DNA of 61,727 nucleotides from the NCBI GenBank assembly GCA_030950375.1, contig JAUZRN010000023.1, positions 1-61,727 of the forward strand. Reading direction: 5' to 3'. Shown piece by piece: positions 1-61,727 of this stretch. The stretch's first letter is position 1, and each line of letters begins with the position of its first letter. This DNA is from Rhodothermus sp. (GTDB lineage Bacteria; Bacteroidota; Rhodothermia; Rhodothermales; Rhodothermaceae). Position numbers and translations under genes: made by a program. A model generated the notes under the pieces. That model did not search any database and was not told the DNA's origin. It was given only the letters and a program-made list of their open reading frames with translations.

Positions 1-15
1 GGCGGTGGTGGAGGA

Positions 16-393
16 ATGGCGCGTTGGGGTGTGTTGGGCGGTGGTGGTTGGCTTCGGCTGGCGCAGCAGCACACGACGTGTGAGCTCAACAGCATGCCGC
101 AGATTGGAGATTATCGCACGCTGGAAGGACTGGTTCGTGAGATGCTGACGAATGCAGTGTTAGGTTGTAGCATAGGAGCGGCGTTTGGGAACGTGGGATT
201 CATTGCGGGTGCCGTAGAGGGATGTATGGCGGATATAGTTGTGGGAACGATGGTGGCAGCATGGATCTATTATTTCTCAACCCGTGAGGAGTATAAAGTT
301 GATCTCACTCGCTGGTGTCGTGAGAATTATACAGTATGTCAATATAATGAGTGGTATAAAGTTGCTTGTGAGGAAATTATTAACCCACAATAG
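16..393 (+). CDS. Small Gly-rich hydrophobic protein, possibly the 3' end of a longer gene
   Basis: I do not recognise this protein. The frame is open to base 1, so the ATG may be internal and the gene may begin outside the window. A purine-rich GGAGGA abuts that ATG too closely to be a normal ribosome site. An internal ATG near base 94 is another possible start. The N-terminal part is Gly- and Trp-rich, the middle (about residues 27-90) is a Gly/Ala-rich hydrophobic stretch that could cross a membrane, and the C-terminal 40 residues are polar with three cysteines. It is followed after 3-15 bases by an AT-rich gene for a membrane protein. A toxin C-terminus or bacteriocin-like peptide next to immunity genes is one reading, but no family motif supports it. 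Confidence 0.45.
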   Translation: MARWGVLGGGGWLRLAQQHTTCELNSMPQIGDYRTLEGLVREMLTNAVLGCSIGAAFGNVGFIAGAVEGCMADIVVGTMVAAWIYYFSTREEYKVDLTRWCRENYTVCQYNEWYKVACEEIINPQ

Positions 394-408
394 ATTTTGG
401 TGAATTCA

Positions 409-972
409 ATGGAGATTACCTTGAAAAGATTTTTTACGTTTTTATTGAAACGACCCTTTCTGTATTCTGTGTGCATGTTTGTTGGTTTATTTATTATAAT
501 AATACTTGAGATAATAAGTAGCAATACTTATGAAAATTTTACCACTATATTATATGTTTCGCTTATAAAAACATCATTCTGGTTTTTAGCTATAACTTCA
601 TTGTGGTTTATTTTAGCAGTATTACATTACGAATGTAATAGGAGCAAAAATAAAATAAAAAATATTTTATATCATTTTTCATTTTATGTGCTCTATGCAG
701 TAATCTTTTTCACTTTAGGATTTCATGGCATAATAGATCCAGAAAGGGAAGCTCATTATCCGTATGGTATTGTATATCCAGACATAACCTTCGTTCTCTC
801 TTCTATTAAAGAGGATATGGGGCTTTTGATATTATCATTACTTCTTCTGATCATTTTTCCTTTAGGACTTTATCAGTTAGTACAGGTATTTTGGACCAGA
901 TCCATTTTTCGTATCGACGTGCATATGCCGGATAAAGAGGATGAGGCATATGTGAGAAATGATACAAAATAA
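409..972 (+). CDS. AT-rich gene for a four-helix membrane protein of unknown function
   Basis: The product is about 187 residues with roughly four hydrophobic segments: near the N-terminus, around residues 45-70, around 90-110 and a long run near 140-165. A polar loop lies before the last helix and the C-terminal tail is charged. TTG (397) and GTG (400) are in-frame alternatives, but ATG at 409 is the more usual start. Base composition is far more AT-rich than the chromosome to the right, which suggests foreign origin. I do not recognise the family. The gene follows the preceding small gene almost directly and may be co-transcribed with it. Confidence 0.55.
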   Translation: MEITLKRFFTFLLKRPFLYSVCMFVGLFIIIILEIISSNTYENFTTILYVSLIKTSFWFLAITSLWFILAVLHYECNRSKNKIKNILYHFSFYVLYAVIFFTLGFHGIIDPEREAHYPYGIVYPDITFVLSSIKEDMGLLILSLLLLIIFPLGLYQLVQVFWTRSIFRIDVHMPDKEDEAYVRNDTK

Positions 973-1141
973 ACGAATTTTAGACATAATTAGCATTTTA
1001 TAATGAATATCTTAAAGATGTAAAACAATGGTGGTGAGAGAATTATAATCATTGCAAATATGTTGATGCATATTATTTAATTTGTGAACAGTATGTAAAG
1101 AATTTTGTCCAAAAATAAATAGATAATAAAGTAAAGTAAGT

Positions 1142-1624
1142 ATGATAAGAGTTAAAATTTTTTTCAGAAAGTATCCAGCATCTCGAATGTTTATATTCTG
1201 GTTATTGCTTACTATTCTTAGTGCAATATTTCGTGTGATTGATGCACATGAACGATCCAATTTAAATATAGAGATTCAATTTTTTTCTGTGGAAAATTTA
1301 GCAATCAGTGCAATTTTTTCTGTGTTTGCGTTGATTGCAGTGGGAGCTATCCAGTTCTTTTGGAAGTTGTGTAGAGAGTCGTCTGAGCCTATACCATTTC
1401 TCGCGTTCTATATGTCTTTACTTATTTTTTCAATTATGAAAATTCCTTCTGATATCAATCAGTATTTTTCACCGGAAAAAGATTCTCTTTATTCTTATCC
1501 AGGTTATCAAAAAACAATGTTTTTTGTCTTTATAGGTATATATTTGTTTTCATTTATTCTTATTCTAATCGGTAGAAAAATGTTTAATACATTGAAAGAT
1601 GAACAAAAGGTGAATGAAGAATAA
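1142..1624 (+). CDS. AT-rich gene for a second small multi-span membrane protein
   Basis: The 160-residue product has about four hydrophobic segments (near residues 15-35, 50-72, 82-98 and 125-146) and a charged lysine/glutamate-rich C-terminus. Size, topology and AT-rich composition resemble the gene at 409-972, so the two may be distant relatives or parts of one acquired unit. That is inferred from general appearance only. No catalytic motif is visible and I do not recognise the family. The ATG has no clear Shine-Dalgarno sequence. The 170 bases between the two genes are also AT-rich. Confidence 0.55.
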   Translation: MIRVKIFFRKYPASRMFIFWLLLTILSAIFRVIDAHERSNLNIEIQFFSVENLAISAIFSVFALIAVGAIQFFWKLCRESSEPIPFLAFYMSLLIFSIMKIPSDINQYFSPEKDSLYSYPGYQKTMFFVFIGIYLFSFILILIGRKMFNTLKDEQKVNEE

Positions 1625-1952
1625 TTATGTATGTAAGGATAATACATATTGCAGATATACTGCTGTAAGGAAGTAGTGAATTCTCAATAATCAATAATCG
1701 AATCAATAAACATGATTATAAAAAATAAAACAAAACAATTGCACTATTTTTGGCACTATACACAGCCTTCTGGGTGCTGTCCGATTCATTTTCTATTGAA
1801 GTGAGAGATAGAAGTACCCTTTCCTCCACGCAAAGCAGGGCGGAGCACTCTGGGGGGTAGCAAAGGCTTTCGTTACGTAGTCAGCTCTGGAGTTCAAGTG
1901 GGCAGCGGATCGTGGTGCTGAATACGGATAGTCGGCTGTTTTCAGCGGCTTT
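1625..1952. other. Non-coding edge of the AT-rich island
   Basis: About 330 bases lie between the second membrane-protein gene and the stop codon of the reductase gene. The first half is very AT-rich, and composition returns to the chromosomal norm near 1790. A short inverted repeat with ACAGC/GCTGT arms lies near 1760-1780. I see no convincing gene, direct-repeat pair or insertion-sequence end. Confidence 0.5.
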
Positions 1953-2855
1953 TCACTCCGGGCTCTTCCCCGGGCGGGGTGGCAGCTTGCCAACGGTCGG
2001 AATCGGACGGGCTCCCGGTGGTAGGCGATCGGCCGGAACAGCCGTCGGCTTCGGGGAGGGTGAGGGTTGCGGGCGGGCTGCTTTTCGCGTTGTTTTTTCG
2101 GAGCTTTTCTGCACGAAATACTGCTCTTCGCGAATGAATTGATCGGTAAAGCCGGCACGGCGCAGAATGCCCCGCACGTTCTCGATCATCTGTGGGTGGC
2201 CGCAGGCGTAAGCCACAGCGGTTTCGGGCGTAAAATCTTCGGCGGCGTCCAGATATTTGCGCACGATGTCGTCCACGCGGCCTGTCTCGCCCGGCCATTC
2301 CGGATCTTCCCAGGGACGGCTGACGGTAGGGATGTAGGTGAGCCAGTCCACCGAGTCGGACAGCCGGCGCAACTCGTCCAGGTACACGCCCAACTCTTTC
2401 GAGCGGCTGGCTCCATGGATGACCAGAAAGCGATGCGGCGGTGACGCTCCACGTTCGAAAGCGTGTCGTTGGGCCCGGATCATGCTCAGATAGGGGGCAA
2501 TGCCGGTAACCGTGGCCAGCATGAGGTGTCGGGTACGTTGCGTTTCCAGCGTAAAATGTCCCACGATCTTGCGGCGCATCCACATTGCGTCGCCTTCACG
2601 AAGCTCCCAGATCCGTGGGGTTAGCTTGCCGTGGGGGACCAGCTCGATGAAGAATTCCAGTAGAGGTTCGTGAGGGGCCGACACAATTGAGTAGGCGCGC
2701 GGCACCAGCTTACCTTCCACTTCGAGGGCCAGCGTGGCATACTGGCCAGGTGTAAACGTTACCGGCTCTTCAGGTTGGAAACGAAACAACGCCAGATCGT
2801 CGGTAAAGTCGATGCGTTCTACGAGACGAACACGGCAGAATTTGTTCGTTGGCAT
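1953..2855 (-). CDS. fpr: Ferredoxin-NADP(+) reductase-like flavoprotein with a proline-rich tail
   Basis: This is an FAD- and NAD(P)-binding reductase of the E. coli Fpr type, which moves electrons between NADPH and ferredoxin or flavodoxin. The FAD-binding motif RAYSIVS lies near residues 54-60. The pyridine-nucleotide domain has TGIAPYLS, where the usual GTGIAP first glycine is valine, and the C-terminal CGHPQMIENV and REEQYFV motifs. The family ends near residue 250. Here about 50 Pro/Lys/Arg-rich residues follow, probably unstructured. The start is an ATG. The gene runs toward the AT-rich island and lies alone, 106 bases from the MoxR gene on the same strand. Confidence 0.85.
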   Translation of the reverse strand: MPTNKFCRVRLVERIDFTDDLALFRFQPEEPVTFTPGQYATLALEVEGKLVPRAYSIVSAPHEPLLEFFIELVPHGKLTPRIWELREGDAMWMRRKIVGHFTLETQRTRHLMLATVTGIAPYLSMIRAQRHAFERGASPPHRFLVIHGASRSKELGVYLDELRRLSDSVDWLTYIPTVSRPWEDPEWPGETGRVDDIVRKYLDAAEDFTPETAVAYACGHPQMIENVRGILRRAGFTDQFIREEQYFVQKSSEKTTRKAARPQPSPSPKPTAVPADRLPPGARPIPTVGKLPPRPGKSPE

Positions 2856-2890
2856 GGCGACTTCTGGGTCGATGAACGGAAAACACCTGC

Positions 2891-2917
2891 AAGGTACGGC
2901 TTTCTAAACCGTACTTT
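2891..2917 (-). terminator. Hairpin between the MoxR and reductase genes
   Basis: The arms AAGGTACGG and CCGTACTTT form a 9-bp stem with one G-U pair and a 9-base loop. It lies just downstream of the MoxR gene and upstream of the reductase gene on the minus strand. It could end the folding-factor/MoxR transcript. There is no long T-run, so termination is uncertain. Confidence 0.4.
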
Positions 2918-2961
2918 CCAGTCCACAATAAGACGTAAAAGGTGTAGATGTCAAGAGTTGC

Positions 2962-3966
2962 TTATGCCTCGGGTAGCGTTTTGAGCAGGCGTTCGATCAG
3001 CTCCACGGGCGAGATGCCATCGGCGTCGGCGTTGAAGTTAGTAACGATCCGGTGGCGCAGAACCGGCACGGCCAGCCGGCGCACATCAGAAATAAGCGGA
3101 GTGGCACGGCCATCAAGCGCGGCCAGTGCCTTGGCGCCCAGAATCAGAAACTGAGAAGCGCGCGGGCCGGCACCGTAGCTCAGATAGGTGTTGATGAAGT
3201 CCGGCGTATCGGGATGGCCTGGTCGCGTGCGGGTAACCAGGCGTACGGCGTATTCAATCACATGGTCAGCCACTGGGATCTGACGGATCAGGTCCTGGTA
3301 GGCCAGTAGTTCGTCACGACTGACGACGGGTTCAACGATAGGAGGAGGTCCGGCAGTCGTATTGCGTACGATTGCCACTTCTTCTTCAAAAGAAGGATAG
3401 TCGAGCCAGAGGTTGAGCATAAAGCGGTCGAGTTGGGCTTCTGGAAGGGGATAGGTTCCTTCTTGCTCGATCGGGTTTTGCGTAGCCAGTACGAAAAATG
3501 GGGGATCCAGCGGGAAGGTCTGGCCGGCCGCTGTCACGTGCTGCTCCTGCATGGCTTCGAGCAGGGCGGCCTGCGTTTTGGGCGGCGTGCGGTTGATCTC
3601 GTCAGCCAGTACGATATGCGCGAAGATAGGGCCTTTGACAAAGCGAAAGATGCGCTGGCCGGTGGTGCGGTCCTCTTCAAGGATTTCGGTACCTGTAATA
3701 TCGCTGGGCATCAGGTCGGGCGTGAACTGGATGCGGCTGAACTTCAGGTCGAGTGCCTGCGCCAGCGTACGCACCAGTAGCGTTTTGGCCAGGCCGGGCA
3801 CTCCGATAAGCAACGCATGGCCCCGTGCCAACAGACAGACGATAAGTTGTTCAATGATGGTATCCTGCCCGACAATTACCTGGCCGATGGCCTGGCGAAG
3901 ACGCAGGTAGGCTTTGTGGAGCGATTCCAGGGGATCTTCGGTGCGGAGTACGCGTGGAGCGGACAT
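2962..3966 (-). CDS. MoxR-family AAA+ ATPase
   Basis: MoxR ATPases act as chaperone-like remodelers, often with von Willebrand A-domain partners. The protein (about 334 residues) shows Walker A GVPGLAKT, Walker B IVLADEINR, the sensor segment VLATQNPIEQEGTYPLPEAQLDR (split here only as one recognisable block) and the C-terminal lid domain. The upstream in-frame TTG at 3984 overlaps the stop of the preceding gene as TTGA and would add six residues. I prefer ATG at 3966 because it is a standard codon, but translational coupling from TTG is possible. No von Willebrand partner gene is adjacent, which is unusual for the family. It is the last gene of the minus-strand folding-factor run. Confidence 0.9.
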   Translation of the reverse strand: MSAPRVLRTEDPLESLHKAYLRLRQAIGQVIVGQDTIIEQLIVCLLARGHALLIGVPGLAKTLLVRTLAQALDLKFSRIQFTPDLMPSDITGTEILEEDRTTGQRIFRFVKGPIFAHIVLADEINRTPPKTQAALLEAMQEQHVTAAGQTFPLDPPFFVLATQNPIEQEGTYPLPEAQLDRFMLNLWLDYPSFEEEVAIVRNTTAGPPPIVEPVVSRDELLAYQDLIRQIPVADHVIEYAVRLVTRTRPGHPDTPDFINTYLSYGAGPRASQFLILGAKALAALDGRATPLISDVRRLAVPVLRHRIVTNFNADADGISPVELIERLLKTLPEA

Positions 3967-3980
3967 AGGCAATGCAGCGG

Positions 3981-5357
3981 TCAACGTTGCGCCAGCGTGG
4001 AGGTAACGATTTTGTCCGGGTAACGTTCGGCCAGCTCACGGGCTTTACCGACCAGCCGAACCACGACGGACTGACGAAGCTCGTCAAGCCACTGACGCAG
4101 CACACGGGCACGCTTTTCTTGCAGCGCCAGCTGCTCGATGCGGGCGTAATCGGTTTCGAGGTTGATGCGGTGGCTGGGCGTGAAGCGATCCAGGCGTACG
4201 ATATGGTAAGCGCGACGGCCGTCGAGCAGCACGGCCTCCGCCGGATGGCTGATCTCACCGACTTCCAGCGTGTCGATCGTGCGTTGCCAGGTGGGATCCA
4301 GCGCGCTGAGCACCAGATCCCGCTCACCGGTATGAGGATCGACGACCCGTCCGCCCTGTGTGGCCGTGGCTTCCTCTTCGGAGTGTCGGCGGGCCATCAG
4401 GGCGAAAGGGATGTTGTACTGCAGGATAGAGTCGCGCACAGCCTCCAGGTAGGTAATCGCTTCCGTAGGGTCGGTCTGGCTTTCGTCGATGCGGATCAGG
4501 ATGTGATGAAAGTCGATCACGTCGCCCTGGCGGCGGTTGACCCGGAGAATATGGACGCCAAAAGGCGTTTCAAACGGTTGGGAGATCTCCCCGAGCGGCA
4601 GGCGAGCGGCGACGGCAGCAAACTCTGGGACCAGATCGGCCAGACGGGTATCTGGAATATGTCCGCCGGCCGGTGCCGATCCGGGGTCTTCCGAGAAACG
4701 GCGGGCCATGTCTTCAAAACTGGAGCGGCCACTGACAATAGAGTCGCGGATAGCGGTGACGATCTCGAAGGCCTCCTGGCGTGCTTTTTCAGATGGACGC
4801 GGATAGCGCACAATGTGGCTGAGTCGCACCAGATCGGGTAGCGTGGGAAGAGAGTCCGTGGGGAATCGCTCGAACCAGGCCCGTACCTCTGAAGGGGTGA
4901 TACGGATCTGTTGCAGCTTGCGGTTGCGGAACGTTTCGGCCAGCATTTGCTCCCGGAAGTCCTCACGCAGCTCGGCTTTGAGCTGCGTGAGCGTTTTGCC
5001 GTAGATCTCTTCGAGGCGTGCCTGGCCCCCTACCTGTTGCATGAGCTGGTTGAGGCGTTCCTGGAGGGCCTGCTCGACGCGGTCATCTGAGATCTGGATG
5101 GTGGTATCGCGGCGGGCATGCGTGGCCAGTACTTTCTGATCGATGAGCTGATTGAGCGCTTCCAGCCAGAGTTCATCAGAGTAAGCCTGAGGGCGTTGTT
5201 GCAAATAGTTGGCCAGGAGGGCATCGACTTCGGAGCGCAGGATCAGATCGTTTCCCACAATGGCCACAATTTCGTCGAGCACCCGGTCATTGGCGGGCGA
5301 TTGGGCATGCAGTAATCCGGGGAGCAGAAGCAGGATAAACAATACGAACCGGCGCAT
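3981..5357 (-). CDS. surA: SurA-like periplasmic peptidyl-prolyl isomerase
   Basis: This protein is an exported chaperone/isomerase expected to help outer-membrane proteins fold in the periplasm. A signal peptide (MRRFVLFILLLLPGLLHA) ends near residue 19 with an AQ cleavage site. An N-terminal helical chaperone domain is followed by a clear parvulin domain around residues 180-275, with RLSHIV, FSEDPGSAPAGG and GEISQPFETPFGVHILRV. A second, weaker parvulin-like domain covers about 280-390. Its length of 458 residues fits SurA. It is the third of three PpiC-type genes in a row and overlaps the alternative TTG start of the MoxR gene. Confidence 0.88.
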   Translation of the reverse strand: MRRFVLFILLLLPGLLHAQSPANDRVLDEIVAIVGNDLILRSEVDALLANYLQQRPQAYSDELWLEALNQLIDQKVLATHARRDTTIQISDDRVEQALQERLNQLMQQVGGQARLEEIYGKTLTQLKAELREDFREQMLAETFRNRKLQQIRITPSEVRAWFERFPTDSLPTLPDLVRLSHIVRYPRPSEKARQEAFEIVTAIRDSIVSGRSSFEDMARRFSEDPGSAPAGGHIPDTRLADLVPEFAAVAARLPLGEISQPFETPFGVHILRVNRRQGDVIDFHHILIRIDESQTDPTEAITYLEAVRDSILQYNIPFALMARRHSEEEATATQGGRVVDPHTGERDLVLSALDPTWQRTIDTLEVGEISHPAEAVLLDGRRAYHIVRLDRFTPSHRINLETDYARIEQLALQEKRARVLRQWLDELRQSVVVRLVGKARELAERYPDKIVTSTLAQR

Positions 5358-5403
5358 GAGCTCTTATGATGGTGAACGGATGGGCAGCGTAACGGCAGGA
5401 GGA

Positions 5404-6273
5404 CTATGGTTGCGGGTACAGTTCAAGTTCACCACGTACGCGCGCCTCGTTGCGCAGGCGTTGAACCAGACGGGCATAGATCTGTTTCCGCGCCTGGATG
5501 CGTGCTTGCTGGGCCACTTCGTCGTAGATCCAGCGCAGTTCCGGGATGGTACCGGCCGGCAGCCGTTCCACCAGCTGGAGTATATGGTAATGGCCATCAA
5601 TCGTAATGAGGGGGGCCAGTTCGCCGTCGCGCAGGCGTTGTAGCGCCTCGCGCAGCGAGGTAAGCACAGTCGCTGTAAAGAGACGCGATTCGGGGAAGTA
5701 GCGGCTGGCTAACAGGCGGGCTTCCTCTGGATTGGCGGCATACTGCGCGACGAGCGCGTTCCAGAGTGAATCAGAGACGACGGCAGCCTGTTGGAGGGTC
5801 TGGTGCACGGTCTGCGCATCCTGCGCCCGGGTGGTATGCAGGTAACGGATGCGCACATAGGGCTCGCGCAGCTGTAGCTGTTCCTTGTAGCGTTCGTAGT
5901 AGGCCTGTACTTCGGAAGGGGAAGGCTGGCTTTTCGAGGCTGCTTCTTCTTCCTGGTAGATGCGTTCCAGCAAGGCGCTGATCAAGACAGAGCGCTCGTT
6001 TTCTTCCAGGAGACGTTGCACTTCCGGATCGTTGCGTAGCCCGCGCCGTAGGGCCTCCTGGTAGAGCAGTTGGGTAGTGATCCACTGTTCGATCACCTGC
6101 TGACTGGCTTCGGTAGAGTCGGTCTGTACCGGAAGAAGTTGCAGCGCCCGGGCCAGTTCGTCTCGCGTCAGGTAAGCCTGCCCTACGCGGGCCACCACAT
6201 CGGGCGGTGGCGTTTCCTGGCGGCAGCCCTTGCCGCTCAACAGGATCAGGGTCAACAGCAGCAGTCGTTTCAT
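5404..6273 (-). CDS. PpiC/SurA-N-type exported folding factor, possible lipoprotein
   Basis: The 289-residue protein has a short hydrophobic N-terminus ending in a cysteine (LLSGKGC), a poor but possible lipobox, which suggests an exported or lipid-anchored protein. The body looks like a SurA N-terminal chaperone domain (VARVGQAYLTRDELARAL) followed by a parvulin-like domain in which the usual G-x-F-x-x-A-x-x-x-S-x-D signature is poorly kept. It may therefore be a chaperone with little isomerase activity. Its ATG overlaps the stop of the preceding gene as ATGA, so the two are probably coupled. Confidence 0.75.
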   Translation of the reverse strand: MKRLLLLTLILLSGKGCRQETPPPDVVARVGQAYLTRDELARALQLLPVQTDSTEASQQVIEQWITTQLLYQEALRRGLRNDPEVQRLLEENERSVLISALLERIYQEEEAASKSQPSPSEVQAYYERYKEQLQLREPYVRIRYLHTTRAQDAQTVHQTLQQAAVVSDSLWNALVAQYAANPEEARLLASRYFPESRLFTATVLTSLREALQRLRDGELAPLITIDGHYHILQLVERLPAGTIPELRWIYDEVAQQARIQARKQIYARLVQRLRNEARVRGELELYPQP

Positions 6274-8330
6274 TGAGCCGGGGCGGTATGCTTCAGGGCT
6301 TGACGTTCGGCCGCGAAGGCCCGTTGTAGCTGTTTCGGAAAAATTCGAACGCCGTAGCGTGCGCGTAGCGTCCGATCCAGTCGGGCTTCTATGACCTTCT
6401 GGTAGGCACTGAGCACGTCGGCACGGGCTTCGCGGAAGGTTTTGGGACGCGGGGGTTCACGGCCATCATTGTACAGCAGGAGGTAGCCATTCCAATAGCG
6501 GAACGGCTCGGTATACTGGCCGGCTTCCAGGCGCAATGCCCGATCGTAGACAGAACCCGTCGGTTTCTCGAGGTGCACGGTATCGATTTGCACGCTGGCG
6601 TTGGGACTATCCAGCAGGTCGGCGAGGATCTGGTCGATCGGTGTGCCCTGCTGCAATGGCTCATAGACCTGCTGTACCAGCACCGAGTCGTGCTGGCTAC
6701 GGAAGCTGAGCACGCGCGTGCGTTCAGGAAAGACAAACTCGGAAGCGTGCGCTTCGTAGTAGGCACGCAGTCCAGCGGTGTCGCGTTCGGCAACCTTCCA
6801 GACGGCCTCCTCCAGCAGCTTGAAGGCCAGGAGCCCATCGACGAATTCACGTATGGTCTGTTGAAAGTCTGGATCCCGTTCGGCTCGTCGGAGCGCTTCG
6901 TAGCTAAAGAGTCGGTCGTCAAGGAAGCGATCCGCTGCTCGCAATAGACGCGCCTGCGCGCTGGTGTCGCGGCGGGAGGTGCGGCGCAGCAGGTTATGCT
7001 GATTTATATAGGTAACCAGTTCGGCCAGGGTATAGGTGGAGTCTTCAATCATAGCGAAGGTTTGTTGCAGGTTCAGCGAGCCCAGCTGATGGCGGGCCAG
7101 GCGTAGGGCCAGCGTGTCGGGATGCGCCGCTACCTGGAGAAGCAGAAAAAGGCGGGTGGTGTCGAGCCGAACCGTGTGCTGTTGCCGAAGCTGCTGAATG
7201 AACCGATCGCGTGCTTTCTGGAGACGTCCCAGGCGTTCGGCTACCGTCAGCAACGTGTCGTAGGCTGCTTCGAAAGTTGGAGGAATGGGACGTCGGTCTT
7301 TGAGCTGAAAGATATGCAATCCGAAGGGCGTGGTGACGACGTGCGATACGTCGCCGATGTCTTTCAGCGCAAAAAGAGTGTCCCGTACCATGCGCGGCAT
7401 AGGTTGGGCAAAGCTCAGGTAGCCCAGGTCGCCGCCCCGGTTTTTGGTGCGCCAGTCGTCGGAATGGCGTCGGGCCAGCTCTTCGAAGTTGGCTTTACCC
7501 TGCACGACAAGCTGGCGCAGGCTATCAAGTGTGCGTCGGACGCGGGCGGAGTCTTCAGGTGTAGGAGCCGGGGTGATCATGATGTGGGCTGCCCGCACGT
7601 CGGGAGGAGCCGGTCGTCGGTCGTGCACTTTCAGCACGTGATAGCCATGGCGCGTTCGAAAGATGGGGGATAGCGCACCTACGGGGGTGTTGAACGCGTA
7701 GGTCTCCATGGGCTCAATGGTTGAGCCCATCTTGATCCAGCCGATGTGGCCCCATCCACCCCGGCTGGTTCGGGGAGCGCGTGCCGATGGATCCTCAGAA
7801 TGGCGAAAGGCGATTTCGTTAAAGTCGGCCCCCTGGCGGATGGAGTCGAGCAGCGTCTGCAAGCGTCGGTAGGCGGCCAGTGTGTCGGTGGGCGTGGCGT
7901 CTGGAGGAACCCGTATGAAGATGTGGCTGATGTTCACCATCTCAGGCATGCGCCGATAGAGCCGACGCAGCATCGGAGTGATGACCGCCTGGCGCATCAG
8001 GTGGTTGCGCGCCAGCTCAATGCGGTAGGCCAATACTTCAGCTACAATAGCCGAATCCCGATCGAAGCCTCGGGCACGGGCTTCCTGTACGCGTAACCGA
8101 TAGTTTACGTAGCGTTCCAGAAAATCCCGGTAGGCTGTCAGCGAGTCGTTGGCCGCTTGCCGCCGATTCCCTACCGAGCGTGCGTACTGCTTCTCAAACG
8201 TCGCCAGATCGATCATTTCCGAGCCGACGATGGCCACGACCTCCGCCGGACCAGTCGAACGGATAGGCAGGGTGCGGCAACCTGCAGCGAGCAGCCAATA
8301 GCTTGTGAGCAGCACGCAGACCGCGCGCAT
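6270..8330 (-). CDS. Large double-parvulin lipoprotein (PrsA/PpiD-like)
   Basis: This is a secreted peptidyl-prolyl isomerase for protein folding outside the cytoplasm. I start it at the ATG at 8330 because that gives a signal peptide with a good lipobox (WLLAAGC). The longer open frame to 8501 adds an unlikely N-terminus. Two complete parvulin domains follow: the first near residues 135-245 (ISHIFIRVP, SEDPSARAPRTSRGGWGHIGWI) and the second near 255-350 (AAHIMITP, HSDDWRTKNRGGDLGYLS). The C-terminal half, about 330 residues, is helical and charged without a known motif. The gene is divergent from gltX. Confidence 0.85.
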   Translation of the reverse strand: MRAVCVLLTSYWLLAAGCRTLPIRSTGPAEVVAIVGSEMIDLATFEKQYARSVGNRRQAANDSLTAYRDFLERYVNYRLRVQEARARGFDRDSAIVAEVLAYRIELARNHLMRQAVITPMLRRLYRRMPEMVNISHIFIRVPPDATPTDTLAAYRRLQTLLDSIRQGADFNEIAFRHSEDPSARAPRTSRGGWGHIGWIKMGSTIEPMETYAFNTPVGALSPIFRTRHGYHVLKVHDRRPAPPDVRAAHIMITPAPTPEDSARVRRTLDSLRQLVVQGKANFEELARRHSDDWRTKNRGGDLGYLSFAQPMPRMVRDTLFALKDIGDVSHVVTTPFGLHIFQLKDRRPIPPTFEAAYDTLLTVAERLGRLQKARDRFIQQLRQQHTVRLDTTRLFLLLQVAAHPDTLALRLARHQLGSLNLQQTFAMIEDSTYTLAELVTYINQHNLLRRTSRRDTSAQARLLRAADRFLDDRLFSYEALRRAERDPDFQQTIREFVDGLLAFKLLEEAVWKVAERDTAGLRAYYEAHASEFVFPERTRVLSFRSQHDSVLVQQVYEPLQQGTPIDQILADLLDSPNASVQIDTVHLEKPTGSVYDRALRLEAGQYTEPFRYWNGYLLLYNDGREPPRPKTFREARADVLSAYQKVIEARLDRTLRARYGVRIFPKQLQRAFAAERQALKHTAPAQ

Positions 8331-8444
8331 AGTCTGTGGCCCGTTAATGTTAATTGAGGGTCGCATGCATGTCCAGGCTGGTGCAGAACAACAGGCGTTC
8401 AAACTTAGGGTGTAAATGCCTGGCACGCAATGCCCAGAGCATTG

Positions 8445-8452
8445 TACGTTTG
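8445..8452 (+). promoter_or_regulatory. Possible Bacteroidota-type promoter element before gltX
   Basis: TACGTTTG matches the TAnnTTTG -7 box known from Bacteroidetes and lies 85 bases before the gltX ATG. No matching TTTG -33 element is found at the usual distance. The assignment is tentative. Confidence 0.25.
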
Positions 8453-8536
8453 CGTAATTTTCCCACGGAGAAGCCGAATCGAGCGTTATCTTACCGGGCA
8501 ACCGAGCAAAAAACGAAAGAAGTCCTGAATTTCATT

Positions 8537-10039
8537 ATGGAGACGCATCAGGTTAAGATAGAAGGGCCGGTACGCGTACGGTTTGCGCCCAGCCCGACTG
8601 GTTTTTTGCACATTGGAGGATTGCGAACGGCACTCTACAACTTCTTGCTGGCTCGCAAGTACGGGGGGCAGTTTGTGCTGCGTATCGAGGATACCGACCA
8701 GGAACGTTACGTACCAGGTGCCGAAGACGACATTATCGAATCGTTACACTGGGCCGGACTCCGCTACGATGAAGGGCCAGGTGTAGGGGGGCCGTATGGG
8801 CCGTATCGCCAATCGGAGCGTAAGGAGCTGTATCAACAATATGCGAGGCAGCTTGTGGAGGCCGGGCATGCCTACTACGCTTTTGATACCCCGGAAGAGC
8901 TGGAGGAAATGCGGCGGCGGCTTCAGAAAAGCGGTAATCCGTCGCCCAAGTATGATGCGATTACGCGTATGAGCATGCGCAATTCGCTGACGTTGCCCGC
9001 CGAAGAGGTGGAAAAGCTGTTGGCGCAGGGTGTGCCCTATGTGATTCGGCTCAAGGTGCCGCGCCGAGAGACAATCCGCTTTTATGACCTGATCCGCGGA
9101 TGGGTCTCTTTTGAGAGCTCCGAAATAGACGATCAGGTGCTCATCAAGTCGGATGGCATGCCCACTTACCACATGGCCAACGTGGTCGATGATCACTTAA
9201 TGGGCATTACGCACGTGATCCGAGGGGAGGAATGGCTTTCGTCGACGCCCAAGCATGTGTTGCTGTATCGCTACCTGGGCTGGAAGATGCCCCAGATGGC
9301 GCACCTGCCGTTGATTCTTAGTCCCAAAGGCGGTAAGCTCTCCAAGCGGAACGCCGAGGCGCTGGGAATTCCCGTGCTGGTGCGTCAGTATCGAGAACTG
9401 GGTTATGAGCCTGAAGCCCTTGTGAACTACCTGGCCTTTCTGGGATGGAATCCGGGCACCGAACAGGAAGTCTTCACGCTGGAGGAGCTGATCGAAGCGT
9501 TCTCATTGGATCGGGTTCGTCCCGCGGCCGTACAGTTCAGTCTGGATAAGCTGAAATGGTACAACCAGCAGTTTATCCGGCGCATGTCGGTCGAAGAACT
9601 GGCGCGCAAAGCCCTGCCTTATTTAAAGCGGCATGGCATCGAAGCCGACGAAGCCTATGTGCAGCGGGTGGCTGCCTTGATGCAGGAGCGTATTACGTTT
9701 GTCGAAGAGCTGGCGACGTTCTGTCGTTTCTTCTACGAGGATCCGAGCTCGTACGAAGAAAAAGGCGTGCAGAAGCGCTGGAAGGCAAACTCGGCCGAGC
9801 TGGTGCGGGCCTACGCTGATCGATTAGAGCAGTTGGCGACGTTTACGGCGGAAACGGCCGAGCAGGCGCTTCGGCAGCTGGCCGAGGAGCAAGGTGTAAA
9901 AGCAGCGGAGATCATTCACCCGACGCGACTGGCCATCAGCGGGCTATCGTTTGGGCCGAGTCTGTTTGAGATGATGGAAGTTATCGGGAAGGAGGCGTGT
10001 GTGCGGCGGCTCCGTCGGGCTGCTGAGGTGCTGGGGTGA
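8537..10039 (+). CDS. gltX: Glutamyl-tRNA synthetase
   Basis: GltX charges tRNA-Glu with glutamate in the cytoplasm. The 500-residue class I synthetase has the HIGH-type motif HIGG (residues 25-28) after [10 protein letters not shown], the IEDTD motif, and the KMSKS-type motif KLSKRN near residue 263. The open frame extends 61 codons upstream, but only the ATG at 8537 gives a family-like N-terminus, ending just before [11 protein letters not shown]. Its last 59 bases overlap the 3' end of the convergent rRNA/tRNA methyltransferase gene. Confidence 0.96.
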
Positions 10040-10583
10040 AGCGAGGATCCCCCTGCAACCGGCGATAATGGCGTACCAGGTCGAAGATGGCAATCCCGTA
10101 GGCCACGGCCACATTAAGCGATTGCTTGCTGCCAAACTGGGGAATCTCAAGGGCCAGATCGGCCCGTTCGATCAGCGAGGGTTGCACGCCGTAGAGTTCG
10201 TGTCCGACGATCAGCGCCAGCGGAAAGATGTGGTCTGGGAGCTGGTGGGTGTAGGTAGGGGTATCGGTCAGCTCCAGCACGGCGATCGTATAGCCAGCCG
10301 CGCGAAGAGTTTCGACCAGGGGCACGGGATCGGGCACGTATGCCCAAGGGACAGTTGCTTCGGCCCCCAGTGCCGTTTTGTGTAGCTGGCGATGGGCCGG
10401 CGTACCGGTGATACCGGTTAGATAGAGTTTCTCGATCCGAGCCGCATCGGACGTGCGGAAGATGGAACCCACGTTGTAGATTGAACGAATGTTGTCCAGG
10501 ACCACCGCGATTGGGTGGCGCGGCAGGCGACGAAGCGTTTCGGGATCCGGACGTGGGATTTCGTGGTGAGCCAGTTTGCGCAT
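9981..10583 (-). CDS. TrmH/SpoU-family RNA 2'-O-methyltransferase
   Basis: The protein transfers a methyl group from S-adenosylmethionine to a ribose in tRNA or rRNA. The three SPOUT knot motifs are clear: [17 protein letters not shown] (about residues 31-47), [12 protein letters not shown], and [23 protein letters not shown] close to residue 165. The C-terminal 25 residues are Pro/Ala-rich. The length (200 residues) fits a single-domain TrmH enzyme without an RNA-binding extension. The exact target nucleotide cannot be read from the sequence. The 3' end overlaps gltX on the opposite strand. Confidence 0.9.
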
Positions 10584-10639
10584 ACCATCGTCGCGGTTAA
10601 AGCGAAAAAAGAAAATTTAAGCCAGTGGTCTGAGGTTCC

Positions 10640-11326
10640 GTGATTATTGCCATTGATGGACCGGCGGGTGCCGGCAAAAGCACAACCGCGCGGTGTGTGG
10701 CCGAGCGATTGGGCTATCCGTATCTGGATACGGGCGCTATGTATCGGGCGCTGGCCCTGGCGCTGCTCCGGCAGGATCCCACGCTGCGTCAGGAACGGGT
10801 CCAGGAAGCCCTTGAGCGCACGCAGCTGCACGTTGTGTGGGACCGGGGTACGCTCCGTGTTTTTCTGGATGGCGAGGAGGTAACCGAGGCGATTCGTACT
10901 CCCGAGGTTAGCCAGGCGGCCAGTCGCATCAGTGCCTGGCCCCAGGTACGTGCGCGTTTGCTGGAAGAACAGCGACGCATCGGACGTGCCTGGGAGCAGC
11001 AGTATGGCGGGGTCGTGCTTGATGGCCGTGATATTGGCACGGTGGTCTTTCCAGAGGCCGAGGTGAAGATCTTTTTAGTGGCCGATCCAGAAGAACGGGC
11101 GCGGCGGCGCCAGCGCGAACTGGCTGCGCGGGGCCGGAAGGTACCGCTCCAGCAAGTGCTGGCCGAGATTCTGCAGCGCGACGCGCAGGATCAGCAGCGA
11201 GCTGTGGCCCCTCTTCGCAAAGCTGAAGATGCCATCGAACTCGACACAACTTCGCTGAGTATTGACGAACAAGTACAGCGCGTGTACGAGCTGGTTCGGG
11301 AACGCCAGCGTCGTTTGCACGTTTAG
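10640..11326 (+). CDS. cmk: Cytidylate kinase
   Basis: Cmk phosphorylates CMP and dCMP to the diphosphates. The start is GTG at 10640, which gives the standard N-terminus MIIAIDGPAGAGKST with the P-loop at residues 7-15. LDTGAMYRALAL (substrate lid), DGRDIGTVVFP and the Arg-rich ERARRRQREL segment are characteristic, and the length (228) is normal. It directly precedes rpsA, the classic cmk-rpsA order, but here 197 bases of structured leader separate them. Confidence 0.95.
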   Translation: MIIAIDGPAGAGKSTTARCVAERLGYPYLDTGAMYRALALALLRQDPTLRQERVQEALERTQLHVVWDRGTLRVFLDGEEVTEAIRTPEVSQAASRISAWPQVRARLLEEQRRIGRAWEQQYGGVVLDGRDIGTVVFPEAEVKIFLVADPEERARRRQRELAARGRKVPLQQVLAEILQRDAQDQQRAVAPLRKAEDAIELDTTSLSIDEQVQRVYELVRERQRRLHV

Positions 11327-11352
11327 CGGCAACGCTTGCAGGCAGACGAAGA

Positions 11353-11448
11353 CCGGAGCGCGGGCCTCCGGTTTGGCGTGCGAGGCCCGCATGTTCGTAA
11401 CAGGCTGTAAACTGGCCCGTCCGGTGTGGCTGGAGAAGCCCGGACGGG
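11353..11448 (+). promoter_or_regulatory. Structured leader of rpsA with competing hairpins
   Basis: Hairpin A pairs CCGGAG (11353-11358) with CTCCGG (11366-11371). Hairpin B pairs GCGGGCCTC (11360-11368) with GAGGCCCGC (11382-11390) and shares bases with A, so both cannot form together. Hairpin C pairs CCCGTCCGG (11416-11424) with CCGGACGGG (11440-11448). S1 is known in other bacteria to control its own translation, so this leader may be the control site. That role is inference. Confidence 0.5.
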
Positions 11449-11523
11449 TACACCAAACGAGGGACAGAAGGTGGGGCTCGCTTCTCCACGTGTGCCCGAG
11501 TTCTGCCTTCGGAAAAAAAGTCT

Positions 11524-13713
11524 ATGACAGACGAACAGAAACAGCAACAGCAACAGCTAACCCCGTCCTCTGAAATGTCAGAGACGCCAGAAAAATCTCA
11601 CGAGGAAGTACAGCAACCCGAATCGGAAACGGCTACATCGCCTGAACCCGCGCAGCCCGAGCACGACGAAGCGTCAGCGAACGAAACCGAGTCGGAGACT
11701 GCTGAGGCTCCAGAGACTGCTGAGCTGGAAACAACGCCGGTAGCCGAGCCCGTTGCTGAAACGTCGACTCCGCAAAGCCAACCGGTGCTGGGCTTCAAGG
11801 GAGAGATCACCGGGCCGGTGGTGAAGCTGGAGGATCTTGAACGGCAGCAGGAAACGCGTGAGATTGATCCTTTCCATGAGCAACTGCTTCAGCAGATCGA
11901 GCAGAGCTTTACCACGGTTCATGAAGGTGAGATTGTTACCGGTCGGATTCTGGCCGTTGGCGAGAAGGAGGTGCTGATCGATATTGGCTTTAAGAGCTCG
12001 GGCATCATTCCTCGTAACGAGTTTGGTGATACCGAGATTAAAGAGGGGGACGAAGTCGAGGTTTTTATCGAGAAGCTGGAGGATGCCCAGGGCCAGCTGG
12101 TGCTGTCGAAAACCAAGGCCGATCGTCTCCGCCGTTGGCAGCGTGTAGAGGACGCCTACTACAACGAGAAAGTCATCGAAGGCACAATCGTACGCCGTGT
12201 CAAGGGCGGAATGATTGCCGAGATCTTCGATGGCCTGGAGGCCTTTCTGCCGGGCTCGCAGATCGATGTGCGCCCCGTGCGCGACTTTGATGCCTACATT
12301 GGCAAGCGCATGGAGTTCAAGATCGTCAAGATCAATCCGGCCAACGAAAACGTAGTGGTCTCGCACCGCGCGCTCCTGGAGAAGGAGCTCCAGAAGCAGC
12401 GCGAAGAGATTCTTTCGAAAATGGAGCCCGGTCAGGTGCTCGAAGGCACCGTCAAAAACATCACAGACTTTGGTGTTTTTATCGATCTGGGTGGCGTCGA
12501 TGGCCTGCTGCACATTACGGATCTTTCATGGGGGCGCGTCTCGCATCCATCCGAGCTGGTGCAGATGGGCCAGAAGCTGAACGTTGTGGTGCTGGACTAC
12601 GACAAAGAGCGCCAGCGTATTTCGCTGGGTCTGAAGCAGCTTCAGCCCCATCCCTGGGAGAACATCGACGAGAAGTACAAGGAAGGCGATGTGGTTGAGG
12701 GTAAAGTGGTTTCCATTACCGACTACGGCGCTTTTGTCGAGCTGGAAAAAGGAATCGAGGGATTGGTGCACATCTCTGAGATGAGCTGGACCGACCATAT
12801 CAAACATCCAAGCCAGAAGGTTTCGCTGGGCCAGCTCGTCAAGGTGAAGATTCTGCACATTGATCGCGAGGGGCGGAAGATCTCGCTCGGCATGAAGCAG
12901 CTGGAGCCCAATCCATGGGAAGGGCTTTCCGAGCGTTATCCGCCGGGCACGGTGCTGCGAGGTAAGGTGCGCAAGATTACCAACTTCGGCGTCTTTGTAG
13001 AGATCGAGCCGGGCATCGATGGCCTGGTGCATATCAGCGACCTGTCGTGGACGCGCCGCATCCAGCATCCGACCGAGGTGGTTAAGGAAGGCGAGGAGCT
13101 GGATGTGGTGGTCCTGGAGATTGACGAGGAAAACCGACGTATTTCGCTGGGCCACAAGCAGGTGCAGACGAATCCGTGGAACGACTTTGCCACGGTTTAT
13201 GCCGAGGGGACCGATCATAAGGCCAAAGTGGTCCGTATCGAGGAAAACGGGCTGGTGGTCGAGCTCCCGTTGGGCGTGGAAGCCTTTGTGCCGGCGGGCG
13301 AACTCAAACACGGCAAGAACTTTCAGGAGTTCTATCAGGTGGAGGATGAGCTGGAATTGCGCGTGATTCGCTTCAGCGCGGCTGATCGGGAGATTGTGCT
13401 GAGTGAGGTGGCCAAAGAGCGGGCTGAAGAAGAGGCGAGGCGTGCCGAGGAGGAGCGGCGTCGCCGTGAGGAGCGCAAACAGCAAGAAAAGGCTGTGCGG
13501 GAGTACCAGCGCAAGGCCGTTACTGGCCCCACAACCCTGGGTGAACTTAGCGGTCTGGAAGACCTGAAGGCGCAGCTTGAGGCTGCTGAGAAGGCGGCGC
13601 AGGAAGCGGAGCAGGAGGCTGTGGCAGCGGACCCATCGTCGGCCGAAGCCCCGTCTGCGTCTGACGAAGAAGCTAACCCATCGGACGAGACGTCCACGGA
13701 TAAGGAGAACTGA
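11524..13713 (+). CDS. rpsA: Ribosomal protein S1
   Basis: S1 binds mRNA on the small ribosomal subunit and helps start translation where Shine-Dalgarno sites are weak. The 729-residue protein has an acidic, Gln/Glu/Pro-rich N-terminal extension of about 95 residues, then six S1 repeats beginning near residues 134, 219, 303, 390, 477 and 563 (for example GVFIDLGGVDGLLHITDLSWGR and the repeated GAFVELEKGIEGLVHISEMSW type). A charged coiled-coil segment and an acidic tail end the protein. Both extensions make it longer than E. coli S1 (557). A strong terminator follows. Confidence 0.96.
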   Translation: MTDEQKQQQQQLTPSSEMSETPEKSHEEVQQPESETATSPEPAQPEHDEASANETESETAEAPETAELETTPVAEPVAETSTPQSQPVLGFKGEITGPVVKLEDLERQQETREIDPFHEQLLQQIEQSFTTVHEGEIVTGRILAVGEKEVLIDIGFKSSGIIPRNEFGDTEIKEGDEVEVFIEKLEDAQGQLVLSKTKADRLRRWQRVEDAYYNEKVIEGTIVRRVKGGMIAEIFDGLEAFLPGSQIDVRPVRDFDAYIGKRMEFKIVKINPANENVVVSHRALLEKELQKQREEILSKMEPGQVLEGTVKNITDFGVFIDLGGVDGLLHITDLSWGRVSHPSELVQMGQKLNVVVLDYDKERQRISLGLKQLQPHPWENIDEKYKEGDVVEGKVVSITDYGAFVELEKGIEGLVHISEMSWTDHIKHPSQKVSLGQLVKVKILHIDREGRKISLGMKQLEPNPWEGLSERYPPGTVLRGKVRKITNFGVFVEIEPGIDGLVHISDLSWTRRIQHPTEVVKEGEELDVVVLEIDEENRRISLGHKQVQTNPWNDFATVYAEGTDHKAKVVRIEENGLVVELPLGVEAFVPAGELKHGKNFQEFYQVEDELELRVIRFSAADREIVLSEVAKERAEEEARRAEEERRRREERKQQEKAVREYQRKAVTGPTTLGELSGLEDLKAQLEAAEKAAQEAEQEAVAADPSSAEAPSASDEEANPSDETSTDKEN

Positions 13714-13741
13714 CCCCTGCGTCCAAGGCGTAAATAAATCG

Positions 13742-13777
13742 ACAGGGCGGCAACCTGTGCGTTGTCGCCCTGTTTTA
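13742..13777 (+). terminator. Intrinsic terminator after rpsA
   Basis: ACAGGGCGGCAAC (13742-13754) pairs with GTTGTCGCCCTGT (13761-13773), with one G-U pair, and is followed by TTTTATT. This is a strong Rho-independent terminator. Confidence 0.9.
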
Positions 13778-13809
13778 TTGAGTTGGATCACTGCGATACA
13801 TATACCACG

Positions 13810-14733
13810 ATGGCTTCGAAAAAAGACATAGAAAAGGCAACGGCGCTTTCGGGTGAAGCAGCTGCAGCGAACGTGCAGGCCGGAACGCCTGTATATCAGG
13901 ACGATACGCATCGCTTTCCTGATTGGAAAGGGGTCAGTGTCAAGCAAATCGAGCTGGATCGGGTACTGCTGGGACGTACCGAGGGGCGGGTGCATACGCT
14001 CCTGTCGCACCTGCTGGTCGATCACACGCTGCACCACTACTTGAGCTATGCCAATGCCGTATCGGTAAGGCGGCTGGGGTATAACGATCACGGGCCGGTT
14101 CATGCCCGGATCGTCACCTATAATGCGCTGAAGATCCTGCGTCTGCTACATGAGGGGGGCATTCGCCCTTCGCTTGAGGCGGAGGAAGTAGGAACCTATG
14201 AGGATGCGCAGGTGGCCGTGGCACTGGCTGCTTTTCTACATGACGCTGGTATGGGCGTTACCCGTGAGGGGCATGAGCAGTGGGCCCTGACACTGGTCGA
14301 TCCGTTCATCCAGCATTATCTGGCGCTGGTCTATGCAGAGGGCGATCCCATGATTGCCGTGCTACGGGCGCTGGTGCACGAATGCATTGTGGGGCATATG
14401 GGCAACGTGCGAATTCATTCGATTGAGGCCGGCGTAGTGCTGGTGGCTGATGGAACCGACATGACACATGGCCGCTCACGCATTCCCCAGATGATTAACC
14501 GCGATCCCATGATCGGCGACATCCACCGCTACTCGGCCAGTGCCATCACGCGCGTACACATCGGTCCCGGTGAGCGCAAGCCAGTCCGCATCGCTGCTTA
14601 CATGGAACATGTAACCGGACTGTTCCAGGTCGAAGAAGTCCTGATGCATAAAGTGAAGGCGTCGACAATCATGCAACATCTGGAAATCTGTGCCTATGTG
14701 GGCAACGATCCCCCGCGTTTCTACCTGCGCTGA
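13810..14733 (+). CDS. HD-domain metal-dependent phosphohydrolase
   Basis: The 307-residue protein carries an HD domain: LVDHTLHHYL and HARIVTYNALKILRL lead to the metal-binding HDAG (in FLHDAGMGVTREGHEQW), and a later His/Asp pair occurs around VLVADGTDMTHGRSRIP. Such domains hydrolyse phosphoesters, often nucleotides, but the substrate cannot be told. I start at ATG 13810 because the longer frame begins inside the rpsA terminator. The C-terminal 90 residues are less conserved. The gene stands between rpsA and trpB2 with no clear operon partner. Confidence 0.85.
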   Translation: MASKKDIEKATALSGEAAAANVQAGTPVYQDDTHRFPDWKGVSVKQIELDRVLLGRTEGRVHTLLSHLLVDHTLHHYLSYANAVSVRRLGYNDHGPVHARIVTYNALKILRLLHEGGIRPSLEAEEVGTYEDAQVAVALAAFLHDAGMGVTREGHEQWALTLVDPFIQHYLALVYAEGDPMIAVLRALVHECIVGHMGNVRIHSIEAGVVLVADGTDMTHGRSRIPQMINRDPMIGDIHRYSASAITRVHIGPGERKPVRIAAYMEHVTGLFQVEEVLMHKVKASTIMQHLEICAYVGNDPPRFYLR

Positions 14734-14807
14734 ATCTGCTTGAGTAAGCGGCCTGCACCTGCTATCTTCCAGCAGTTTTCCGTTTCCGTAAGTCACCATC
14801 AGGGGTT

Positions 14808-16181
14808 ATGGCTGCGTCAATCAAAATCCTGCTTCCGGAGTCAGAGCTGCCCACGCACTGGTATAATCTGAACGCTGATCTAAAGGCGTTAGGCGTCACC
14901 TTGCCGCCTGTGTTGCATCCTGGTACGAAGCAACCCATAAGCCCATCAGATCTGGCCGCGCTATTTCCTGAAGCGCTCATTGCCCAGGAGGTGAGCACGG
15001 AGCGCTACATTGCGATTCCCGAACCCGTGCGCGACGTTTACCGGCTCTGGCGGCCTACCCCTCTGTTTCGGGCCCGGCGGTGGGAGCAGGCGCTCGATAC
15101 CCCTGCCCGCATTTACTATAAGTACGAAGGCGTCAGTCCTACAGGCAGCCATAAGCCCAATACGGCTGTGCCGCAAGCTTACTACAATGCTCGGGAAGGT
15201 GTCCGACGCATCACGACAGAAACCGGCGCCGGCCAATGGGGGAGTGCGCTGAGCTTTGCCTGCCAGGTGTTTGGCCTGGATTGCAAGATATACATGGTGC
15301 GGGTGAGCTATGAACAGAAGCCTTATCGCCGGGTGCTTATGCAGGCATGGGGGGCCACTGTAGTGGCAAGTCCGAGCCCCGAGACAGAAGCCGGTCGGCG
15401 TGTACTGGCTGCGGATCCCGACAGTACCGGTAGTCTGGGTATTGCGATCAGTGAGGCCGTCGAGGAAGCCGCTACACGCGACGGCACGAAATATGCGCTG
15501 GGGAGCGTACTCAACCATGTGCTACTTCATCAGACCGTCATCGGACAGGAAGTCCTCCGTCAATTGGAGTTGGCCGGAGCCGATTGGCCTGATGTTATCG
15601 TAGGGTGCGTGGGCGGTGGTAGCAACTTCGCCGGATTTGCTTTTCCATTCCTGGCTGAGCGGGTGCGTTCCGGACGCACGACGCGTATTGTGGCTATCGA
15701 GCCGGCAGCTGCCCCGTCGCTTACGCGCGGCGTTTACGCCTATGACTTTGGTGACACGGCTCAGCTGACGCCCCTGGTAAAGATGTATACGCTCGGGCAC
15801 GACTTTATTCCAGCCCCTATTCATGCAGGCGGACTGCGCTATCATGGCATGAGTCCGCAGGTAAGCGCACTGTATGCAGCCGGTCTGATTGAGGCGAAGA
15901 GCGTACCCCAGAATTCAATGTTCGCCGCAGCGCTGAGCTTTGCGCGCAGCGAAGGGATTGTCCCGGCTCCAGAGGCTGGCCATGCCGTCTGGGGCGCCAT
16001 GCAGGAAGCGCTGGCAGCGCGCGAAGCCGGCGAGGCGCGCACGATCGTGTTTAATCTCTGCGGTCACGGACACTTCGACCTGAGTGCCTACGAAGCTTAT
16101 CTGGCCGGCCAGCTCGAAGACTTTGAATACCCGGAGGAGGCGGTACGCCACAGTCTGAAGACGCTGCCACAGATCGACTGA
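14808..16181 (+). CDS. trpB2: Tryptophan synthase beta chain, TrpB2 type
   Basis: This pyridoxal-phosphate enzyme condenses indole with serine (or phosphoserine) to tryptophan. The PLP lysine is Lys116 in GSHKPNTA. The phosphate-binding loop is [16 protein letters not shown], and [15 protein letters not shown] carries the catalytic Glu. The 457-residue length and the N-terminal extension that begins with HWYNLNADL mark the TrpB2 group, common in thermophiles and archaea, which usually acts without TrpA. No other trp gene is nearby. The ZIP transporter gene starts 13 bases downstream. Confidence 0.93.
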
Positions 16182-16193
16182 AATATAACACGC

Positions 16194-16970
16194 ATGGAAG
16201 CCATCATCGAGGCGCTGGACGGACATCCCGTCTGGCTGGGGTTTGTGGGCGGTCTGGTTATCGCTGCGCTGAACATGGGGGGCGCTTTGTTGCTGCTGTT
16301 CTGGCCCCGTCCGTCGCCGCGCTTTCTGGATGCGGCACTGGGCTTTGCGGCCGGGGTGATGCTGACGGCCAGCTTTACCAGTCTGATCCTGCCAGGTATC
16401 GAGTATGGGGGATTGCTGCCGGTGCTGGGCGGGCTTATGCTGGGAGCGCTTGTGATGGACGCTGGCGATCGCTGGCTGCCTCACGAACACTTTATCAAAG
16501 GGCATGAAGGTCCCGACGTGCACCGTCTCCGCCGCGTATGGCTGTTTATCATCGCGATTACGTTGCACAACATGCCTGAAGGGTTGGCGGTGGGGGTCAG
16601 TTTTGGAAGTGGTCATTATCGCGAGGCCGTTCAACTTATGCTGGCCATTGGGATCCAGAACATTCCCGAGGGGCTGTCCGTGGCTGTTTCTTCGCTCAGT
16701 GCCGGACTGGGGGCCCGATTTTATGCAAGTATGGTTGGTGTGCGCTCAGGACTGGTGGAGATTCCGGCTGCCGTGCTGGGGGCTGCCCTGGTACATTATA
16801 TGATGGTGCTTTTGCCCTGGGCGATGGGGTTTGCCGCCGGTGCGATGCTTTACGTCATCAGTCATGAGATTCTGCCAGAAACGCACCGTATGGGGCATGA
16901 GCGGCTGGCTACACTGGGGACCATACTGGGCATTATCGTTATGCTCACGCTTGACGTGGCCCTGGGTTGA
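16194..16970 (+). CDS. ZIP-family divalent metal transporter
   Basis: This is an inner-membrane transporter that brings zinc or other divalent cations into the cytoplasm. About eight hydrophobic segments are visible in 258 residues. The two metal-site helices carry HNMPEGLAVGVSFG and NIPEGLSVAVSSL, the signature of the ZupT/GufA group. A cytoplasmic loop near residues 85-115 has several histidines and acidic residues. It lies 13 bases after trpB2 and is probably co-transcribed with it. Confidence 0.92.
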   Translation: MEAIIEALDGHPVWLGFVGGLVIAALNMGGALLLLFWPRPSPRFLDAALGFAAGVMLTASFTSLILPGIEYGGLLPVLGGLMLGALVMDAGDRWLPHEHFIKGHEGPDVHRLRRVWLFIIAITLHNMPEGLAVGVSFGSGHYREAVQLMLAIGIQNIPEGLSVAVSSLSAGLGARFYASMVGVRSGLVEIPAAVLGAALVHYMMVLLPWAMGFAAGAMLYVISHEILPETHRMGHERLATLGTILGIIVMLTLDVALG

Positions 16971-16976
16971 AAAGCA

Positions 16977-17003
16977 AACGCCGGCGCGTTGCGCGCCGGC
17001 GTT
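16977..17003 (-). terminator. Strong hairpin terminator between converging zip and hsp20 genes
   Basis: AACGCCGGCGCG and CGCGCCGGCGTT form a perfect 12-bp stem with a 3-base loop. Read on the minus strand it is followed by TGCTTTTC, so it best serves hsp20. It can also stop the zip transcript on the plus strand. Confidence 0.85.
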
Positions 17004-17028
17004 CACGCCTTGGAAAACATGGAAGCGA

Positions 17029-17457
17029 TTACTCCACAGTGATCTTGCGCGGCTGGTGCGCAGCCAGCTTCGGGATCCGGATGGTAAGGACGCCATCCCG
17101 CATTTCTGCCTTAATGCCAGCCGGATCAATGGTTTGTGGCAGGGTAAAGCTGCGGAAGAAGCGCCCATGTGGACGTTCCACATGCCGCACCGTTTCCTGA
17201 TCACTATCGTACTCAGCCTTCCGCTCACCTGAAACCGTCAGTACCCCCTCATTAAACTGGAGGTCCAGGCTTTCTTTGGACACGCCCGGTAGATCCATAC
17301 GGATCAGGTAGGCTTCGGCCGTTTCCGACAGGTCCGCGCGAGGAGTCCAGCCGGCCGGTGCTTCGGTCGCTTCAGCACCCTGCAGAAACTCGTTAAACAG
17401 CCGGTTCATCTCGCGCTGCAGCGTTGTGAAACCCGGGAAATAAATACGCTCAGCCAT
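17029..17457 (-). CDS. Hsp20 / alpha-crystallin small heat-shock protein
   Basis: This is an ATP-independent holdase that keeps unfolding proteins soluble during heat stress. In 142 residues there is a short N-terminal helical part (LQREMNRLFNEFL), the alpha-crystallin beta-sandwich from about residue 42 (ADLSETAEAYLIRMDLPGV), the A-x-x-x-G-V-L signature (AEMRDGVLTIRIPK) and a short C-terminal tail lacking an obvious I-x-I motif. It is divergent from the DUF5335 gene across a 230-base regulatory gap. Confidence 0.95.
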   Translation of the reverse strand: MAERIYFPGFTTLQREMNRLFNEFLQGAEATEAPAGWTPRADLSETAEAYLIRMDLPGVSKESLDLQFNEGVLTVSGERKAEYDSDQETVRHVERPHGRFFRSFTLPQTIDPAGIKAEMRDGVLTIRIPKLAAHQPRKITVE

Positions 17458-17636
17458 GGCTTTTACGGGTTGGTTGGAGTATGCTTTGTTTTAGAGCGAC
17501 AGGCTGTCGTGCCTGCGTTCGTTTGCAGTACGGCGGGAAAACCGTGCCGGGTGCCAGAATGAACGAAAAGGATGCACGGAATGTCGCTTCTGACAGCATG
17601 GCCTGGGACTTGCAAAAGACGACAGGTGGTTAGAAG

Positions 17637-17655
17637 GCCTGTCACTTCGACAGGC
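17637..17655. promoter_or_regulatory. Inverted repeat in the hsp20/DUF5335 divergent promoter region
   Basis: GCCTGTC and GACAGGC form a perfect 7-bp inverted repeat with a 5-base spacer, 32 bases before the DUF5335 start. It could be a repressor site or an RNA hairpin in the 5' leader. It is not the CIRCE consensus. Confidence 0.35.
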
Positions 17656-17687
17656 AAGCATTCGTTCACAAAACCAGCGCAGGTACC

Positions 17688-18044
17688 ATGGCCGTAACAA
17701 AACAGCTTCCGCAAGAACAGTGGCAGGAATACTTTGACAACTTTACCCGAACGTTTCTGGAAGATCTGAATCCAGAAGCTGCAGTTGTGGAGGTGCTCGA
17801 TCCCCGGCTGGGTGATCAGTTCGAATCGGACTATGCCCGTGTTATCGGAATCAGCTATGATCCTAAAGATAATGTCTTTGAGGTAGCGCTGGAGGGCGTG
17901 GATCATCTCGTATACCGTCCCCGAGAGATCTGGGTTGTAGAGGAAGACGATGGATTTGTAAGTACCATTGAAGTGGTGCGCGGGGATGGCACGAAGGAAA
18001 TCATTCGGTTGCAGCATGTTGGATTGCAGCGGGCGCAGCAATAA
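17688..18044 (+). CDS. DUF5335-family protein
   Basis: This is a 118-residue soluble protein. The pattern PQEQWQEYFDNFTR, VVEVLDPRLGDQFESDYARVIGISYDPKDNVFEVAL and a C-terminal IEVVRGDGTKEIIRL fits the DUF5335 family, a small beta-rich domain of unknown function. Members are often found next to Hsp20 genes in thermophiles, as here, which suggests but does not prove a stress role. There is no signal peptide, membrane segment or catalytic motif. Confidence 0.75.
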   Translation: MAVTKQLPQEQWQEYFDNFTRTFLEDLNPEAAVVEVLDPRLGDQFESDYARVIGISYDPKDNVFEVALEGVDHLVYRPREIWVVEEDDGFVSTIEVVRGDGTKEIIRLQHVGLQRAQQ

Positions 18045-18045
18045 G

Positions 18046-18065
18046 AAAATCTTATCATAGATTTT
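18046..18065 (+). terminator. Weak A/T-rich hairpin after the DUF5335 gene
   Basis: AAAATCT-TATCAT-AGATTTT is a perfect 7-bp stem ending in four T residues directly downstream of the stop codon. The stem is weak and may not terminate efficiently at high temperature. Confidence 0.4.
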
Positions 18066-18135
18066 ACGAAAATGGGTCGGTGAGGTACCAGCGTCGAGCG
18101 GAGAAGTGTACCGTTAACGAATCAAAGCCAATACG

Positions 18136-18588
18136 ATGGCGGAATTGATGGCAGTTTCCAGGTTCGAGCGGCTGTTCCGTATGGCTGCGGGCCTGGATGT
18201 AGACAAAAGCGATCTCAAACGTTTGAGTAATTTTGTGCGGCAGAAGATTTACGATCTGCTGCTGGCTGCACAGGCAGCAGCTCGGGCGAATGGCCGTGAC
18301 GTGATTCAGGTGCATGACCTGCCTATCACAAAGGGTCTACGTGAACGTATCCGTGCTTTTGAGGCGCTTGACACCGAGTTGGAGCTGGAGCCTGTGCTGG
18401 AACATCTGGCGGAACTGCCGCCGCTGGAGCTGGCTTACAGTTACGAGGTGGAGAACGAACTCCCCCGCCTGGTAGGAGCGCTTACGGTGGCGCTGGCACA
18501 AGCGTTCAAGGTACTGGACCCAGAGGTCAAGAATCCCCAGTCCTTGCACTGGGAGCGGGCAATAGCGATTTTCAATCTGCTATTGTAG
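18136..18588 (+). CDS. DUF1931 bacterial double-histone-fold protein
   Basis: The 150-residue protein matches the DUF1931 family, whose solved members from Aquifex and Thermus fold as two joined histone folds. The first fold lies around residues 5-70 (FERLFRMAAGLDVDKSDLKRLSNFVRQK, then AARANGRDVIQVHDLPITKGLRE) and the second around 75-150. It may bind or organise DNA as a single-chain histone pseudodimer. The family's in vivo role is not settled. No signal peptide is present. It sits between DUF5335 and a Clp-fold protease gene, in a neighbourhood with a stress-related look. Confidence 0.8.
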   Translation: MAELMAVSRFERLFRMAAGLDVDKSDLKRLSNFVRQKIYDLLLAAQAAARANGRDVIQVHDLPITKGLRERIRAFEALDTELELEPVLEHLAELPPLELAYSYEVENELPRLVGALTVALAQAFKVLDPEVKNPQSLHWERAIAIFNLLL

Positions 18589-18617
18589 ACTTATGGTAAA
18601 CCTGTCAGTTTGTTGTC

Positions 18618-19451
18618 ATGAATGATCTGTTTTTCCTGTTTCTTATCCTGATGAGTCTGACACCTGCGCTGCGCCAGCAGATTCTGGAGGCGCGTCGTGC
18701 GCAGATTATGCGACGGTTGGAGCAGCGGCGGGGTTCACGCGTCATTTCACTGATCCACCGACAGGAGACGGTCTCGCTGCTGGGTATTGGCATCCACCGA
18801 TATATTTCCATCGAGGATGCAGAGGAAGTGTTGCGGGCCATTCGCATGACGGACCCCGCCTGTCCTATTGACATGATTGTGCATACGCCGGGAGGGTTGG
18901 TGCTGGCCGCCGAGCAGATTGCCTGGGCGTTGGCGCAGCATCCGGCTAAAGTAACGGTCTTTGTGCCCCATTATGCGATGAGTGGTGGCACGTTACTGGC
19001 TCTGGCTGCCGATGAGATTGTGATGGATCCGTTTGCTGTGCTCGGACCGGTTGATCCTCAGATCGGCCAGTATGCTGCGGCTTCTATTGTGGCCGCCGTA
19101 CGCCGAAAAGGTCCTGGCCAGGTCAGTGATGAGACCCTGATGCTGGCCGACGTGGCCGAGAAAGCACTTGGACAGGTTGCACACAGCGTACAGCGATTGC
19201 TCGAACGTAAAATGCCGGCTGACCAGGCAGCCCGAGTAGCAGAAGTGCTGACCAGTGGGGTATGGACGCACGATCATCCGTTGCGGGTGGATGAAGTGCG
19301 TGCGCTTGGCCTGCCGGTCTCCACTAATATGCCACCGGAGATCTATTCGCTCATGGCCTTGTATCCGCAGCCTACCCGCACGCGGCCTTCGGTCGAATAC
19401 GTACCGCTTCCCTATCGTTCCGATAGACCAGCTGGACAGCAGCCATCATGA
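18618..19451 (+). CDS. SDH-type Clp-fold serine protease (SppA-like), membrane-anchored
   Basis: This is a ClpP/crotonase-fold peptidase of the serine dehydrogenase proteinase family. A single N-terminal hydrophobic segment (NDLFFLFLILMSL) probably anchors it in the inner membrane. VHTPGGLVLAAEQIAWAL is the oxyanion strand, HYAMSGGTLLALAADEIVMDP carries the probable nucleophile serine, and GPVDPQIG follows. The stop overlaps the rhomboid start as ATGA, so two membrane-associated proteases are translationally coupled. Together they could process membrane proteins, but substrates are unknown. Confidence 0.85.
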   Translation: MNDLFFLFLILMSLTPALRQQILEARRAQIMRRLEQRRGSRVISLIHRQETVSLLGIGIHRYISIEDAEEVLRAIRMTDPACPIDMIVHTPGGLVLAAEQIAWALAQHPAKVTVFVPHYAMSGGTLLALAADEIVMDPFAVLGPVDPQIGQYAAASIVAAVRRKGPGQVSDETLMLADVAEKALGQVAHSVQRLLERKMPADQAARVAEVLTSGVWTHDHPLRVDEVRALGLPVSTNMPPEIYSLMALYPQPTRTRPSVEYVPLPYRSDRPAGQQPS

Positions 19452-20167
19452 TTCCCATAGGTGACGACGTTCCTGAACGGTACTATCCGTTTGTAACCTA
19501 CACGCTGATCGGGCTCAACGTCTTCTTTTTCTTCGTAGAGCTGCTCCAGGGACCGCGCCTGGAAGCCTTTCTGTATCGTTGGGGGACAGTTCCAGCCTGG
19601 GTGATGAACTGGCAGGAGCAGCCCGAGGTGCTTCTGACCCTGTTTACGTCGATGTTTCTCCATGGCGGCTTTGCCCATCTGTTTGGCAACATGATTTACC
19701 TGAGCGTCTATGGCAAGTCGCTGGAGGGGACCATTGGATCGGGCCGTTTTCTGGTATTTTATCTGCTCAGTGGACTGGCAGGAGGCATAGCGCATGTGCT
19801 TATGAATCCTACCAGCACGGTACCGGCCATTGGGGCCAGCGGAGCCATCTCGGGTGTGCTGGGTGCTTATTTGATACGCTTCCCACGGGCTACGGTCTTT
19901 CTGGTAGTACCTCTACTGTTCTTTTTCCCGATTGTGGCATTGCCGGCCTCGTTTGTGTTGCTCTGGTGGTTCGCGTTGCAAATTATAGGAGGATTAACTT
20001 CGACGGCTTTTACCCAGGTGGGCGGCGGTGTGGCCTACTGGGCACACATTGGAGGGTTTGTAGCCGGATTGCTCCTGATCACCCTCTTTTACCCTCGCCG
20101 GGAACGTCGGCCTTTCCGCTACTATGGAACCCCAGATCGGCGTTACTGGGCCTACTGGGAAGGATAG
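19448..20167 (+). CDS. Rhomboid intramembrane serine protease
   Basis: Rhomboids cleave membrane proteins within the lipid bilayer. The 239-residue protein has six or so transmembrane helices. The catalytic serine is Ser131 in GASGAISG, and the partner histidine is His200 in AHIGGFVAG. The HGGFAHLFGNM loop (residues 72-82) is also typical. The start is ATG inside an ATGA overlap with the upstream protease gene. The last 16 bases overlap the convergent antiporter gene. Confidence 0.95.
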   Translation: MIPIGDDVPERYYPFVTYTLIGLNVFFFFVELLQGPRLEAFLYRWGTVPAWVMNWQEQPEVLLTLFTSMFLHGGFAHLFGNMIYLSVYGKSLEGTIGSGRFLVFYLLSGLAGGIAHVLMNPTSTVPAIGASGAISGVLGAYLIRFPRATVFLVVPLLFFFPIVALPASFVLLWWFALQIIGGLTSTAFTQVGGGVAYWAHIGGFVAGLLLITLFYPRRERRPFRYYGTPDRRYWAYWEG

Positions 20168-22230
20168 GAAGGTGAGATCTTTTCCAGCTCGGCGGTTTCC
20201 TGTGCCGAGAGGCCAAGCTGGCGTGCGTGCCGAGCGGTGAGCGGTGTGCGGAACAGGGAACTACAGGCCACGAACGCCTGGGCTGGTCCGACCAGCACCA
20301 GACGATCGCCCGGACGTACCTGAAAGTCGCCTCCCGGACTGGGAATGAGGCGGTTATCGCGGTAGGCAGCCAGCACCGTGATGCCATACCGAGGGCGTAG
20401 AGCCAACTCGGCCAGAGTGCGTCCGGCTGCTGGCGCTCCGGGATGCACAACCACTTCACGGGTGTGCAGTTGATCCGGCGAAAGCGCGGAAAGCACATGG
20501 TGCACCTGATCTGGATGCCGGAAGGCCTGATAGTTGTCCGCTCGTAGCGCCTGAATTTCGGCGGCCACTTCCTGAGCTGGCAAACCATAGGCGTCCAGTA
20601 CATGGGAAAACAACCGCAGGGGTGTTTCCAACTCTTCGGGTACCACCAGATCAGCACCAGCTTCGCGCAGGGTATCGACATCCCGTAGCAGACCAGCTCG
20701 TGCGATGATGCGCAATGTGGGGTTCAGGTAATGGGCCAGGCGTACCAGACGCTCAGCTGCGGTGCGGTCGTCAATCAACACAACGAGAGCTTTGGCCCTG
20801 TGGATACCGGCTGCTTCCAGGATGGGGCGACGGCTGGCATCGCCCAGGAGAGCTGGTAGACCCGCTTCGCGGGCTTCCCGTACCCGGTGCGGATCCAGAT
20901 CAATTACCAGCATGGGAAGCTGCAGCGGACGTAACATCCAGGCCAGGTGCTGCCCGTCACGGCCGTAGCCTACCAGGATCAGGTGGTTTTCCAGTGAGGC
21001 TTGGGGCTCCTCGGCAGTCAGGTTGGCCGGCAGGCGGACGGGCCAACGCGCTTCGAGCCAACTGCCCAGCCGGTGTCCGGCTGGCAATAACAGGGGAGTG
21101 GCTAACATAAGCAGTACGGCCGCTGCAATGAACAGCGCATCGCCGTCTGGATGCCCCAGCGGTTGCAGGCCGACCTCACGGCCCATTCGTTCCAGCACAA
21201 AAGAGAACTCTCCGATCTGCGCCAGTCCAAGCCCTACAATGGAGGCCACGCGCGGTCCATAGCCGAGCGCCAGCACGCTGCCGCCTGTTATCAGGGCTTT
21301 CAACACCACTACGAGCAGGGCAATACCGAGCACCGTCACGGGATGTGTCAGCACAAACCGAACGTCCAGCAGCATGCCGACCGACATAAAGAACAGGGCA
21401 TTGAAGACGGTGCGTAGGGGCAGGATCTCGCTGAGGGTATGTTCGGCGTAGGGACTTTCGCTGACCACCAGTCCAGCCAGGAAGGCACCCAGGGCCAGGC
21501 TGATACCAAACAGTCCGGTGACAAAAGCCGTCCCGAAACAAAGTGTGACGACAGCTAACAGAAACAGCTCATGACGGTAGGTGCGGGCTACGTAGTCCAG
21601 CAGGCGAGGAATCAGTAGTCGGGCCAGTAGGAGCACGATCCCAATAATCAACAGGGCTTTCAGTACGGTGAGCACGACGTCGGTCAAGGCACCGCCCACG
21701 CCGCCCATGATGGGTACCAGCAGGACCAGCCCCACGGCAGTCAGGTCCTGAAAGATCAGAATAGCCAGGCTGGCCTGTCCGGCTGCACTGCCGGTTTCTC
21801 CGCGTTCGGCCAGCAGACCCATCACCAGCGCGGTGCTGCTGAGCGCCACCAGGGTGCCCGTGAAAATTGCGGTCGGCCAGGCGACCCCGATCATGTGCAA
21901 CAGCAACGCCACCAGCGCTGTCGTGACGCTTACCTGAAGCAGGCCGCCGCCCACGACCAGGCGACGCAGTCGGGCTAACTTTTCCAGACTGAATTCAACC
22001 CCGATAGAGAAAAGCAACAGAATAACGCCAATTTCGGCCATACGGCCGATCAGGGTCTCATTCTGCACCAGTCCGATACCACCGGGACCCACCAGGACGC
22101 CGGCCAGCAGAAAGCCTACCACCGGCTCCAGCCGGAATCGATAACAGAGGTAGGCAATGGCCGTCCCGGCTCCGAGTAACGTTACCAGTTCACCCAGAAA
22201 AGGAAGCTGTAGGCCTGCCGCCAGTAGCAT
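20152..22230 (-). CDS. Kef-type monovalent cation:proton antiporter (CPA2) with TrkA domains
   Basis: This is a membrane antiporter for K+ or Na+ against H+. The N-terminal 390 residues hold about twelve hydrophobic helices with GFLLAGVLVGPGGIG, FSIGVEFSLEKL and ALSSTALVMGLL, typical of the Na_H_Exchanger family. A TrkA-N Rossmann domain begins near residue 412 (HLILVGYGRDGQHLAWML) and binds nucleotide as a gate. A TrkA-C domain follows near 590-670. The length (692) fits YbaL/KefB proteins. It stands alone on the minus strand. Confidence 0.92.
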   Translation of the reverse strand: MLLAAGLQLPFLGELVTLLGAGTAIAYLCYRFRLEPVVGFLLAGVLVGPGGIGLVQNETLIGRMAEIGVILLLFSIGVEFSLEKLARLRRLVVGGGLLQVSVTTALVALLLHMIGVAWPTAIFTGTLVALSSTALVMGLLAERGETGSAAGQASLAILIFQDLTAVGLVLLVPIMGGVGGALTDVVLTVLKALLIIGIVLLLARLLIPRLLDYVARTYRHELFLLAVVTLCFGTAFVTGLFGISLALGAFLAGLVVSESPYAEHTLSEILPLRTVFNALFFMSVGMLLDVRFVLTHPVTVLGIALLVVVLKALITGGSVLALGYGPRVASIVGLGLAQIGEFSFVLERMGREVGLQPLGHPDGDALFIAAAVLLMLATPLLLPAGHRLGSWLEARWPVRLPANLTAEEPQASLENHLILVGYGRDGQHLAWMLRPLQLPMLVIDLDPHRVREAREAGLPALLGDASRRPILEAAGIHRAKALVVLIDDRTAAERLVRLAHYLNPTLRIIARAGLLRDVDTLREAGADLVVPEELETPLRLFSHVLDAYGLPAQEVAAEIQALRADNYQAFRHPDQVHHVLSALSPDQLHTREVVVHPGAPAAGRTLAELALRPRYGITVLAAYRDNRLIPSPGGDFQVRPGDRLVLVGPAQAFVACSSLFRTPLTARHARQLGLSAQETAELEKISPSYPSQ

Positions 22231-22339
22231 GGAAGTAACCGGATCTTTGCGTGCTTAACAGAAACATGCCAGAAACGAAGGGTTGGGAAGCGGGTTCTTG
22301 GAAGACATACAATATGCGTAACAAATCCGATATAAGTGT

Positions 22340-23596
22340 ATGGCAGATGAGCTGCAAGGCACATTGGAGGTGGCAGCGCAGGCGCCGGTGCAGACCGACC
22401 GTGAGCTCACGGTTGAGGTGGGGTGGGTGCTGGCCGGCGTCTTTGACGAGGTGGATCGCCGGGCGCTGGCATTGGCCCGTGCGCGCCTGGCTCAGCTGCT
22501 GACAGCGTGGTTTCCTGGCTTCTGCTGGCGCTTTCCGGTGGTCTGGCGTCGGGAGCTACGGCCGATGTCGCCTGTCGAGCCAATTGAACTACTGGAGGCC
22601 GCTACTGACGAACGGGACCATGGACGCTGGGACTTTGTGTTGGTGGTTACGGCAGCCACCCTGAAAAGTCACTACAAGCCCTTTGCCTTGGGAGCACCTT
22701 CGTCAGCACTTGACGCTGCGGTGCTTTCAACGCAGCGGCTGGACCCCATTGTGGAAGATGAACAGGTTGAAGAGCATGAGCGGATTGAAACCATTGCCCG
22801 ACGGGTAACGGCACTGGCCGTCCATCTGCTGGGGCATTTGAACGGACTCGCCCATCAGGACGACCCGTCTGATTTTATGTACGACCTGAAGACGGTGGCT
22901 GATCTGGATGGTATGCACGTCTTGCAGGAGCAGGCGCGTATGGAAAAAGCACTGCAGGAAGTGGCTGCCGAACGGTTGGAGGAGACTGCCACCTATCGAC
23001 AGCCCGGTCTGGTTCACAGATGGCGGGCGCGTCTGGGGTTCGGATTGCTTGTGTTATGGCGCGAGCGCCGTAACATCTGGGAGGCCGTGCGTGAGGTCGA
23101 ACCCTGGCTGTTTCCGATGCGCTTCAGCCGTCTGACGACGGCGGCTTTTTCCGCGCTGCTTTTTCTGCTGATGACCGCTGAAGTCTGGGAGCTGGGAATG
23201 CAACAGCCTCCGCTACGTGTGGCCCTGCTGGCGTTACTGGCTCTGGCAGGCACCTCGTTTTACCTGCTGCAACGGCAACATCTGCTTCGGCAACATCGCT
23301 GGGAGGTGCGCTTCAGTGAGCAGCGCACGGTTGCCGCTATCGCCGCCAGTGTATCCGTTGTCCTGGGCATGGCCACCACCTTTGTCCTCCTCTTTGGCGT
23401 TGTACTGCTCGTGAGCCAATTGCTGTTTACGTTTCGGCTTGTTACCGGATGGACAGCATTGGTACCTACCTGGCAGCACTATTTAACATTTGCCGGCTTT
23501 GTAGCTACACTGGGGCTGGCAGCCGGTGCCCTCGGTGCCTCCTTTGAACAGGGGGTCTATTTCCGCCATGTACTACTCATCGACGAAGAAACTTAG
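22340..23596 (+). CDS. Membrane protein with a degenerate metzincin-like domain
   Basis: I do not recognise a named family for this 418-residue protein. The soluble N-terminal half contains H162-LLG-H166-LNG-L-A-H172 followed by DDPSDFM with Met180. This has the spacing HxxxHxxGxxH of metzincin zinc proteases and a possible Met-turn, but the catalytic glutamate after the first histidine is leucine. The C-terminal half has about four to five membrane helices, from about residue 262 onward. It may be an archaemetzincin-like domain that still binds zinc but does not cleave. Its stop overlaps that of the convergent dehydrogenase gene (TTAG). Confidence 0.6.
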   Translation: MADELQGTLEVAAQAPVQTDRELTVEVGWVLAGVFDEVDRRALALARARLAQLLTAWFPGFCWRFPVVWRRELRPMSPVEPIELLEAATDERDHGRWDFVLVVTAATLKSHYKPFALGAPSSALDAAVLSTQRLDPIVEDEQVEEHERIETIARRVTALAVHLLGHLNGLAHQDDPSDFMYDLKTVADLDGMHVLQEQARMEKALQEVAAERLEETATYRQPGLVHRWRARLGFGLLVLWRERRNIWEAVREVEPWLFPMRFSRLTTAAFSALLFLLMTAEVWELGMQQPPLRVALLALLALAGTSFYLLQRQHLLRQHRWEVRFSEQRTVAAIAASVSVVLGMATTFVLLFGVVLLVSQLLFTFRLVTGWTALVPTWQHYLTFAGFVATLGLAAGALGASFEQGVYFRHVLLIDEET

Positions 23597-25083
23597 TCCT
23601 GGGCCGTATCGATCTGTGCTCGTTGCAGCCGACCGCTGTAGTCGATATAGACCGTTTTCGTTTCCGTATAGAAATCAAACACCTCCCAGCCTCCTTCGCG
23701 GTGGCCGTTGCCGGTCTGCTTGACGCCTCCAAAGGGCAGGTGGGCTTCGGCGCCAATGGTAGGCGCATTCACATACACGATGCCAGCCTCCAGCTCCTGT
23801 ATTGCTCGGAGGGCGCGGGCGATGTCCCGTGTGTAGATCGCGGATGAGAGTCCATAGCGCACCTTGTTGGCCACGGCAATGGCTTCCTCCAGGGAGCCCA
23901 CCTTTAGCACAGAGAGTACCGGACCAAAGATTTCTTCCTGGGCAATGCGCATCTCGGGTGTCACATCCACAAAGATCGTGGGCTCGAAGAAAAAGCCTTC
24001 GTCCAGTTCCGGACCGGTAGCGCGGCGTCCTCCCAGCACCAGACGCGCACCTTCCTGAAGACCGAGTGCTACGTAGCGCTGCACTTTTTCAAGAGCGGCC
24101 TGGTTGATGAGCGGCCCCATGTCGGTGCCCTCGGCGTTGCCATCACCCAGGCGTAGACGCTGCGCCGCTTCACAGAGCCGTTCGACCACTTCGTCGTGGA
24201 TCGCTTCATGGAGAATGAGTCGGCTGGTGGCTGTGCAGCGTTGGCCGGTGGTGCCAAAAGCTCCCCAGAGGACGCCGTTGACCACCAGATCCAGATCGGC
24301 ATCTTCCATAACAATGAGCGGGTTTTTTCCGCCCATTTCCAGCGAGCAACGTTTGTGCAGGCGACCACAAAGGCTACCGATGCGGGCGCCCACCTCCGAG
24401 GAGCCAGTAAACGAAATGGCTTGGACCTCTGGATGCTCTACCAGGGCAGCTCCCGCCTCAGCATCGCCGTGCACCAGATTGATCACCCCGGGGGGGACGC
24501 CTGCCTCGATGAGCGTCTGTACAAAAAGCATCCCGCTGTGCGGGGCATCTTCGCTGGGTTTGAAGACCACGGTGTTCCCGCAGGCCAGCGCCGGGAAAAT
24601 TTTCCAGCTCGGTACGGCTACCGGAAAGTTCCAGGCCGTGATGACCCCTACGACACCCAGGGGTTGCCGGATGGTCATGTTGAACTTATCGGGCAGTTCG
24701 CTGGGTACGGTGTGTCCGAAAAGGCGACGCGTTTCACTGGCGGCATAGTAGGCTGTGTCGATGGCTTCCTGCACGTCGCCGCGGGTCTCAAAAAGGGGCT
24801 TGCCCATTTCCCGCGTCATGGCCCGGGCAATTTCGTCTTTCCGGGCTCGAAGGAGATCGCCAGCCCGACGCAGGATCTCCCCACGCTGAGGAGCCGGCAG
24901 GTGTCGCCAGGATGGAAAGGCCGCGCGTGCGGCTGCGACGGCCTGATCAACATCGGTTGCGTTTGAATGTGGAAACAGACCGATTAGGTCAGACCAGCGA
25001 GCCGGGTTACGATCTTCGAAGCGACGTCCCGAGGTACTATCGACCCACTTTCCGTTGATATAGTTGTGAAAAATCGTGGCCAT
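23593..25083 (-). CDS. NAD(P)-dependent aldehyde dehydrogenase
   Basis: This enzyme oxidises an aldehyde to the acid with NAD(P)+. At 496 residues it has the full ALDH fold: the cofactor motif TAWNFPVAVPSWKIFPALACGN, the catalytic glutamate in LEMGGKNPLIV, the nucleophile cysteine in GTTGQRCTATSRL, and EEIFGPVLSV. The sequence type recalls the alpha-aminoadipic semialdehyde and succinate-semialdehyde groups, but the substrate cannot be fixed. It is divergent from the aminotransferase gene across a 143-base gap, and the pair might act in one amino-acid pathway. Confidence 0.93.
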   Translation of the reverse strand: MATIFHNYINGKWVDSTSGRRFEDRNPARWSDLIGLFPHSNATDVDQAVAAARAAFPSWRHLPAPQRGEILRRAGDLLRARKDEIARAMTREMGKPLFETRGDVQEAIDTAYYAASETRRLFGHTVPSELPDKFNMTIRQPLGVVGVITAWNFPVAVPSWKIFPALACGNTVVFKPSEDAPHSGMLFVQTLIEAGVPPGVINLVHGDAEAGAALVEHPEVQAISFTGSSEVGARIGSLCGRLHKRCSLEMGGKNPLIVMEDADLDLVVNGVLWGAFGTTGQRCTATSRLILHEAIHDEVVERLCEAAQRLRLGDGNAEGTDMGPLINQAALEKVQRYVALGLQEGARLVLGGRRATGPELDEGFFFEPTIFVDVTPEMRIAQEEIFGPVLSVLKVGSLEEAIAVANKVRYGLSSAIYTRDIARALRAIQELEAGIVYVNAPTIGAEAHLPFGGVKQTGNGHREGGWEVFDFYTETKTVYIDYSGRLQRAQIDTAQD

Positions 25084-25226
25084 GAGGAAACCTGATGGCT
25101 GTTTGAAAGCGTTTCCGAACTACCTGATTTAAAATAGGACATACAGAGGGTCCCTGCCAACTCGAACGGACGTGCTTGTATCTGCAGCCAAAGATGTATA
25201 TTCCAGATCCAGCCGTAGATTAAACA

Positions 25227-26459
25227 ATGAAGCCCATGACCGACCGTGCCGCTTTCTTGTCCTCGCTGGAGTCGCGGCTGGCCTCACGTGCGCGTAACGT
25301 GCCTCCGAGCGGCATCCGGCGCTTTTTTGAGATTGCCGCCACGATGGATGATGTGATCTCACTGGGCATTGGCGAGCCGGATTTCGTCTCGCCACCAGCA
25401 GCTATTGAGGCGGCCATTGCTTCGCTGCGCGCTGGTCAGACAGGCTATACCGCCAATGCCGGGCTGATGGAGTTGCGCGAAGCGATTGCTGAGGAGCTGG
25501 CCCGACGCTACAGAGTGCATTACGATCCGGCTCGTGAAATTCTGGTTACCGTAGGGGTGGCCGAAGGCATTCAGCTGGCTATGCTGGCGTTGGTGGAGCC
25601 GGGTGACGAAGTGCTGATTCCGGAGCCCTGCTTTGTGTCGTACGGGCCGACGGCCATGTTTGCCGGGGGACGGGTGGTGTATGTGCCCACGTCGGTAGCG
25701 AACGATTTTCAAGTGACCGCTGCCGATCTGGAGCCCTACATTACGCCGCGTACCAAGGTGCTGATGATCGGCTATCCGAACAATCCGACCGGTGCTGTAC
25801 TGCGCCGAAAGACCATGGAGGAAATCGGGGAGCTGGTCGTTCGGCATGATCTGTTTATCATCTCGGATGAGATTTACGATCGGCTGATTTACGGTCGTGC
25901 CTATGAAGAAGGGCATGTGTGCGTGCCTTCGATTCCGGGGCTTCGCGAGCGGACCGTTTTGCTGGGTGGTTTTTCCAAGGATTATGCAATGACGGGATGG
26001 CGTATTGGCTACGCCTGTGCGCCGGAGCCCATTTTGAAGGCGATGTACAAGTTGCACCAGTACATTGTGATGAGCGCGCCTACTATGGGGCAGGTGGCTG
26101 CTTTGGCAGCCCTTCGGGAGGCGCAGGAGGATGTGGAGCGGATGCGTCGGGCCTACGACGAACGGCGGAGAGTGATTGTGGACGGTCTGCGCGCGGCCGG
26201 TTTGCCCACGTTTGAGCCGGAGGGGGCTTTTTACTGCTTCCCGGACATTCGTTCGACCGGACTCACCTCCGAAGTGTTCGCCCAGCGGTTGTTGCGGGAG
26301 GAGCGGGTGGCGGTGGTGCCGGGGGATGCGTTCGGGCCCAGTGGGGATGGGTATGTGCGGTGTTCGTATGCGACCTCGCTGGAGAATGTGCGGGAGGCGG
26401 TGCGTCGGATTCAGCGGTTTGTAGCGCGGGTGAAGGAGGAACAGCGGGTGGAAACCTGA
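25227..26459 (+). CDS. Class I/II pyridoxal-phosphate aminotransferase
   Basis: The 410-residue enzyme transfers amino groups between an amino acid and a 2-oxo acid. ISLGIGEPDF, the NNPTG motif (IGYPNNPTGAVL), SDEIYDRLIY and the PLP lysine in GGFSKDYAMTGWRIGY are all present. It fits the aspartate/aromatic aminotransferase group (PatA-like). The last 180 bases of the gene have extreme G-ending codon choice (GTG, GCG, CGG, GGG), unlike its first half. This G-rich tract runs up to repeat A, just before prfB. Confidence 0.92.
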   Translation: MKPMTDRAAFLSSLESRLASRARNVPPSGIRRFFEIAATMDDVISLGIGEPDFVSPPAAIEAAIASLRAGQTGYTANAGLMELREAIAEELARRYRVHYDPAREILVTVGVAEGIQLAMLALVEPGDEVLIPEPCFVSYGPTAMFAGGRVVYVPTSVANDFQVTAADLEPYITPRTKVLMIGYPNNPTGAVLRRKTMEEIGELVVRHDLFIISDEIYDRLIYGRAYEEGHVCVPSIPGLRERTVLLGGFSKDYAMTGWRIGYACAPEPILKAMYKLHQYIVMSAPTMGQVAALAALREAQEDVERMRRAYDERRRVIVDGLRAAGLPTFEPEGAFYCFPDIRSTGLTSEVFAQRLLREERVAVVPGDAFGPSGDGYVRCSYATSLENVREAVRRIQRFVARVKEEQRVET

Positions 26460-26507
26460 GTGGGTTCTGGTCGTTGCCAGGAGCCTATTAGAGGAGCGGT
26501 GGTTAGG

Positions 26508-26537
26508 TGTGCAACTAAATCCGTTATTGCAATGCAA
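26508..26537 (+). repeat. Repeat element copy A, spanning the prfB start codon
   Basis: TGTGCA, six bases, then TCCGTTATTGCAATG (26520-26534) and CAA. Copy B before the epimerase gene matches it at 27 of 30 positions and also contains the start ATG. The core holds the palindrome TTGCAATGCAA. The 240 bases to the left have 108 G and 42 C by hand count, and the right side is A-rich. Confidence 0.7.
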
Positions 26538-27648
26538 GAAAAAATCCAAAGCCTGTTAGAGCGTGTGGACACGCTCGGGAGGTTTCTTTGACATCCCCGG
26601 GCGACGACAGAAAATTGCGCGGCTAAACGAAGAGCGGTTGGCGCCGGGTTTCTGGAATGACCCCCAGCGGGCGCGTGAGGTAGAGAAGCAGATTGCCGAG
26701 GAAGAATCCTGGGTGACGGCGTGGGAGCGTCTGCGCCGTCAGGCCGAGGACGTGCAGACCCTGCTGGAATTGCAACAGGAGGAACCCGAAGCGGATCTTC
26801 AGGAGGAACTTGCCCAGGAGGTGGCCCGCCTGGAGCAGCAGCTTGACGAACTGGAGCTGCGGAGTCTGCTGACTGACCCTGACGATCATCGGAATGCCAT
26901 TCTGACCATTCATCCAGGAGCGGGTGGAACGGAAAGCCAGGACTGGGCGGAGATGCTCCTGCGTATGTACACCCGATGGGGAGAGCGGCACGGCTACGAC
27001 GTGGAGCTTCTTGAATACCAGGCGGGTGATGTGGCCGGTATCAAGAGTGCCTCGCTGCGTATTGCCGGACCTTACGCTTACGGATACCTGAAAGGCGAGT
27101 CCGGCGTGCATCGACTGGTGCGTATTTCGCCGTTTGATGCAAGCGGCCGGCGCCATACTTCATTTGCCAGTGTGTTTGTCTATCCGGAAATCGACGACAC
27201 GATTGAGGTCAACATTCGCCCGGATGAGATCGAAATGCAGACGTTCCGCAGTAGCGGAAAAGGAGGGCAGAACGTCAACAAGGTCGAAACGGGTGTACGT
27301 CTGATCTGGCGTGGTAAGCTTTCCAATGGGGAAGAGGCTAAGGTGGTTGCTGAGTGCACGGAAGAACGCAGTCAGCTCCAGAACCGGCAGCGGGCCCTTA
27401 CGATGCTTAAAAGCCGCATCTACCAGCTGGAGCGGGAGATCCGGGAGGCGGAAAAGCGTAAACGAGAGTCTCAGAAGAAAAAGATCGAATGGGGCAACCA
27501 GATCCGTTCTTACGTCTTTCAACCGTACACGATGGTCAACGACCATCGCACCGAAACTAAAATAACGGATGTGCAGGCCGTTATGGACGGTGACCTGGAC
27601 CCGTTCATTCGGGCCTACCTGCTATCGCAGGTGAACGAAGTCTCTTAA
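26532..27648 (+). CDS. prfB: Peptide chain release factor 2, with programmed +1 frameshift
   Basis: RF2 ends translation at UGA and UAA. Translation starts at ATG 26532 and runs 19 codons to an in-frame TGA (26589-26591). A +1 slip at CTT reads GAC and continues in the frame of the main body, giving about 371 residues in total. The main frame contains the peptidyl-tRNA hydrolysis motif GGQ (SSGKGGQNVNKVETG). The SPF codon-recognition loop of RF2 is seen as HRLVRISPFDASGRRHTSFAS. nadB starts one base after the stop and is probably co-transcribed. The start codon lies inside repeat A. Confidence 0.95.
26577..26592 (+). promoter_or_regulatory. RF2 programmed frameshift site
   Basis: GGGAGG (26577-26582, a Shine-Dalgarno-like spur) is followed by TTT CTT TGA C. 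Slow reading of UGA when RF2 is scarce lets the CUU-bound ribosome slip to GAC. This is the classic autoregulatory site, with CTT TGA C identical to that of E. coli. Confidence 0.93.
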
Positions 27649-27649
27649 G

Positions 27650-29251
27650 ATGCCCGAGCGCTATCAGTTCGACTTCCTGGTTATCGGGAGTGGCATCGCG
27701 GGTCTGACGTTTGCCCTGCGCGTGGCCAACCATGGCTCAGTAGCTCTTGTGACTAAAAAGGAAAGCGTCGAATCCAACACGAATTACGCGCAGGGGGGCA
27801 TCGCGGCCGTCATGGATGCGGCCGACTCGTTTGAGCAACATGTGCAGGATACGCTCGAAGCAGGGGCAGGATTATGTGATCGCGAGGTAGTGGAGACCGT
27901 GGTGCGGGAAGGCCCGGAGCGGATTCGTGAGTTGATTGCGCTCGGGGCTCAGTTTACCTATGAGAACGGACGACTTCACCTGGGGCGTGAGGGCGGACAT
28001 TCGCGGAATCGTATTGTGCACGCCGCTGATGCGACGGGCCGTGAGGTTGAGCGGACCTTGCTGGCGCACGTGCGGGCCCATCCCAACATCCACATCTTTG
28101 AATACCACTATGCCGTCGATCTGATCACCGAACATCATTTGGGGCAGTACGTCTCGCGTCTGCGTCCCGACATTCACTGCTTCGGAGCGTACGTGTTGGA
28201 TGAGCGTGCGGATGTTGTACATACGTTTCTGGCAAAAGCGACTTTGCTGGCTACCGGCGGCTCCGGCCAGGTGTACCTGCACACCACCAATCCGTTGGTA
28301 GCCACGGGCGACGGGGTTGCCATGGCCTATCGGGCCAAGGCTCGTGTGGCCAACATGGAGTTTATTCAGTTCCATCCGACCACGCTTTTTGATCCAGAAG
28401 GCACGGAAGATCGTTCGTTCTTGATCAGCGAAGCTGTGCGGGGAGAGGGAGCGCGGCTTTACAATCTGGCCGGCGAACGCTTCATGCTCCAGTATGATCG
28501 GCGGGCTGAGCTGGCGCCTCGCGACATTGTAGCCCGTGCCATTGACGATCAGCTCAAGCGGCGTGGTGAGCCGCATGTATGGCTGGACATTTCGCATCGG
28601 CCGGCCGAGGAGATCAAGCGGCGCTTTCCGAACATCTATCAAACCCTGCTGCGCTATGGCATCGACATGACGCAGCAACCCATCCCGGTAGTACCGGCAG
28701 CGCACTATCAGTGCGGGGGCGTGCTGACTGACCTGCACGGTCGTACCACGATCCATGGGCTCTACGCAGCTGGTGAAGTGGCCTGCACGGGGTTACACGG
28801 GGCCAACCGGCTGGCCAGTAACTCGCTGCTGGAGGCCCTGGTTTTTGCGCGGCGTGCGGCCGAAGACGCCATACAGTACGTTCAGGCACAGACCTGGCGT
28901 ACGGACGTGCCCGCCTGGGATGATCGGGGCACTGAGCGTCCGCAGGAATGGGTGCTCATTTCGCACAATCGGGATGAATTGCGCCGGATTATGTGGGATT
29001 ATGTGGGCATCGTACGCTCGCAACTTCGTCTGGAGCGCGCGCTGCGCCGTACCCGTTTGCTCTACGAAGAAACAGAGGACTTCTACCGGCGGGCTCGGCT
29101 TTCGCCGGGATTGTGTGAGCTGCGCAACATGATTGCCGTCGCCTATCTGATTATTCGAAGTGCGCAGATGCGGCGTGAAAGCCGCGGGTTGCACTATATG
29201 CTGGACTATCCCGAACCCGTCGAAAGCGAACGGAGACCCACGCTGGTCTGA
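27650..29251 (+). CDS. nadB: L-aspartate oxidase
   Basis: NadB oxidises L-aspartate to iminoaspartate, the first step of de novo NAD synthesis. The FAD motif VIGSGIAGLTFAL is at residues 11-23. ESNTNYAQGGIAAV, GREGGHSRNRIVHAADATG and the ATGGSGQVYLHTTNP segment are family signatures, and YQCGGVLTDLHGRTTIHGLYAAGEVACTG follows (all read as conserved blocks). The length (533) is normal. No nadA or nadC is in the window. Two terminator hairpins follow. Confidence 0.95.
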   Translation: MPERYQFDFLVIGSGIAGLTFALRVANHGSVALVTKKESVESNTNYAQGGIAAVMDAADSFEQHVQDTLEAGAGLCDREVVETVVREGPERIRELIALGAQFTYENGRLHLGREGGHSRNRIVHAADATGREVERTLLAHVRAHPNIHIFEYHYAVDLITEHHLGQYVSRLRPDIHCFGAYVLDERADVVHTFLAKATLLATGGSGQVYLHTTNPLVATGDGVAMAYRAKARVANMEFIQFHPTTLFDPEGTEDRSFLISEAVRGEGARLYNLAGERFMLQYDRRAELAPRDIVARAIDDQLKRRGEPHVWLDISHRPAEEIKRRFPNIYQTLLRYGIDMTQQPIPVVPAAHYQCGGVLTDLHGRTTIHGLYAAGEVACTGLHGANRLASNSLLEALVFARRAAEDAIQYVQAQTWRTDVPAWDDRGTERPQEWVLISHNRDELRRIMWDYVGIVRSQLRLERALRRTRLLYEETEDFYRRARLSPGLCELRNMIAVAYLIIRSAQMRRESRGLHYMLDYPEPVESERRPTLV

Positions 29252-29336
29252 GGAACCCGCTTCGCAGGCGGTCGTTTATCCGTCGGAAGTGAGCGGGTTG
29301 TAGGGTCGCCTCCACGGAACGGAGTCGGTGTGTACG

Positions 29337-29364
29337 AAAAGGGGGGCTCAAGCCGCCCTTTTTT
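29337..29364 (+). terminator. First terminator hairpin after nadB
   Basis: AAAAGGGGGGC pairs with GCCGCCCTTTT over an 11-bp stem with one G-G mismatch and a 4-base loop, ending in six T. It probably ends the prfB-nadB transcript. Confidence 0.75.
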
Positions 29365-29385
29365 CGTTCAACCCGCTCAGGTAGT

Positions 29386-29418
29386 AACGCCCGGCCGTCC
29401 GTGGTGCGGGCGTTTTTT
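29386..29418 (+). terminator. Second terminator hairpin, 17 bases before rimP
   Basis: AACGCCCG (29386-29393) pairs with CGGGCGTT (29407-29414), followed by six T. Its place directly before rimP, the first gene of the nusA operon, makes it a possible attenuator rather than only a second stop. Confidence 0.75.
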
Positions 29419-29434
29419 ACAGCGGAGAACGACG

Positions 29435-29917
29435 ATGATGCAAGCAGCATACGGGATGTCGGCGCTGATCGAGCAGATCCGCGCCCGGGTTGAAGAGGTT
29501 TTGCAGGGGACGTCGTTCTTTCTGATTGATGTTGTTGTGCGCGGCCGACGAGGGGCGCCTGTGGTTGAGATCTATATTGACGGCGACCACGGCCCCTCAC
29601 TTCGGGACCTGGAGCACTTGAGTCGAGAGATCGGTTTTTTACTCGATAGTGATGAACTTTTGCCCGGCTCGTACACGCTGAATGTGTCCTCGCCGGGCGT
29701 TGATCGGCCGCTGGTGCATCCCCGACAGTACCCTAAACATGTGGGGCGCGAGTTGGAGGTGCAGCTGGTGGCTGCCGAAGAAGGATTGGCTGAGCGACTG
29801 CGCGGGACGTTGCGGCAGGCCGATGCCGAAGCGATTGAGCTGCAACTTCCCGACGGATCGCAACGCCGATTGCGCTATGAAGAAATTCAAACGGCCCGCG
29901 TCTGTCTGCCCTGGTAA
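29435..29917 (+). CDS. rimP: Ribosome maturation factor RimP
   Basis: RimP helps assemble the 30S subunit. The product (160 residues from the first of two ATGs) shows VVEIYIDGDHGPSLRDLEHLSREIGFLLD and NVSSPGVDRPLVHPRQYPKHVGRE, both family blocks, and ends with an SH3-like C-terminal domain. The open frame extends upstream through the two terminators, so the ATG at 29435 is the sensible start. It heads the conserved operon rimP-nusA-infB-rbfA-truB. Confidence 0.93.
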   Translation: MMQAAYGMSALIEQIRARVEEVLQGTSFFLIDVVVRGRRGAPVVEIYIDGDHGPSLRDLEHLSREIGFLLDSDELLPGSYTLNVSSPGVDRPLVHPRQYPKHVGRELEVQLVAAEEGLAERLRGTLRQADAEAIELQLPDGSQRRLRYEEIQTARVCLPW

Positions 29918-29948
29918 GGCGGGCCCTAAAGCCGTTGACAGGTGAGCC

Positions 29949-31214
29949 ATGCAGAACAGCGAGCTGGTATCTTCCTTTGCGGAGATTGCCCACTCAAAGG
30001 GCATCGATCGGGATACCCTCCAGTTGATCGTCGAGGATGTCTTCCGGGCCATGATCCGGAAGCGCTATGGATCGGACGAAGCATTCGAGATCATCTTTAA
30101 CCCGGATCATGGCGATATCCAGATCCTCCACATTCGGGAAGTTGTGCCCGACTGGGAGCTGGAGGATCCCGTTACCCAGATTGAGCTGAGTGAGGCGCGC
30201 AAGATTGATCCCGACTTTGAAGTCGGTGACGAAGTGGCCAGCGAACTCAATATTTCTGAGTTCGGGCGACGGGCGATTATGACGGCGCGCCAGACGTTCA
30301 GCCAGCGCATTCGGGATCTGGAAAAAGAAAAGATCTATCAGGAGTATTCAGAGCTCGTCGGTGAGATCGTGGTCGGCGAGATCTACCAGATCCGTCGACG
30401 CGAAGTGCTGGTCATGCACAATCGCACAGAGCTCATCCTGCCGCGTGAAGAACAGATTCCACGGGATCGCTATCGCAAGGGGGATACGCTGCGGGCCGTG
30501 GTCAAAGAAGTGCGGCGTGAGTCCGGTGGTGCACCGCAGGTGATTATCAGTCGCGCCGATCCGGTCTTTCTGGAGCGGCTGCTTGAGCTTGAGGTGCCCG
30601 AGATCGAAGAGGGGATCGTGGAGATTAAAAAGATCGTGCGGGAGCCCGGCGAGCGCGCCAAGGTCGCAGTGGTCAGCCATGATGAGCGCGTGGATCCGGT
30701 TGGTGCCTGCGTGGGACTCCGCGGCAATCGGATCTATGCAGTTGTACGTGAGCTTGCCAACGAAAACATCGACGTGATTGAATGGTCCGACGATCCCCGT
30801 GAGCTGATCAAGCGGGCGCTTGCGCCGGCCAAGCCGCTTTCGGTAACGCTTAATGAGGAGGTTGATCCGCCACGTGCCAAGGTGGTTGTACGGGCAGAAG
30901 AGGTCAGTCAGGCGATCGGCCGTGGGGGCGTCAACATTCGGTTGGCGTCACGTCTGACCGGTTACGAACTGGATGTCTATCGTGAGATTCTGCCAGACGA
31001 AGAAGATATTGAGATTGAAGAGTTTGCGGACGAGCTGGATGCGTCGATCATTGCGCGTCTGCGTGAGATCGGTTGCGATACAGCCCGGGCCGTACTGGAT
31101 CTGTCGCTTGAAGAGCTGATGCGGCGTTCCGGGCTTGATGAGGAAACCGCACGGCGCGTGATGGATGTCATTCGCTCGGAGTTTGAAGAAGATGAAGAAG
31201 AACTGGAAGGCTAA
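29949..31214 (+). CDS. nusA: Transcription elongation/termination factor NusA
   Basis: NusA binds RNA polymerase and RNA and modulates pausing and termination. The 421-residue protein has the N-terminal polymerase-binding domain (residues 1-130), an S1 domain (about 135-205, [31 protein letters not shown] as a block) and two KH domains ([21 protein letters not shown] and [22 protein letters not shown]). It ends in an acidic helix-hairpin-helix-like tail. It follows rimP by 31 bases. Confidence 0.96.
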
Positions 31215-31246
31215 CCGCCGATAGAGGCAGGACGCACCAGGCGCTT

Positions 31247-34015
31247 ATGGCAAAGAAGTTTAAAATTCGGCTTTTTAAGCTGGCCCGTGAGCTGAACGTT
31301 GGCATCGACACGATTGAGCAGCAGCTCAAGGAGCTGGGCTATGCCCGGGCCCTCTCGGGTCGGGGAGCCAATGCTGTGTTGGAAGATGAGGCAGCCTATG
31401 AGGCGCTGCTGGAGGCATTTGCTCACGACCGAGAGATGGCAGCCCGGCTCAAGGAATTGCGAGAGGCCCGGGGTGAAGCGGCTCGTGCCGCCAAGGTTGA
31501 GCCGGAGCCTCCAGCGACTGAAGAAGTGGAGGAGGCGGAAGCAGATGGGGCGTATGCGGAAACGGAAGCAGTGACAACGACCGAGGAGGTAGTTCCTGAA
31601 GCGGTCGATGAAGCCGTAGCGGTTGAGGTTCAGGAGCCCGCTGAAGCGTCCGAAGCGCCCGCTGAAGCTACGGATGAAGTAGTAGAGGAGCCCGAGACAG
31701 GGGAGGAGGTAGAAGTTGAAGAGGCAGCTGAAGAAACCGCTGAAGAAACGACAGAAGTTGCCGAGTCGATTGAAGCAACCGGTCCGGAGGTTCAGGAGGA
31801 CATATCAGAGACGGAGACGCCGGTTGTTGAAGCCGAGACCATAACAGCTCCTGAGACCGAGCAAGCAGAAGAGGACGAAGTCATTCGGGCGCAACGCTAT
31901 CAGCTTCAGGGGGCTAAAGTCATTGGTAAGATTGATCTCTCCAAGCTTGAAGAAGACGATGCACGACCTGGCAAGCGCAAGCGTAAACGCAAGCGTAAGG
32001 CGAAGCCAGCGCCGGAAGCGGTAGCCAAGGTGACCGTTGAAGAGGACGAGCCAGAAAAGCCACGTGCCAAGCGCAAACGCAAGCGCAAACGTATTCGTCG
32101 GGTTGATGAGGAGGAGGTTGAGCAGTCGCTTCAGGAAACGCTACGCGAGCTGGAGCAGGGCGTCAGTCGCATTCGTCAGCGACGCCGTCGAGAGCGCCGG
32201 GAGCGTCATGCCCAGGAACGCGAACGTGAAGCGCAGCAGGAAGCGCAGGAGGCACGTAAGCTGCGCGTCACGGAATATATTTCTACAGGCGAGCTGGCCG
32301 AATTGATGGGGGTCGATGTCAGCGAGGTGATCTCGGCGCTTTTCAATGCAGGCATGATTGTCTCGATCAATCAGCGGCTGGACGCCGACACGATCCAGTT
32401 TGTGGCTGATGAATTCGGCTACGAGGTTGAGTTCATCACCGACTATAACGAACTGGAGATCGAAATCCCCGAGGACCGTCCGGAAGATCTTCGGCCCCGG
32501 GCGCCCATTGTCACGGTGATGGGGCATGTCGACCATGGGAAGACGTCTTTGTTGGACTATATCCGCAATACAAACGTGGTGGCTGGTGAGGCGGGGGGCA
32601 TCACGCAGCATATCGGAGCGTACCATGTAGAACTGCCGGATGGGCGACACCTTACGTTTCTGGACACGCCGGGACATGAGGCCTTTACGGCCATGCGGGC
32701 ACGCGGTGCGAAGGTGACCGACATTGTGATTCTGGTGGTGGCTGCCGACGATGGGGTGATGCCTCAGACGGTTGAAGCCATCAACCATGCCAAGGCGGCT
32801 GGCGTGCCCATTGTCGTGGCCATTACCAAGATCGATAAGCCGGAGGCCAATCCGCAGCGCGTCATGCAACAGCTGGCCGAAAACGGGGTGCTGGTTGAGC
32901 AGTACGGGGGACAGGTGCAGTGTGCGCTGGTATCGGCCAAGACCGGGGAGGGTGTCGATGATCTGCTGGAAAAGGTGCTGCTGGAAGCGGAGCTACACGA
33001 GCTGAAGGCGAACCCCAACCGTCCAGCTGTTGGGACCATTATCGAGAGCCGGGTAGAAAAAGGGCGGGGCAATGTGGCTACGGTACTGGTTCAGAATGGG
33101 ACGCTCCGGGTAGGTGATCCGTTTGTGGCCGGGGTAACCAGTGGTCGGGTACGGGCGATGTTTGATGAGCGCGGAAAGCGGGTCAGGGAGGCTGGTCCAT
33201 CGATTCCAGTCCTGGTGCTTGGTTTTGATGAGTTGCCCGAGGTGGGCGACCAGTTTGTGGTCATGCCCGATGAGAAAGAAGCGCGCGCCATTGCTCAGAA
33301 GCGGCAGCAGATCCGCCGGGAGCAGATGCTACGCAAACAGCGTCGCATTTCGCTGGATGAAATCAGCCGGCGGATGGCCCAGGGCGGTTCCCTGAAGGAG
33401 CTGAACCTGATTATCAAGGGCGATGTCGCCGGATCGGTCGAGGCATTGACCGATGCCCTGCTGAAGCTTTCGACCGACGAGGTGGCTGTGAATATTATTC
33501 ATGGCGGTGTGGGCGCAATCACAGAAAGCGATGTAATGCTGGCGTCGGCCTCCGATGCGATCATCATTGGCTTTCAGGTGCGCCCGAGCAGTAGCGCGCG
33601 CCAGCTGGCCGAACGTGAGCATGTGGACATCCGGCTTTATTCAGTCATCTATCAGGCGATCGAGGAAGTGCGCGACGCGCTGGAGGGGCTCCTTTCGCCC
33701 GAGAAGACCGAACAGGTGGTGGGCGTGGCCGAGGTGCGCGAAACCTTCAAGATCCCGAAAGTGGGTACGGTGGCAGGTTGCCGTGTGGTCGAAGGGCGTA
33801 TCCGCCGGGGCGATCGCGTGCGGGTCATTCGCGATGGGGTGGTGATCTACGAAGGCACCATTTCGTCGCTCAGGCGCTTCAAAGATGACGTGCGGGAGGT
33901 GCAAAGCGGCTATGAGTGTGGGGTAGGGATTGAGAATTTCAACGACATCAAGGTGGGGGACCAGATCGAAGCCTTTGAAATTGTCGAACAGCGGCGCAAA
34001 CTGGAGGTCCGATGA
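31247..34015 (+). CDS. infB: Translation initiation factor IF-2
   Basis: IF-2 is the GTPase that brings fMet-tRNA to the ribosome. At 922 residues it has a long N-terminal part: a short IF2-N helix domain (residues 1-45), a Glu/Ala/Val-rich acidic region (about 75-220), and two Lys-Arg repeats (KRKRKRKRK near 245 and 280). The second IF2-N domain follows. The G domain begins near 427 with [12 protein letters not shown], then [15 protein letters not shown] and NKxD-type [11 protein letters not shown]. Beta-barrel and C-terminal domains complete it. Its stop overlaps the rbfA start (ATGA). Confidence 0.97.
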
Positions 34016-34392
34016 GCAGCAGCATTCGGGTGCAGCGTGTGGGCAGCCTGCTCAAGCGTGAGCTGGCCGATATTTTGCAGCACGAGTTCGGGGATCAGCT
34101 GCCTCCTATGACCACAGTCACGGATGTACAACCGACGCGGGATCTGTCCATTGCTAAGGTGTACGTGAGTATCTATGCGCCTGCGGAACAAAAGCAGGCC
34201 GCATTTCGACGTCTTCAGGAACTGACGCCCCAGATTCGGACCGTCCTGGCGCAACGTATTCGACACCAGATGCGCTTCATGCCCGAGCTTCGCTTTATTC
34301 TGGATGAGACCATGGAACGGGCGCAGCGGGTTGAAGAGCTGCTGGCACGCATTCGCGAAGAGCGGGCCCGCCGTGAAGGTCAGACCTCCTGA
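34012..34392 (+). CDS. rbfA: Ribosome-binding factor A
   Basis: RbfA binds the 30S precursor and aids 16S rRNA maturation. The 126-residue protein has [20 protein letters not shown] at the N-terminus, the [20 protein letters not shown] beta strand block, and the ending [19 protein letters not shown] typical of the KH-like fold. It overlaps infB by four bases and precedes truB by three. Confidence 0.94.
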
Positions 34393-34395
34393 TCT

Positions 34396-35151
34396 ATGTC
34401 CGTACCACTCCTGGAAAGTCCGGACCATCTGGTTTATGGTTATCCGCGCCTGCCCGATCGGTGGGAGGCGGCTGTTCTACTGATTGATAAACCCCGTGGA
34501 CTTACTTCTTTTGATGTGATTCGTCGGCTTCGGAAGTTGTTGCGCGTGCGCAAAATCGGGCACGCTGGTACACTCGACCCGCTGGCCACGGGCCTGCTTA
34601 TCTGTCTGGTAGGGCGTGCGACACGCTGGATGACCTACTTTATGGCTCAGGATAAGGAATACGAGGGGGTTTTGCGCCTTGGTGAGATTACGCCATCCTA
34701 TGATGCTGAGACCGAAGTGATAGCGCGTCGCCCCTGGGAGCATCTGACGGATGAAGATCTGGAGCGTGTCCGACAGCAGTTTGTGGGCGAGCTTGTGCAG
34801 CAGGTGCCTGCCTATTCGGCGGTGAAAGTTAAAGGAAAAAGGCTTTACAAGCAGGTACGTACGGGTCAGGTGGTGGATCTTCCGCGTCGTCGTGTTCAGA
34901 TCTATGCGTTTGATCTGCTGGGGCGTGAGGGCCCTGATGTAACCTTCCGGGTGCATTGTTCGAAGGGCACCTATATTCGCAGCCTGGTGCATGACTTCGG
35001 GCAGGCGCTGGGATGTGGTGCGCATCTGGTGGCGCTCCGTCGTACACGCTCAGGGCCTTATCGCGTGGAACAGGCCTGGACCCTGGAAGCTCTGGCCGAG
35101 GCGCTGAAAGCACGGGCGTTGATACCTCCGGAGCGAAGCCATGAGGTTTGA
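34396..35151 (+). CDS. truB: tRNA pseudouridine-55 synthase
   Basis: TruB makes pseudouridine 55 in the T-loop of tRNA. LLIDKPRGLTSFDVIRRLRK and the catalytic block GHAGTLDPLATGLLI with its aspartate are clear, followed by YEGVLRLGEITPSYDAET and AYSAVKVKGKRLYKQVRTG. The protein is 251 residues, so the C-terminal PUA domain found in some family members is short or absent. It overlaps ribF by 11 bases. Confidence 0.95.
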   Translation: MSVPLLESPDHLVYGYPRLPDRWEAAVLLIDKPRGLTSFDVIRRLRKLLRVRKIGHAGTLDPLATGLLICLVGRATRWMTYFMAQDKEYEGVLRLGEITPSYDAETEVIARRPWEHLTDEDLERVRQQFVGELVQQVPAYSAVKVKGKRLYKQVRTGQVVDLPRRRVQIYAFDLLGREGPDVTFRVHCSKGTYIRSLVHDFGQALGCGAHLVALRRTRSGPYRVEQAWTLEALAEALKARALIPPERSHEV

Positions 35152-36079
35152 GCGTGGACTGGAGCAAGTATCGCATGATGCACGCTCGGTGGTGACCGTT
35201 GGCACCTTCGACGGCGTGCACCAGGGCCATCGGGCCGTGTTGCAGTTTCTGATGGGTCGGGCCCAGGAGCGCAATGGCGTCAGTACCGTGCTCAGTTTTG
35301 ATCCGCATCCGCGCGAGGTGTTGCGTGGAGAGCCGGTTCCTTTGCTGACAACGATAGAGGAGCGGGCCGAGCTGCTGGCCGAACTGGGCATTGACCGGTT
35401 TATTGTGCTCCCCTTTACGCCGGCGTTGGCTGCGATGCCAGCACGCCGATTTGTTGAAGAAATCCTCGTGCGTCGCATCGGGCTGCAAGCGATCTGTGTG
35501 GGCTACGATCATACGTTTGGACGTAACCGGGAGGGCAACGTCGCGCTGTTGCAGCAGCTGGGACCGCGGTACGGCTTTGCGGTCGATGTCATTCCTCCGC
35601 AGGTAGTGGATGATCGTACTGTTTCATCTACGCTGATCCGGACACTCCTGGTACGTGAGGGCGCAGTGCGCCAGGCGGCCGCATTGCTGGGACGGCCCTA
35701 CATGCTCCAGGCGACCGTGGTGCGTGGAGATGGACGTGGGCGCATGCTGGGATTCCCGACAGCGAACCTGCACCCTGTACATCCACGTAAGCTGATACCG
35801 CGCAACGGCGTCTATGCCGTTCGGGTGTGGTTACCCGAAACAACAACACCCAGAGATGGCATGATGAACATCGGCATGCGTCCCACGTTTGCCGGCGAAC
35901 GACGTACGCTGGAAGTCCATGTTCTGGACTTCGAAGGCGACCTGTACGGGCAGCAGATTCGGATAGACTTTATCGAGCGTCTTCGGGACGAGCAACGCTT
36001 TCCCTCTGTCGAGGCGCTTCGGGAGCAACTTTTTCGCGACCGCCAGCGTTGTATGGAAGTACTGCGGGCCTCAGTATGA
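35141..36079 (+). CDS. ribF: Bifunctional riboflavin kinase / FMN adenylyltransferase
   Basis: RibF converts riboflavin to FMN and then FAD. The N-terminal nucleotidyltransferase domain shows VTVGTFDGVHQGHRAVL and VLSFDPHPREVL, then VGYDHTFGRNREGN. The C-terminal kinase domain begins near residue 185 with GRPYMLQATVVRGDGRGRMLGFPTANL. The length (312) is normal. It is the last gene of the rimP operon by spacing. Its start lies within the end of truB. Confidence 0.95.
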   Translation: MRFERGLEQVSHDARSVVTVGTFDGVHQGHRAVLQFLMGRAQERNGVSTVLSFDPHPREVLRGEPVPLLTTIEERAELLAELGIDRFIVLPFTPALAAMPARRFVEEILVRRIGLQAICVGYDHTFGRNREGNVALLQQLGPRYGFAVDVIPPQVVDDRTVSSTLIRTLLVREGAVRQAAALLGRPYMLQATVVRGDGRGRMLGFPTANLHPVHPRKLIPRNGVYAVRVWLPETTTPRDGMMNIGMRPTFAGERRTLEVHVLDFEGDLYGQQIRIDFIERLRDEQRFPSVEALREQLFRDRQRCMEVLRASV

Positions 36080-36165
36080 GGTCTTCTTTTTGACACGCGG
36101 CTTTATCGGGAGTTGCGGGTCAGCTTCTTTAGCATGGTATCAATCTAAAGAGGGGACCACAGCAC

Positions 36166-36432
36166 ATGATCAGCAAAGAACGCAAACGTGAACTGATTCG
36201 GAAGTACGGCGCTCACGAGCACGATACAGGGCGCCCCGAAGTACAGATAGCGATCTTTACTCACCGCATCAACGCATTGACCGAGCATCTAAAGCGCCAT
36301 CCCAAGGATTTTTCCACGCGCCGTGGCCTGCTGAAGCTGGTCGGTAAACGGCGTCGCCTGCTCAATTATCTCATGCGTGAAGACATTGAGCGTTACCGCG
36401 CAATTATTGAGGAGTTGGGCATTCGTAAGTAA
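36166..36432 (+). CDS. rpsO: Ribosomal protein S15
   Basis: S15 is a primary binder of 16S rRNA in the small subunit. The 88-residue protein has the full conserved pattern: [49 protein letters not shown] (one uninterrupted family block, residues 17-65 or so). It lies 86 bases after ribF and 74 bases before pnp, the same order as in E. coli. Confidence 0.97.
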
Positions 36433-36441
36433 GCACGGGTC

Positions 36442-36467
36442 GGCGGCATCCCTGAGCGGATGCCGCC
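36442..36467 (+). promoter_or_regulatory. rpsO-pnp intergenic hairpin
   Basis: GGCGGCATCC and GGATGCCGCC form a perfect 10-bp stem with a 6-base loop. There is no T-run. In E. coli a hairpin in this gap is cut by RNase III and lets PNPase control its own mRNA. A similar role here is inference. Confidence 0.6.
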
Positions 36468-36506
36468 ACGCATATTGGGCCGTGGGGCCCACCAAAACGG
36501 TAGAGA

Positions 36507-38831
36507 ATGGCTATGATGACGCAGGCAACGATTCACGAGATTGAATTTGCCCCTGGGAAAACGCTGCGTCTGGAGACCGGGCGGCTGGCCAAGCAGGCCG
36601 ATGGGGCCGTGGTCGTCCGACAGGGCGATACCATGGTGCTCTGTACGGCCGTGCTGGCCGACGAGCCGCGGGAGGGACAGAGTTTTTTCCCGCTGACGGT
36701 AGAGTATCGGGAAAAATTTGCAGCAGGGGGTAAAATTCCTGGCGGCTTCATCAAGCGTGAAGGACGTCCGACGGATAAGGAAATCCTATCCTCACGCCTG
36801 ATTGACCGGGCAATCCGTCCGCTGTTTCCGGAGGGCTTTTTCCATGATGTGCAGATCATCTGCTATGTGATTTCTGCCGACGATCGGTATGATGCCGACG
36901 TGCTGGCGGGTACTGGTGCCTCGGCGGCGTTATTGCTGGCCGGCGCCCCGTTTGAGGGACCCATCGCCGAGGTGCGTGTAGGACGCATCGACGGTCAGTT
37001 TGTGGTCAATCCCTCGCTTCAGGAGCTGGAGCAGAGCGACATCAACCTGGTGGTGGCCGGCAAAGAGGACGCCATCGTGATGGTCGAGGGCGAAATGAAA
37101 GAGGTCAGTGAAGCAGATATGCTTGAAGCCCTCGAGGTGGCGCATGAGGCCATCCGCACGCTCTGCCGGGGACAGCTCGAATTCGTAAAAGCACATGGCC
37201 AGCCCGAGCCATTCGCCTACCAGGCAACAACGCTGCCGGAGGAGCTGGTGGCCCGCGTGCGTGAGCTGGCCGTGCCGAAGTTGGAGGCACACTTGCACGC
37301 ACCGTATGAGAAGCAGCGCTTTTACGAAGGACTGGAGCGAATCGGCGAGGAGACGGTTGCAACCCTGCTGAGCACGACCGATGAGGCGGGCCACCAGGTG
37401 CTGGCTGAGGCGACTCCTGAGGGCTGGACGGCCGATCAGATCCGGAAAGCTGTGGCGCAGGTAACCCGTGAGGTGATGCGCCAGATGATCCTGCGAGAAG
37501 GACGCCGGATCGATGGCCGCAGCCTGGAGGAGATCCGCCCCATCTGGATGGAGGTGGGATATCTGCCCCGGGTGCACGGATCGGCTATCTTTACCCGGGG
37601 CGAAACTCAGGTCATGGCTTCGGTAACGCTCGGCACGTCGAAAGACGTGCAGATGATTGACCAGATTTTCGTCACAGGCGATAAGCGTTTCTTCCTCCAC
37701 TACGAGTTTCCGCCTTTTTCCACAGGGGAGCTTCGGTTTCTGCGGGGGCCGGGACGTCGAGAGATTGGTCATGGTTATCTGGCCGAGCGGGCACTGGCCG
37801 CGGTACTGCCGGATGAATCTACGTTCCCCTATACGATTCGTGTGAATGCCGATGTGCTGGAGTCAAACGGCTCCTCGTCGATGGCCAGTGTATGTGCCGG
37901 CTCCCTGGCGCTTATGGACGCCGGTGTACCTGTAGCCAAGCATGTGGCCGGCGTGGCCATGGGCCTGATCAAAGAGGGAGACCAGGTGGCTATTCTGACC
38001 GACATTCTCGGTACGGAAGACCATCTGGGCGATATGGACTTTAAAGTGGCCGGCACGCGTGAGGGTATTACCGCCTGCCAGATGGATATCAAGATTGGTG
38101 GGTTGACGCGAGAGATTCTGCAACGCGCATTGGAGCAAGCGCGCCGTGCCCGGATGTATATCCTGGATCTGATGGAACAGACGATCGAAGCACCACGCCC
38201 GGAGCTGTCTCCCTATGCCCCACGGCTAACCCAGATCACCATCGATCCGGAATTCATTGGCGCCGTGATCGGTCCGGGCGGCCGTGTGGTCCAGGGGATT
38301 CAGCGCGAGACAGACACGACCATCGAGATCGAAGAGCGCGATGGGGTGGGGGTAGTTACGGTGGCAGCCACGAATCAGGAGAATGCCCGGCGCGCTATCG
38401 AAATGATCAAACAGATTGTCGCAGTGCCCGAGGTTGGGGCCGAATACGAGGGCATTGTGCGCAGCATTCAAAGCTTTGGCGCTATTGTGGAGATCATGCC
38501 CGGTAAGGAAGGGCTGCTCCACATCTCCGAACTGGATCATGGCTATGTCAAAGACATCCATGATTACCTGAAAGTAGGCGACAAAGTCCGGGTCAAGTTG
38601 ATCGAGATTCGTGAGGATGGCAAGCTGCGCCTCAGCCGCAAGGCTTTTCTGCCGCCGCCGGAACCTGAGGCAAAAAATGGCGAGCCGGCGCGTGCGCAGG
38701 TAGCCGGACGAAGTGGCGCGTCGACGCGCGGACGTGCTTCGGGACGTCCCCATGGCCCTGGCCACGGTCGGGGTGGTCGGGGAGGACGGGGACGCGGACC
38801 GGACCGTGGCCGGGGCGGCCGTCGCCATTAA
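36507..38831 (+). CDS. pnp: Polynucleotide phosphorylase
   Basis: PNPase degrades RNA 3' to 5' with phosphate, usually in the degradosome. The 774-residue protein has two RNase PH domains (first near residues 10-150, second near 325-460 with [20 protein letters not shown] and [14 protein letters not shown]). A KH domain follows near 575-630 ([26 protein letters not shown]), then an S1 domain near 645-715. The last 50 residues are Gly/Arg-rich, an RGG-like tail that may add RNA binding. A terminator follows. Confidence 0.97.
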
Positions 38832-38860
38832 GTGCCAGATTACACAGAGTGTGCTGGGTG

Positions 38861-38892
38861 AAGGCGGGGGCTGTCGGCTCTCGCCTTTTTTG
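38861..38892 (+). terminator. Intrinsic terminator after pnp
   Basis: AAGGCGGGGGC pairs with GCTCTCGCCTT (an 11-bp stem with G-U pairs) followed by six T. It lies inside the longest open frame of the next gene, which argues that this gene starts further downstream. Confidence 0.8.
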
Positions 38893-38923
38893 TATGGTAC
38901 AATCAACCAACCCGGAGCTACGG

Positions 38924-40180
38924 ATGTCGGTGCAAATGCTAACGGATACCACCACCTATCAGAAAACGGTATTACCGTGCGGCTTGCGTATCGTAACCGA
39001 GACGATCCCTTCAGTTCGGTCGGTGGCCGTCGGGCTCTGGGTGGACGTGGGAAGCCGGGATGAAGCCGAAGAAGAAGCCGGTATCACCCACTTTATTGAG
39101 CATATGGTTTTTAAGGGAACCGAGCGGCGTCGTACGCACCAGATTGCACAACGTATCGAATATGTGGGTGGATACCTGAACGCGTTCACCACGAAGGAAC
39201 ATACCTGTTACTATGTGCGCGTGTTGGATGAATACCTGGAGCGGGCACTGGATACGCTGATTGATCTGGCTTTTCGGCCGCGTTTCCCGGAACGGGAAAT
39301 CGAAAAGGAGAAGGAGGTGATTCTGGAGGAGATGAAGATGTACGAGGATACGCCGGATGAATACATCTTTGATCTTTTTGAAGCGCTTGTTTATGCCGGG
39401 CATCCATTGGGACGTCCTATCGTGGGACGGGCAGAGACAGTACGGTCCTTTTCGCGGGCGATGTTGCTGGACTTTATGGAGCGGCATTACACGCCTGATC
39501 GCATGGTGCTGGCAGCAGCCGGTCGGCTTGTGCACGCGCGCGTAGTAGCGCTTACGGAGCGATTACTACGCGGCGTGCCGTTGCGCCCCTCCAATCATCG
39601 GCAGCGGTTGCCGGCCCCTCCTTATCGCCCTGGCGAGCGGGTGGAACGACGCAGTGTGCAGCAGGCGCATCTGGTGTTAGGGGGGCGTGGCTACGATCTG
39701 CACCATCCGCAACGGGCAGCCCTCACCGTACTCAACACCTTGCTGGGAGGGGGGATGGCCAGCCGATTGAATCAGCATATCCGGGAGCGGTACGGTTACT
39801 GCTACAACATTTACTCGTTTGTTAATCTACATGCGGATGTAGGAGACTGGGGCGTTTACATGGGCACGGATCCGCGTCGGGTGGATCGGGCGGAGCAGCT
39901 CATCCGGCGTGAGCTGGACAAGCTGGTGCAGGCACCGGTGGGGCAGCGTGTGTTGACCCATGCCAAGAATCAGGTAAAAGGCACGTTGATGTTAGGGCAG
40001 GAGAGCATGAACAATCGGATGATGCGCTTAGGCCGACAGGAGCTGTATTTTGGTCGCTATTACAGTCTGGACGAGGCGTTGCAGGAGGTCGATCAGGTGA
40101 CGGCCGAGGAGGTACAGCAGGTGGCGCGGTCGTTGTTTGCGGAGCAGGAGTATTCGAAAGTGGTGTTATTGCCCGAGTGA
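38924..40180 (+). CDS. M16-family zinc peptidase (processing-protease type)
   Basis: M16 peptidases are clam-shaped zinc enzymes of the mitochondrial-processing-peptidase/insulysin family. The zinc motif is HFIEH (in GITHFIEHMVFKGTERR) with the distal glutamate in the EKEVILEEMKMYEDTPDE helix. A second inactive-like domain contains GGGMASRLNQHIRERYGYCYNIYS. Among the possible starts I use ATG 38924 (MSVQML), downstream of the pnp terminator. ATG 38894 and 38936 are alternatives. The 3' end is strongly G-rich up to repeat B. Confidence 0.92.
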   Translation: MSVQMLTDTTTYQKTVLPCGLRIVTETIPSVRSVAVGLWVDVGSRDEAEEEAGITHFIEHMVFKGTERRRTHQIAQRIEYVGGYLNAFTTKEHTCYYVRVLDEYLERALDTLIDLAFRPRFPEREIEKEKEVILEEMKMYEDTPDEYIFDLFEALVYAGHPLGRPIVGRAETVRSFSRAMLLDFMERHYTPDRMVLAAAGRLVHARVVALTERLLRGVPLRPSNHRQRLPAPPYRPGERVERRSVQQAHLVLGGRGYDLHHPQRAALTVLNTLLGGGMASRLNQHIRERYGYCYNIYSFVNLHADVGDWGVYMGTDPRRVDRAEQLIRRELDKLVQAPVGQRVLTHAKNQVKGTLMLGQESMNNRMMRLGRQELYFGRYYSLDEALQEVDQVTAEEVQQVARSLFAEQEYSKVVLLPE

Positions 40181-40235
40181 GGCGTTGTTGAGACCTTTTG
40201 CGTAAAAAGATTCTTTTGTAGCTTTCAGTGTAGTT

Positions 40236-40265
40236 TGTGCATCAAACTCCGTTATTGCAATGCAA
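40236..40265 (+). repeat. Repeat element copy B, spanning the epimerase start codon
   Basis: TGTGCA, six bases, then TCCGTTATTGCAATG (40248-40262) and CAA, as in copy A (27 of 30 identical). The ATG of the epimerase gene is the last three bases of the 15-base core. The 180 bases at 40021-40200 contain 68 G and 32 C by hand count. Confidence 0.7.
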
Positions 40266-41192
40266 AAAATACTGGTCACTGGAGGTGCCGGCTTTATCGG
40301 ATCGCACGTAGCCGAAGCGCTGCTGGCTCAAGGGCACGAAGTGCATATCCTGGACGACTTCTCATCGGGACGCGAAGAGAACATTCCGGGGGGCGCGGTT
40401 GTCCACCGTATGGATGTACGAGATAAGGCGGTTGCCGCGCTTTTCGCTCGGGAGCAATTTGCCATCCTGATTCATCATGCCGCGCAGATGGATGTGCGCC
40501 GTTCGGTAGCCGATCCGAAATTTGATGCGGATGTCAACATCATGGGGCTACTGAACCTGATGGAAGCCGGTCGGCAGTATGGGTTGGAGAAGGTCATTTT
40601 TGCTTCGACCGGGGGGGCCATCTATGGGGAGCCAGACTATGTACCGCAGGATGAAGCGCATCCGGTACGACCACTTTCGCCCTATGGCATTACCAAGCTG
40701 GCCTCCGAGAAGTACCTCTACTTTTATGAACAGCAGTACGGTATTCGCTACGTTGCGCTGCGTTATGCCAATGTATATGGGCCGCGTCAGAATCCACATG
40801 GCGAAGCCGGTGTGGTGGCGATTTTTACCCAGCGCATGCTTGAGGGCAAGCAACCGATCATTTATGGATCGGGCGAGCAGACGCGCGACTTTGTGTACGT
40901 CGGTGATGTGGTGGCGGCCAATCTGGCCGCGCTGACTTATGAGGGGTCTGGCGTTTTTAACATCGGTACTGGTATTGAGACCAGCGTCAACCAGCTTTTT
41001 CATATGCTGCGTGATCTGATCAATCCGGAGGTACCGGAGAGGCACGGAGAGGCCAAACCAGGCGAGCAGCAACGCAGCGTGCTGGGATATGAGCGGGCAC
41101 GTCAGATACTGGGGTGGGAACCGCGCGTGTCGCTTCAGGAAGGATTGCGACGCACTGTGGCATGGTTCCGTGCGCATGTAACTGTAGGCTAA
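40260..41192 (+). CDS. NAD-dependent sugar-nucleotide epimerase/dehydratase (GalE-like)
   Basis: This short-chain dehydrogenase acts on NDP-sugars, most like UDP-glucose 4-epimerase. The NAD motif TGGAGFIGSHVAEALL is at residues 7-22. The catalytic serine/threonine region is FASTGGAIYGE and the Tyr-Lys pair is in SPYGITKLASEKYL. YGSGEQTRDFVYVGDV is also typical. The length (310) fits. The start lies inside repeat B. It precedes scpA by six bases, so it may be transcribed with the condensin genes, although the functions differ. Confidence 0.92.
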   Translation: MQKILVTGGAGFIGSHVAEALLAQGHEVHILDDFSSGREENIPGGAVVHRMDVRDKAVAALFAREQFAILIHHAAQMDVRRSVADPKFDADVNIMGLLNLMEAGRQYGLEKVIFASTGGAIYGEPDYVPQDEAHPVRPLSPYGITKLASEKYLYFYEQQYGIRYVALRYANVYGPRQNPHGEAGVVAIFTQRMLEGKQPIIYGSGEQTRDFVYVGDVVAANLAALTYEGSGVFNIGTGIETSVNQLFHMLRDLINPEVPERHGEAKPGEQQRSVLGYERARQILGWEPRVSLQEGLRRTVAWFRAHVTVG

Positions 41193-41198
41193 ACCATC

Positions 41199-41951
41199 AT
41201 GTATCGCGTTCGGCTGCCCGTCTTCGAGGGGCCCCTGGATCTGCTCCTGTATTTCATCCGGCGGGATGAGCTGGACATCTACGACATTCCGGTGGCACGT
41301 ATTGCCGACGAATTCCTGGCCTATGTGCGGCTGATGGAGGAGCTGGATCTGGATGGCGTGGGAGACTTTCTCTATCTGGCAGCGGTGCTGTTGCACATTA
41401 AAGCGCAGATGCTGTTGCCTCGGCCTCCTGCCGAAACGGATGAAGAGGCGCCGGCTGAGGATCCCAGACAGGAGCTGGTAGCGCGTCTGCTGAATTACTT
41501 GCGTTACAAGGAAGCGGCTGCTCGGCTTGATGCCTATGCCGAAGCCCGCCAAAGACTTTATACGCGGGGAGCAGCTGCGGGAAGCGGGGACGAACAGGCA
41601 AGCGTCGGACCACCACCGCTGGCGCCCGTCTCGATACTGGAGTTGCTGGGGGCCTTACGGAAAGTGCTGGAGCGGAGGGTGCCCCCGCCCGACCACACCG
41701 TTCGGCGGGAGATCTACAGTGTGGAGGTACAGAGGCGCTACGTGCAGACGCAGCTCCAACGACGAAAGCGGTGTTCGTTTACGGCGCTGGTGGTCGGAAA
41801 GCCTCGTGGTTTTGTGATTGCGACGTTTCTGGCTGTACTGGAGCTGGCCCGACAGGGGCAGGTATGGTTGCATCTGCAGGAAAACGGAGACGACTTTCTG
41901 ATAGAGCTTACGGAAGCGCTGTCTGTGGAGGAAACCTATGCCGCAGCATAA
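41199..41951 (+). CDS. scpA: Segregation and condensation protein A
   Basis: ScpA is the kleisin that bridges the two heads of the SMC condensin. The N-terminus has the conserved FEGPLDLLLYFIRRDELDIYDIPVARIADEFLAYV. A middle acidic linker follows near residues 70-90, and the C-terminal winged helix ends with the FTALV and FLAVLELARQGQVWLHLQE pattern. The length (250) is normal. It overlaps scpB by 14 bases. Confidence 0.94.
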   Translation: MYRVRLPVFEGPLDLLLYFIRRDELDIYDIPVARIADEFLAYVRLMEELDLDGVGDFLYLAAVLLHIKAQMLLPRPPAETDEEAPAEDPRQELVARLLNYLRYKEAAARLDAYAEARQRLYTRGAAAGSGDEQASVGPPPLAPVSILELLGALRKVLERRVPPPDHTVRREIYSVEVQRRYVQTQLQRRKRCSFTALVVGKPRGFVIATFLAVLELARQGQVWLHLQENGDDFLIELTEALSVEETYAAA

Positions 41952-42585
41952 GGAAAATGGGAAAGCGGCTACGCCGTTGATGCAGGGGATTGAGGCTCTG
42001 TTATTTGTCGCTGATACGCCGCTGTCGGTCGAGGAGCTGGCCACGTTATGGGAGCGAGCTTACGGCACAAGGCCTTCTGCGGAGTCAGTGAGGGCGGCGA
42101 TTGAGGCGCTTAACCGGGTATATGCGGAGACCGGGCGTGTGTTACGCATTCAGCGGTGGGGCGGAGGGTATCGGTTGGCAACGGTGGCGTCAGTAAGTCC
42201 GTTATTGCAATGTTACAAACAAAAAGAAGTCAAACTCTCTCAGACGCTGCTGGAAACGCTGGCTATCATTGCCTACCGACAACCAATCACCAAGCCCGAA
42301 ATCGACCATATTCGCGGTGTCAACTCAGACTATGCACTTCGTCGACTTCAGGAGCTGGAACTGGTCACCGTTACCGGACGCAGCGATACCATAGGGCGAC
42401 CGCTATTGTACGGCACAACACAACGATTTCTGGAGCATTTCGGATTGGATAGTCTGGAAGATCTACCAGAGCTGCCCGAACTCGAACAGCTCCTTGAACA
42501 CCCCGAGATTCAACAGGAACACCTACGCTTTCTGTATCCACTGGAATCCGAGCATCAGGAGGCCGAAGCATCAACGAAGAAATAA
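41938..42585 (+). CDS. scpB: Segregation and condensation protein B
   Basis: ScpB binds ScpA as a dimer and completes the SMC condensin complex. Two winged-helix domains are visible: residues 15-85 (IEALLFVADTPLSVEELATLW, RWGGGYRLAT) and 95-165 (LETLAIIAYRQPITKPEIDHIRGV). The tail is acidic. The gene changes strand composition midway: the first 87 codons are G-rich, and the rest favours C- and A-ending codons. The change is at repeat C, which encodes SPLLQC between the two domains. Confidence 0.94.
   Translation: MPQHKENGKAATPLMQGIEALLFVADTPLSVEELATLWERAYGTRPSAESVRAAIEALNRVYAETGRVLRIQRWGGGYRLATVASVSPLLQCYKQKEVKLSQTLLETLAIIAYRQPITKPEIDHIRGVNSDYALRRLQELELVTVTGRSDTIGRPLLYGTTQRFLEHFGLDSLEDLPELPELEQLLEHPEIQQEHLRFLYPLESEHQEAEASTKK
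42198..42212 (+). repeat. Repeat element copy C, inside scpB
   Basis: The 15-base core TCCGTTATTGCAATG is exact, in the same orientation as copies A and B but inside a reading frame. The flanking TGTGCA part is not kept. By hand count the 120 bases at 42061-42180 have 50 G and 25 C, whereas 42241-42540 has 67 G and 90 C. Confidence 0.65.
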
Positions 42586-42675
42586 TTGCCTGAAAGCCGG
42601 GCACTTCTGACACCAGCTCTTCGTTTACATTGAACACCCGTAGGAAGACTTGCAGCTAACCAGCTCCTAACAGCG

Positions 42676-44962
<2,287 letters not shown>

Positions 44963-44971
44963 CAACAACCT

Positions 44972-46042
44972 ATGACCTCTGAGCGCATTGTTCGTATTCA
45001 GGAGCACCTGCAGCAAACCGACGCGGACGCGGTACTGCTCTCAGCGCTTCCGGATATCCGATGGGCCTGTGGATTTACCGGATCCAATGCGCTGCTCTTA
45101 ATCCGACGCGACGCCGCCTACTTTCTAACAGATGGCCGGTACACGACCCAGGCCCGGCAGGAAGTACAAGGCATTCCCCTGTACACAGGGGGGCCAGACC
45201 TGTTGCAATGTGCAGTGGCAGAAGGCCTACTGGAAGGCGTCCAGCGTCTGCTCTATCAGGCCGATCACCTTACCTGCGCCCGGCTCAACGCTTACCGCGC
45301 CCAGCTACCTGACATTGAATGGATCGGAGTAGACAACTGGCTATGTGAACTGACAGCCGTCAAGGACGAGACTGCCCTGCAGGCCATTCGCCGCGCCCAG
45401 GCCCTTACCGAACACGTCTTTGAGGAAACGCTGTCGTTAATTCGACCAGGTGTTACCGAACGGGAGCTGGCTGCCGAGATTATCTACCGTCATCTCCAAC
45501 TGGGCGCCGAGCGCATGGCCTTTGAGCCGATTGTCGCCTCCGGCCCCAACAGCGCACTGCCACATGCCCGTCCAACCCACCGAGCTTTTGAGGTGGGCGA
45601 TGTCATTCTGCTGGACTTTGGCTGCCATGTCGACGGTTATGCCTCTGATATGACCCGGGTGGTTGTGCTCGGAGCTCCGGATCCAGAAGTCGAAGCCGTC
45701 TTCGAAACAGTCCGTGCAGCCCAGGAAGCCGCTCTGACGATCGCCCGAGCAGGTATCACAGCGGCCGAGCTGGATCGTGCTGCACGATCAGTCATTGAAG
45801 CTGCCGGCTGGGGGGATTACTTTACCCATAGCCTGGGACACGGCGTCGGACTGCAGGTACACGAGTGGCCACGTATAGCTGCCAACAACACACAGACCCT
45901 CCCGGCTGGTGCGGTGATTACCATCGAACCGGGCATCTACCTGCCCGGACGATTTGGCATTCGCCTTGAAGATCTGGTTGTACTTCGAGAAGACGGCCAT
46001 GAAAACCTGACCCGCACGACGCGAACCCTTCTACAGCTCTAA
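44972..46042 (+). CDS. M24-family Xaa-Pro aminopeptidase
   Basis: This cytoplasmic dimetal peptidase removes an N-terminal residue before proline. The creatinase-like N-domain spans about residues 1-130. The metal ligands lie in LLDFGCHVDGYASDMTR (two aspartates), HSLGHGVGLQVHEWPR (histidine), TIEPGIYLPG and GIRLEDLVVL (two glutamates). The length (356) fits PepP/YpdF types. It starts nine bases after guaB. Confidence 0.94.
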   Translation: MTSERIVRIQEHLQQTDADAVLLSALPDIRWACGFTGSNALLLIRRDAAYFLTDGRYTTQARQEVQGIPLYTGGPDLLQCAVAEGLLEGVQRLLYQADHLTCARLNAYRAQLPDIEWIGVDNWLCELTAVKDETALQAIRRAQALTEHVFEETLSLIRPGVTERELAAEIIYRHLQLGAERMAFEPIVASGPNSALPHARPTHRAFEVGDVILLDFGCHVDGYASDMTRVVVLGAPDPEVEAVFETVRAAQEAALTIARAGITAAELDRAARSVIEAAGWGDYFTHSLGHGVGLQVHEWPRIAANNTQTLPAGAVITIEPGIYLPGRFGIRLEDLVVLREDGHENLTRTTRTLLQL

Positions 46043-46046
46043 CACG

Positions 46047-47336
46047 ATGCGCCGGGTGCTGCTCATTGCATACTATTTTCCCCCTATGGGACTCAGCGGT
46101 GTGCAACGCGTGGCCAAATTCGTCCGCTATCTCCCGGACTACGGGTGGCATCCGGTCGTGCTGACGGTCCGACCAGGTGGCTACTTTGCCTATGATGAAA
46201 CGCTACTGACAGAAGTAGAAGCAACCGGGGCTTCCATTTACCGCACCTTCTCGTTGGATCCAACCCGACTTTTCCGAAATCGTCAACCCGTCCCTCTGCC
46301 CACCGAGCACATCCGCAGACGCTGGCACCGCCTGAACAGCTGGCTCTTCATCCCGGATAACAAAATCGGATGGCTTCCAGCAGCTGTTCGAACCGGTCTG
46401 CGTCTGATCCGCGAGCACCAGATCGACGTTCTTTTTGCCTCAGCTCCACCAGCTACCTCCTTGCTGATCGGGGCCCTGCTTCATCGGCGCAGCGGCTGCC
46501 CACTACTACTGGACTTCCGTGACGACTGGCTGGAAAATCCTCGACAGCTCTTCCCGACCCGCTGGCATCGGACCCTCCATGCGCGTCTGGAGCAGTGGAC
46601 CCTCCGTCAGGCTGCCTGTATTACCACGATCAATGCATATCTGCAGCAGCGCCTCAGGCACCGCCTGCCCGCTGATGGTCCTCCGGTACATGTCCTTCCC
46701 CACGGATTTGACCCGGCAGACTTTGAGACAATTCCGCCAGAGCCTCGAACCGATCGCAAACTACGCCTGCTCTATAGCGGGGTCTTCTACGATGCGCAAC
46801 AACCGGATGATTTTCTGCAGGCGCTGGCGCAATGGCTGACGCAGCAGCAGGAAGCCCGTGCACACGTCGAGGCTGTCTTCGTTGGCCTGGTCCCTCCGCA
46901 TACTCGGTCGCTCATCAATCGGCTGGGACTCCACAAGGTGGTCACTCTGCGTGGCTATCTGCCACACCACACCGCTATCGCCGCATTGAAGGCTGCCGAC
47001 GTACTCTGGTTAACCGTGGGAGAACAGCCAGGCGCTGCCGGTATAACCACCAGCAAACTCTTTGAATATATCGGAACGGGCAAACCGATCCTGGCTCTGA
47101 TGCCAGACGGCGAAGGACGAAAGATCCTGCAGGCATACGGCGCGGCCTACCTGGCCCCACCGCACGATGTGGAAGCCATCGCCCGGACGATGGCCCGCCT
47201 GTACGCCGACTGGAAGCGTGCAGCGCTCCCGACCGGCAACGCACGCGTCATCCGCCAGTTCGACCGGCAAAAGCTGACCGGCAAGCTGGCTACCCTGCTG
47301 GAAGTAATCCGACAGAAATCATGCACAAACACCTGA
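46047..47336 (+). CDS. Glycosyltransferase, GT4-like
   Basis: The 429-residue enzyme adds a sugar to an acceptor, probably in surface polysaccharide or glycolipid synthesis. The N-terminus (VLLIAYYFPPMGLSGVQRVAKFVRYLP) is typical of GT4 proteins with a GT-B fold. The donor-binding domain has LRLLYSGVFYDAQQPDDFLQAL, LRGYLPHHTAIAALKAADVLWLT and the acidic block TSKLFEYIGTGKPILALMPDGEG. It follows the M24 gene by four bases. Donor and acceptor are unknown. Confidence 0.9.
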   Translation: MRRVLLIAYYFPPMGLSGVQRVAKFVRYLPDYGWHPVVLTVRPGGYFAYDETLLTEVEATGASIYRTFSLDPTRLFRNRQPVPLPTEHIRRRWHRLNSWLFIPDNKIGWLPAAVRTGLRLIREHQIDVLFASAPPATSLLIGALLHRRSGCPLLLDFRDDWLENPRQLFPTRWHRTLHARLEQWTLRQAACITTINAYLQQRLRHRLPADGPPVHVLPHGFDPADFETIPPEPRTDRKLRLLYSGVFYDAQQPDDFLQALAQWLTQQQEARAHVEAVFVGLVPPHTRSLINRLGLHKVVTLRGYLPHHTAIAALKAADVLWLTVGEQPGAAGITTSKLFEYIGTGKPILALMPDGEGRKILQAYGAAYLAPPHDVEAIARTMARLYADWKRAALPTGNARVIRQFDRQKLTGKLATLLEVIRQKSCTNT

Positions 47337-47728
47337 AAATTGCCAGCCGCTTTGACGAGCTCGAACAGGCGCTGCTCCAGATCGAAAAGCTGGCCCATAC
47401 CTTTCAGCTGACCTCTGAGCTTACCGACCGACTGATCATCATTGCCAGTGAAGCTATCACCAACGCTATCTGTCACGGCAATCGCCAGGACCCTTCCAAA
47501 CAGGTGCAGATCACGTTGGACGTTCAGGATAACGTTGTGGAGCTCTGCGTGGAAGACGAAGGACAGGGATTCGACCGTAGCCGCATCCCACGCTATAATC
47601 CAGACAACCCCGACATGCTCCTTCGTCCCCATGGACGTGGCCTGTTCCTGATTGAGGAATTAGCCGACGAGGTTACCTATGAAAACGGCGGACGACGCAT
47701 TCGCATGCGCCTGCGCCGCAACTCCTAA
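47321..47728 (+). CDS. RsbW-type serine kinase / anti-sigma factor
   Basis: The 135-residue protein is a stand-alone GHKL ATPase domain of the RsbW/SpoIIAB kind, which inhibits a sigma factor or phosphorylates an anti-anti-sigma protein. The N-box is ASEAITNAICHGN, the G1 box is VEDEGQGFD and the G2 box is RPHGRGLFLIEELAD. No sigma or STAS gene is next to it. It overlaps the glycosyltransferase gene by 16 bases at the 5' end and miaA by four bases at the 3' end. Confidence 0.88.
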   Translation: MHKHLKIASRFDELEQALLQIEKLAHTFQLTSELTDRLIIIASEAITNAICHGNRQDPSKQVQITLDVQDNVVELCVEDEGQGFDRSRIPRYNPDNPDMLLRPHGRGLFLIEELADEVTYENGGRRIRMRLRRNS

Positions 47729-48648
47729 TCAAGGCAATACCAGTCGAAATCAAAGCGCCGGAACCATGTGAGCTGCCGTTTGGCATAGCGACGCGTATTA
47801 CGCTGAATCAGATGCCGCATGGTCTCTTGATCGTAAGCCCCCTGCAGATGTGCAATAACCTCCTGGTATCCAATCGTGCGAAGCACGTCCAGGTCCGGAC
47901 TGTAACCGGCCTTCAGAATGGACCGCACCTCGTCCACAAGCCCGGCTGCCAGCATCTGATCTACCCGACGATTGATGCGTGCATAGAGCACCGGACGTTC
48001 ACGATAAAGTACGATTGTACGGAACGTATACGGCGCCGGCCGATGATACCGGTAGTAAAACGTAATGGGCCGGCCGGTACCGTGATAAACCTCCAGGGCC
48101 CGGATAACACGCTGCGTCTTGGTGGGATCTAAGCGGGCGGCAGCCTGTGGGTCTACCCGCTGTAGCTCGGCATAGAGTGCTTCGGGGCCTTCGATCTGGA
48201 GGCGTTCGTTAAGCCACCGCCGAATCGCTGGATCAACATCCGGAATCTCTGCAAGCCCGAACTGCAGCGCATACAGGTACAGGGTCGATCCGCCTACCAC
48301 CAGCGGCACCCGACCACGGGCCAGCACCTCGGCTATCCGTTCCCATGCGGCAAAGGCAAAATGTCCCGCTGAGAAGGGTTCGTCCAGATCCAGCTCATCA
48401 ATGAAATGGTGTCGCACACGCCGAAGTGCCTCCGACGGTGGTTTGGCTGTTCCAATGGTCATCTGGCGATAGATCTGGCGACTGTCGGCCGAGATGATTT
48501 CGGCCTGAAGCTGGTCGGCCAGCTCCAGACTCAGATCCGTCTTGCCTACGGCCGTTGGACCGGCCAGAATGAGGAAGGGCCCCTTCTCGGAAAGACGCGC
48601 CCGCTGCCAGGTTACCAGCTCGGTAATGATTTCCTGAAGCGTTGCCAT
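47725..48648 (-). CDS. miaA: tRNA dimethylallyltransferase
   Basis: MiaA adds a dimethylallyl group to A37 of tRNAs that read codons starting with U. ILAGPTAVGKTDLSLELA is the P-loop at residues 27-44, followed by ISADSRQIYRQMTIGTAKP and LVVGGSTLYLYAL. The Zn/tRNA part ends in RNTRRYAKRQLTWFRR. The length (307) is normal. Its stop overlaps the stop of the RsbW-like gene. Confidence 0.95.
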   Translation of the reverse strand: MATLQEIITELVTWQRARLSEKGPFLILAGPTAVGKTDLSLELADQLQAEIISADSRQIYRQMTIGTAKPPSEALRRVRHHFIDELDLDEPFSAGHFAFAAWERIAEVLARGRVPLVVGGSTLYLYALQFGLAEIPDVDPAIRRWLNERLQIEGPEALYAELQRVDPQAAARLDPTKTQRVIRALEVYHGTGRPITFYYRYHRPAPYTFRTIVLYRERPVLYARINRRVDQMLAAGLVDEVRSILKAGYSPDLDVLRTIGYQEVIAHLQGAYDQETMRHLIQRNTRRYAKRQLTWFRRFDFDWYCLD

Positions 48649-48688
48649 TTTTTCTGGAAGAAGGCCGAATAATTTTTGCGCTTAGGGC

Positions 48689-48716
48689 TTGCGTTCGCCG
48701 GCACAATTTTTATAAT
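48689..48716 (+). promoter_or_regulatory. Sigma-70-like promoter before the small membrane-protein gene
   Basis: TTGCGT (48689-48694), a 16-base spacer and a consensus TATAAT (48711-48716) lie 52 bases before the ATG at 48768. The spacing and -10 box are good, although this phylum may use a different consensus. Confidence 0.5.
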
Positions 48717-48767
48717 TGAATTAAGAGAGAGGGCGGAAGCAATCTCTTCCAGCACAGTCAAGTGGTC

Positions 48768-49013
48768 ATGGACTGGATCTATCAGGTCATCGGAGTGTTG
48801 CTGGCGTTGGCGCCTATGATTGTGGGGACGGTGCTGTGGCACCTTATCTGGAAAAATAACGATTCAGGTTCCTCACAGGACCCTCCGCCGCCAGGAGATC
48901 CCTGGCGGCGGCCAGTGCCCCCCCCGCCACGGGTCCATGGCGACCGTGGGCCACGCTCGGCTGAGCGGTCACGTGTAACCCCGCCACGCAGGCCCGTTCG
49001 CCTTTTACGCTAA
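48768..49013 (+). CDS. Small single-span membrane protein with a Pro/Arg-rich tail
   Basis: The 81-residue product has one hydrophobic helix (WIYQVIGVLLALAPMIVGTVLWHLIW, about residues 3-28) and a proline- and arginine-rich cytoplasmic-looking tail. I do not recognise a family. ATG 48768 is preferred to GTG 48762. A good promoter lies upstream, and the gene is placed between miaA and the recombinase, at the entry to the defence region. Confidence 0.5.
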   Translation: MDWIYQVIGVLLALAPMIVGTVLWHLIWKNNDSGSSQDPPPPGDPWRRPVPPPPRVHGDRGPRSAERSRVTPPRRPVRLLR

Positions 49014-49045
49014 AACGGGATTCCAGGCGCCGCAAAGGCCGATTA

Positions 49046-49975
49046 TCACAGGTGCACGTAGTCGGCAGCGTTGTCGTCGAGAAAATCCTGCTGGTGCACG
49101 TACACCATGGTCGTCTGAATATCCGCATGCCGTGCCTGAGTGCGCACTTTATGGAGCGGTGCCCCTCCCTGTACGGCAAGCGTGATCCCTGTGTGCCGGA
49201 GCGTGTGGGCACCGATACGCCTGTCCAGACCAATCTCTCGAGCCAGCCGTGCCACGATGTTGTAGATACTCTGCGCCGAGAGTCGTCGCCCCCGGGAGTT
49301 GTTGGAAAAACTGCGCCAGACAGGTCCACGAGCTTCCCCATAGAATGCGGCCAGACGTTGTAGCGCGGTCATACAATGGGAGGGGATCTTAACGATTTCC
49401 TCGGTACCTTTCTTGGTCTGCGGCAGACGAAGCACGTAGTGCGTTCCGATTTTACGGATATGCTCGAAGTTCATGGCAGCTGCCTCGCTGCGTCGCAGCC
49501 AGCAGTAAAGGAGTATGCGCACCAGCGCTTCATCCCGAATGCCAGTACGCGGATGGGCCCGGGCTGCTTCCAGTAACCGACGCGCTTCTTCCCGCGAGAG
49601 GGTTACGATATGGCGTTCTTTGGAAGCCCGTGGTAGCTGTACCAGCAGCCGTACCACGGGCGAACGTGCTACCAGTTCGACAGCTTCTGCCCACCGGAAG
49701 AACGAGCTGATCGACGAGATCTTACGCCGCAGCGTGTTTTCAGTACAACCCGAGCGTTTAAGGTGCTCAATGTACAGGTTGACGTGGGCAAACGTGATTT
49801 GCTGGACATTTTCCACAGAAAGCCGCCCATCCTCAAAAAAAAGCCCGAAGAACTCCTCCAGGTCGTTGCGGTAGGCGCGGCGCGTGTTTTCTGAGCGACA
49901 ACGGGATAAAAACAACGGCAGCAGATCATCAGCAAAGGCAGCCGCTGCGGACGCTGGGAGTCTTTCTGGCAGCAT
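49046..49975 (-). CDS. Tyrosine recombinase (XerC/XerD/integrase-like)
   Basis: The enzyme cuts and rejoins DNA through a phosphotyrosine link. The N-terminal SAM-like core-binding domain spans about residues 10-100. The catalytic set is visible: Arg in CWLRRSEAAAM, Lys in TKKGTEE, His-x-x-Arg in HTLRHTGITLA, His in RHADIQTT and the nucleophile Tyr in MVYVHQQ. At 309 residues it is the size of XerC/XerD, but it lies beside the CRISPR locus rather than with usual xer neighbours, so it may be an integrase of an acquired region. It is divergent from the CARF gene. Confidence 0.9.
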   Translation of the reverse strand: MLPERLPASAAAAFADDLLPLFLSRCRSENTRRAYRNDLEEFFGLFFEDGRLSVENVQQITFAHVNLYIEHLKRSGCTENTLRRKISSISSFFRWAEAVELVARSPVVRLLVQLPRASKERHIVTLSREEARRLLEAARAHPRTGIRDEALVRILLYCWLRRSEAAAMNFEHIRKIGTHYVLRLPQTKKGTEEIVKIPSHCMTALQRLAAFYGEARGPVWRSFSNNSRGRRLSAQSIYNIVARLAREIGLDRRIGAHTLRHTGITLAVQGGAPLHKVRTQARHADIQTTMVYVHQQDFLDDNAADYVHL

Positions 49976-50055
49976 AAAACCTTCCGGGCAGTTTGATGCC
50001 TAACTTAACAAAAAAGCACAGGCCGTGCCATTGTTGCCGCAAATACAACCAGCCC

Positions 50056-50086
50056 TTGACATAGAAAGCCACGGCCGCTTTATTTA
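50056..50086 (+). promoter_or_regulatory. Possible promoter of the CARF-HTH gene
   Basis: TTGACA (50056-50061) followed after 17-19 bases by a TTTATTTA segment (50079-50086). It lies about 40 bases before the ATG at 50124 and would exclude the upstream GTG start at 50025. Confidence 0.45.
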
Positions 50087-50123
50087 TGAGCATCATAGCG
50101 GTTGCCATTCTGCAAGGATACAG

Positions 50124-51044
50124 ATGCTGGTCATGTCTCGCAGGGGGCCAGTCTTAATGGCCACGCTGGGCGAACAACCCCAGGTGGTTACGCTCACGTT
50201 AGACTTGCTTATGGCACAGCAGGTAGCCTTTGAGGAGGTCATCCTGCTTCATACGGCTCCCCACTATCCGGCACTTTCACGCTCATTGGAGCGACTACAG
50301 GCCGAACTGACCCGGTGGCCTGCCTATAACGGATTACAGATCCGTCAGGTGATTTTCAGTGATGAGCACGGAAAAGCGCTTACAGACGTTCGCACAGAGC
50401 AGGATGCTCGCCAGGTGTTTCGCATTTTGTTTCGAGAAGTACTGGCGATTAAACGACAGCGGCGAACAATCCATCTGCTCATCGCAGGCGGCCGAAAAGT
50501 AATGGCGGCCTACGGGACAGCCGTCGCGCAATTGCTGTTTGAGGCGGAAGATCGTCTCTGGCATCTCATCTCTGAGGCGCCGCTTTTAAAAACGGGCCGC
50601 ATGCATCCCGAACCTGGAGATCCGGTGCATCTCGTGCCAGTTCCCTTCGTCCGCTGGAGCGCCCTGCCACCTGCCGCAATGCACCTGGCCGTTACGGAGG
50701 ACCCATTTGAAGCGATGCACCGGCATGAGATCTGGCTTGAAGAAGAAAGCCGCCGGCAACGCGCCTGGTTTCTTATGCATGAGCTCACACCCAGCGAACG
50801 CACACTGCTGATGACGCTGGCTCGTACCGGTGCCTCCAACCGCGAACTGGCCCAGAAGCTGGGCCGTCGTCCTAAAACGGTGGCCAACCAGCTGGCCGTC
50901 ATTGTCGATAAATATCGGGCCTTTTCAGGTCTGGCCGATAAAACACCGATATCACGCGCAGAGCTTGTTGCACACTTTGCCTCAGTTGTGGAGCAGCTTG
51001 AACGGAAAGCTCAGGGAGCAATATCCCATAAGACAGTAGGCTAA
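50124..51044 (+). CDS. CARF-domain protein with C-terminal LuxR-type HTH
   Basis: This is a probable sensor of cyclic oligoadenylate made by Cas10. The 306-residue protein begins with a Rossmann-like CARF domain of the NE0113/Csm6-like type: GPVLMATLGEQPQVVTLTLD (residues 8-27) and HLLIAGGRKVMAAYGTAVAQ (about 117-136), then DRLWHLIS. Residues 221-284 form a LuxR/GerE helix-turn-helix (LTPSERTLLM, ASNRELAQKLGRRPKTVANQL). There is no HEPN RNase motif. ATG 50124 follows AAGGA at good spacing. A GTG at 50025 would add 33 non-conserved residues. Binding of the ligand and a DNA target are inference. It sits 75 bases before cas10. Confidence 0.85.
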   Translation: MLVMSRRGPVLMATLGEQPQVVTLTLDLLMAQQVAFEEVILLHTAPHYPALSRSLERLQAELTRWPAYNGLQIRQVIFSDEHGKALTDVRTEQDARQVFRILFREVLAIKRQRRTIHLLIAGGRKVMAAYGTAVAQLLFEAEDRLWHLISEAPLLKTGRMHPEPGDPVHLVPVPFVRWSALPPAAMHLAVTEDPFEAMHRHEIWLEEESRRQRAWFLMHELTPSERTLLMTLARTGASNRELAQKLGRRPKTVANQLAVIVDKYRAFSGLADKTPISRAELVAHFASVVEQLERKAQGAISHKTVG

Positions 51045-51046
51045 AC

Positions 51047-51087
51047 GCCCTTGCTTAAACAAGCATGGGCTATGCATTTTGCAAAAT
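51047..51087 (+). promoter_or_regulatory. Hairpin and palindrome between the CARF gene and cas10
   Basis: GCCCTTGCTT (51047-51056) pairs with AAGCATGGGC (51061-51070) with one T-T mismatch. ATTTTGCAAAAT (51076-51087) is a perfect 12-bp palindrome. The first may slow or end transcription of the CARF gene. The second is a candidate operator for cas10. Confidence 0.4.
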
Positions 51088-51119
51088 CATCGTAGGCAAA
51101 CGGCGAAAGTCTTCAGACG

Positions 51120-53354
51120 ATGGAAGCAGGAAACATAGCCTATCTGGCCACGCTCCTGTATGCAGGAGGCCTGCTCAAGTATTATGCCGCCGAAGAGCAA
51201 CGGCCAACCGGTGTTGATGAGCTACCCCTGCTAACGGCGGTGCTGGAAAAATGCCCTGCATTTGCTGCTTATGCCAATCCTCTTCAAGAGGCCGGAAAGC
51301 AGGTAGCCGTATCGCTACCCTTTCAGAGACCTGATACCTGGCTGGAACCCCTGCTTCAATTTGTGCAGCTTCCGAAAAAAGGAAGGGCAGACGCACGATG
51401 GGGGTATCGACCCTGCTCGCTGGCCGATGGTATTATCTATCCCACCCAATCCCAAGAGATGGCCGATGGCTCGGCTGCCTGCAGGCAGCTCTGGCAAGAC
51501 CTGCTGAGCGAAACGGCACGTACACTGCAGCCTCTGATTAATTACGACGCCGCGCTGGAAACTCTCTATACGCTGTTAGAAAAATACACATCCTACGTAC
51601 CAGCGCCGTTTGAAGGAGCGCGTGCCATCTCGCTGTTTGACTTTGCGCGCATAGCAGCAGCGCTTCGGCTGTGCCAGCTACGTGCCGAAAAGGAGCCGTC
51701 GGTTCGTCTGATCAAAGGGGACCTTTCAGGGATCCAGGCTTTTATCTATCGCGAACTGCGCGGTGAGGAAACCGAAAACCCCGCCCAGTTGCTGCGGGGA
51801 CGCTCCTTCTTTGTCACGCTGCTGGGACGTACCATCGTGCGCTATTTACAACGTCGGTTGCAACTCCCCGACGGCTGTGTGCTGTTCTGCAGTGGTGGGC
51901 ACTTTCTCATGCTGGTGCCCGAAACACCTCAGGTAACACAACAACTTGAAGAGGTAGACCGACAGCTTAACGAGGCGCTTTTCCAGGAGCTGAGTGGTGC
52001 TATTCAACTGGTCCTGGCTTCCGTAAAAGCCAATTCCTCCGAAGTTGAGCGTCAGTCCACTTACGTACTGCAACGACTTGAAGAACAACTTCAGCGGGCC
52101 AAACTGCGTAAAGGCTGGAGCATACTTGACCGACTTCTTGAAGGCCCGGTCCCGTCAGATTCCGCCATTGGAAAACTGGATCGCATTGGACGCGCCCTGC
52201 CTTTCACCCAGTACCTGATTGAGGTGCCCGATACAAACCGTCAGGCGGTTCCTGACGAGGTTCGCGAATCTCTGGAACTCCCCGGCTTTGGAGTAAGCTG
52301 GTGGTTTGTCGAAGAAGACCGGTTAGCTCGGGTGCTGACACACCTGAACGACGTCCGGGCTACCCTTTTCAATCTGCAGACCACTCGTATTCCTGAGACC
52401 ATCGCTTCTGTGGGTTGTCGTTTTATGCCGTCCGGTACCTTTATTCCTATGACCGAAGTGGGGACTGACCGGCGCCCACTCACCTTTGAAGAGCTGGCCC
52501 GAATTGATAGCGAAAATTATCCGCTGCTGGGCTTCCTGCGTATGGACGTAGACAACCTGGGGGCGCTCTTTGTGTTGGGACTGCAGCCGACGCTCTCGGC
52601 GTTACCTTTTTCGCTGCATCGCATGGCTGCCCTCTCGCGAGAGCTGGATCGTTTCTTTGGAGGTCACATCAACCAGCTGGCCCGCGGGCACGACATCTAC
52701 CTGGTCTATGCCGGCGGCGACGATCTGTTTGCTGTGGGCTCCTGGGTACGCGTGCTACGCTTTGCCCGAAGTGTACAGGAAAAGCTAAGAGCATATACCG
52801 GGTATAATCCTTCGGTGACCATCTCGGCCGGACTCTCGGTCCATAAGGAACACTTCCCGATAACTGTTGCTGCTGAAACGGCCGGTGAAGAAGAAGATCG
52901 CGCTAAGGAAGCAGGCAAAAATCGTATTGCGATATTTGAGACACCAGTTGCCTGGGATCAGCTCCAATCGCTGATCGACAACCTCGCAGAACCACTCCTG
53001 GAGGTGATCCAGCAATCCGACCAGCTTCCTGAAGACCAGCGCATTCCACGCACGTTTTTGCATACGCTGTTGCGCTATAGCCAGGAAGTACTTGACCGGA
53101 AAGACCAGGGCGCATTCGGTCAGGTCAGAGCAGTCAACCTCAGAGCGCTGGCTCGGCTGAACCACCTGCTGCATTATACCTTTGCCCGGCGTGGAGTGAG
53201 CGAGGCGCTGTTAGCACAGGAAGCTACCGACCAACCGCTGGTGCAGTTAGCCCGGGGCTTCCTCCTGGAGCGTCCGGACCGAAGCGAATGGTTCCGCACG
53301 TTCATCATTCCGGCTGCTTACGTGTTGCTGAAAACCCGAAAACAACGTGACTGA
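51120..53354 (+). CDS. cas10: Cas10/Csm1 with intact cyclase motif but degenerate HD domain
   Basis: Cas10 is the large subunit of the type III-A effector complex. The 744-residue protein has KGDLSGIQAFIYREL (near 199-213), LLRGRSFFVTLL, MDVDNLG (475-481) and YAGGDDLF with GGDD at 532-535, the palm site that makes cyclic oligoadenylate from ATP. In the N-terminal domain the usual LLHDIGK reads LLYAGGL (residues 12-18), so both His and Asp are lost. The later LYDH motif reads LFDF. DNase activity is therefore unlikely. It heads the csm operon and ends eight bases past the alternative GTG start of csm2. Confidence 0.95.
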   Translation: MEAGNIAYLATLLYAGGLLKYYAAEEQRPTGVDELPLLTAVLEKCPAFAAYANPLQEAGKQVAVSLPFQRPDTWLEPLLQFVQLPKKGRADARWGYRPCSLADGIIYPTQSQEMADGSAACRQLWQDLLSETARTLQPLINYDAALETLYTLLEKYTSYVPAPFEGARAISLFDFARIAAALRLCQLRAEKEPSVRLIKGDLSGIQAFIYRELRGEETENPAQLLRGRSFFVTLLGRTIVRYLQRRLQLPDGCVLFCSGGHFLMLVPETPQVTQQLEEVDRQLNEALFQELSGAIQLVLASVKANSSEVERQSTYVLQRLEEQLQRAKLRKGWSILDRLLEGPVPSDSAIGKLDRIGRALPFTQYLIEVPDTNRQAVPDEVRESLELPGFGVSWWFVEEDRLARVLTHLNDVRATLFNLQTTRIPETIASVGCRFMPSGTFIPMTEVGTDRRPLTFEELARIDSENYPLLGFLRMDVDNLGALFVLGLQPTLSALPFSLHRMAALSRELDRFFGGHINQLARGHDIYLVYAGGDDLFAVGSWVRVLRFARSVQEKLRAYTGYNPSVTISAGLSVHKEHFPITVAAETAGEEEDRAKEAGKNRIAIFETPVAWDQLQSLIDNLAEPLLEVIQQSDQLPEDQRIPRTFLHTLLRYSQEVLDRKDQGAFGQVRAVNLRALARLNHLLHYTFARRGVSEALLAQEATDQPLVQLARGFLLERPDRSEWFRTFIIPAAYVLLKTRKQRD

Positions 53355-53379
53355 GCCACTCAACAACTGTGTAAATGCC

Positions 53380-53766
53380 ATGAGCAAGCACAATGTGACC
53401 ATCCCGGACGATCTGGCCCGATGCACGCCCGAAGAGATCGATGCGCTGGCAAATCAGATGGGGCGTGATTTTACAGACATTAAAACCGCCCAACTACGTA
53501 ACGTTTTTGCCCACATCAATCGCATGCGAACGCGCTGGCGCCGCGACCAAGACCGTGAGCAGATCCGGCGTGATCTGGTCATGCTCAAACCCCGCCTGGC
53601 CTATGCCGGCGGCCGCCAGCAAGCGGTGCGCCCCATGAGTGACACCTTCCGCAATGCGATTGATGCTGTATTGAAGTCAAATAATTTTGACGCAGCGTTG
53701 CGCAACTTTTTCGACCTGATCGAAGGCGTCGTCGCCTATCACAAATACTATGGAGGTACAGACTAA
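53380..53766 (+). CDS. csm2: Csm2 small subunit of the type III-A complex
   Basis: Csm2 (Cas11-like) forms the inner filament of the Csm complex. The core TAQLRNVFAHINRMR and LKPRLAYAGGRQ are family signatures in an all-helical protein of about 128 residues. A GTG at 53347, overlapping the end of cas10, would add 11 residues. ATG 53380 is the conventional start. It lies directly between cas10 and csm3, with the 3' end overlapping an alternative csm3 start. Confidence 0.9.
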   Translation: MSKHNVTIPDDLARCTPEEIDALANQMGRDFTDIKTAQLRNVFAHINRMRTRWRRDQDREQIRRDLVMLKPRLAYAGGRQQAVRPMSDTFRNAIDAVLKSNNFDAALRNFFDLIEGVVAYHKYYGGTD

Positions 53767-53779
53767 ACCTGAAAGAGCC

Positions 53780-54553
53780 ATGGCCCGCTTTCTGGGAAAT
53801 ATCATTCTGAAGGGCAAGATGAAATGCCTGACGGGGCTGCATATAGGCGGTTCCAAAGAAAAATTTGAGATCGGAGGGGTCGATCAGCCCGTCATTCGCG
53901 ACCCGGTCACGAACGAACCCTACGTCCCCGGTTCCTCCCTCAAAGGCAAAATGCGGGCGTTGCTGGCCTTTGCCCTGGGAAAAGCCGATAAAGACCCGAA
54001 CTTTAAGACGTTCGATCCGAACTGTCCGCTTCAGCGGGTATTTGGCACGTCGGCCGAAGCACGCAACATCGGCCCTTCACGCCTGATCGTACGCGATGCC
54101 TTTGCGGACGCGGAAACCCGGAGGATGTGGGATGAACTGGATACCGAGCTGCTCTACACCGAGCTCAAAGCAGAAAACAGCGTGGACCGCCTTACTTCGG
54201 CGGCCAATCCACGCTTCCCGGAGCGCGTCGTGCGGGGCTCTCGGTTTAATGTGGAGTTTGTTTTTGGTGTCTATGAGCTGGAGGACGTTAAATACTTCCG
54301 CTATGTTATAGAAGGCCTGCGTCTACTGGAGCATTCCTGGCTCGGGCGCAGCGGTACGCGAGGGTATGGGCAGGTAGCCTTCCAGCTGGCTGAGCCATTT
54401 GTGGTAACCCTTGAAGACTACCGAACCGGCAGCGAGGCCTATCGAAAGGCCAGCCAGCCCCATGAAGCGCTCTCGTTCTCGCTTCGTCCCTCCGATATTG
54501 ACGAGCAGCGCATTGAGCAACTACAGGAAGCATTCACCTCGAAGGTGGAATGA
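53780..54553 (+). CDS. csm3: Csm3 backbone subunit and target-RNA nuclease
   Basis: Csm3 (Cas7 family) forms the crRNA-binding backbone and cuts target RNA every six bases. From ATG 53780 the protein has 257 residues beginning MARFLGNIILKGK, which aligns with known Csm3 N-termini. ATG 53750 is in frame but adds a non-conserved decapeptide. LTGLHIGG and the catalytic aspartate Asp35 in GGVDQPVIRDP are intact, followed by VPGSSLKGKMRALL. RNA cleavage should therefore work. The stop overlaps the csm4 start as ATGA. Confidence 0.94.
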   Translation: MARFLGNIILKGKMKCLTGLHIGGSKEKFEIGGVDQPVIRDPVTNEPYVPGSSLKGKMRALLAFALGKADKDPNFKTFDPNCPLQRVFGTSAEARNIGPSRLIVRDAFADAETRRMWDELDTELLYTELKAENSVDRLTSAANPRFPERVVRGSRFNVEFVFGVYELEDVKYFRYVIEGLRLLEHSWLGRSGTRGYGQVAFQLAEPFVVTLEDYRTGSEAYRKASQPHEALSFSLRPSDIDEQRIEQLQEAFTSKVE

Positions 54554-55557
54554 CGTTTCAGGTTATCTATTTATATCCCCGGGCTTCGTACCGGACGCCC
54601 CTGCGTTCCGATACGCTCTGGGGCCTGTTGATGGTCGCTCTGCGTGTGGTAGCAGGCGACGAGGAGGCCGATGCGTTTATCGAAGCCTGCGAGGCAGGAC
54701 GTCCTCCGGTGCGCATCTCATCGGCGTTTCCGTTTCTTATAGCGCAGACCGATGAGGGTAAAACGGTGCGGCGTCACTTTTTCCCCAGGCCAGCGCTTCC
54801 GCCGCCTCCGCTGTCTCGTCCAGACACCCTGGATCCGGACAGGATCTTTGAACAGATGCGTCAGGGCAAGCAAACGCGATCCATCCAATGGCTACCACAA
54901 TCGCTCTTTGAGGCGGTACTGCTGGGCAAGCTGGACGAAACTGGCCTGCAATGCGCCCTCCAGGAGCACCGTGAGTCCTGGCCACAACTGTACCTCCAGG
55001 ACAACCTGCATACTTCAATAGACCGCCTGACCGGAACCACCCGCATGGAAAATGGAGCTGGCCAGCTCTTCTACAGCCGAGAGTTTTACCTGGGACGCAG
55101 GCAGGGGCTGTTCTTTCTGTGCACTGGCGAGGTTGAACGTCTGCTGCCAGCCATTCGCTATCTGCATCATACCGGCTGGGGAGGGGATAGCTCGGTAGGC
55201 AAGGGGCACTTCGACTGGGAGCGTGGTACGCTAACGCTTAACGTGCCGGATCAACCCACACACCGTGTCCTGCTATCCCTCTACAGTCCAACCAGCGAGG
55301 AGCTGACTCACCTGCGGCATCATCCAGAAAAGACCTGGTACCGCCTGGAGCGACGTCAGGGCTACGCCGGCGCTCATCGCCTTCCCGGTGGTGTCTATCG
55401 CAAACCGCCACTTTATATGCTGGCCGAAGGGTCGATCGTGCCCGACCCGGGGCGCCCGCTCTGCGGCTCAGTACACAGAGTGTTGCGCTCCGGCCAGGTA
55501 TGGATCCGCCACAGCGGTCTGGCACTGGACGTGCCCGCTCGTATCCAGGGAACATAG
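54550..55557 (+). CDS. csm4: Csm4 (Cas5-like) subunit
   Basis: Csm4 binds the 5' handle of crRNA and joins Cas10 to the backbone. The 335-residue protein starts with a RAMP-type strand and TPLRSDTLWGLLMVALRVV (residues 16-34). Then come SSAFPFL, the family block LHTSIDRLTGTT, and the Gly-rich HTGWGGDSSVGKGHF loop around 210-224. The gene overlaps csm3 by four bases, so expression is coupled. Confidence 0.92.
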   Translation: MTFQVIYLYPRASYRTPLRSDTLWGLLMVALRVVAGDEEADAFIEACEAGRPPVRISSAFPFLIAQTDEGKTVRRHFFPRPALPPPPLSRPDTLDPDRIFEQMRQGKQTRSIQWLPQSLFEAVLLGKLDETGLQCALQEHRESWPQLYLQDNLHTSIDRLTGTTRMENGAGQLFYSREFYLGRRQGLFFLCTGEVERLLPAIRYLHHTGWGGDSSVGKGHFDWERGTLTLNVPDQPTHRVLLSLYSPTSEELTHLRHHPEKTWYRLERRQGYAGAHRLPGGVYRKPPLYMLAEGSIVPDPGRPLCGSVHRVLRSGQVWIRHSGLALDVPARIQGT

Positions 55558-55573
55558 CAATCCCGAGTAAGCG

Positions 55574-57214
55574 ATGCCCATTACCCTGAAGCTCACTACA
55601 CGGTCACCGGTCCATATCGGCACGGGCCGAGAATTGGAAGCCTTCGAATACCTGATCCACGATGGCTACTTCTGGCGCCTGCATCCCGACCGGCTGACCA
55701 TGTTCCTGCTCGAAGCTGCCGGCAATGAAGCCGTCGATCAGTTCGCCAGCTGGATTAGTCAGGTAGCTGAACGGCTTACTACTGCGCCCAATAACCGGGA
55801 GCAATCACGCCTCCGCCAGTCTATCACGATCCGAAACTTTCTTCGGCATATCGCGGGCCAGTCCAATCTGGAACAGCGGTTTCTGGCCAGCCTGCCCGAG
55901 CTGGCTTCCTACTACATGCCTACCACTCAGGCTCATTTCAGACAGCTGATCCGGGAACAGCTCAAAACGCCGGATGGGAAGCTCTATGTGCCCGGCTCTT
56001 CCTTAAAAGGCGCACTTCGCACCTGTCTCCTCTACCAGGTATTGACAGAAGCCGACAAGAAAACGGTAAATCGGTGGCGCCAGCATTTTGCTGAAGAGCT
56101 GAAGCAGCTGAAAAAGAGAAAGCGAAAGGCCCAGTTTCTGGCAAAGTGGCTTGAACAGGAGGTTTTCTTCTGCGGTGTGCGACGCAGGGAGGATATAAGC
56201 TGGGGTGATGCACAGTATGACCTGTTGAAATTTCTGATGGTCAGCGACTCGACCGCGGTTGCGCCTGAAGAAAATGGTATGGTCTTGAATGTTAATCTCT
56301 ACCTGCCCGGAGCGCGACCTCAGCCACAGGCTCCACCCGTGGAGGCACTGGGCGTGGATGTTGCGCTGGAAGCTCGTATCGGATTTGAGGTACAGTTCTT
56401 TCAGACTGCCTGGAAACTTCTGCAGCAAAAGACGCAGGGAATGGGTAAGCAAATCTGGATAGAGTTGCCGGAGCGCTTTGAACGCCTCTACGGGTTGTCG
56501 CTGAAAGAAGCGCAGGCGCTTTCCACAGAAGAACTGGAGCGCCGGCTGTTGGCACGCGTGCGCACTGCGGTCCGGAATTTCAGCGAGGCGCTGCGCACGT
56601 TTGAAATCCAGTGGTGCCAGAGAGCCGAGCGAGGAACTACCAGTCTACTGGCCCGGCAGCTACAACATTTTTATGATAGTCTGCCTGACGACGCCATACG
56701 CCTTGGATGGGGCAGCGGCTTTGCCGCGGTCACCGCATTTCTGGCCCTGCGAGATGAACTGGAATGGGAGGAGACGCTCGAAGAACTGCTTGTCGCCCGC
56801 TTCCCTTCACGGAAAATTTCTACAGACACCTTCCCTCGATCTCGCCGCATGGCACCACAGAGAGGGGTTGTACCCCTGGCTTTACCACTGGGATGGATAG
56901 CGCTGGAATGGCCCGAACCGGCTCAGACGCCTGCCCGGGAAACAGCTGCAGCCAATGCCCCTGAGGAGCCGCTCCTCCTGGAGCGGATTGGACCACGTAG
57001 TCAAAACATTCTGGCTGAAGTGGTCGACAATACGAAGATGCCTTTCCTGATTCGGGTATTTGTGCGGGGACTGGAATCGAAGACATTTCGCTGTGGGGGC
57101 GCCCGGGCACAGAACCTGCAGATCGGGCAGCGACTCCTGGTAGAAGTAGCCGAATGGGACAAAAGAGGGAACTGTCCCCGAATGTTTCGGGTGCAGAGCC
57201 TCCGCGTCAAGTAG
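55574..57214 (+). CDS. csm5: Csm5 (Cas7-like) subunit with long C-terminal part
   Basis: Csm5 caps the 3' end of the Csm backbone and helps crRNA maturation. SPVHIGTGRELEAFEYLI (residues 11-28) and the RAMP loop YVPGSSLKGALRTCLLYQ are clear. At 546 residues it is longer than usual Csm5 proteins of about 350-400. The last 65 residues (NILAEVVDN, FLIRVFVRGLE, QRLLVEVAEW, FRVQSLRVK) look like an added small beta-barrel of OB type, possibly extra RNA binding. It is the last csm gene and converges with the TPR gene. Confidence 0.9.
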   Translation: MPITLKLTTRSPVHIGTGRELEAFEYLIHDGYFWRLHPDRLTMFLLEAAGNEAVDQFASWISQVAERLTTAPNNREQSRLRQSITIRNFLRHIAGQSNLEQRFLASLPELASYYMPTTQAHFRQLIREQLKTPDGKLYVPGSSLKGALRTCLLYQVLTEADKKTVNRWRQHFAEELKQLKKRKRKAQFLAKWLEQEVFFCGVRRREDISWGDAQYDLLKFLMVSDSTAVAPEENGMVLNVNLYLPGARPQPQAPPVEALGVDVALEARIGFEVQFFQTAWKLLQQKTQGMGKQIWIELPERFERLYGLSLKEAQALSTEELERRLLARVRTAVRNFSEALRTFEIQWCQRAERGTTSLLARQLQHFYDSLPDDAIRLGWGSGFAAVTAFLALRDELEWEETLEELLVARFPSRKISTDTFPRSRRMAPQRGVVPLALPLGWIALEWPEPAQTPARETAAANAPEEPLLLERIGPRSQNILAEVVDNTKMPFLIRVFVRGLESKTFRCGGARAQNLQIGQRLLVEVAEWDKRGNCPRMFRVQSLRVK

Positions 57215-57226
57215 CAAAAATATGAT

Positions 57227-58693
57227 TCAGGACAGGGGCGCGATCGTAAGCGCCGACCAGCCAGGACGGTTCTTTTTAAGATCCAAGGTGCGTTCAGCCA
57301 GGCCCTGAACCCTGGCGTTCCGGGGCAGCTTGAGCTGCGACGCAACCCCTGGGGGTACGAAAATACGATCACCTGTATCCGTCCTGACAAATGCAAAAGG
57401 CTTCTCTCTGACCGGTTGGTAGTGCCCCTGAAATGGCCGGACCAGTTCGGGGAGCGTTGCCTCGGGTCGGGGTTCCAGAGCAAGCACTTCGTTCCCCGCC
57501 ACCCTGAGACGGACAACCGTGCCCGGCGCCAGGGAGGCAACCTCTGGAAGATCCTGATGACGGGCGCTGCAGACCCGGGTAGGAGACAGCCGAATTACTG
57601 TACGCGCCTTTTCGGGTTGATGGCTGACAATCACCCCCATTTTCTCTTGGGTCGGCAGAAAGTAATCCCATCCAATCTGCAACGCCGGTTCCGTGGGGAG
57701 GTCGGTACGGTGCGCGCGTTCCCGGAACCAGGATTGCTGGCAGAGCCGGTGATAGAGATTTCCCGGGCGGGATACTTCCGGCGCCAGCTTTTGCGCAGCC
57801 TGTAGCTGCGCTGCCGCTTCATCATAGCGTTGCTGCTGTGCCAGCAGATTCGCCAGTGCCACATGGATCCGAAAGCGTACAGCAGGATGCTCATTGCGAG
57901 CACAGCGCAGCGCCTGCACCCATGCTGTCAGGGCATGAGAAGGACAGTCGGGAAGGTGGGCTTGTGCCACCTTTTTCCAGATCCAGCTCTTCTTCTGGTG
58001 TTGCACGAGCACCGGACGTAGCAACGGACGAGCTTCAGCGGCTCTACGCTGGCGCAGAAACACACAGGCCAGATGGTAACGAACCCACAGGGCGTCTTCC
58101 GGCAGTCGGGGCAGTGCTGCCTCGACCTGAGCCAACGCCCATCGAAATACCCGAGGCGCCAGCGCATGAGGCGGAAGCTTGGCCAGCGCTTTGGCCACGA
58201 ACTGGACCAGCCACTGCTCAAGTGACGGAAACGACCGGCCGTCTCTGACATAGGGCCTGCGATCTTCCGGACGCAACGTGTCGAACGCACGTACCCGATA
58301 ACAAAATACCAGCGCTCGCGCCCACGGCACAGGCAGCCGACACACCTGAAGTAACATGAGGCTCTGTAACAGATCTGCCTGATGCAATAACCTGAGCGCT
58401 TCATATTCGTCCAGCAGTTTTGCAATCTCGCGTGCCAGATGACCTGGAAGCCGATCCTGGACGTGCCGGCGAGCTCTGACCTTCTCCACGTGTTGTTTCA
58501 GGCGGTAGTACAGTTTCCAGCCCCATTCACGAGCCAGCAGACTATCCTGCTGAATCAGCGCGCGGTGTTGCTCAACAAAAGGACGGGCCCGCTCATATTG
58601 ATCATGAGAAAGCTCCAGAAACTCTCTGGTGCCCGGAGGATAATCCCCGATCAGAACGATTTTTAGCCTGTTAACGACGAAGATTTCTTCCAT
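57227..58693 (-). CDS. TPR-like helical protein with C-terminal OB/cold-shock-like domain
   Basis: I do not recognise an exact family. The 488-residue protein is mostly helical. The middle (about residues 180-330) has TPR-like repeats (WVRYHLACVFLRQRRAAEARPLLRPVL, FRIHVALANLLAQQQRYDEAAAQLQAAQ as pattern). The C-terminus (about 425-485) reads FQGHYQPVREKPFAFVR, RIFVPPGVASQL, RVQGLAERTLDLKKNRPGWSAL, resembling a cold-shock/S1-type nucleic-acid barrel. ATG 58693 is preferred. A TTG at 58711 overlaps the helicase stop. The close coupling suggests that the protein guides or regulates the helicase. Confidence 0.65.
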   Translation of the reverse strand: MEEIFVVNRLKIVLIGDYPPGTREFLELSHDQYERARPFVEQHRALIQQDSLLAREWGWKLYYRLKQHVEKVRARRHVQDRLPGHLAREIAKLLDEYEALRLLHQADLLQSLMLLQVCRLPVPWARALVFCYRVRAFDTLRPEDRRPYVRDGRSFPSLEQWLVQFVAKALAKLPPHALAPRVFRWALAQVEAALPRLPEDALWVRYHLACVFLRQRRAAEARPLLRPVLVQHQKKSWIWKKVAQAHLPDCPSHALTAWVQALRCARNEHPAVRFRIHVALANLLAQQQRYDEAAAQLQAAQKLAPEVSRPGNLYHRLCQQSWFRERAHRTDLPTEPALQIGWDYFLPTQEKMGVIVSHQPEKARTVIRLSPTRVCSARHQDLPEVASLAPGTVVRLRVAGNEVLALEPRPEATLPELVRPFQGHYQPVREKPFAFVRTDTGDRIFVPPGVASQLKLPRNARVQGLAERTLDLKKNRPGWSALTIAPLS

Positions 58694-58707
58694 GGGCCTG
58701 CGTGGGG

Positions 58708-60765
58708 TCAACCTTCAGATTGGAGCAGGGTCTGAATACGCTCGAACAGCGCGCCAGAAAAGGCACGACCCACCGGGCGGGCAGTGGTCCACTCCTGGCG
58801 GCGGTTATAGTAAAAATCGACGGTGAGGTTTTCTGTGCCCTGTCGGAAGTGGACGCGCAGGGCATAGGGCAAAGTCTCCCAGTGGACTACCTGAACGTCG
58901 GTATCTTTCAGACATTGCTGCACCCGTTCGATGAAGGCCTGGAGAAAAGGATCTGAGGGCAACTTCGCAGAAGCCGCTGGAGGGTCGAGCAGTACCTGAT
59001 GAAACAGCGCCAGAGCCTTTCGAGTGAGCGCTGGATCGTCGGCACCGCCCAGCCCGATTACCTGGCTTACCTTCCCGCTGGCGCGATAATAATACTGGAT
59101 GCGAGCCGTCCGATCATCCTGATACAGGTAATACCGAACGCTGTAGGGCAATTGCTCAACCTGTCGGACTTGAATACCCTGTCGCGTCAGAGCTTGTTGG
59201 AGGCGGTGATGGTACTCCTGCAGGAATGCTGTGGAGAAAATGGGGCCAGTGGATTCGGTTGACGGTGCCGGTGGATCGGGCTTTGTATTCACCATGGTGG
59301 GTTGCCACCGAAGGCGTGAGTAGGCGTCGAACTGCGGCGCTCCTACAATCCACAGCGCTTCCTGCGCGCGTGTAATCGCTGTATACACCCATCGGAAGAA
59401 TTCAGCATTCCGGTGATGTCTCCAATCGTCGAAAACGACCACTGCCTGCTGCCATTCGCCACCCTGCGCTTTGTGTACCGTAAGGACATAGCCGTAACGT
59501 ACATGCAGTGCATTGAAATACGGATCCTGAAGAAGCGCTAACTTGTATTCGGTCTGCTCGGGTTTGAGTTCCGGGTGACGCTGCTTAAAATCAATCAGCA
59601 GCGCCTGGAAAAGGTCGGGGGATGGTTGGCCGTCCGGACTTTCCAGCAGGTTCTCAAGGATTTTGCAGGGAATGCGTAACCGGGCGTTGGAATGCAGATG
59701 CGTAAGGACAACGTCTCGGAAATAAAGGTCAACAGGAGGTCGACCACGACGTCCAATGCGGCGATGCTCGCGTTGGGAGGCTACTTCTTCGACCCGCATC
59801 AGATCGCCGTTAAAAAGATTGTACCTGGGCGCATTACGGTTGATCAGAAGCAGATCTCCCGGTTGAAGGGGCAGGTCGCTGCGTCCCCACAGACGCTCCC
59901 GGATGGCTCTGTTCAGATTACGGGCCAGTGCGTTGGTACGACATAGCATAACCACTGATTCCTTTTGACGGTAGGACCGGACGACGAAGTCGAGCGCTTC
60001 GGTTATGGAGGCTGCACGAATACCTGGCGGATGCGGGGTAAGCTGAAACGTATTAAAACGCCGAGCGGCCAGCGCTTTCCGAAGCCGGGTTGCCACCTCA
60101 AGAATAGGATGATCGGCACGCTGTCGGTAAACGGTGTGCAGGTGAGCTTTCCATACCTCCAGGCCAAAATGGCGACGCAGGTAGCGAGGAGAAAGGGCTG
60201 GTGAAAGCGACTGACCGACCGGAGGAAGCTGTGCCGGATCGCCTATGAAAAGAATCCGTGTGGAAGGCGGTGCATTGCGTCGAGGCAACAGGCGCGTGTA
60301 ACGCAGTAGATCGGTCAATAATCGTCCTGATCCAAAACGGTACAGCTCTGTTTCGCCTTCAACATCGCCAATCATGGAAGCTTCGTCAATCAGCATCAGT
60401 TTGGTATCCGGATCGGCACTCCGTAGTTGGAAATGCAGGCGAATACCTATTAGCTCGGAAAAATCATCGGACGCTTCGACTGCTTTGAGTATGTGCACCT
60501 GACCGAGTACGTAGAGGAGGCTGTGCAGGGTGCGTGCCTCCTGCCCAATGCGTGAGGCGAGAATGCGTGCAGCCCTGCCCGTCGGGGCGGCCAACTGAAA
60601 ACGAATCGATTCTTTGGTCAGCCAGTTTACCAGATGGCGTATCAGGGTCGTTTTTCCGGTACCGGCGCTACCGGTTACGATAAAGATCGGGGGCGCATCG
60701 GGTGCGTTCAGCCAGCTCTGGATGCCTCGTATTACCTGATACTGTTCCTGGGACAAAGATTCCAT
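58708..60765 (-). CDS. RecD/Pif1-like superfamily 1B helicase with duplicated C-terminal domain
   Basis: This is an ATP-driven DNA (or RNA-DNA) helicase of about 685 residues. The set comprises Walker A VTGSAGTGKTTL, motif II LMLIDEASMIGD, GDPAQLPPVG, a 1B-type spacer and UvrD_C_2 with VLTVHKAQGGEWQQAVVVF and FRWVYTAITRAQEAL. After residue 510 come two related segments of about 80 residues (514-594 and 607-682), both with FLQ-x(7)-QQ, the LPY motif and an aromatic YYY/FYY strand. ATG 60765 is used. It forms an operon with the TPR/OB gene, opposite to the csm genes and beside the array. A defence role is inferred from place only. Confidence 0.85.
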   Translation of the reverse strand: MESLSQEQYQVIRGIQSWLNAPDAPPIFIVTGSAGTGKTTLIRHLVNWLTKESIRFQLAAPTGRAARILASRIGQEARTLHSLLYVLGQVHILKAVEASDDFSELIGIRLHFQLRSADPDTKLMLIDEASMIGDVEGETELYRFGSGRLLTDLLRYTRLLPRRNAPPSTRILFIGDPAQLPPVGQSLSPALSPRYLRRHFGLEVWKAHLHTVYRQRADHPILEVATRLRKALAARRFNTFQLTPHPPGIRAASITEALDFVVRSYRQKESVVMLCRTNALARNLNRAIRERLWGRSDLPLQPGDLLLINRNAPRYNLFNGDLMRVEEVASQREHRRIGRRGRPPVDLYFRDVVLTHLHSNARLRIPCKILENLLESPDGQPSPDLFQALLIDFKQRHPELKPEQTEYKLALLQDPYFNALHVRYGYVLTVHKAQGGEWQQAVVVFDDWRHHRNAEFFRWVYTAITRAQEALWIVGAPQFDAYSRLRWQPTMVNTKPDPPAPSTESTGPIFSTAFLQEYHHRLQQALTRQGIQVRQVEQLPYSVRYYLYQDDRTARIQYYYRASGKVSQVIGLGGADDPALTRKALALFHQVLLDPPAASAKLPSDPFLQAFIERVQQCLKDTDVQVVHWETLPYALRVHFRQGTENLTVDFYYNRRQEWTTARPVGRAFSGALFERIQTLLQSEG

Positions 60766-61120
60766 GACCAATCAGGATCTCTCCGAAGCTGTATTTTACG
60801 GGGCATCTGCGGACTTTTTCCAAAATGGAAATTCCAGAAGATCAACGTGCTTTCGTAAAAATAACCGATTTGCTTCTGCGCCATACCATGTAATTCTGGC
60901 GCATCTTCTGATAGCCTTTCTGGCAGCGCAGCCTGTGGATGGCGAGTTGATACAGGGATCGTGTGACTCACAGCAGCCCTTAGCAAGTGCTGTAGGATAT
61001 GAACTCTGTCTTCCATTTTGAGGGGAGACGATGCAGTCGCCGAAAGGAGAAAGCATTTAAGCAATCCTTGTAGAAGAGATGCGCACTACCAGGTGATGGA
61101 TCCTTCATCGAGAGATCAAG
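60766..61120. other. Non-coding or decayed stretch before the CRISPR leader
   Basis: No convincing gene is seen on either strand. The frames present lack family motifs and sensible starts. It holds a small inverted repeat TGTGACTCACA at 60962-60972, whose half-sites match those of the leader palindrome at 61184. It may contain the helicase promoter on the minus strand and remnants of lost DNA. Confidence 0.45.
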
Positions 61121-61308
61121 AGAACTTGATTGTTTTTAGGTGTTATTGTATCTTTAAGATAAATTTATTAGAGAGAGACAATATGTGACATTGAATTGTC
61201 ACAGGTCAGCGTTTGCCATTTCTTCATTGTTTTTTGACATTATGTATCATTTAAATCGCTGTTTTTAATACGAAAAAAGCCGATTTTTACAGAGAATGTT
61301 ACAATAGG
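61121..61308 (+). promoter_or_regulatory. AT-rich CRISPR leader
   Basis: The roughly 190 bases before the first repeat are clearly AT-rich with T-runs. They include a TTTTTTGACATTATGTATC segment near 61231-61249 with a -35-like TTGACA. Their place on the left, together with repeat orientation, indicates that the array is transcribed rightward from here. Confidence 0.7.
61184..61203. promoter_or_regulatory. Twenty-base palindrome in the CRISPR leader
   Basis: TGTGACA, six bases (TTGAAT), TGTCACA: perfect 7-bp arms. The length and symmetry are those of sites bound by LuxR-type dimers. The CARF-HTH protein is an obvious but untested candidate. Confidence 0.5.
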
Positions 61309-61727
61309 GTAGCAAGACCTGACCCCAAGAAAAGGGGATTACGACTAGCATGCCGTTGGGTTAAACTTACCGAAACCCACCGGGATACCATTGTAGCAAG
61401 ACCTGACCCCAAGAAAAGGGGATTACGACCGGTGATGTCTGGCCCGGATTACATAGAATCCGGGCTGAATGATGACTAGTAGCAAGACCTGACCCCAAGA
61501 AAAGGGGATTACGACATCAGGCCCTCCGGAGCCGTACGCCAGGCCACTACGATAAACTGGCCTGGCAGTAGCAAGACCTGACCCCAAGAAAAGGGGATTA
61601 CGACCGGATATCAATCCGACCCGACCATCCCTGGGCCGAGGCCCAGCGGCGGACCGCCTCGACGGCCCGCCGGGGAGTAGCAAGACCTGACCCCAAGAAA
61701 AGGGGATTACGACTGGCTCCACGTAGT
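61309..61727 (+). CRISPR. CRISPR array, type III-A, truncated by the window end
   Basis: There are five identical 37-base repeats, at 61309-61345, 61393-61429, 61479-61515, 61568-61604 and 61677-61713. The repeat begins GTAGCAAGACCTGACCCC and ends AAGAAAAGGGGATTACGAC, with a CCCC/GGGG hairpin. It resembles the Staphylococcus epidermidis type III-A repeat (CCCCGAAGAAAAGGGG core), which sets the plus orientation and gives ATTACGAC as the probable crRNA 5' handle. Complete spacers are 47, 49, 52 and 72 bases. A fifth is cut after 14 bases. All four complete spacers contain inverted repeats. The repeats show no decay, so the downstream end is beyond the window. Confidence 0.97.

Follow-up and report, generated by a model that had tools for sequence, protein, structure and literature searches.

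Three copies of one short sequence, each at the right-hand edge of a G-rich tract, raise the question of what kind of element they represent and why the composition of the two DNA strands should change where they lie. The stretch of DNA concerned (61,727 nt from Rhodothermus sp., here called the window) carries the 15-mer TCCGTTATTGCAATG at these three places, and a first-pass annotation had put forward a replication-fork barrier as the first of several explanations, with a recurrent double-strand break and 3'-tail resection as another. Judging from sequence comparison, we consider it highly likely that the motif forms the core of a polar Ter-like site and that its copies make up a third, independent replication fork trap in Rhodothermus and its relatives.

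Exactly three copies of the 15-mer are present in the window, all on the plus strand, with no fourth or reversed copy, just as had been counted by eye, and the sequence appeared in 0 of 100 shuffled windows. The 3.03-Mb genome to which the window belongs holds five copies and, at up to two mismatches, 15 places, compared with 6 for a reversed control. Since the first 13 bases are identical in 10 of these 15 places, the remaining five having two mismatches inside the 13, we take the core to be approximately TCCGTTATTGCAA (13 bp). This exact 13-mer occurs 10 times in the same genome (reversed control: 0) and 261 times across the order, where it was found in 75 of the 114 genomes sampled from 15 families (reversed control: 2); G and f labels below denote genomes and families of this sample. 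Each of the seven genomes of the genus Rhodothermus has 5–10 exact 13-mers. Enrichment over chance, which had been proposed as a check on the motif, is therefore clear both in its own genome and in the order. Across genome contigs in general the 15-mer is present in at least 119 stretches, from many phyla.

Where exact sites are lacking, a search at one mismatch gave a modest excess over the control: 34 hits against 20 in f4-g49, 17 against 8 in f2, 8 against 1 in f5, 35 against 11 in f14 and 26 against 10 in seven genomes of f15. Variant cores are also seen in single genomes, with 10 hits against 0 in G082, seven of them TCTGTTATTGCAA, and 12 one-mismatch cores among the 19 places of G002. 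Grouped by their flanks, the 175 sites that were read make 113 unrelated sets, which implies frequent gain and loss of sites. A few are old: the scpB site is found in G000 to G004 (in G002, G003 and G004 at the very place of site 3 of the window, and G001 scpB holds one too), prfB begins at a site in f1, f6 and f13, and one site common to f1 and f11 lies within the same gene. A gene of HNH type, by sequence reading, lies 49–106 bp downstream of a motif copy and in the same orientation in f4 (G103) and f1 (G000) (L322, L014), two cases only.

The features of the window are collected in Table 1. The maximum-likelihood change point of G against C falls one base before the third copy, with twice the log-likelihood ratio at 129.7 as against at most 17.8 in 200 shuffles. 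The break lies inside scpB, where the direction of transcription is unchanged: the 86 codons to the left of the copy have 47 G and 9 C at third positions, and the 130 codons to the right have 32 and 33. The third-position effect previously reported for the aminotransferase gene is confirmed (190 G, 93 C, 32 A, 96 T) and is found again in the left part of scpB. Because the plus-strand genes reverse their skew at the break without a change of strand, and the minus-strand genes to the left are also G-rich on the plus strand, the asymmetry points to replication and not to transcription.

Table 1. Coordinates of the Ter-like sites and of associated features in the window
Feature	Position	Strand	Remarks
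Ter-like site 1 (13-bp core)	26520..26532	+	15-mer ends in the ATG of prfB
Ter-like site 2	40248..40260	+	15-mer ends in the ATG of a galE-like epimerase gene
Ter-like site 3	42198..42210	+	within scpB; last + site on the contig
scpB	41938..42585	+	divided by site 3 into a G-rich and then a G-neutral part at third codon positions
Cumulative GC skew maximum and maximum-likelihood skew change point	42197..42197	.	support interval 42129-42295
Arm presumably copied by rightward forks	1..42197	.	third-position GC skew on the + strand: + genes +0.21 (with prfB out of frame; in frame prfB has +0.19), - genes +0.12
Putative trap interior, left part	42198..61727	.	third-position GC skew of + genes -0.21 to 47728; -0.07 for all + genes to the window end
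Xer-type tyrosine recombinase gene	49046..49975	-	inside the trap

The G-rich left flanks described earlier are real, the hand counts of G and C being correct to within one base (108/42, 69/32 where 68/32 had been given, and 50/25), and the G excess in the 240 bp to the left of the copies falls between percentiles 98.6 and 99.9 of the window. Ten distinct 240-bp tracts nevertheless reach the weakest of the three G values, three of them at copies, so tracts of equal strength do occur elsewhere and it is the break at the motif, not the G-rich tract alone, that is special. With arms of 240, 500, 1000 and 2000 bp the window's strongest break is found no more than 22 bp from 42198; with 150-bp arms it is at 1680. 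Of the A-richness reported to the right of each copy, a short stretch stands (13, 9 and 15 of the 30 bases that follow are A), and a part of it recurs as a weak preference for A at 16–19 bases from the motif start among 113 independent sites.

Several other features of the window deserve mention in their own right. Its first 2000 positions have a GC content of 0.36, against 0.57 in the window, and a strong skew, and are possibly acquired DNA. prfB starts at the ATG in the motif and has an in-frame TGA after 19 codons (26532-26592), like the programmed frameshift of release factor 2. A CRISPR array of five copies, with a repeat beginning GTAGCAAGACCTGACCCCAAGAAAAGGGGATTACGAC, occupies 61309-61727 and reaches the window end; type III-A-like csm genes lie beside it (50025-57214). 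Two minus-strand genes at 57227-60771 have domains of TOTE conflict systems (TBP-TOTE and helicase; DUF7017 and S1CSD-TOTE). In G002 a convergent pair of sites follows ORFs that were read as cas genes. Rfam at gathering scores and a tRNA scan gave no match in the window.

If the sites belong to a fork trap they should lie on both sides of the terminus in opposite orientations, and this is what is found. In all 22 contigs that carry exact copies on both strands, every plus copy lies to the left of every minus copy; these contigs span 11 genera and six families (f1, f3, f9, f11, f12 and f13), and the chance of such an order is 6e-16 as the product over all 22, or about 5e-9 with one contig for each of the 11 genera. 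The arrangement can be followed in G002, a single contig of 3,430,829 bp that begins with dnaA and dnaN, where plus copies lie to the left of the terminus and minus copies to the right. At up to one mismatch all 19 of its copies fit, of which about two may be chance as judged from the two hits of the reversed control, and the strand switch falls between 1,678,542 and 1,678,700. On the G018 chromosome, which also starts at dnaA, 11 of 12 copies fit, often as the variant TCTGTTATTGCAA, the exception being a site of the wrong polarity at 1711571. The three copies of the window are thus the left half of a convergent set, whose other edge is taken to be site 10082 of contig C62 by likeness to site 1569345 of G004.

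The switch in skew follows the same geometry in the relatives. The cumulative maximum lies between the innermost exact sites, or within 18 bp of them, in 11 of 13 continuous regions (G000, G001, G002, G004, G008, G016, G018, G036, G065, G067 and G076), a count that is favoured by the choice of regions around sites; in G026 and G035 the skew is weak and the maximum falls outside the trap. In G001 the maximum is at 586,781, 18 bp beyond a site, and two 2.5-kb bins at the left edge have a skew of +0.19 (+0.01 in the preceding bin); the interior ranges from -0.02 to +0.04, and the right side from -0.11 to -0.19. G004 is mostly positive up to 1,546 kb, mixed (-0.08 to +0.12) up to 1,570 kb and then negative. 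In a 380-kb stretch of G002 the maximum, at 1,678,537, precedes a one-mismatch plus site by five bases, and the strongest break is at 1,678,702 with 1-kb arms, at the convergent minus site, at 1,678,714 with 500-bp arms and at 1,684,712, at no site, with 300-bp arms. Single sites in this genome are noisy, 5 of the 14 in the stretch read having a 300-bp break near zero (-0.02 to +0.03). In three genomes the distance between the switch and a site is 1 to 18 bases, which means that past fork arrest might be readable from sequence at close to base resolution.

In the average over sites, the skew break that had been predicted for an alignment on the copies does appear. Over 106 flank-independent sites the GC skew 1,200 bp to the left is about +0.03 and rises towards the motif, reaching +0.124 in the closest 100 bp, and to the right it is +0.015, then +0.005, and returns to about +0.03 after 200–300 bp. 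The left-right difference over 300 bp is 0.090 (t 7.4) and is positive at 84 of the 106 sites. This sawtooth is alike at sites with and without the ATG, in open frames and intergenic regions and in three GC classes, and the break is weaker (t 1.9) at the 12 sites that lie in minus-strand frames only. Both kinds of control are flat: there is no skew break at pseudo-sites 700 and 900 bp away, nor, in other genomes, at 102 copies of the 15-mer (difference -0.022). For comparison, five Ter sites located with a loose consensus in six stretches of E. coli K-12 have a mean 300-bp break of +0.066 (s.e. 0.045; 4 of 5 positive), which is not significant.

A mechanism that would join these observations is as follows. 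With sites that flank the terminus on both sides and point inward, a fork reaching the TCCG end of a site would go through and a fork reaching the GCAA end would be halted by a bound protein, and forks would then enter the zone between the innermost sites freely and leave it with difficulty, as in E. coli. We infer both the binding of a protein and the arrest of forks, and copy 3 suggests which side blocks: it is the last plus site, and the DNA rightward of it is, by its skew, copied mostly leftward, so that forks coming from the right should stop at the GCAA end and those from the left should pass the TCCG end. A pure change of fork direction predicts a step, and the ramp of about half a kilobase therefore needs an extra local effect. 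It suggests that the lagging-strand template near the barrier stays single-stranded for longer, with C being lost from the plus strand on the left and G on the right; that the left arm of the sawtooth is larger than the right is not derivable from this model. The local sawtooth would then preserve a record, open to testing, of the exposure of single strands at a fixed barrier.

Of the explanations offered in the first-pass annotation it is thus the fork barrier that gains support, from the aligned skew break and from the inward orientation. A recurrent double-strand break or Chi-like recombination signal, at which resection exposes the plus strand on the left and the minus strand on the right, would give the sawtooth the sign that it has on either side, as expected of 3' tails. 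So small a number of copies, clustered at the terminus, is however unlike Chi, and their convergent polarity would be unexpected for such a signal and favours the barrier, so that we regard the proposal as very unlikely; breaks at arrested forks may be part of the mechanism, and would then be a consequence of the fork trap. Somewhat less remote, although still improbable, is a polar guide or mark of the terminus domain, in the manner of KOPS for FtsK or matS for MatP, that is read by a translocase or an organiser without stopping forks. The clustering of copies at the terminus, to which they point, agrees with this idea, as does the Xer recombinase gene that sits in the traps; in the nine relatives' regions with an Xer homologue, this is flanked by the innermost exact sites. 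The copies are nonetheless few in number for a sequence that guides a translocase, the motif is not palindromic as matS is, and a mark of this kind gives no reason for the skew to break at the sites.

A transcription operator or translation-start motif, the polarity of which would just follow that of leading-strand genes, is the least probable of the alternatives. It draws on the occurrence of the 15-mer at the start codons of prfB, galE and gyrA/parC-, gyrB/parE-, pta-, ribF- and pepP-like genes (most of them named by sequence reading), and on the motif upstream of a GntR gene in seven loci that are described below. The first loci found with the 15-mer often began genes, and a start-codon or leader motif was accordingly tried and rejected when the 13-mer was used: the ATG is present in just 23 of the 113 independent sites, so the pattern stems largely from the ATG of the query, and 63 of the 113 sites lie in a frame that is open across 150 bp on either side. 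The skew break is, moreover, indifferent to the ATG, and clustering at the terminus would be left unexplained.

Returning to the fork trap, we tentatively propose, as our best candidate for the binder of the sites, a conserved winged-helix protein of the GntR type, about 305 aa long and encoded by a single-copy gene. It was found by clustering the genes adjacent to sites, the motif lying at the 5' end of its gene in two families; a search by trap synteny was not productive, the shared trap genes reading as housekeeping genes, Xer and a LacI-type regulator. An orthologue is present in 83 of the 114 genomes, one in each (as two fragments in G101), and in 1 of 16 f15 genomes and in none of f10 and f14, families with few motifs; these three families may be one clade, in which case the joint absence of motif and protein may be one event. 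Of the genomes with a completeness of 90% or more, 41 combine the protein with at least two motifs, 20 have neither, 16 the protein only and 1 the motif only, kin genomes in these counts not being independent; altogether 33 genomes have the protein but fewer than two exact motifs, including the 16 above. In 7 of the 50 loci read, from six f13 genomes and one f12 genome, an exact motif lies no more than 350 bp upstream of the gene. In G073, G018, G028 and G037 its first base is 23 bp ahead of the start, in G076 75 bp and in G080 273 bp; in G056 motif and start overlap. A one-mismatch motif stands in this position in G082, which has no exact copies. All seven loci belong to a first set of 30; the others of that set, like every one of the second set of 20, have nothing closer than two mismatches upstream, and the motif is absent upstream of the gene in five f1 loci. 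Complete or near-complete chromosomes, where examined, have the gene in the neighbourhood of the terminus (G002 1,491,033; G004 1,438,551; G018 1,888,863), 16 kb from a site in G012 and, if the chromosome is circular, about 0.3 Mb off in G016. In the window's own genome it spans C52:3069-3956. It follows a small gene, the product of which ends in paired CxxC (zinc-ribbon-like by reading), in G002 (L209 10800-12200) and G065 (L288 6700-8100).

The N-terminal GntR winged helix of the candidate is clear (PF00392, E 4e-16). Known effector domains of GntR proteins are UTRA, FCD and the MocR aminotransferase domain; in one member Pfam gave no match past residue 115 at E 1. In the predicted structure (mean pLDDT 87.6, pTM 0.59) the winged helix is followed by a C-terminal domain that Pfam does not match, and the best 50 Foldseek rows are GntR-type proteins, aligned best over the N-terminal winged helix, with TM-scores by query length of at most 0.33. 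The recognition helix SFHTVRKAY is nearly invariant and is the same in four f4-g49 loci read, where the exact motif is absent, which counts against this protein as the binder unless the trap has decayed there. GntR proteins usually bind palindromes, and the non-palindromic core counts against a binder of this type.

A convergent pair of TCTGTTATTGCAA sites is also found on the second contig of G018 (35,505 bp), at 1,040 and 1,141 (L464 1040-1153), about 100 bp apart and directly after a Rep_3 initiator gene. The skew of this contig has its maximum near 20–21 kb, away from the pair, and so lends it no support. Plasmid R1 likewise has Ter sites beside its origin, according to a 2023 review (PMC10331603). 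Taken as a whole, the history that these data sketch is of an independently evolved third trap, spread over at least six of the 15 families and including a convergent pair by a plasmid-like rep gene, for which a GntR-type regulator would have been recruited as polar terminator, with autoregulation through a Ter site in some lineages, and the sites of which would have written a mutation sawtooth of about half a kilobase; we hold this fuller account to be possible rather than probable.

It remains to compare the sites with known systems. Tus-Ter of E. coli comprises about ten sites, short and asymmetric, that converge on the terminus. A further likeness is the position of tus immediately downstream of a Ter site, which resembles that of the GntR-type gene beside a site in two families here. 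The two differ in the site itself, the core TCCGTTATTGCAA being compared with an E. coli consensus AGNATGTTGTAAYTA (a loose form of which found the five E. coli sites above), and in phylum, Tus-Ter belonging to the Enterobacterales; Tus (PF05472) was found in 0 of the 114 genomes at E 0.001, with the E. coli control found. Other sequence marks linked to the terminus are matS/MatP, KOPS/FtsK and dif/Xer. Of these matS is a palindromic 13-bp site, KOPS are frequent 8-mers and dif is single, whereas the core tested here is not a palindrome, and none of matS, KOPS and dif is known to us to have a mutation break at every copy. RTP-Ter of Bacillus subtilis also has polar sites about the terminus. 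RTP (PF02334) was found over the cut-off in 0 of the 114 genomes, the B. subtilis control being found; one weak RTP-like match in G024 (E 2.7e-4), below the cut-off, was rejected. The 2023 review names the Tus and RTP traps, calls both convergent, and describes the RTP sites as two half-sites bound by two dimers (PMC10331603). No such system for Rhodothermus or its order was seen among the literature matches listed (titles and starts of abstracts, mostly open-access), and searches on Rhodothermus with 'replication terminus' and 'replication terminator protein', and on the 13-mer, found no paper. The class of function is known, then, and the site and its local mutation record are new, as probably is the protein. 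Should the GntR candidate be right, a winged-helix terminator protein would be common to RTP-Ter and the present system; and should the trap be borne out, it would be a third case, unrelated in sequence and in another phylum, which would mean that fork traps arise repeatedly and that the features they share can be compared.

Follow-up and report, generated by a model that had tools for sequence, protein, structure and literature searches.

The question raised by this locus is what a CARF protein that ends in a helix-turn-helix (HTH) does at the head of a type III-A CRISPR operon. The window, the whole stretch of 61,727 nt that was analysed, is an entire contig from a 68-contig, 3.03 Mb assembly of a hot-spring Rhodothermus sp. 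The gene (50124..51044, +) encodes a protein of 306 aa, here termed CARF–LuxR, which was characterised by Pfam, PADLOC and NCBIfam searches, an orthologue alignment and an AF2 model (pLDDT 86). All six Rhodothermus orthologues share the same start Met, and the orthologue of R. marinus DSM 4252 (RMAR_RS14160, plasmid pRMAR01) has a 74% identity to the window protein. Alignment of the upstream regions revealed a sole conserved element, TTGACA (50056..50061, +), present in six of six Rhodothermus loci and likely a -35 box. The stop codon is followed after 75 nt by csm1/cas10 (51120..53354, +; TIGR02578, E 3e-122) and then by csm2 (53395..53766, +; Csm2_III-A, E 3e-26), csm3 (53780..54553, +; TIGR02582, E 1e-66), csm4 (54550..55557, +; TIGR01903, E 7e-39) and csm5 (55574..57214, +; TIGR01899, E 1e-26), the starts of csm2 and csm3 being set by homology. 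This csm1-csm5 set makes up a type III-A effector module, and a motif check of its Cas10 found the cyclase GGDD at residue 532 and bore out the lack of HD that the sequence-only reading had stated. The gap that separates CARF–LuxR from csm1 contains an imperfect hairpin shared by only the window and its closest relative. The CRISPR array (61309..61713, +), with 5 repeats of 37 nt, is cut by the contig end; a single spacer of 72 nt was observed at 61605-61676, the remaining spacers measuring 47-52 nt. Between csm5 and the array lies a TOTE-type helicase pair (PADLOC PDC-M16A/B; 57227-60771, -), likewise placed in G003 and G006, and on the R. marinus plasmid the helicase homologue is located elsewhere.

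The N-terminal part of the protein is a CARF domain (residues 8-181; 50145..50666, +). Searched against the family profiles, as had been proposed from the sequence, the protein matched Pfam Cas_NE0113 (PF09623; residues 18-196, E 4.7e-32, 111.9 bits against a cut-off of 23) and, over its full length, the PADLOC CARF3 model (PDLC01851, 335 bits). The AF2 fold matched Cad1, Crn1/Sso2081, Sis0455 and more weakly Csa3 (VIA-align Z 17.8 to 13), with Z values of 17-18 to the Cad1 CARF and Crn1, so that profile and fold alike place this Rossmann-like domain in Cas_NE0113/CARF3. Of the two Sso2081 motifs, Gly9-Thr10-Ser11 (motif I) contributes to ring cleavage and Gly104-Arg105-Lys106 (motif II) binds cA4, and the motif I signature is said to separate degrading from non-degrading CARFs (PMC10018336). 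Aligned to Sso2081, the motif I position of the window protein reads G16-E17-Q18 (50169..50177, +) in place of the G-T-S of Crn1/Sso2081. The ring-nuclease Ser was found in none of 53 family members, its column being filled by Q (32), E (10), K (7), A (3) or N. The motif II for binding of cyclic oligoadenylate (cOA), G123-R124-K125 (50490..50498, +), is invariant as GRK across a 14-member alignment that includes the window protein; across the 53 members its Arg is present in 49 and lost in four, and its Lys position holds Lys or Arg in all 53, with Lys changed to Arg in 33. Motif II being kept and motif I lost, the window protein is therefore predicted to be a cOA sensor without ring-nuclease activity, contrary to the NCBI name 'CRISPR-associated ring nuclease' given to the R. 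marinus orthologue. Non-degradation stays a prediction because the Ser11 equivalent is not critical in Sis0455 (PMC10018336). The NCBIfam ring-nuclease models scored below their cut-offs (TIGR03642, 59.9 against 90.35 bits; TIGR02584, 40.3 against 80.65 bits).

A linker helix (residues 194-219; 50703..50780, +; AF2/DSSP) leads into a tetrahelical HTH of LuxR/GerE type without wing strands (residues 220-304; 50781..51035, +), assigned by GerE, PDB profile and Foldseek. With the window protein alone, Pfam HTH_38 was above cut-off (2.4e-7) and GerE below it (E=0.04, 14 against 23.5 bits), and the LuxR assignment therefore needed a family-wide test. Of 14 family members, 13 had a GerE match in Pfam, the best at 5e-10, and an HTH profile built from 40 members matched the structures of EL222, NarL, FixJ, VraR and VpsT (E 7e-12 to 6e-10), with DosR also among the matches. 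The matches listed by VIA-align for the full-length model were nearly all to CARF domains, so the HTH was modelled separately. AF2 predicted a long linker helix plus four helices with no wing strands (pLDDT 86 at full length, 91 for the C-terminus alone), and the top Foldseek matches of the C-terminal model were LuxR-type domains, with high probability and weak E-values of 0.05-0.2. The C-terminal HTH is LuxR-type and hence not Csa3-like in that part, which upholds the distinction that the sequence-only reading had drawn from the winged HTH of Csa3. Its description of a clear LuxR/GerE HTH at residues 221-284 stood for the type, through the family profile, and for the range as a core; it did not stand for clarity in the window protein by itself, where GerE is sub-threshold, and the model extends the domain to residue 304. 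No HEPN match was found in Pfam, PADLOC and NCBIfam searches of the window protein and the C-terminus is occupied by the LuxR HTH, in keeping with the proposed lack of a HEPN motif. An R-x5-H string (R213-H219) was considered as a HEPN motif and rejected, being part of the linker helix and not conserved beyond Rhodothermus.

CARF–LuxR had also been described as the only visible receptor of the second messenger. This holds for the window and, as regards PF09623 and TIGR02221, for the assembly, which contains one Cas10 and one NE0113 (PF09623) protein, CARF–LuxR itself, and in which no TIGR02221, Csx3, Cas1 or Cas6 was found. Beyond that it is unsafe, as the contig is cut inside the CRISPR array (61309-61727) and congeners carry Csx1 and Csm6-like genes. 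A cas1/cas2/cas6/csx1/csm6 block is absent from the assembly. G003, which has the same flanks (glycosyltransferase, miaA, xer), carries cas1-cas2-J-domain-cas6-csx1-csm6-csx1 after the array region, the closest relative G006 has the cas1-to-csx1 block on a contig that starts and ends in such arrays, and R. marinus and G002 likewise carry the block. CARF-HEPN Csx1 and Csm6-like genes were thus present in four of four congeners with a CARF–LuxR orthologue, and TIGR02221 in five of eight distant genomes bearing the family. On these counts CARF–LuxR was rejected as a general replacement of HEPN effectors. The suggestion that it had taken the place of a Csm6/Csx1 effector here finds no support either, the contig stopping inside the array, where the block begins in G003 and G006. 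CARF–LuxR usually accompanies HEPN effectors, and in the window strain a true loss and an assembly gap are both possible. The J-domain protein, flanked by cas2 and cas6, is conserved in type III-A loci of Rhodothermus (L069:7653-8528; L100:4246-5034). The R. marinus 'Csm6' (RMAR_RS14200; L069:10920-12116, -) was observed to combine an NE0113 CARF, motif I G-I-S and GGRK with no obvious HEPN R-x4-6-H; it may act as the true ring nuclease at the R. marinus locus.

Within the home phylum, of which 394 genomes were searched, only Rhodothermus gave matches over the full length of CARF–LuxR, the others being CARF only or LuxR response regulators only. A scan of genome contigs recovered full-length relatives from HRbin24, Poribacteria, a Thermotogae MAG, Anaerolineae, Atribacteria, KSB1 and one unclassified MAG. 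Within the phylum of HRbin24, which we take to be Chloroflexota, 56 of 400 genomes matched at E<=1e-15, nearly all over the full length. The tree resolved two clades, one of Rhodothermus with mixed phyla and one of Chloroflexota (clade 2), with modest deep support. No CARF–LuxR relative was found in the viral contigs and phage records searched.

Gene position was compared in the 46 informative loci, defined as those with at least 1.5 kb of downstream sequence. Of these loci, 39 had Cas10 or Cas7, taken as core type III genes, downstream on the same strand within 2 kb, and 27 of the 39 had one within 350 nt; beyond these 27, an intervening gene was present, e.g., a CARF nuclease or Cas6. The downstream operons were of types III-A (csm), III-B (cmr1-cmr2) and III-D-like. 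GGDD was present in 38 of 40 Cas10 copies of family loci, the other two being cut by contig ends, and the HD motif was absent from 28 of the 40, including all Rhodothermus copies. The occurrence of relatives at the same gene position in several phyla hints at a family of gene regulators under CRISPR alarm control that has been overlooked; as a counterpoint, the first-gene position may reflect mere co-inheritance with the operon. In 27 Chloroflexota loci (L150-L179; e.g., L157:6746-7918) a P-loop gene of ~390 aa lies divergently across a short intergenic stretch. Csx3 (PF09620) was identified in two of three of these P-loop proteins tested (E 9e-34 and 4e-13), with no Pfam match in the third. 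Csx3 corresponds to the ring nuclease Crn3 and in some proteins is fused with an AAA domain whose function is unknown (PMC12409355). The placement of the regulator between a putative signal-removing gene and a signal-making operon suggests a regulatory circuit, and is the main genomic argument for one. No Csx3 was found in the genome of the window, and weak matches in G003 and G006 sit in another locus.

CARF–LuxR is probably a second-messenger-controlled transcription regulator of its own type III operon and perhaps of the array leader. The sequence-only prediction of cOA-controlled transcription is supported by the pairing of a CARF domain with a LuxR HTH, the HD-less, cyclase-competent (GGDD) Cas10, the retention of motif II with loss of motif I, and the position at the head of the operon, which together indicate such control. 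Domains, motifs, gene order and Cas10 motifs are steps established by sequence or model; from them we infer the dimer, the ligand, the DNA target and the direction of control. CARF–LuxR would act as a dimer. On meeting target RNA, the Csm complex would have its Cas10 make cOA, probably cA4, which the CARF dimer would bind without degrading, and binding would change the hold of the paired HTH on operator DNA. The resulting shift in transcription would affect the regulator's own operon (CARF–LuxR–csm1-5) and might extend to the array leader and to further cas operons, and the effect of cOA could be activation or repression. In Chloroflexota the same regulator would also control the divergent Csx3/Crn3-type gene, so that sensing, defence and signal removal would scale together. 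Precedents are Csa3, which binds cA4 without ring-nuclease activity (PMC8844856), and MM_0565, a CARF protein that binds leaders and its own promoter (PMC7465815).

The leader of the window array contains a perfect palindrome, TGTGACA-TTGAAT-TGTCACA (61184..61203), that is a candidate operator. In all 13 leaders checked that belong to this repeat class, its core, GTGACA-N6-TGTCAC with at most one mismatch, precedes the first repeat by 124-126 bp; the leaders examined for other Rhodothermus repeats did not contain it. It also occurs just upstream of type I-E casA (G003, G004, G005), a type I-B cas6-cas8b operon and type I-G csb1. Besides the one in the window, sites in leaders and before cas genes are at L069:3412, 18835 and 27192, L189:3291, L192:5568, L194:12635 and L218:16553. 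Rhodothermus sequence drawn mainly from CRISPR regions (421 kb) gave 18 matches, where five control dyads averaged 0.6, and 754 kb of non-Rhodothermus loci gave none. Systematic stretches of G002 totalling 400 kb held two palindromes, one in an array leader and one before tnpB (L204:8829). On this distribution the palindrome looks like the site of a CRISPR-dedicated regulator and the operator of a CRISPR-wide regulon. The half-site TGTGA recalls CRP-family sites, with different spacing.

CARF–LuxR is a candidate binder of the palindrome, which is close in size to the palindromic sites of LuxR-type dimers; in addition, the recognition helix of CARF–LuxR hardly varies within Rhodothermus. Two observations count against it: G005 lacks the CARF–LuxR gene yet has the palindrome before its type I-E operon, and the palindrome is absent from the promoter of CARF–LuxR itself in the window. 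Of the possible targets named from the sequence, the leader thus gained a plausible operator, the link of that operator to CARF–LuxR being that of a candidate. A search of the own promoters at 53 loci, comparing the best inverted repeat with dinucleotide shuffles, gave p<0.1 in three (6%), with no excess. That a cOA-gated LuxR-type regulator retunes the Rhodothermus III-A arrays and the I-E, I-B and I-G cas operons through the palindrome after invader detection is a tentative idea that we hold to be doubtful; if true, bacteria would have a transcriptional CRISPR alarm response that spans CRISPR types.

Three other readings were weighed against cOA-gated control of the operon. The protein could be a ring nuclease of Crn1/Csx14 type whose HTH is structural, removing cOA with no control of transcription, as suggested by the NCBI name of the R. 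marinus orthologue, the sub-threshold matches to TIGR03642 (Csx14) and TIGR02584, the nearest solved CARF by sequence (Crn1/Sso2081) and the kept Lys of motif II. The motif I Ser of the degrading signature (PMC10018336) is, however, missing from 53 of 53 members, an absence that falls short of proof given the Sis0455 result, and a ring nuclease would be redundant in clade 2 beside the separate Csx3-type gene; we regard this reading as distinctly unlikely. Alternatively, CARF–LuxR could regulate the type III operon with a CARF that does not respond to cOA, being constitutive or tuned to another ligand. Here the case of Csa3, whose DNA binding in vitro was left unchanged by cA4 (PMC8844856), counts against a cOA-gated reading, and the CARF pocket varies at the Arg and Lys of motif II as described. 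Set against this are the intact motif II of the window protein and the GGDD found in 38 of 38 Cas10 copies uncut by contig ends, and we consider a regulator deaf to cOA unlikely.

LuxR-type HTH domains are overwhelmingly promoter regulators. This, and the tight divergent promoters shared with Csx3-type genes in clade 2, argue against a cOA-gated effector that acts on invader or nucleoid DNA (by standing as a roadblock on DNA of a phage, or by recruiting Csm or nucleases) and not on host promoters. Such an effector would fit the failure of the own-promoter search to find an operator and the argument that for many CARF-wHTH proteins the target may be DNA and the role not transcriptional (Makarova 2014, PMC4012209), and we judge it very improbable. 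The reading we prefer is cOA-controlled transcription. Its significance is that a CARF–LuxR family which is widespread in bacteria and leads type III operons is a testable candidate for alarm-signal feedback on CRISPR expression; the R. marinus orthologue RMAR_RS14160 is accessible to experiment, and a candidate operator is available.

Among known systems, archaeal Csa3 (type I-A/III, TIGR01884) is the one cOA-responsive transcription factor characterised in the reviews consulted, with an equivocal response to cA4. It is likewise CRISPR-linked and joins a CARF sensor to a C-terminal HTH, and the CARF folds match with a Z of 13.6, but its HTH is MarR-like and winged, whereas CARF–LuxR is wingless, tetrahelical and bacterial and heads type III operons; TIGR01884 gave 18 bits on the window protein against a cut-off of 60. 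MM_0565 from Methanosarcina mazei also combines a CARF with an HTH and recognises both CRISPR leaders and the promoter of its own gene (PMC7465815), but it is archaeal, has a winged HTH and neighbours a type I-B system. The Cas_NE0113/CARF3 family (PF09623) shares the CARF domain above the Pfam cut-off and also takes in the Csm6-like RMAR_RS14200, with its motif I G-I-S and no LuxR HTH. Crn1/Sso2081 is nearest in its CARF by both sequence (E 7e-7) and fold (Z 17), and CARF–LuxR differs from Crn1 and Csx14 in lacking the motif I Ser and in carrying a LuxR HTH. The LuxR/NarL/FixJ regulators (VpsT, EL222, DosR) resemble it in HTH sequence and fold; their sensor is a receiver, PAS or autoinducer domain, where the window protein has a CARF. 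VpsT is itself a LuxR regulator of a second messenger, c-di-GMP. The concept of CARF regulators among NE0113 proteins dates from 2014, when these and Csa3 were predicted to be direct transcription regulators, with the winged HTH named and LuxR not mentioned (PMC4012209). A recent survey that put CARF transcription factors aside counted 133 cyclase-competent, HD-less type III loci without a known effector (PMC11229360). Our literature search, outside which the 2020 CARF classification lay (10.1093/nar/gkaa635), returned no paper describing a CARF–LuxR protein. Compared with these systems, what appears new is the combination of a LuxR-type HTH with motif I loss, the lead position kept across type III subtypes, the pairing with a divergent Csx3-type gene and the palindrome in the leader.
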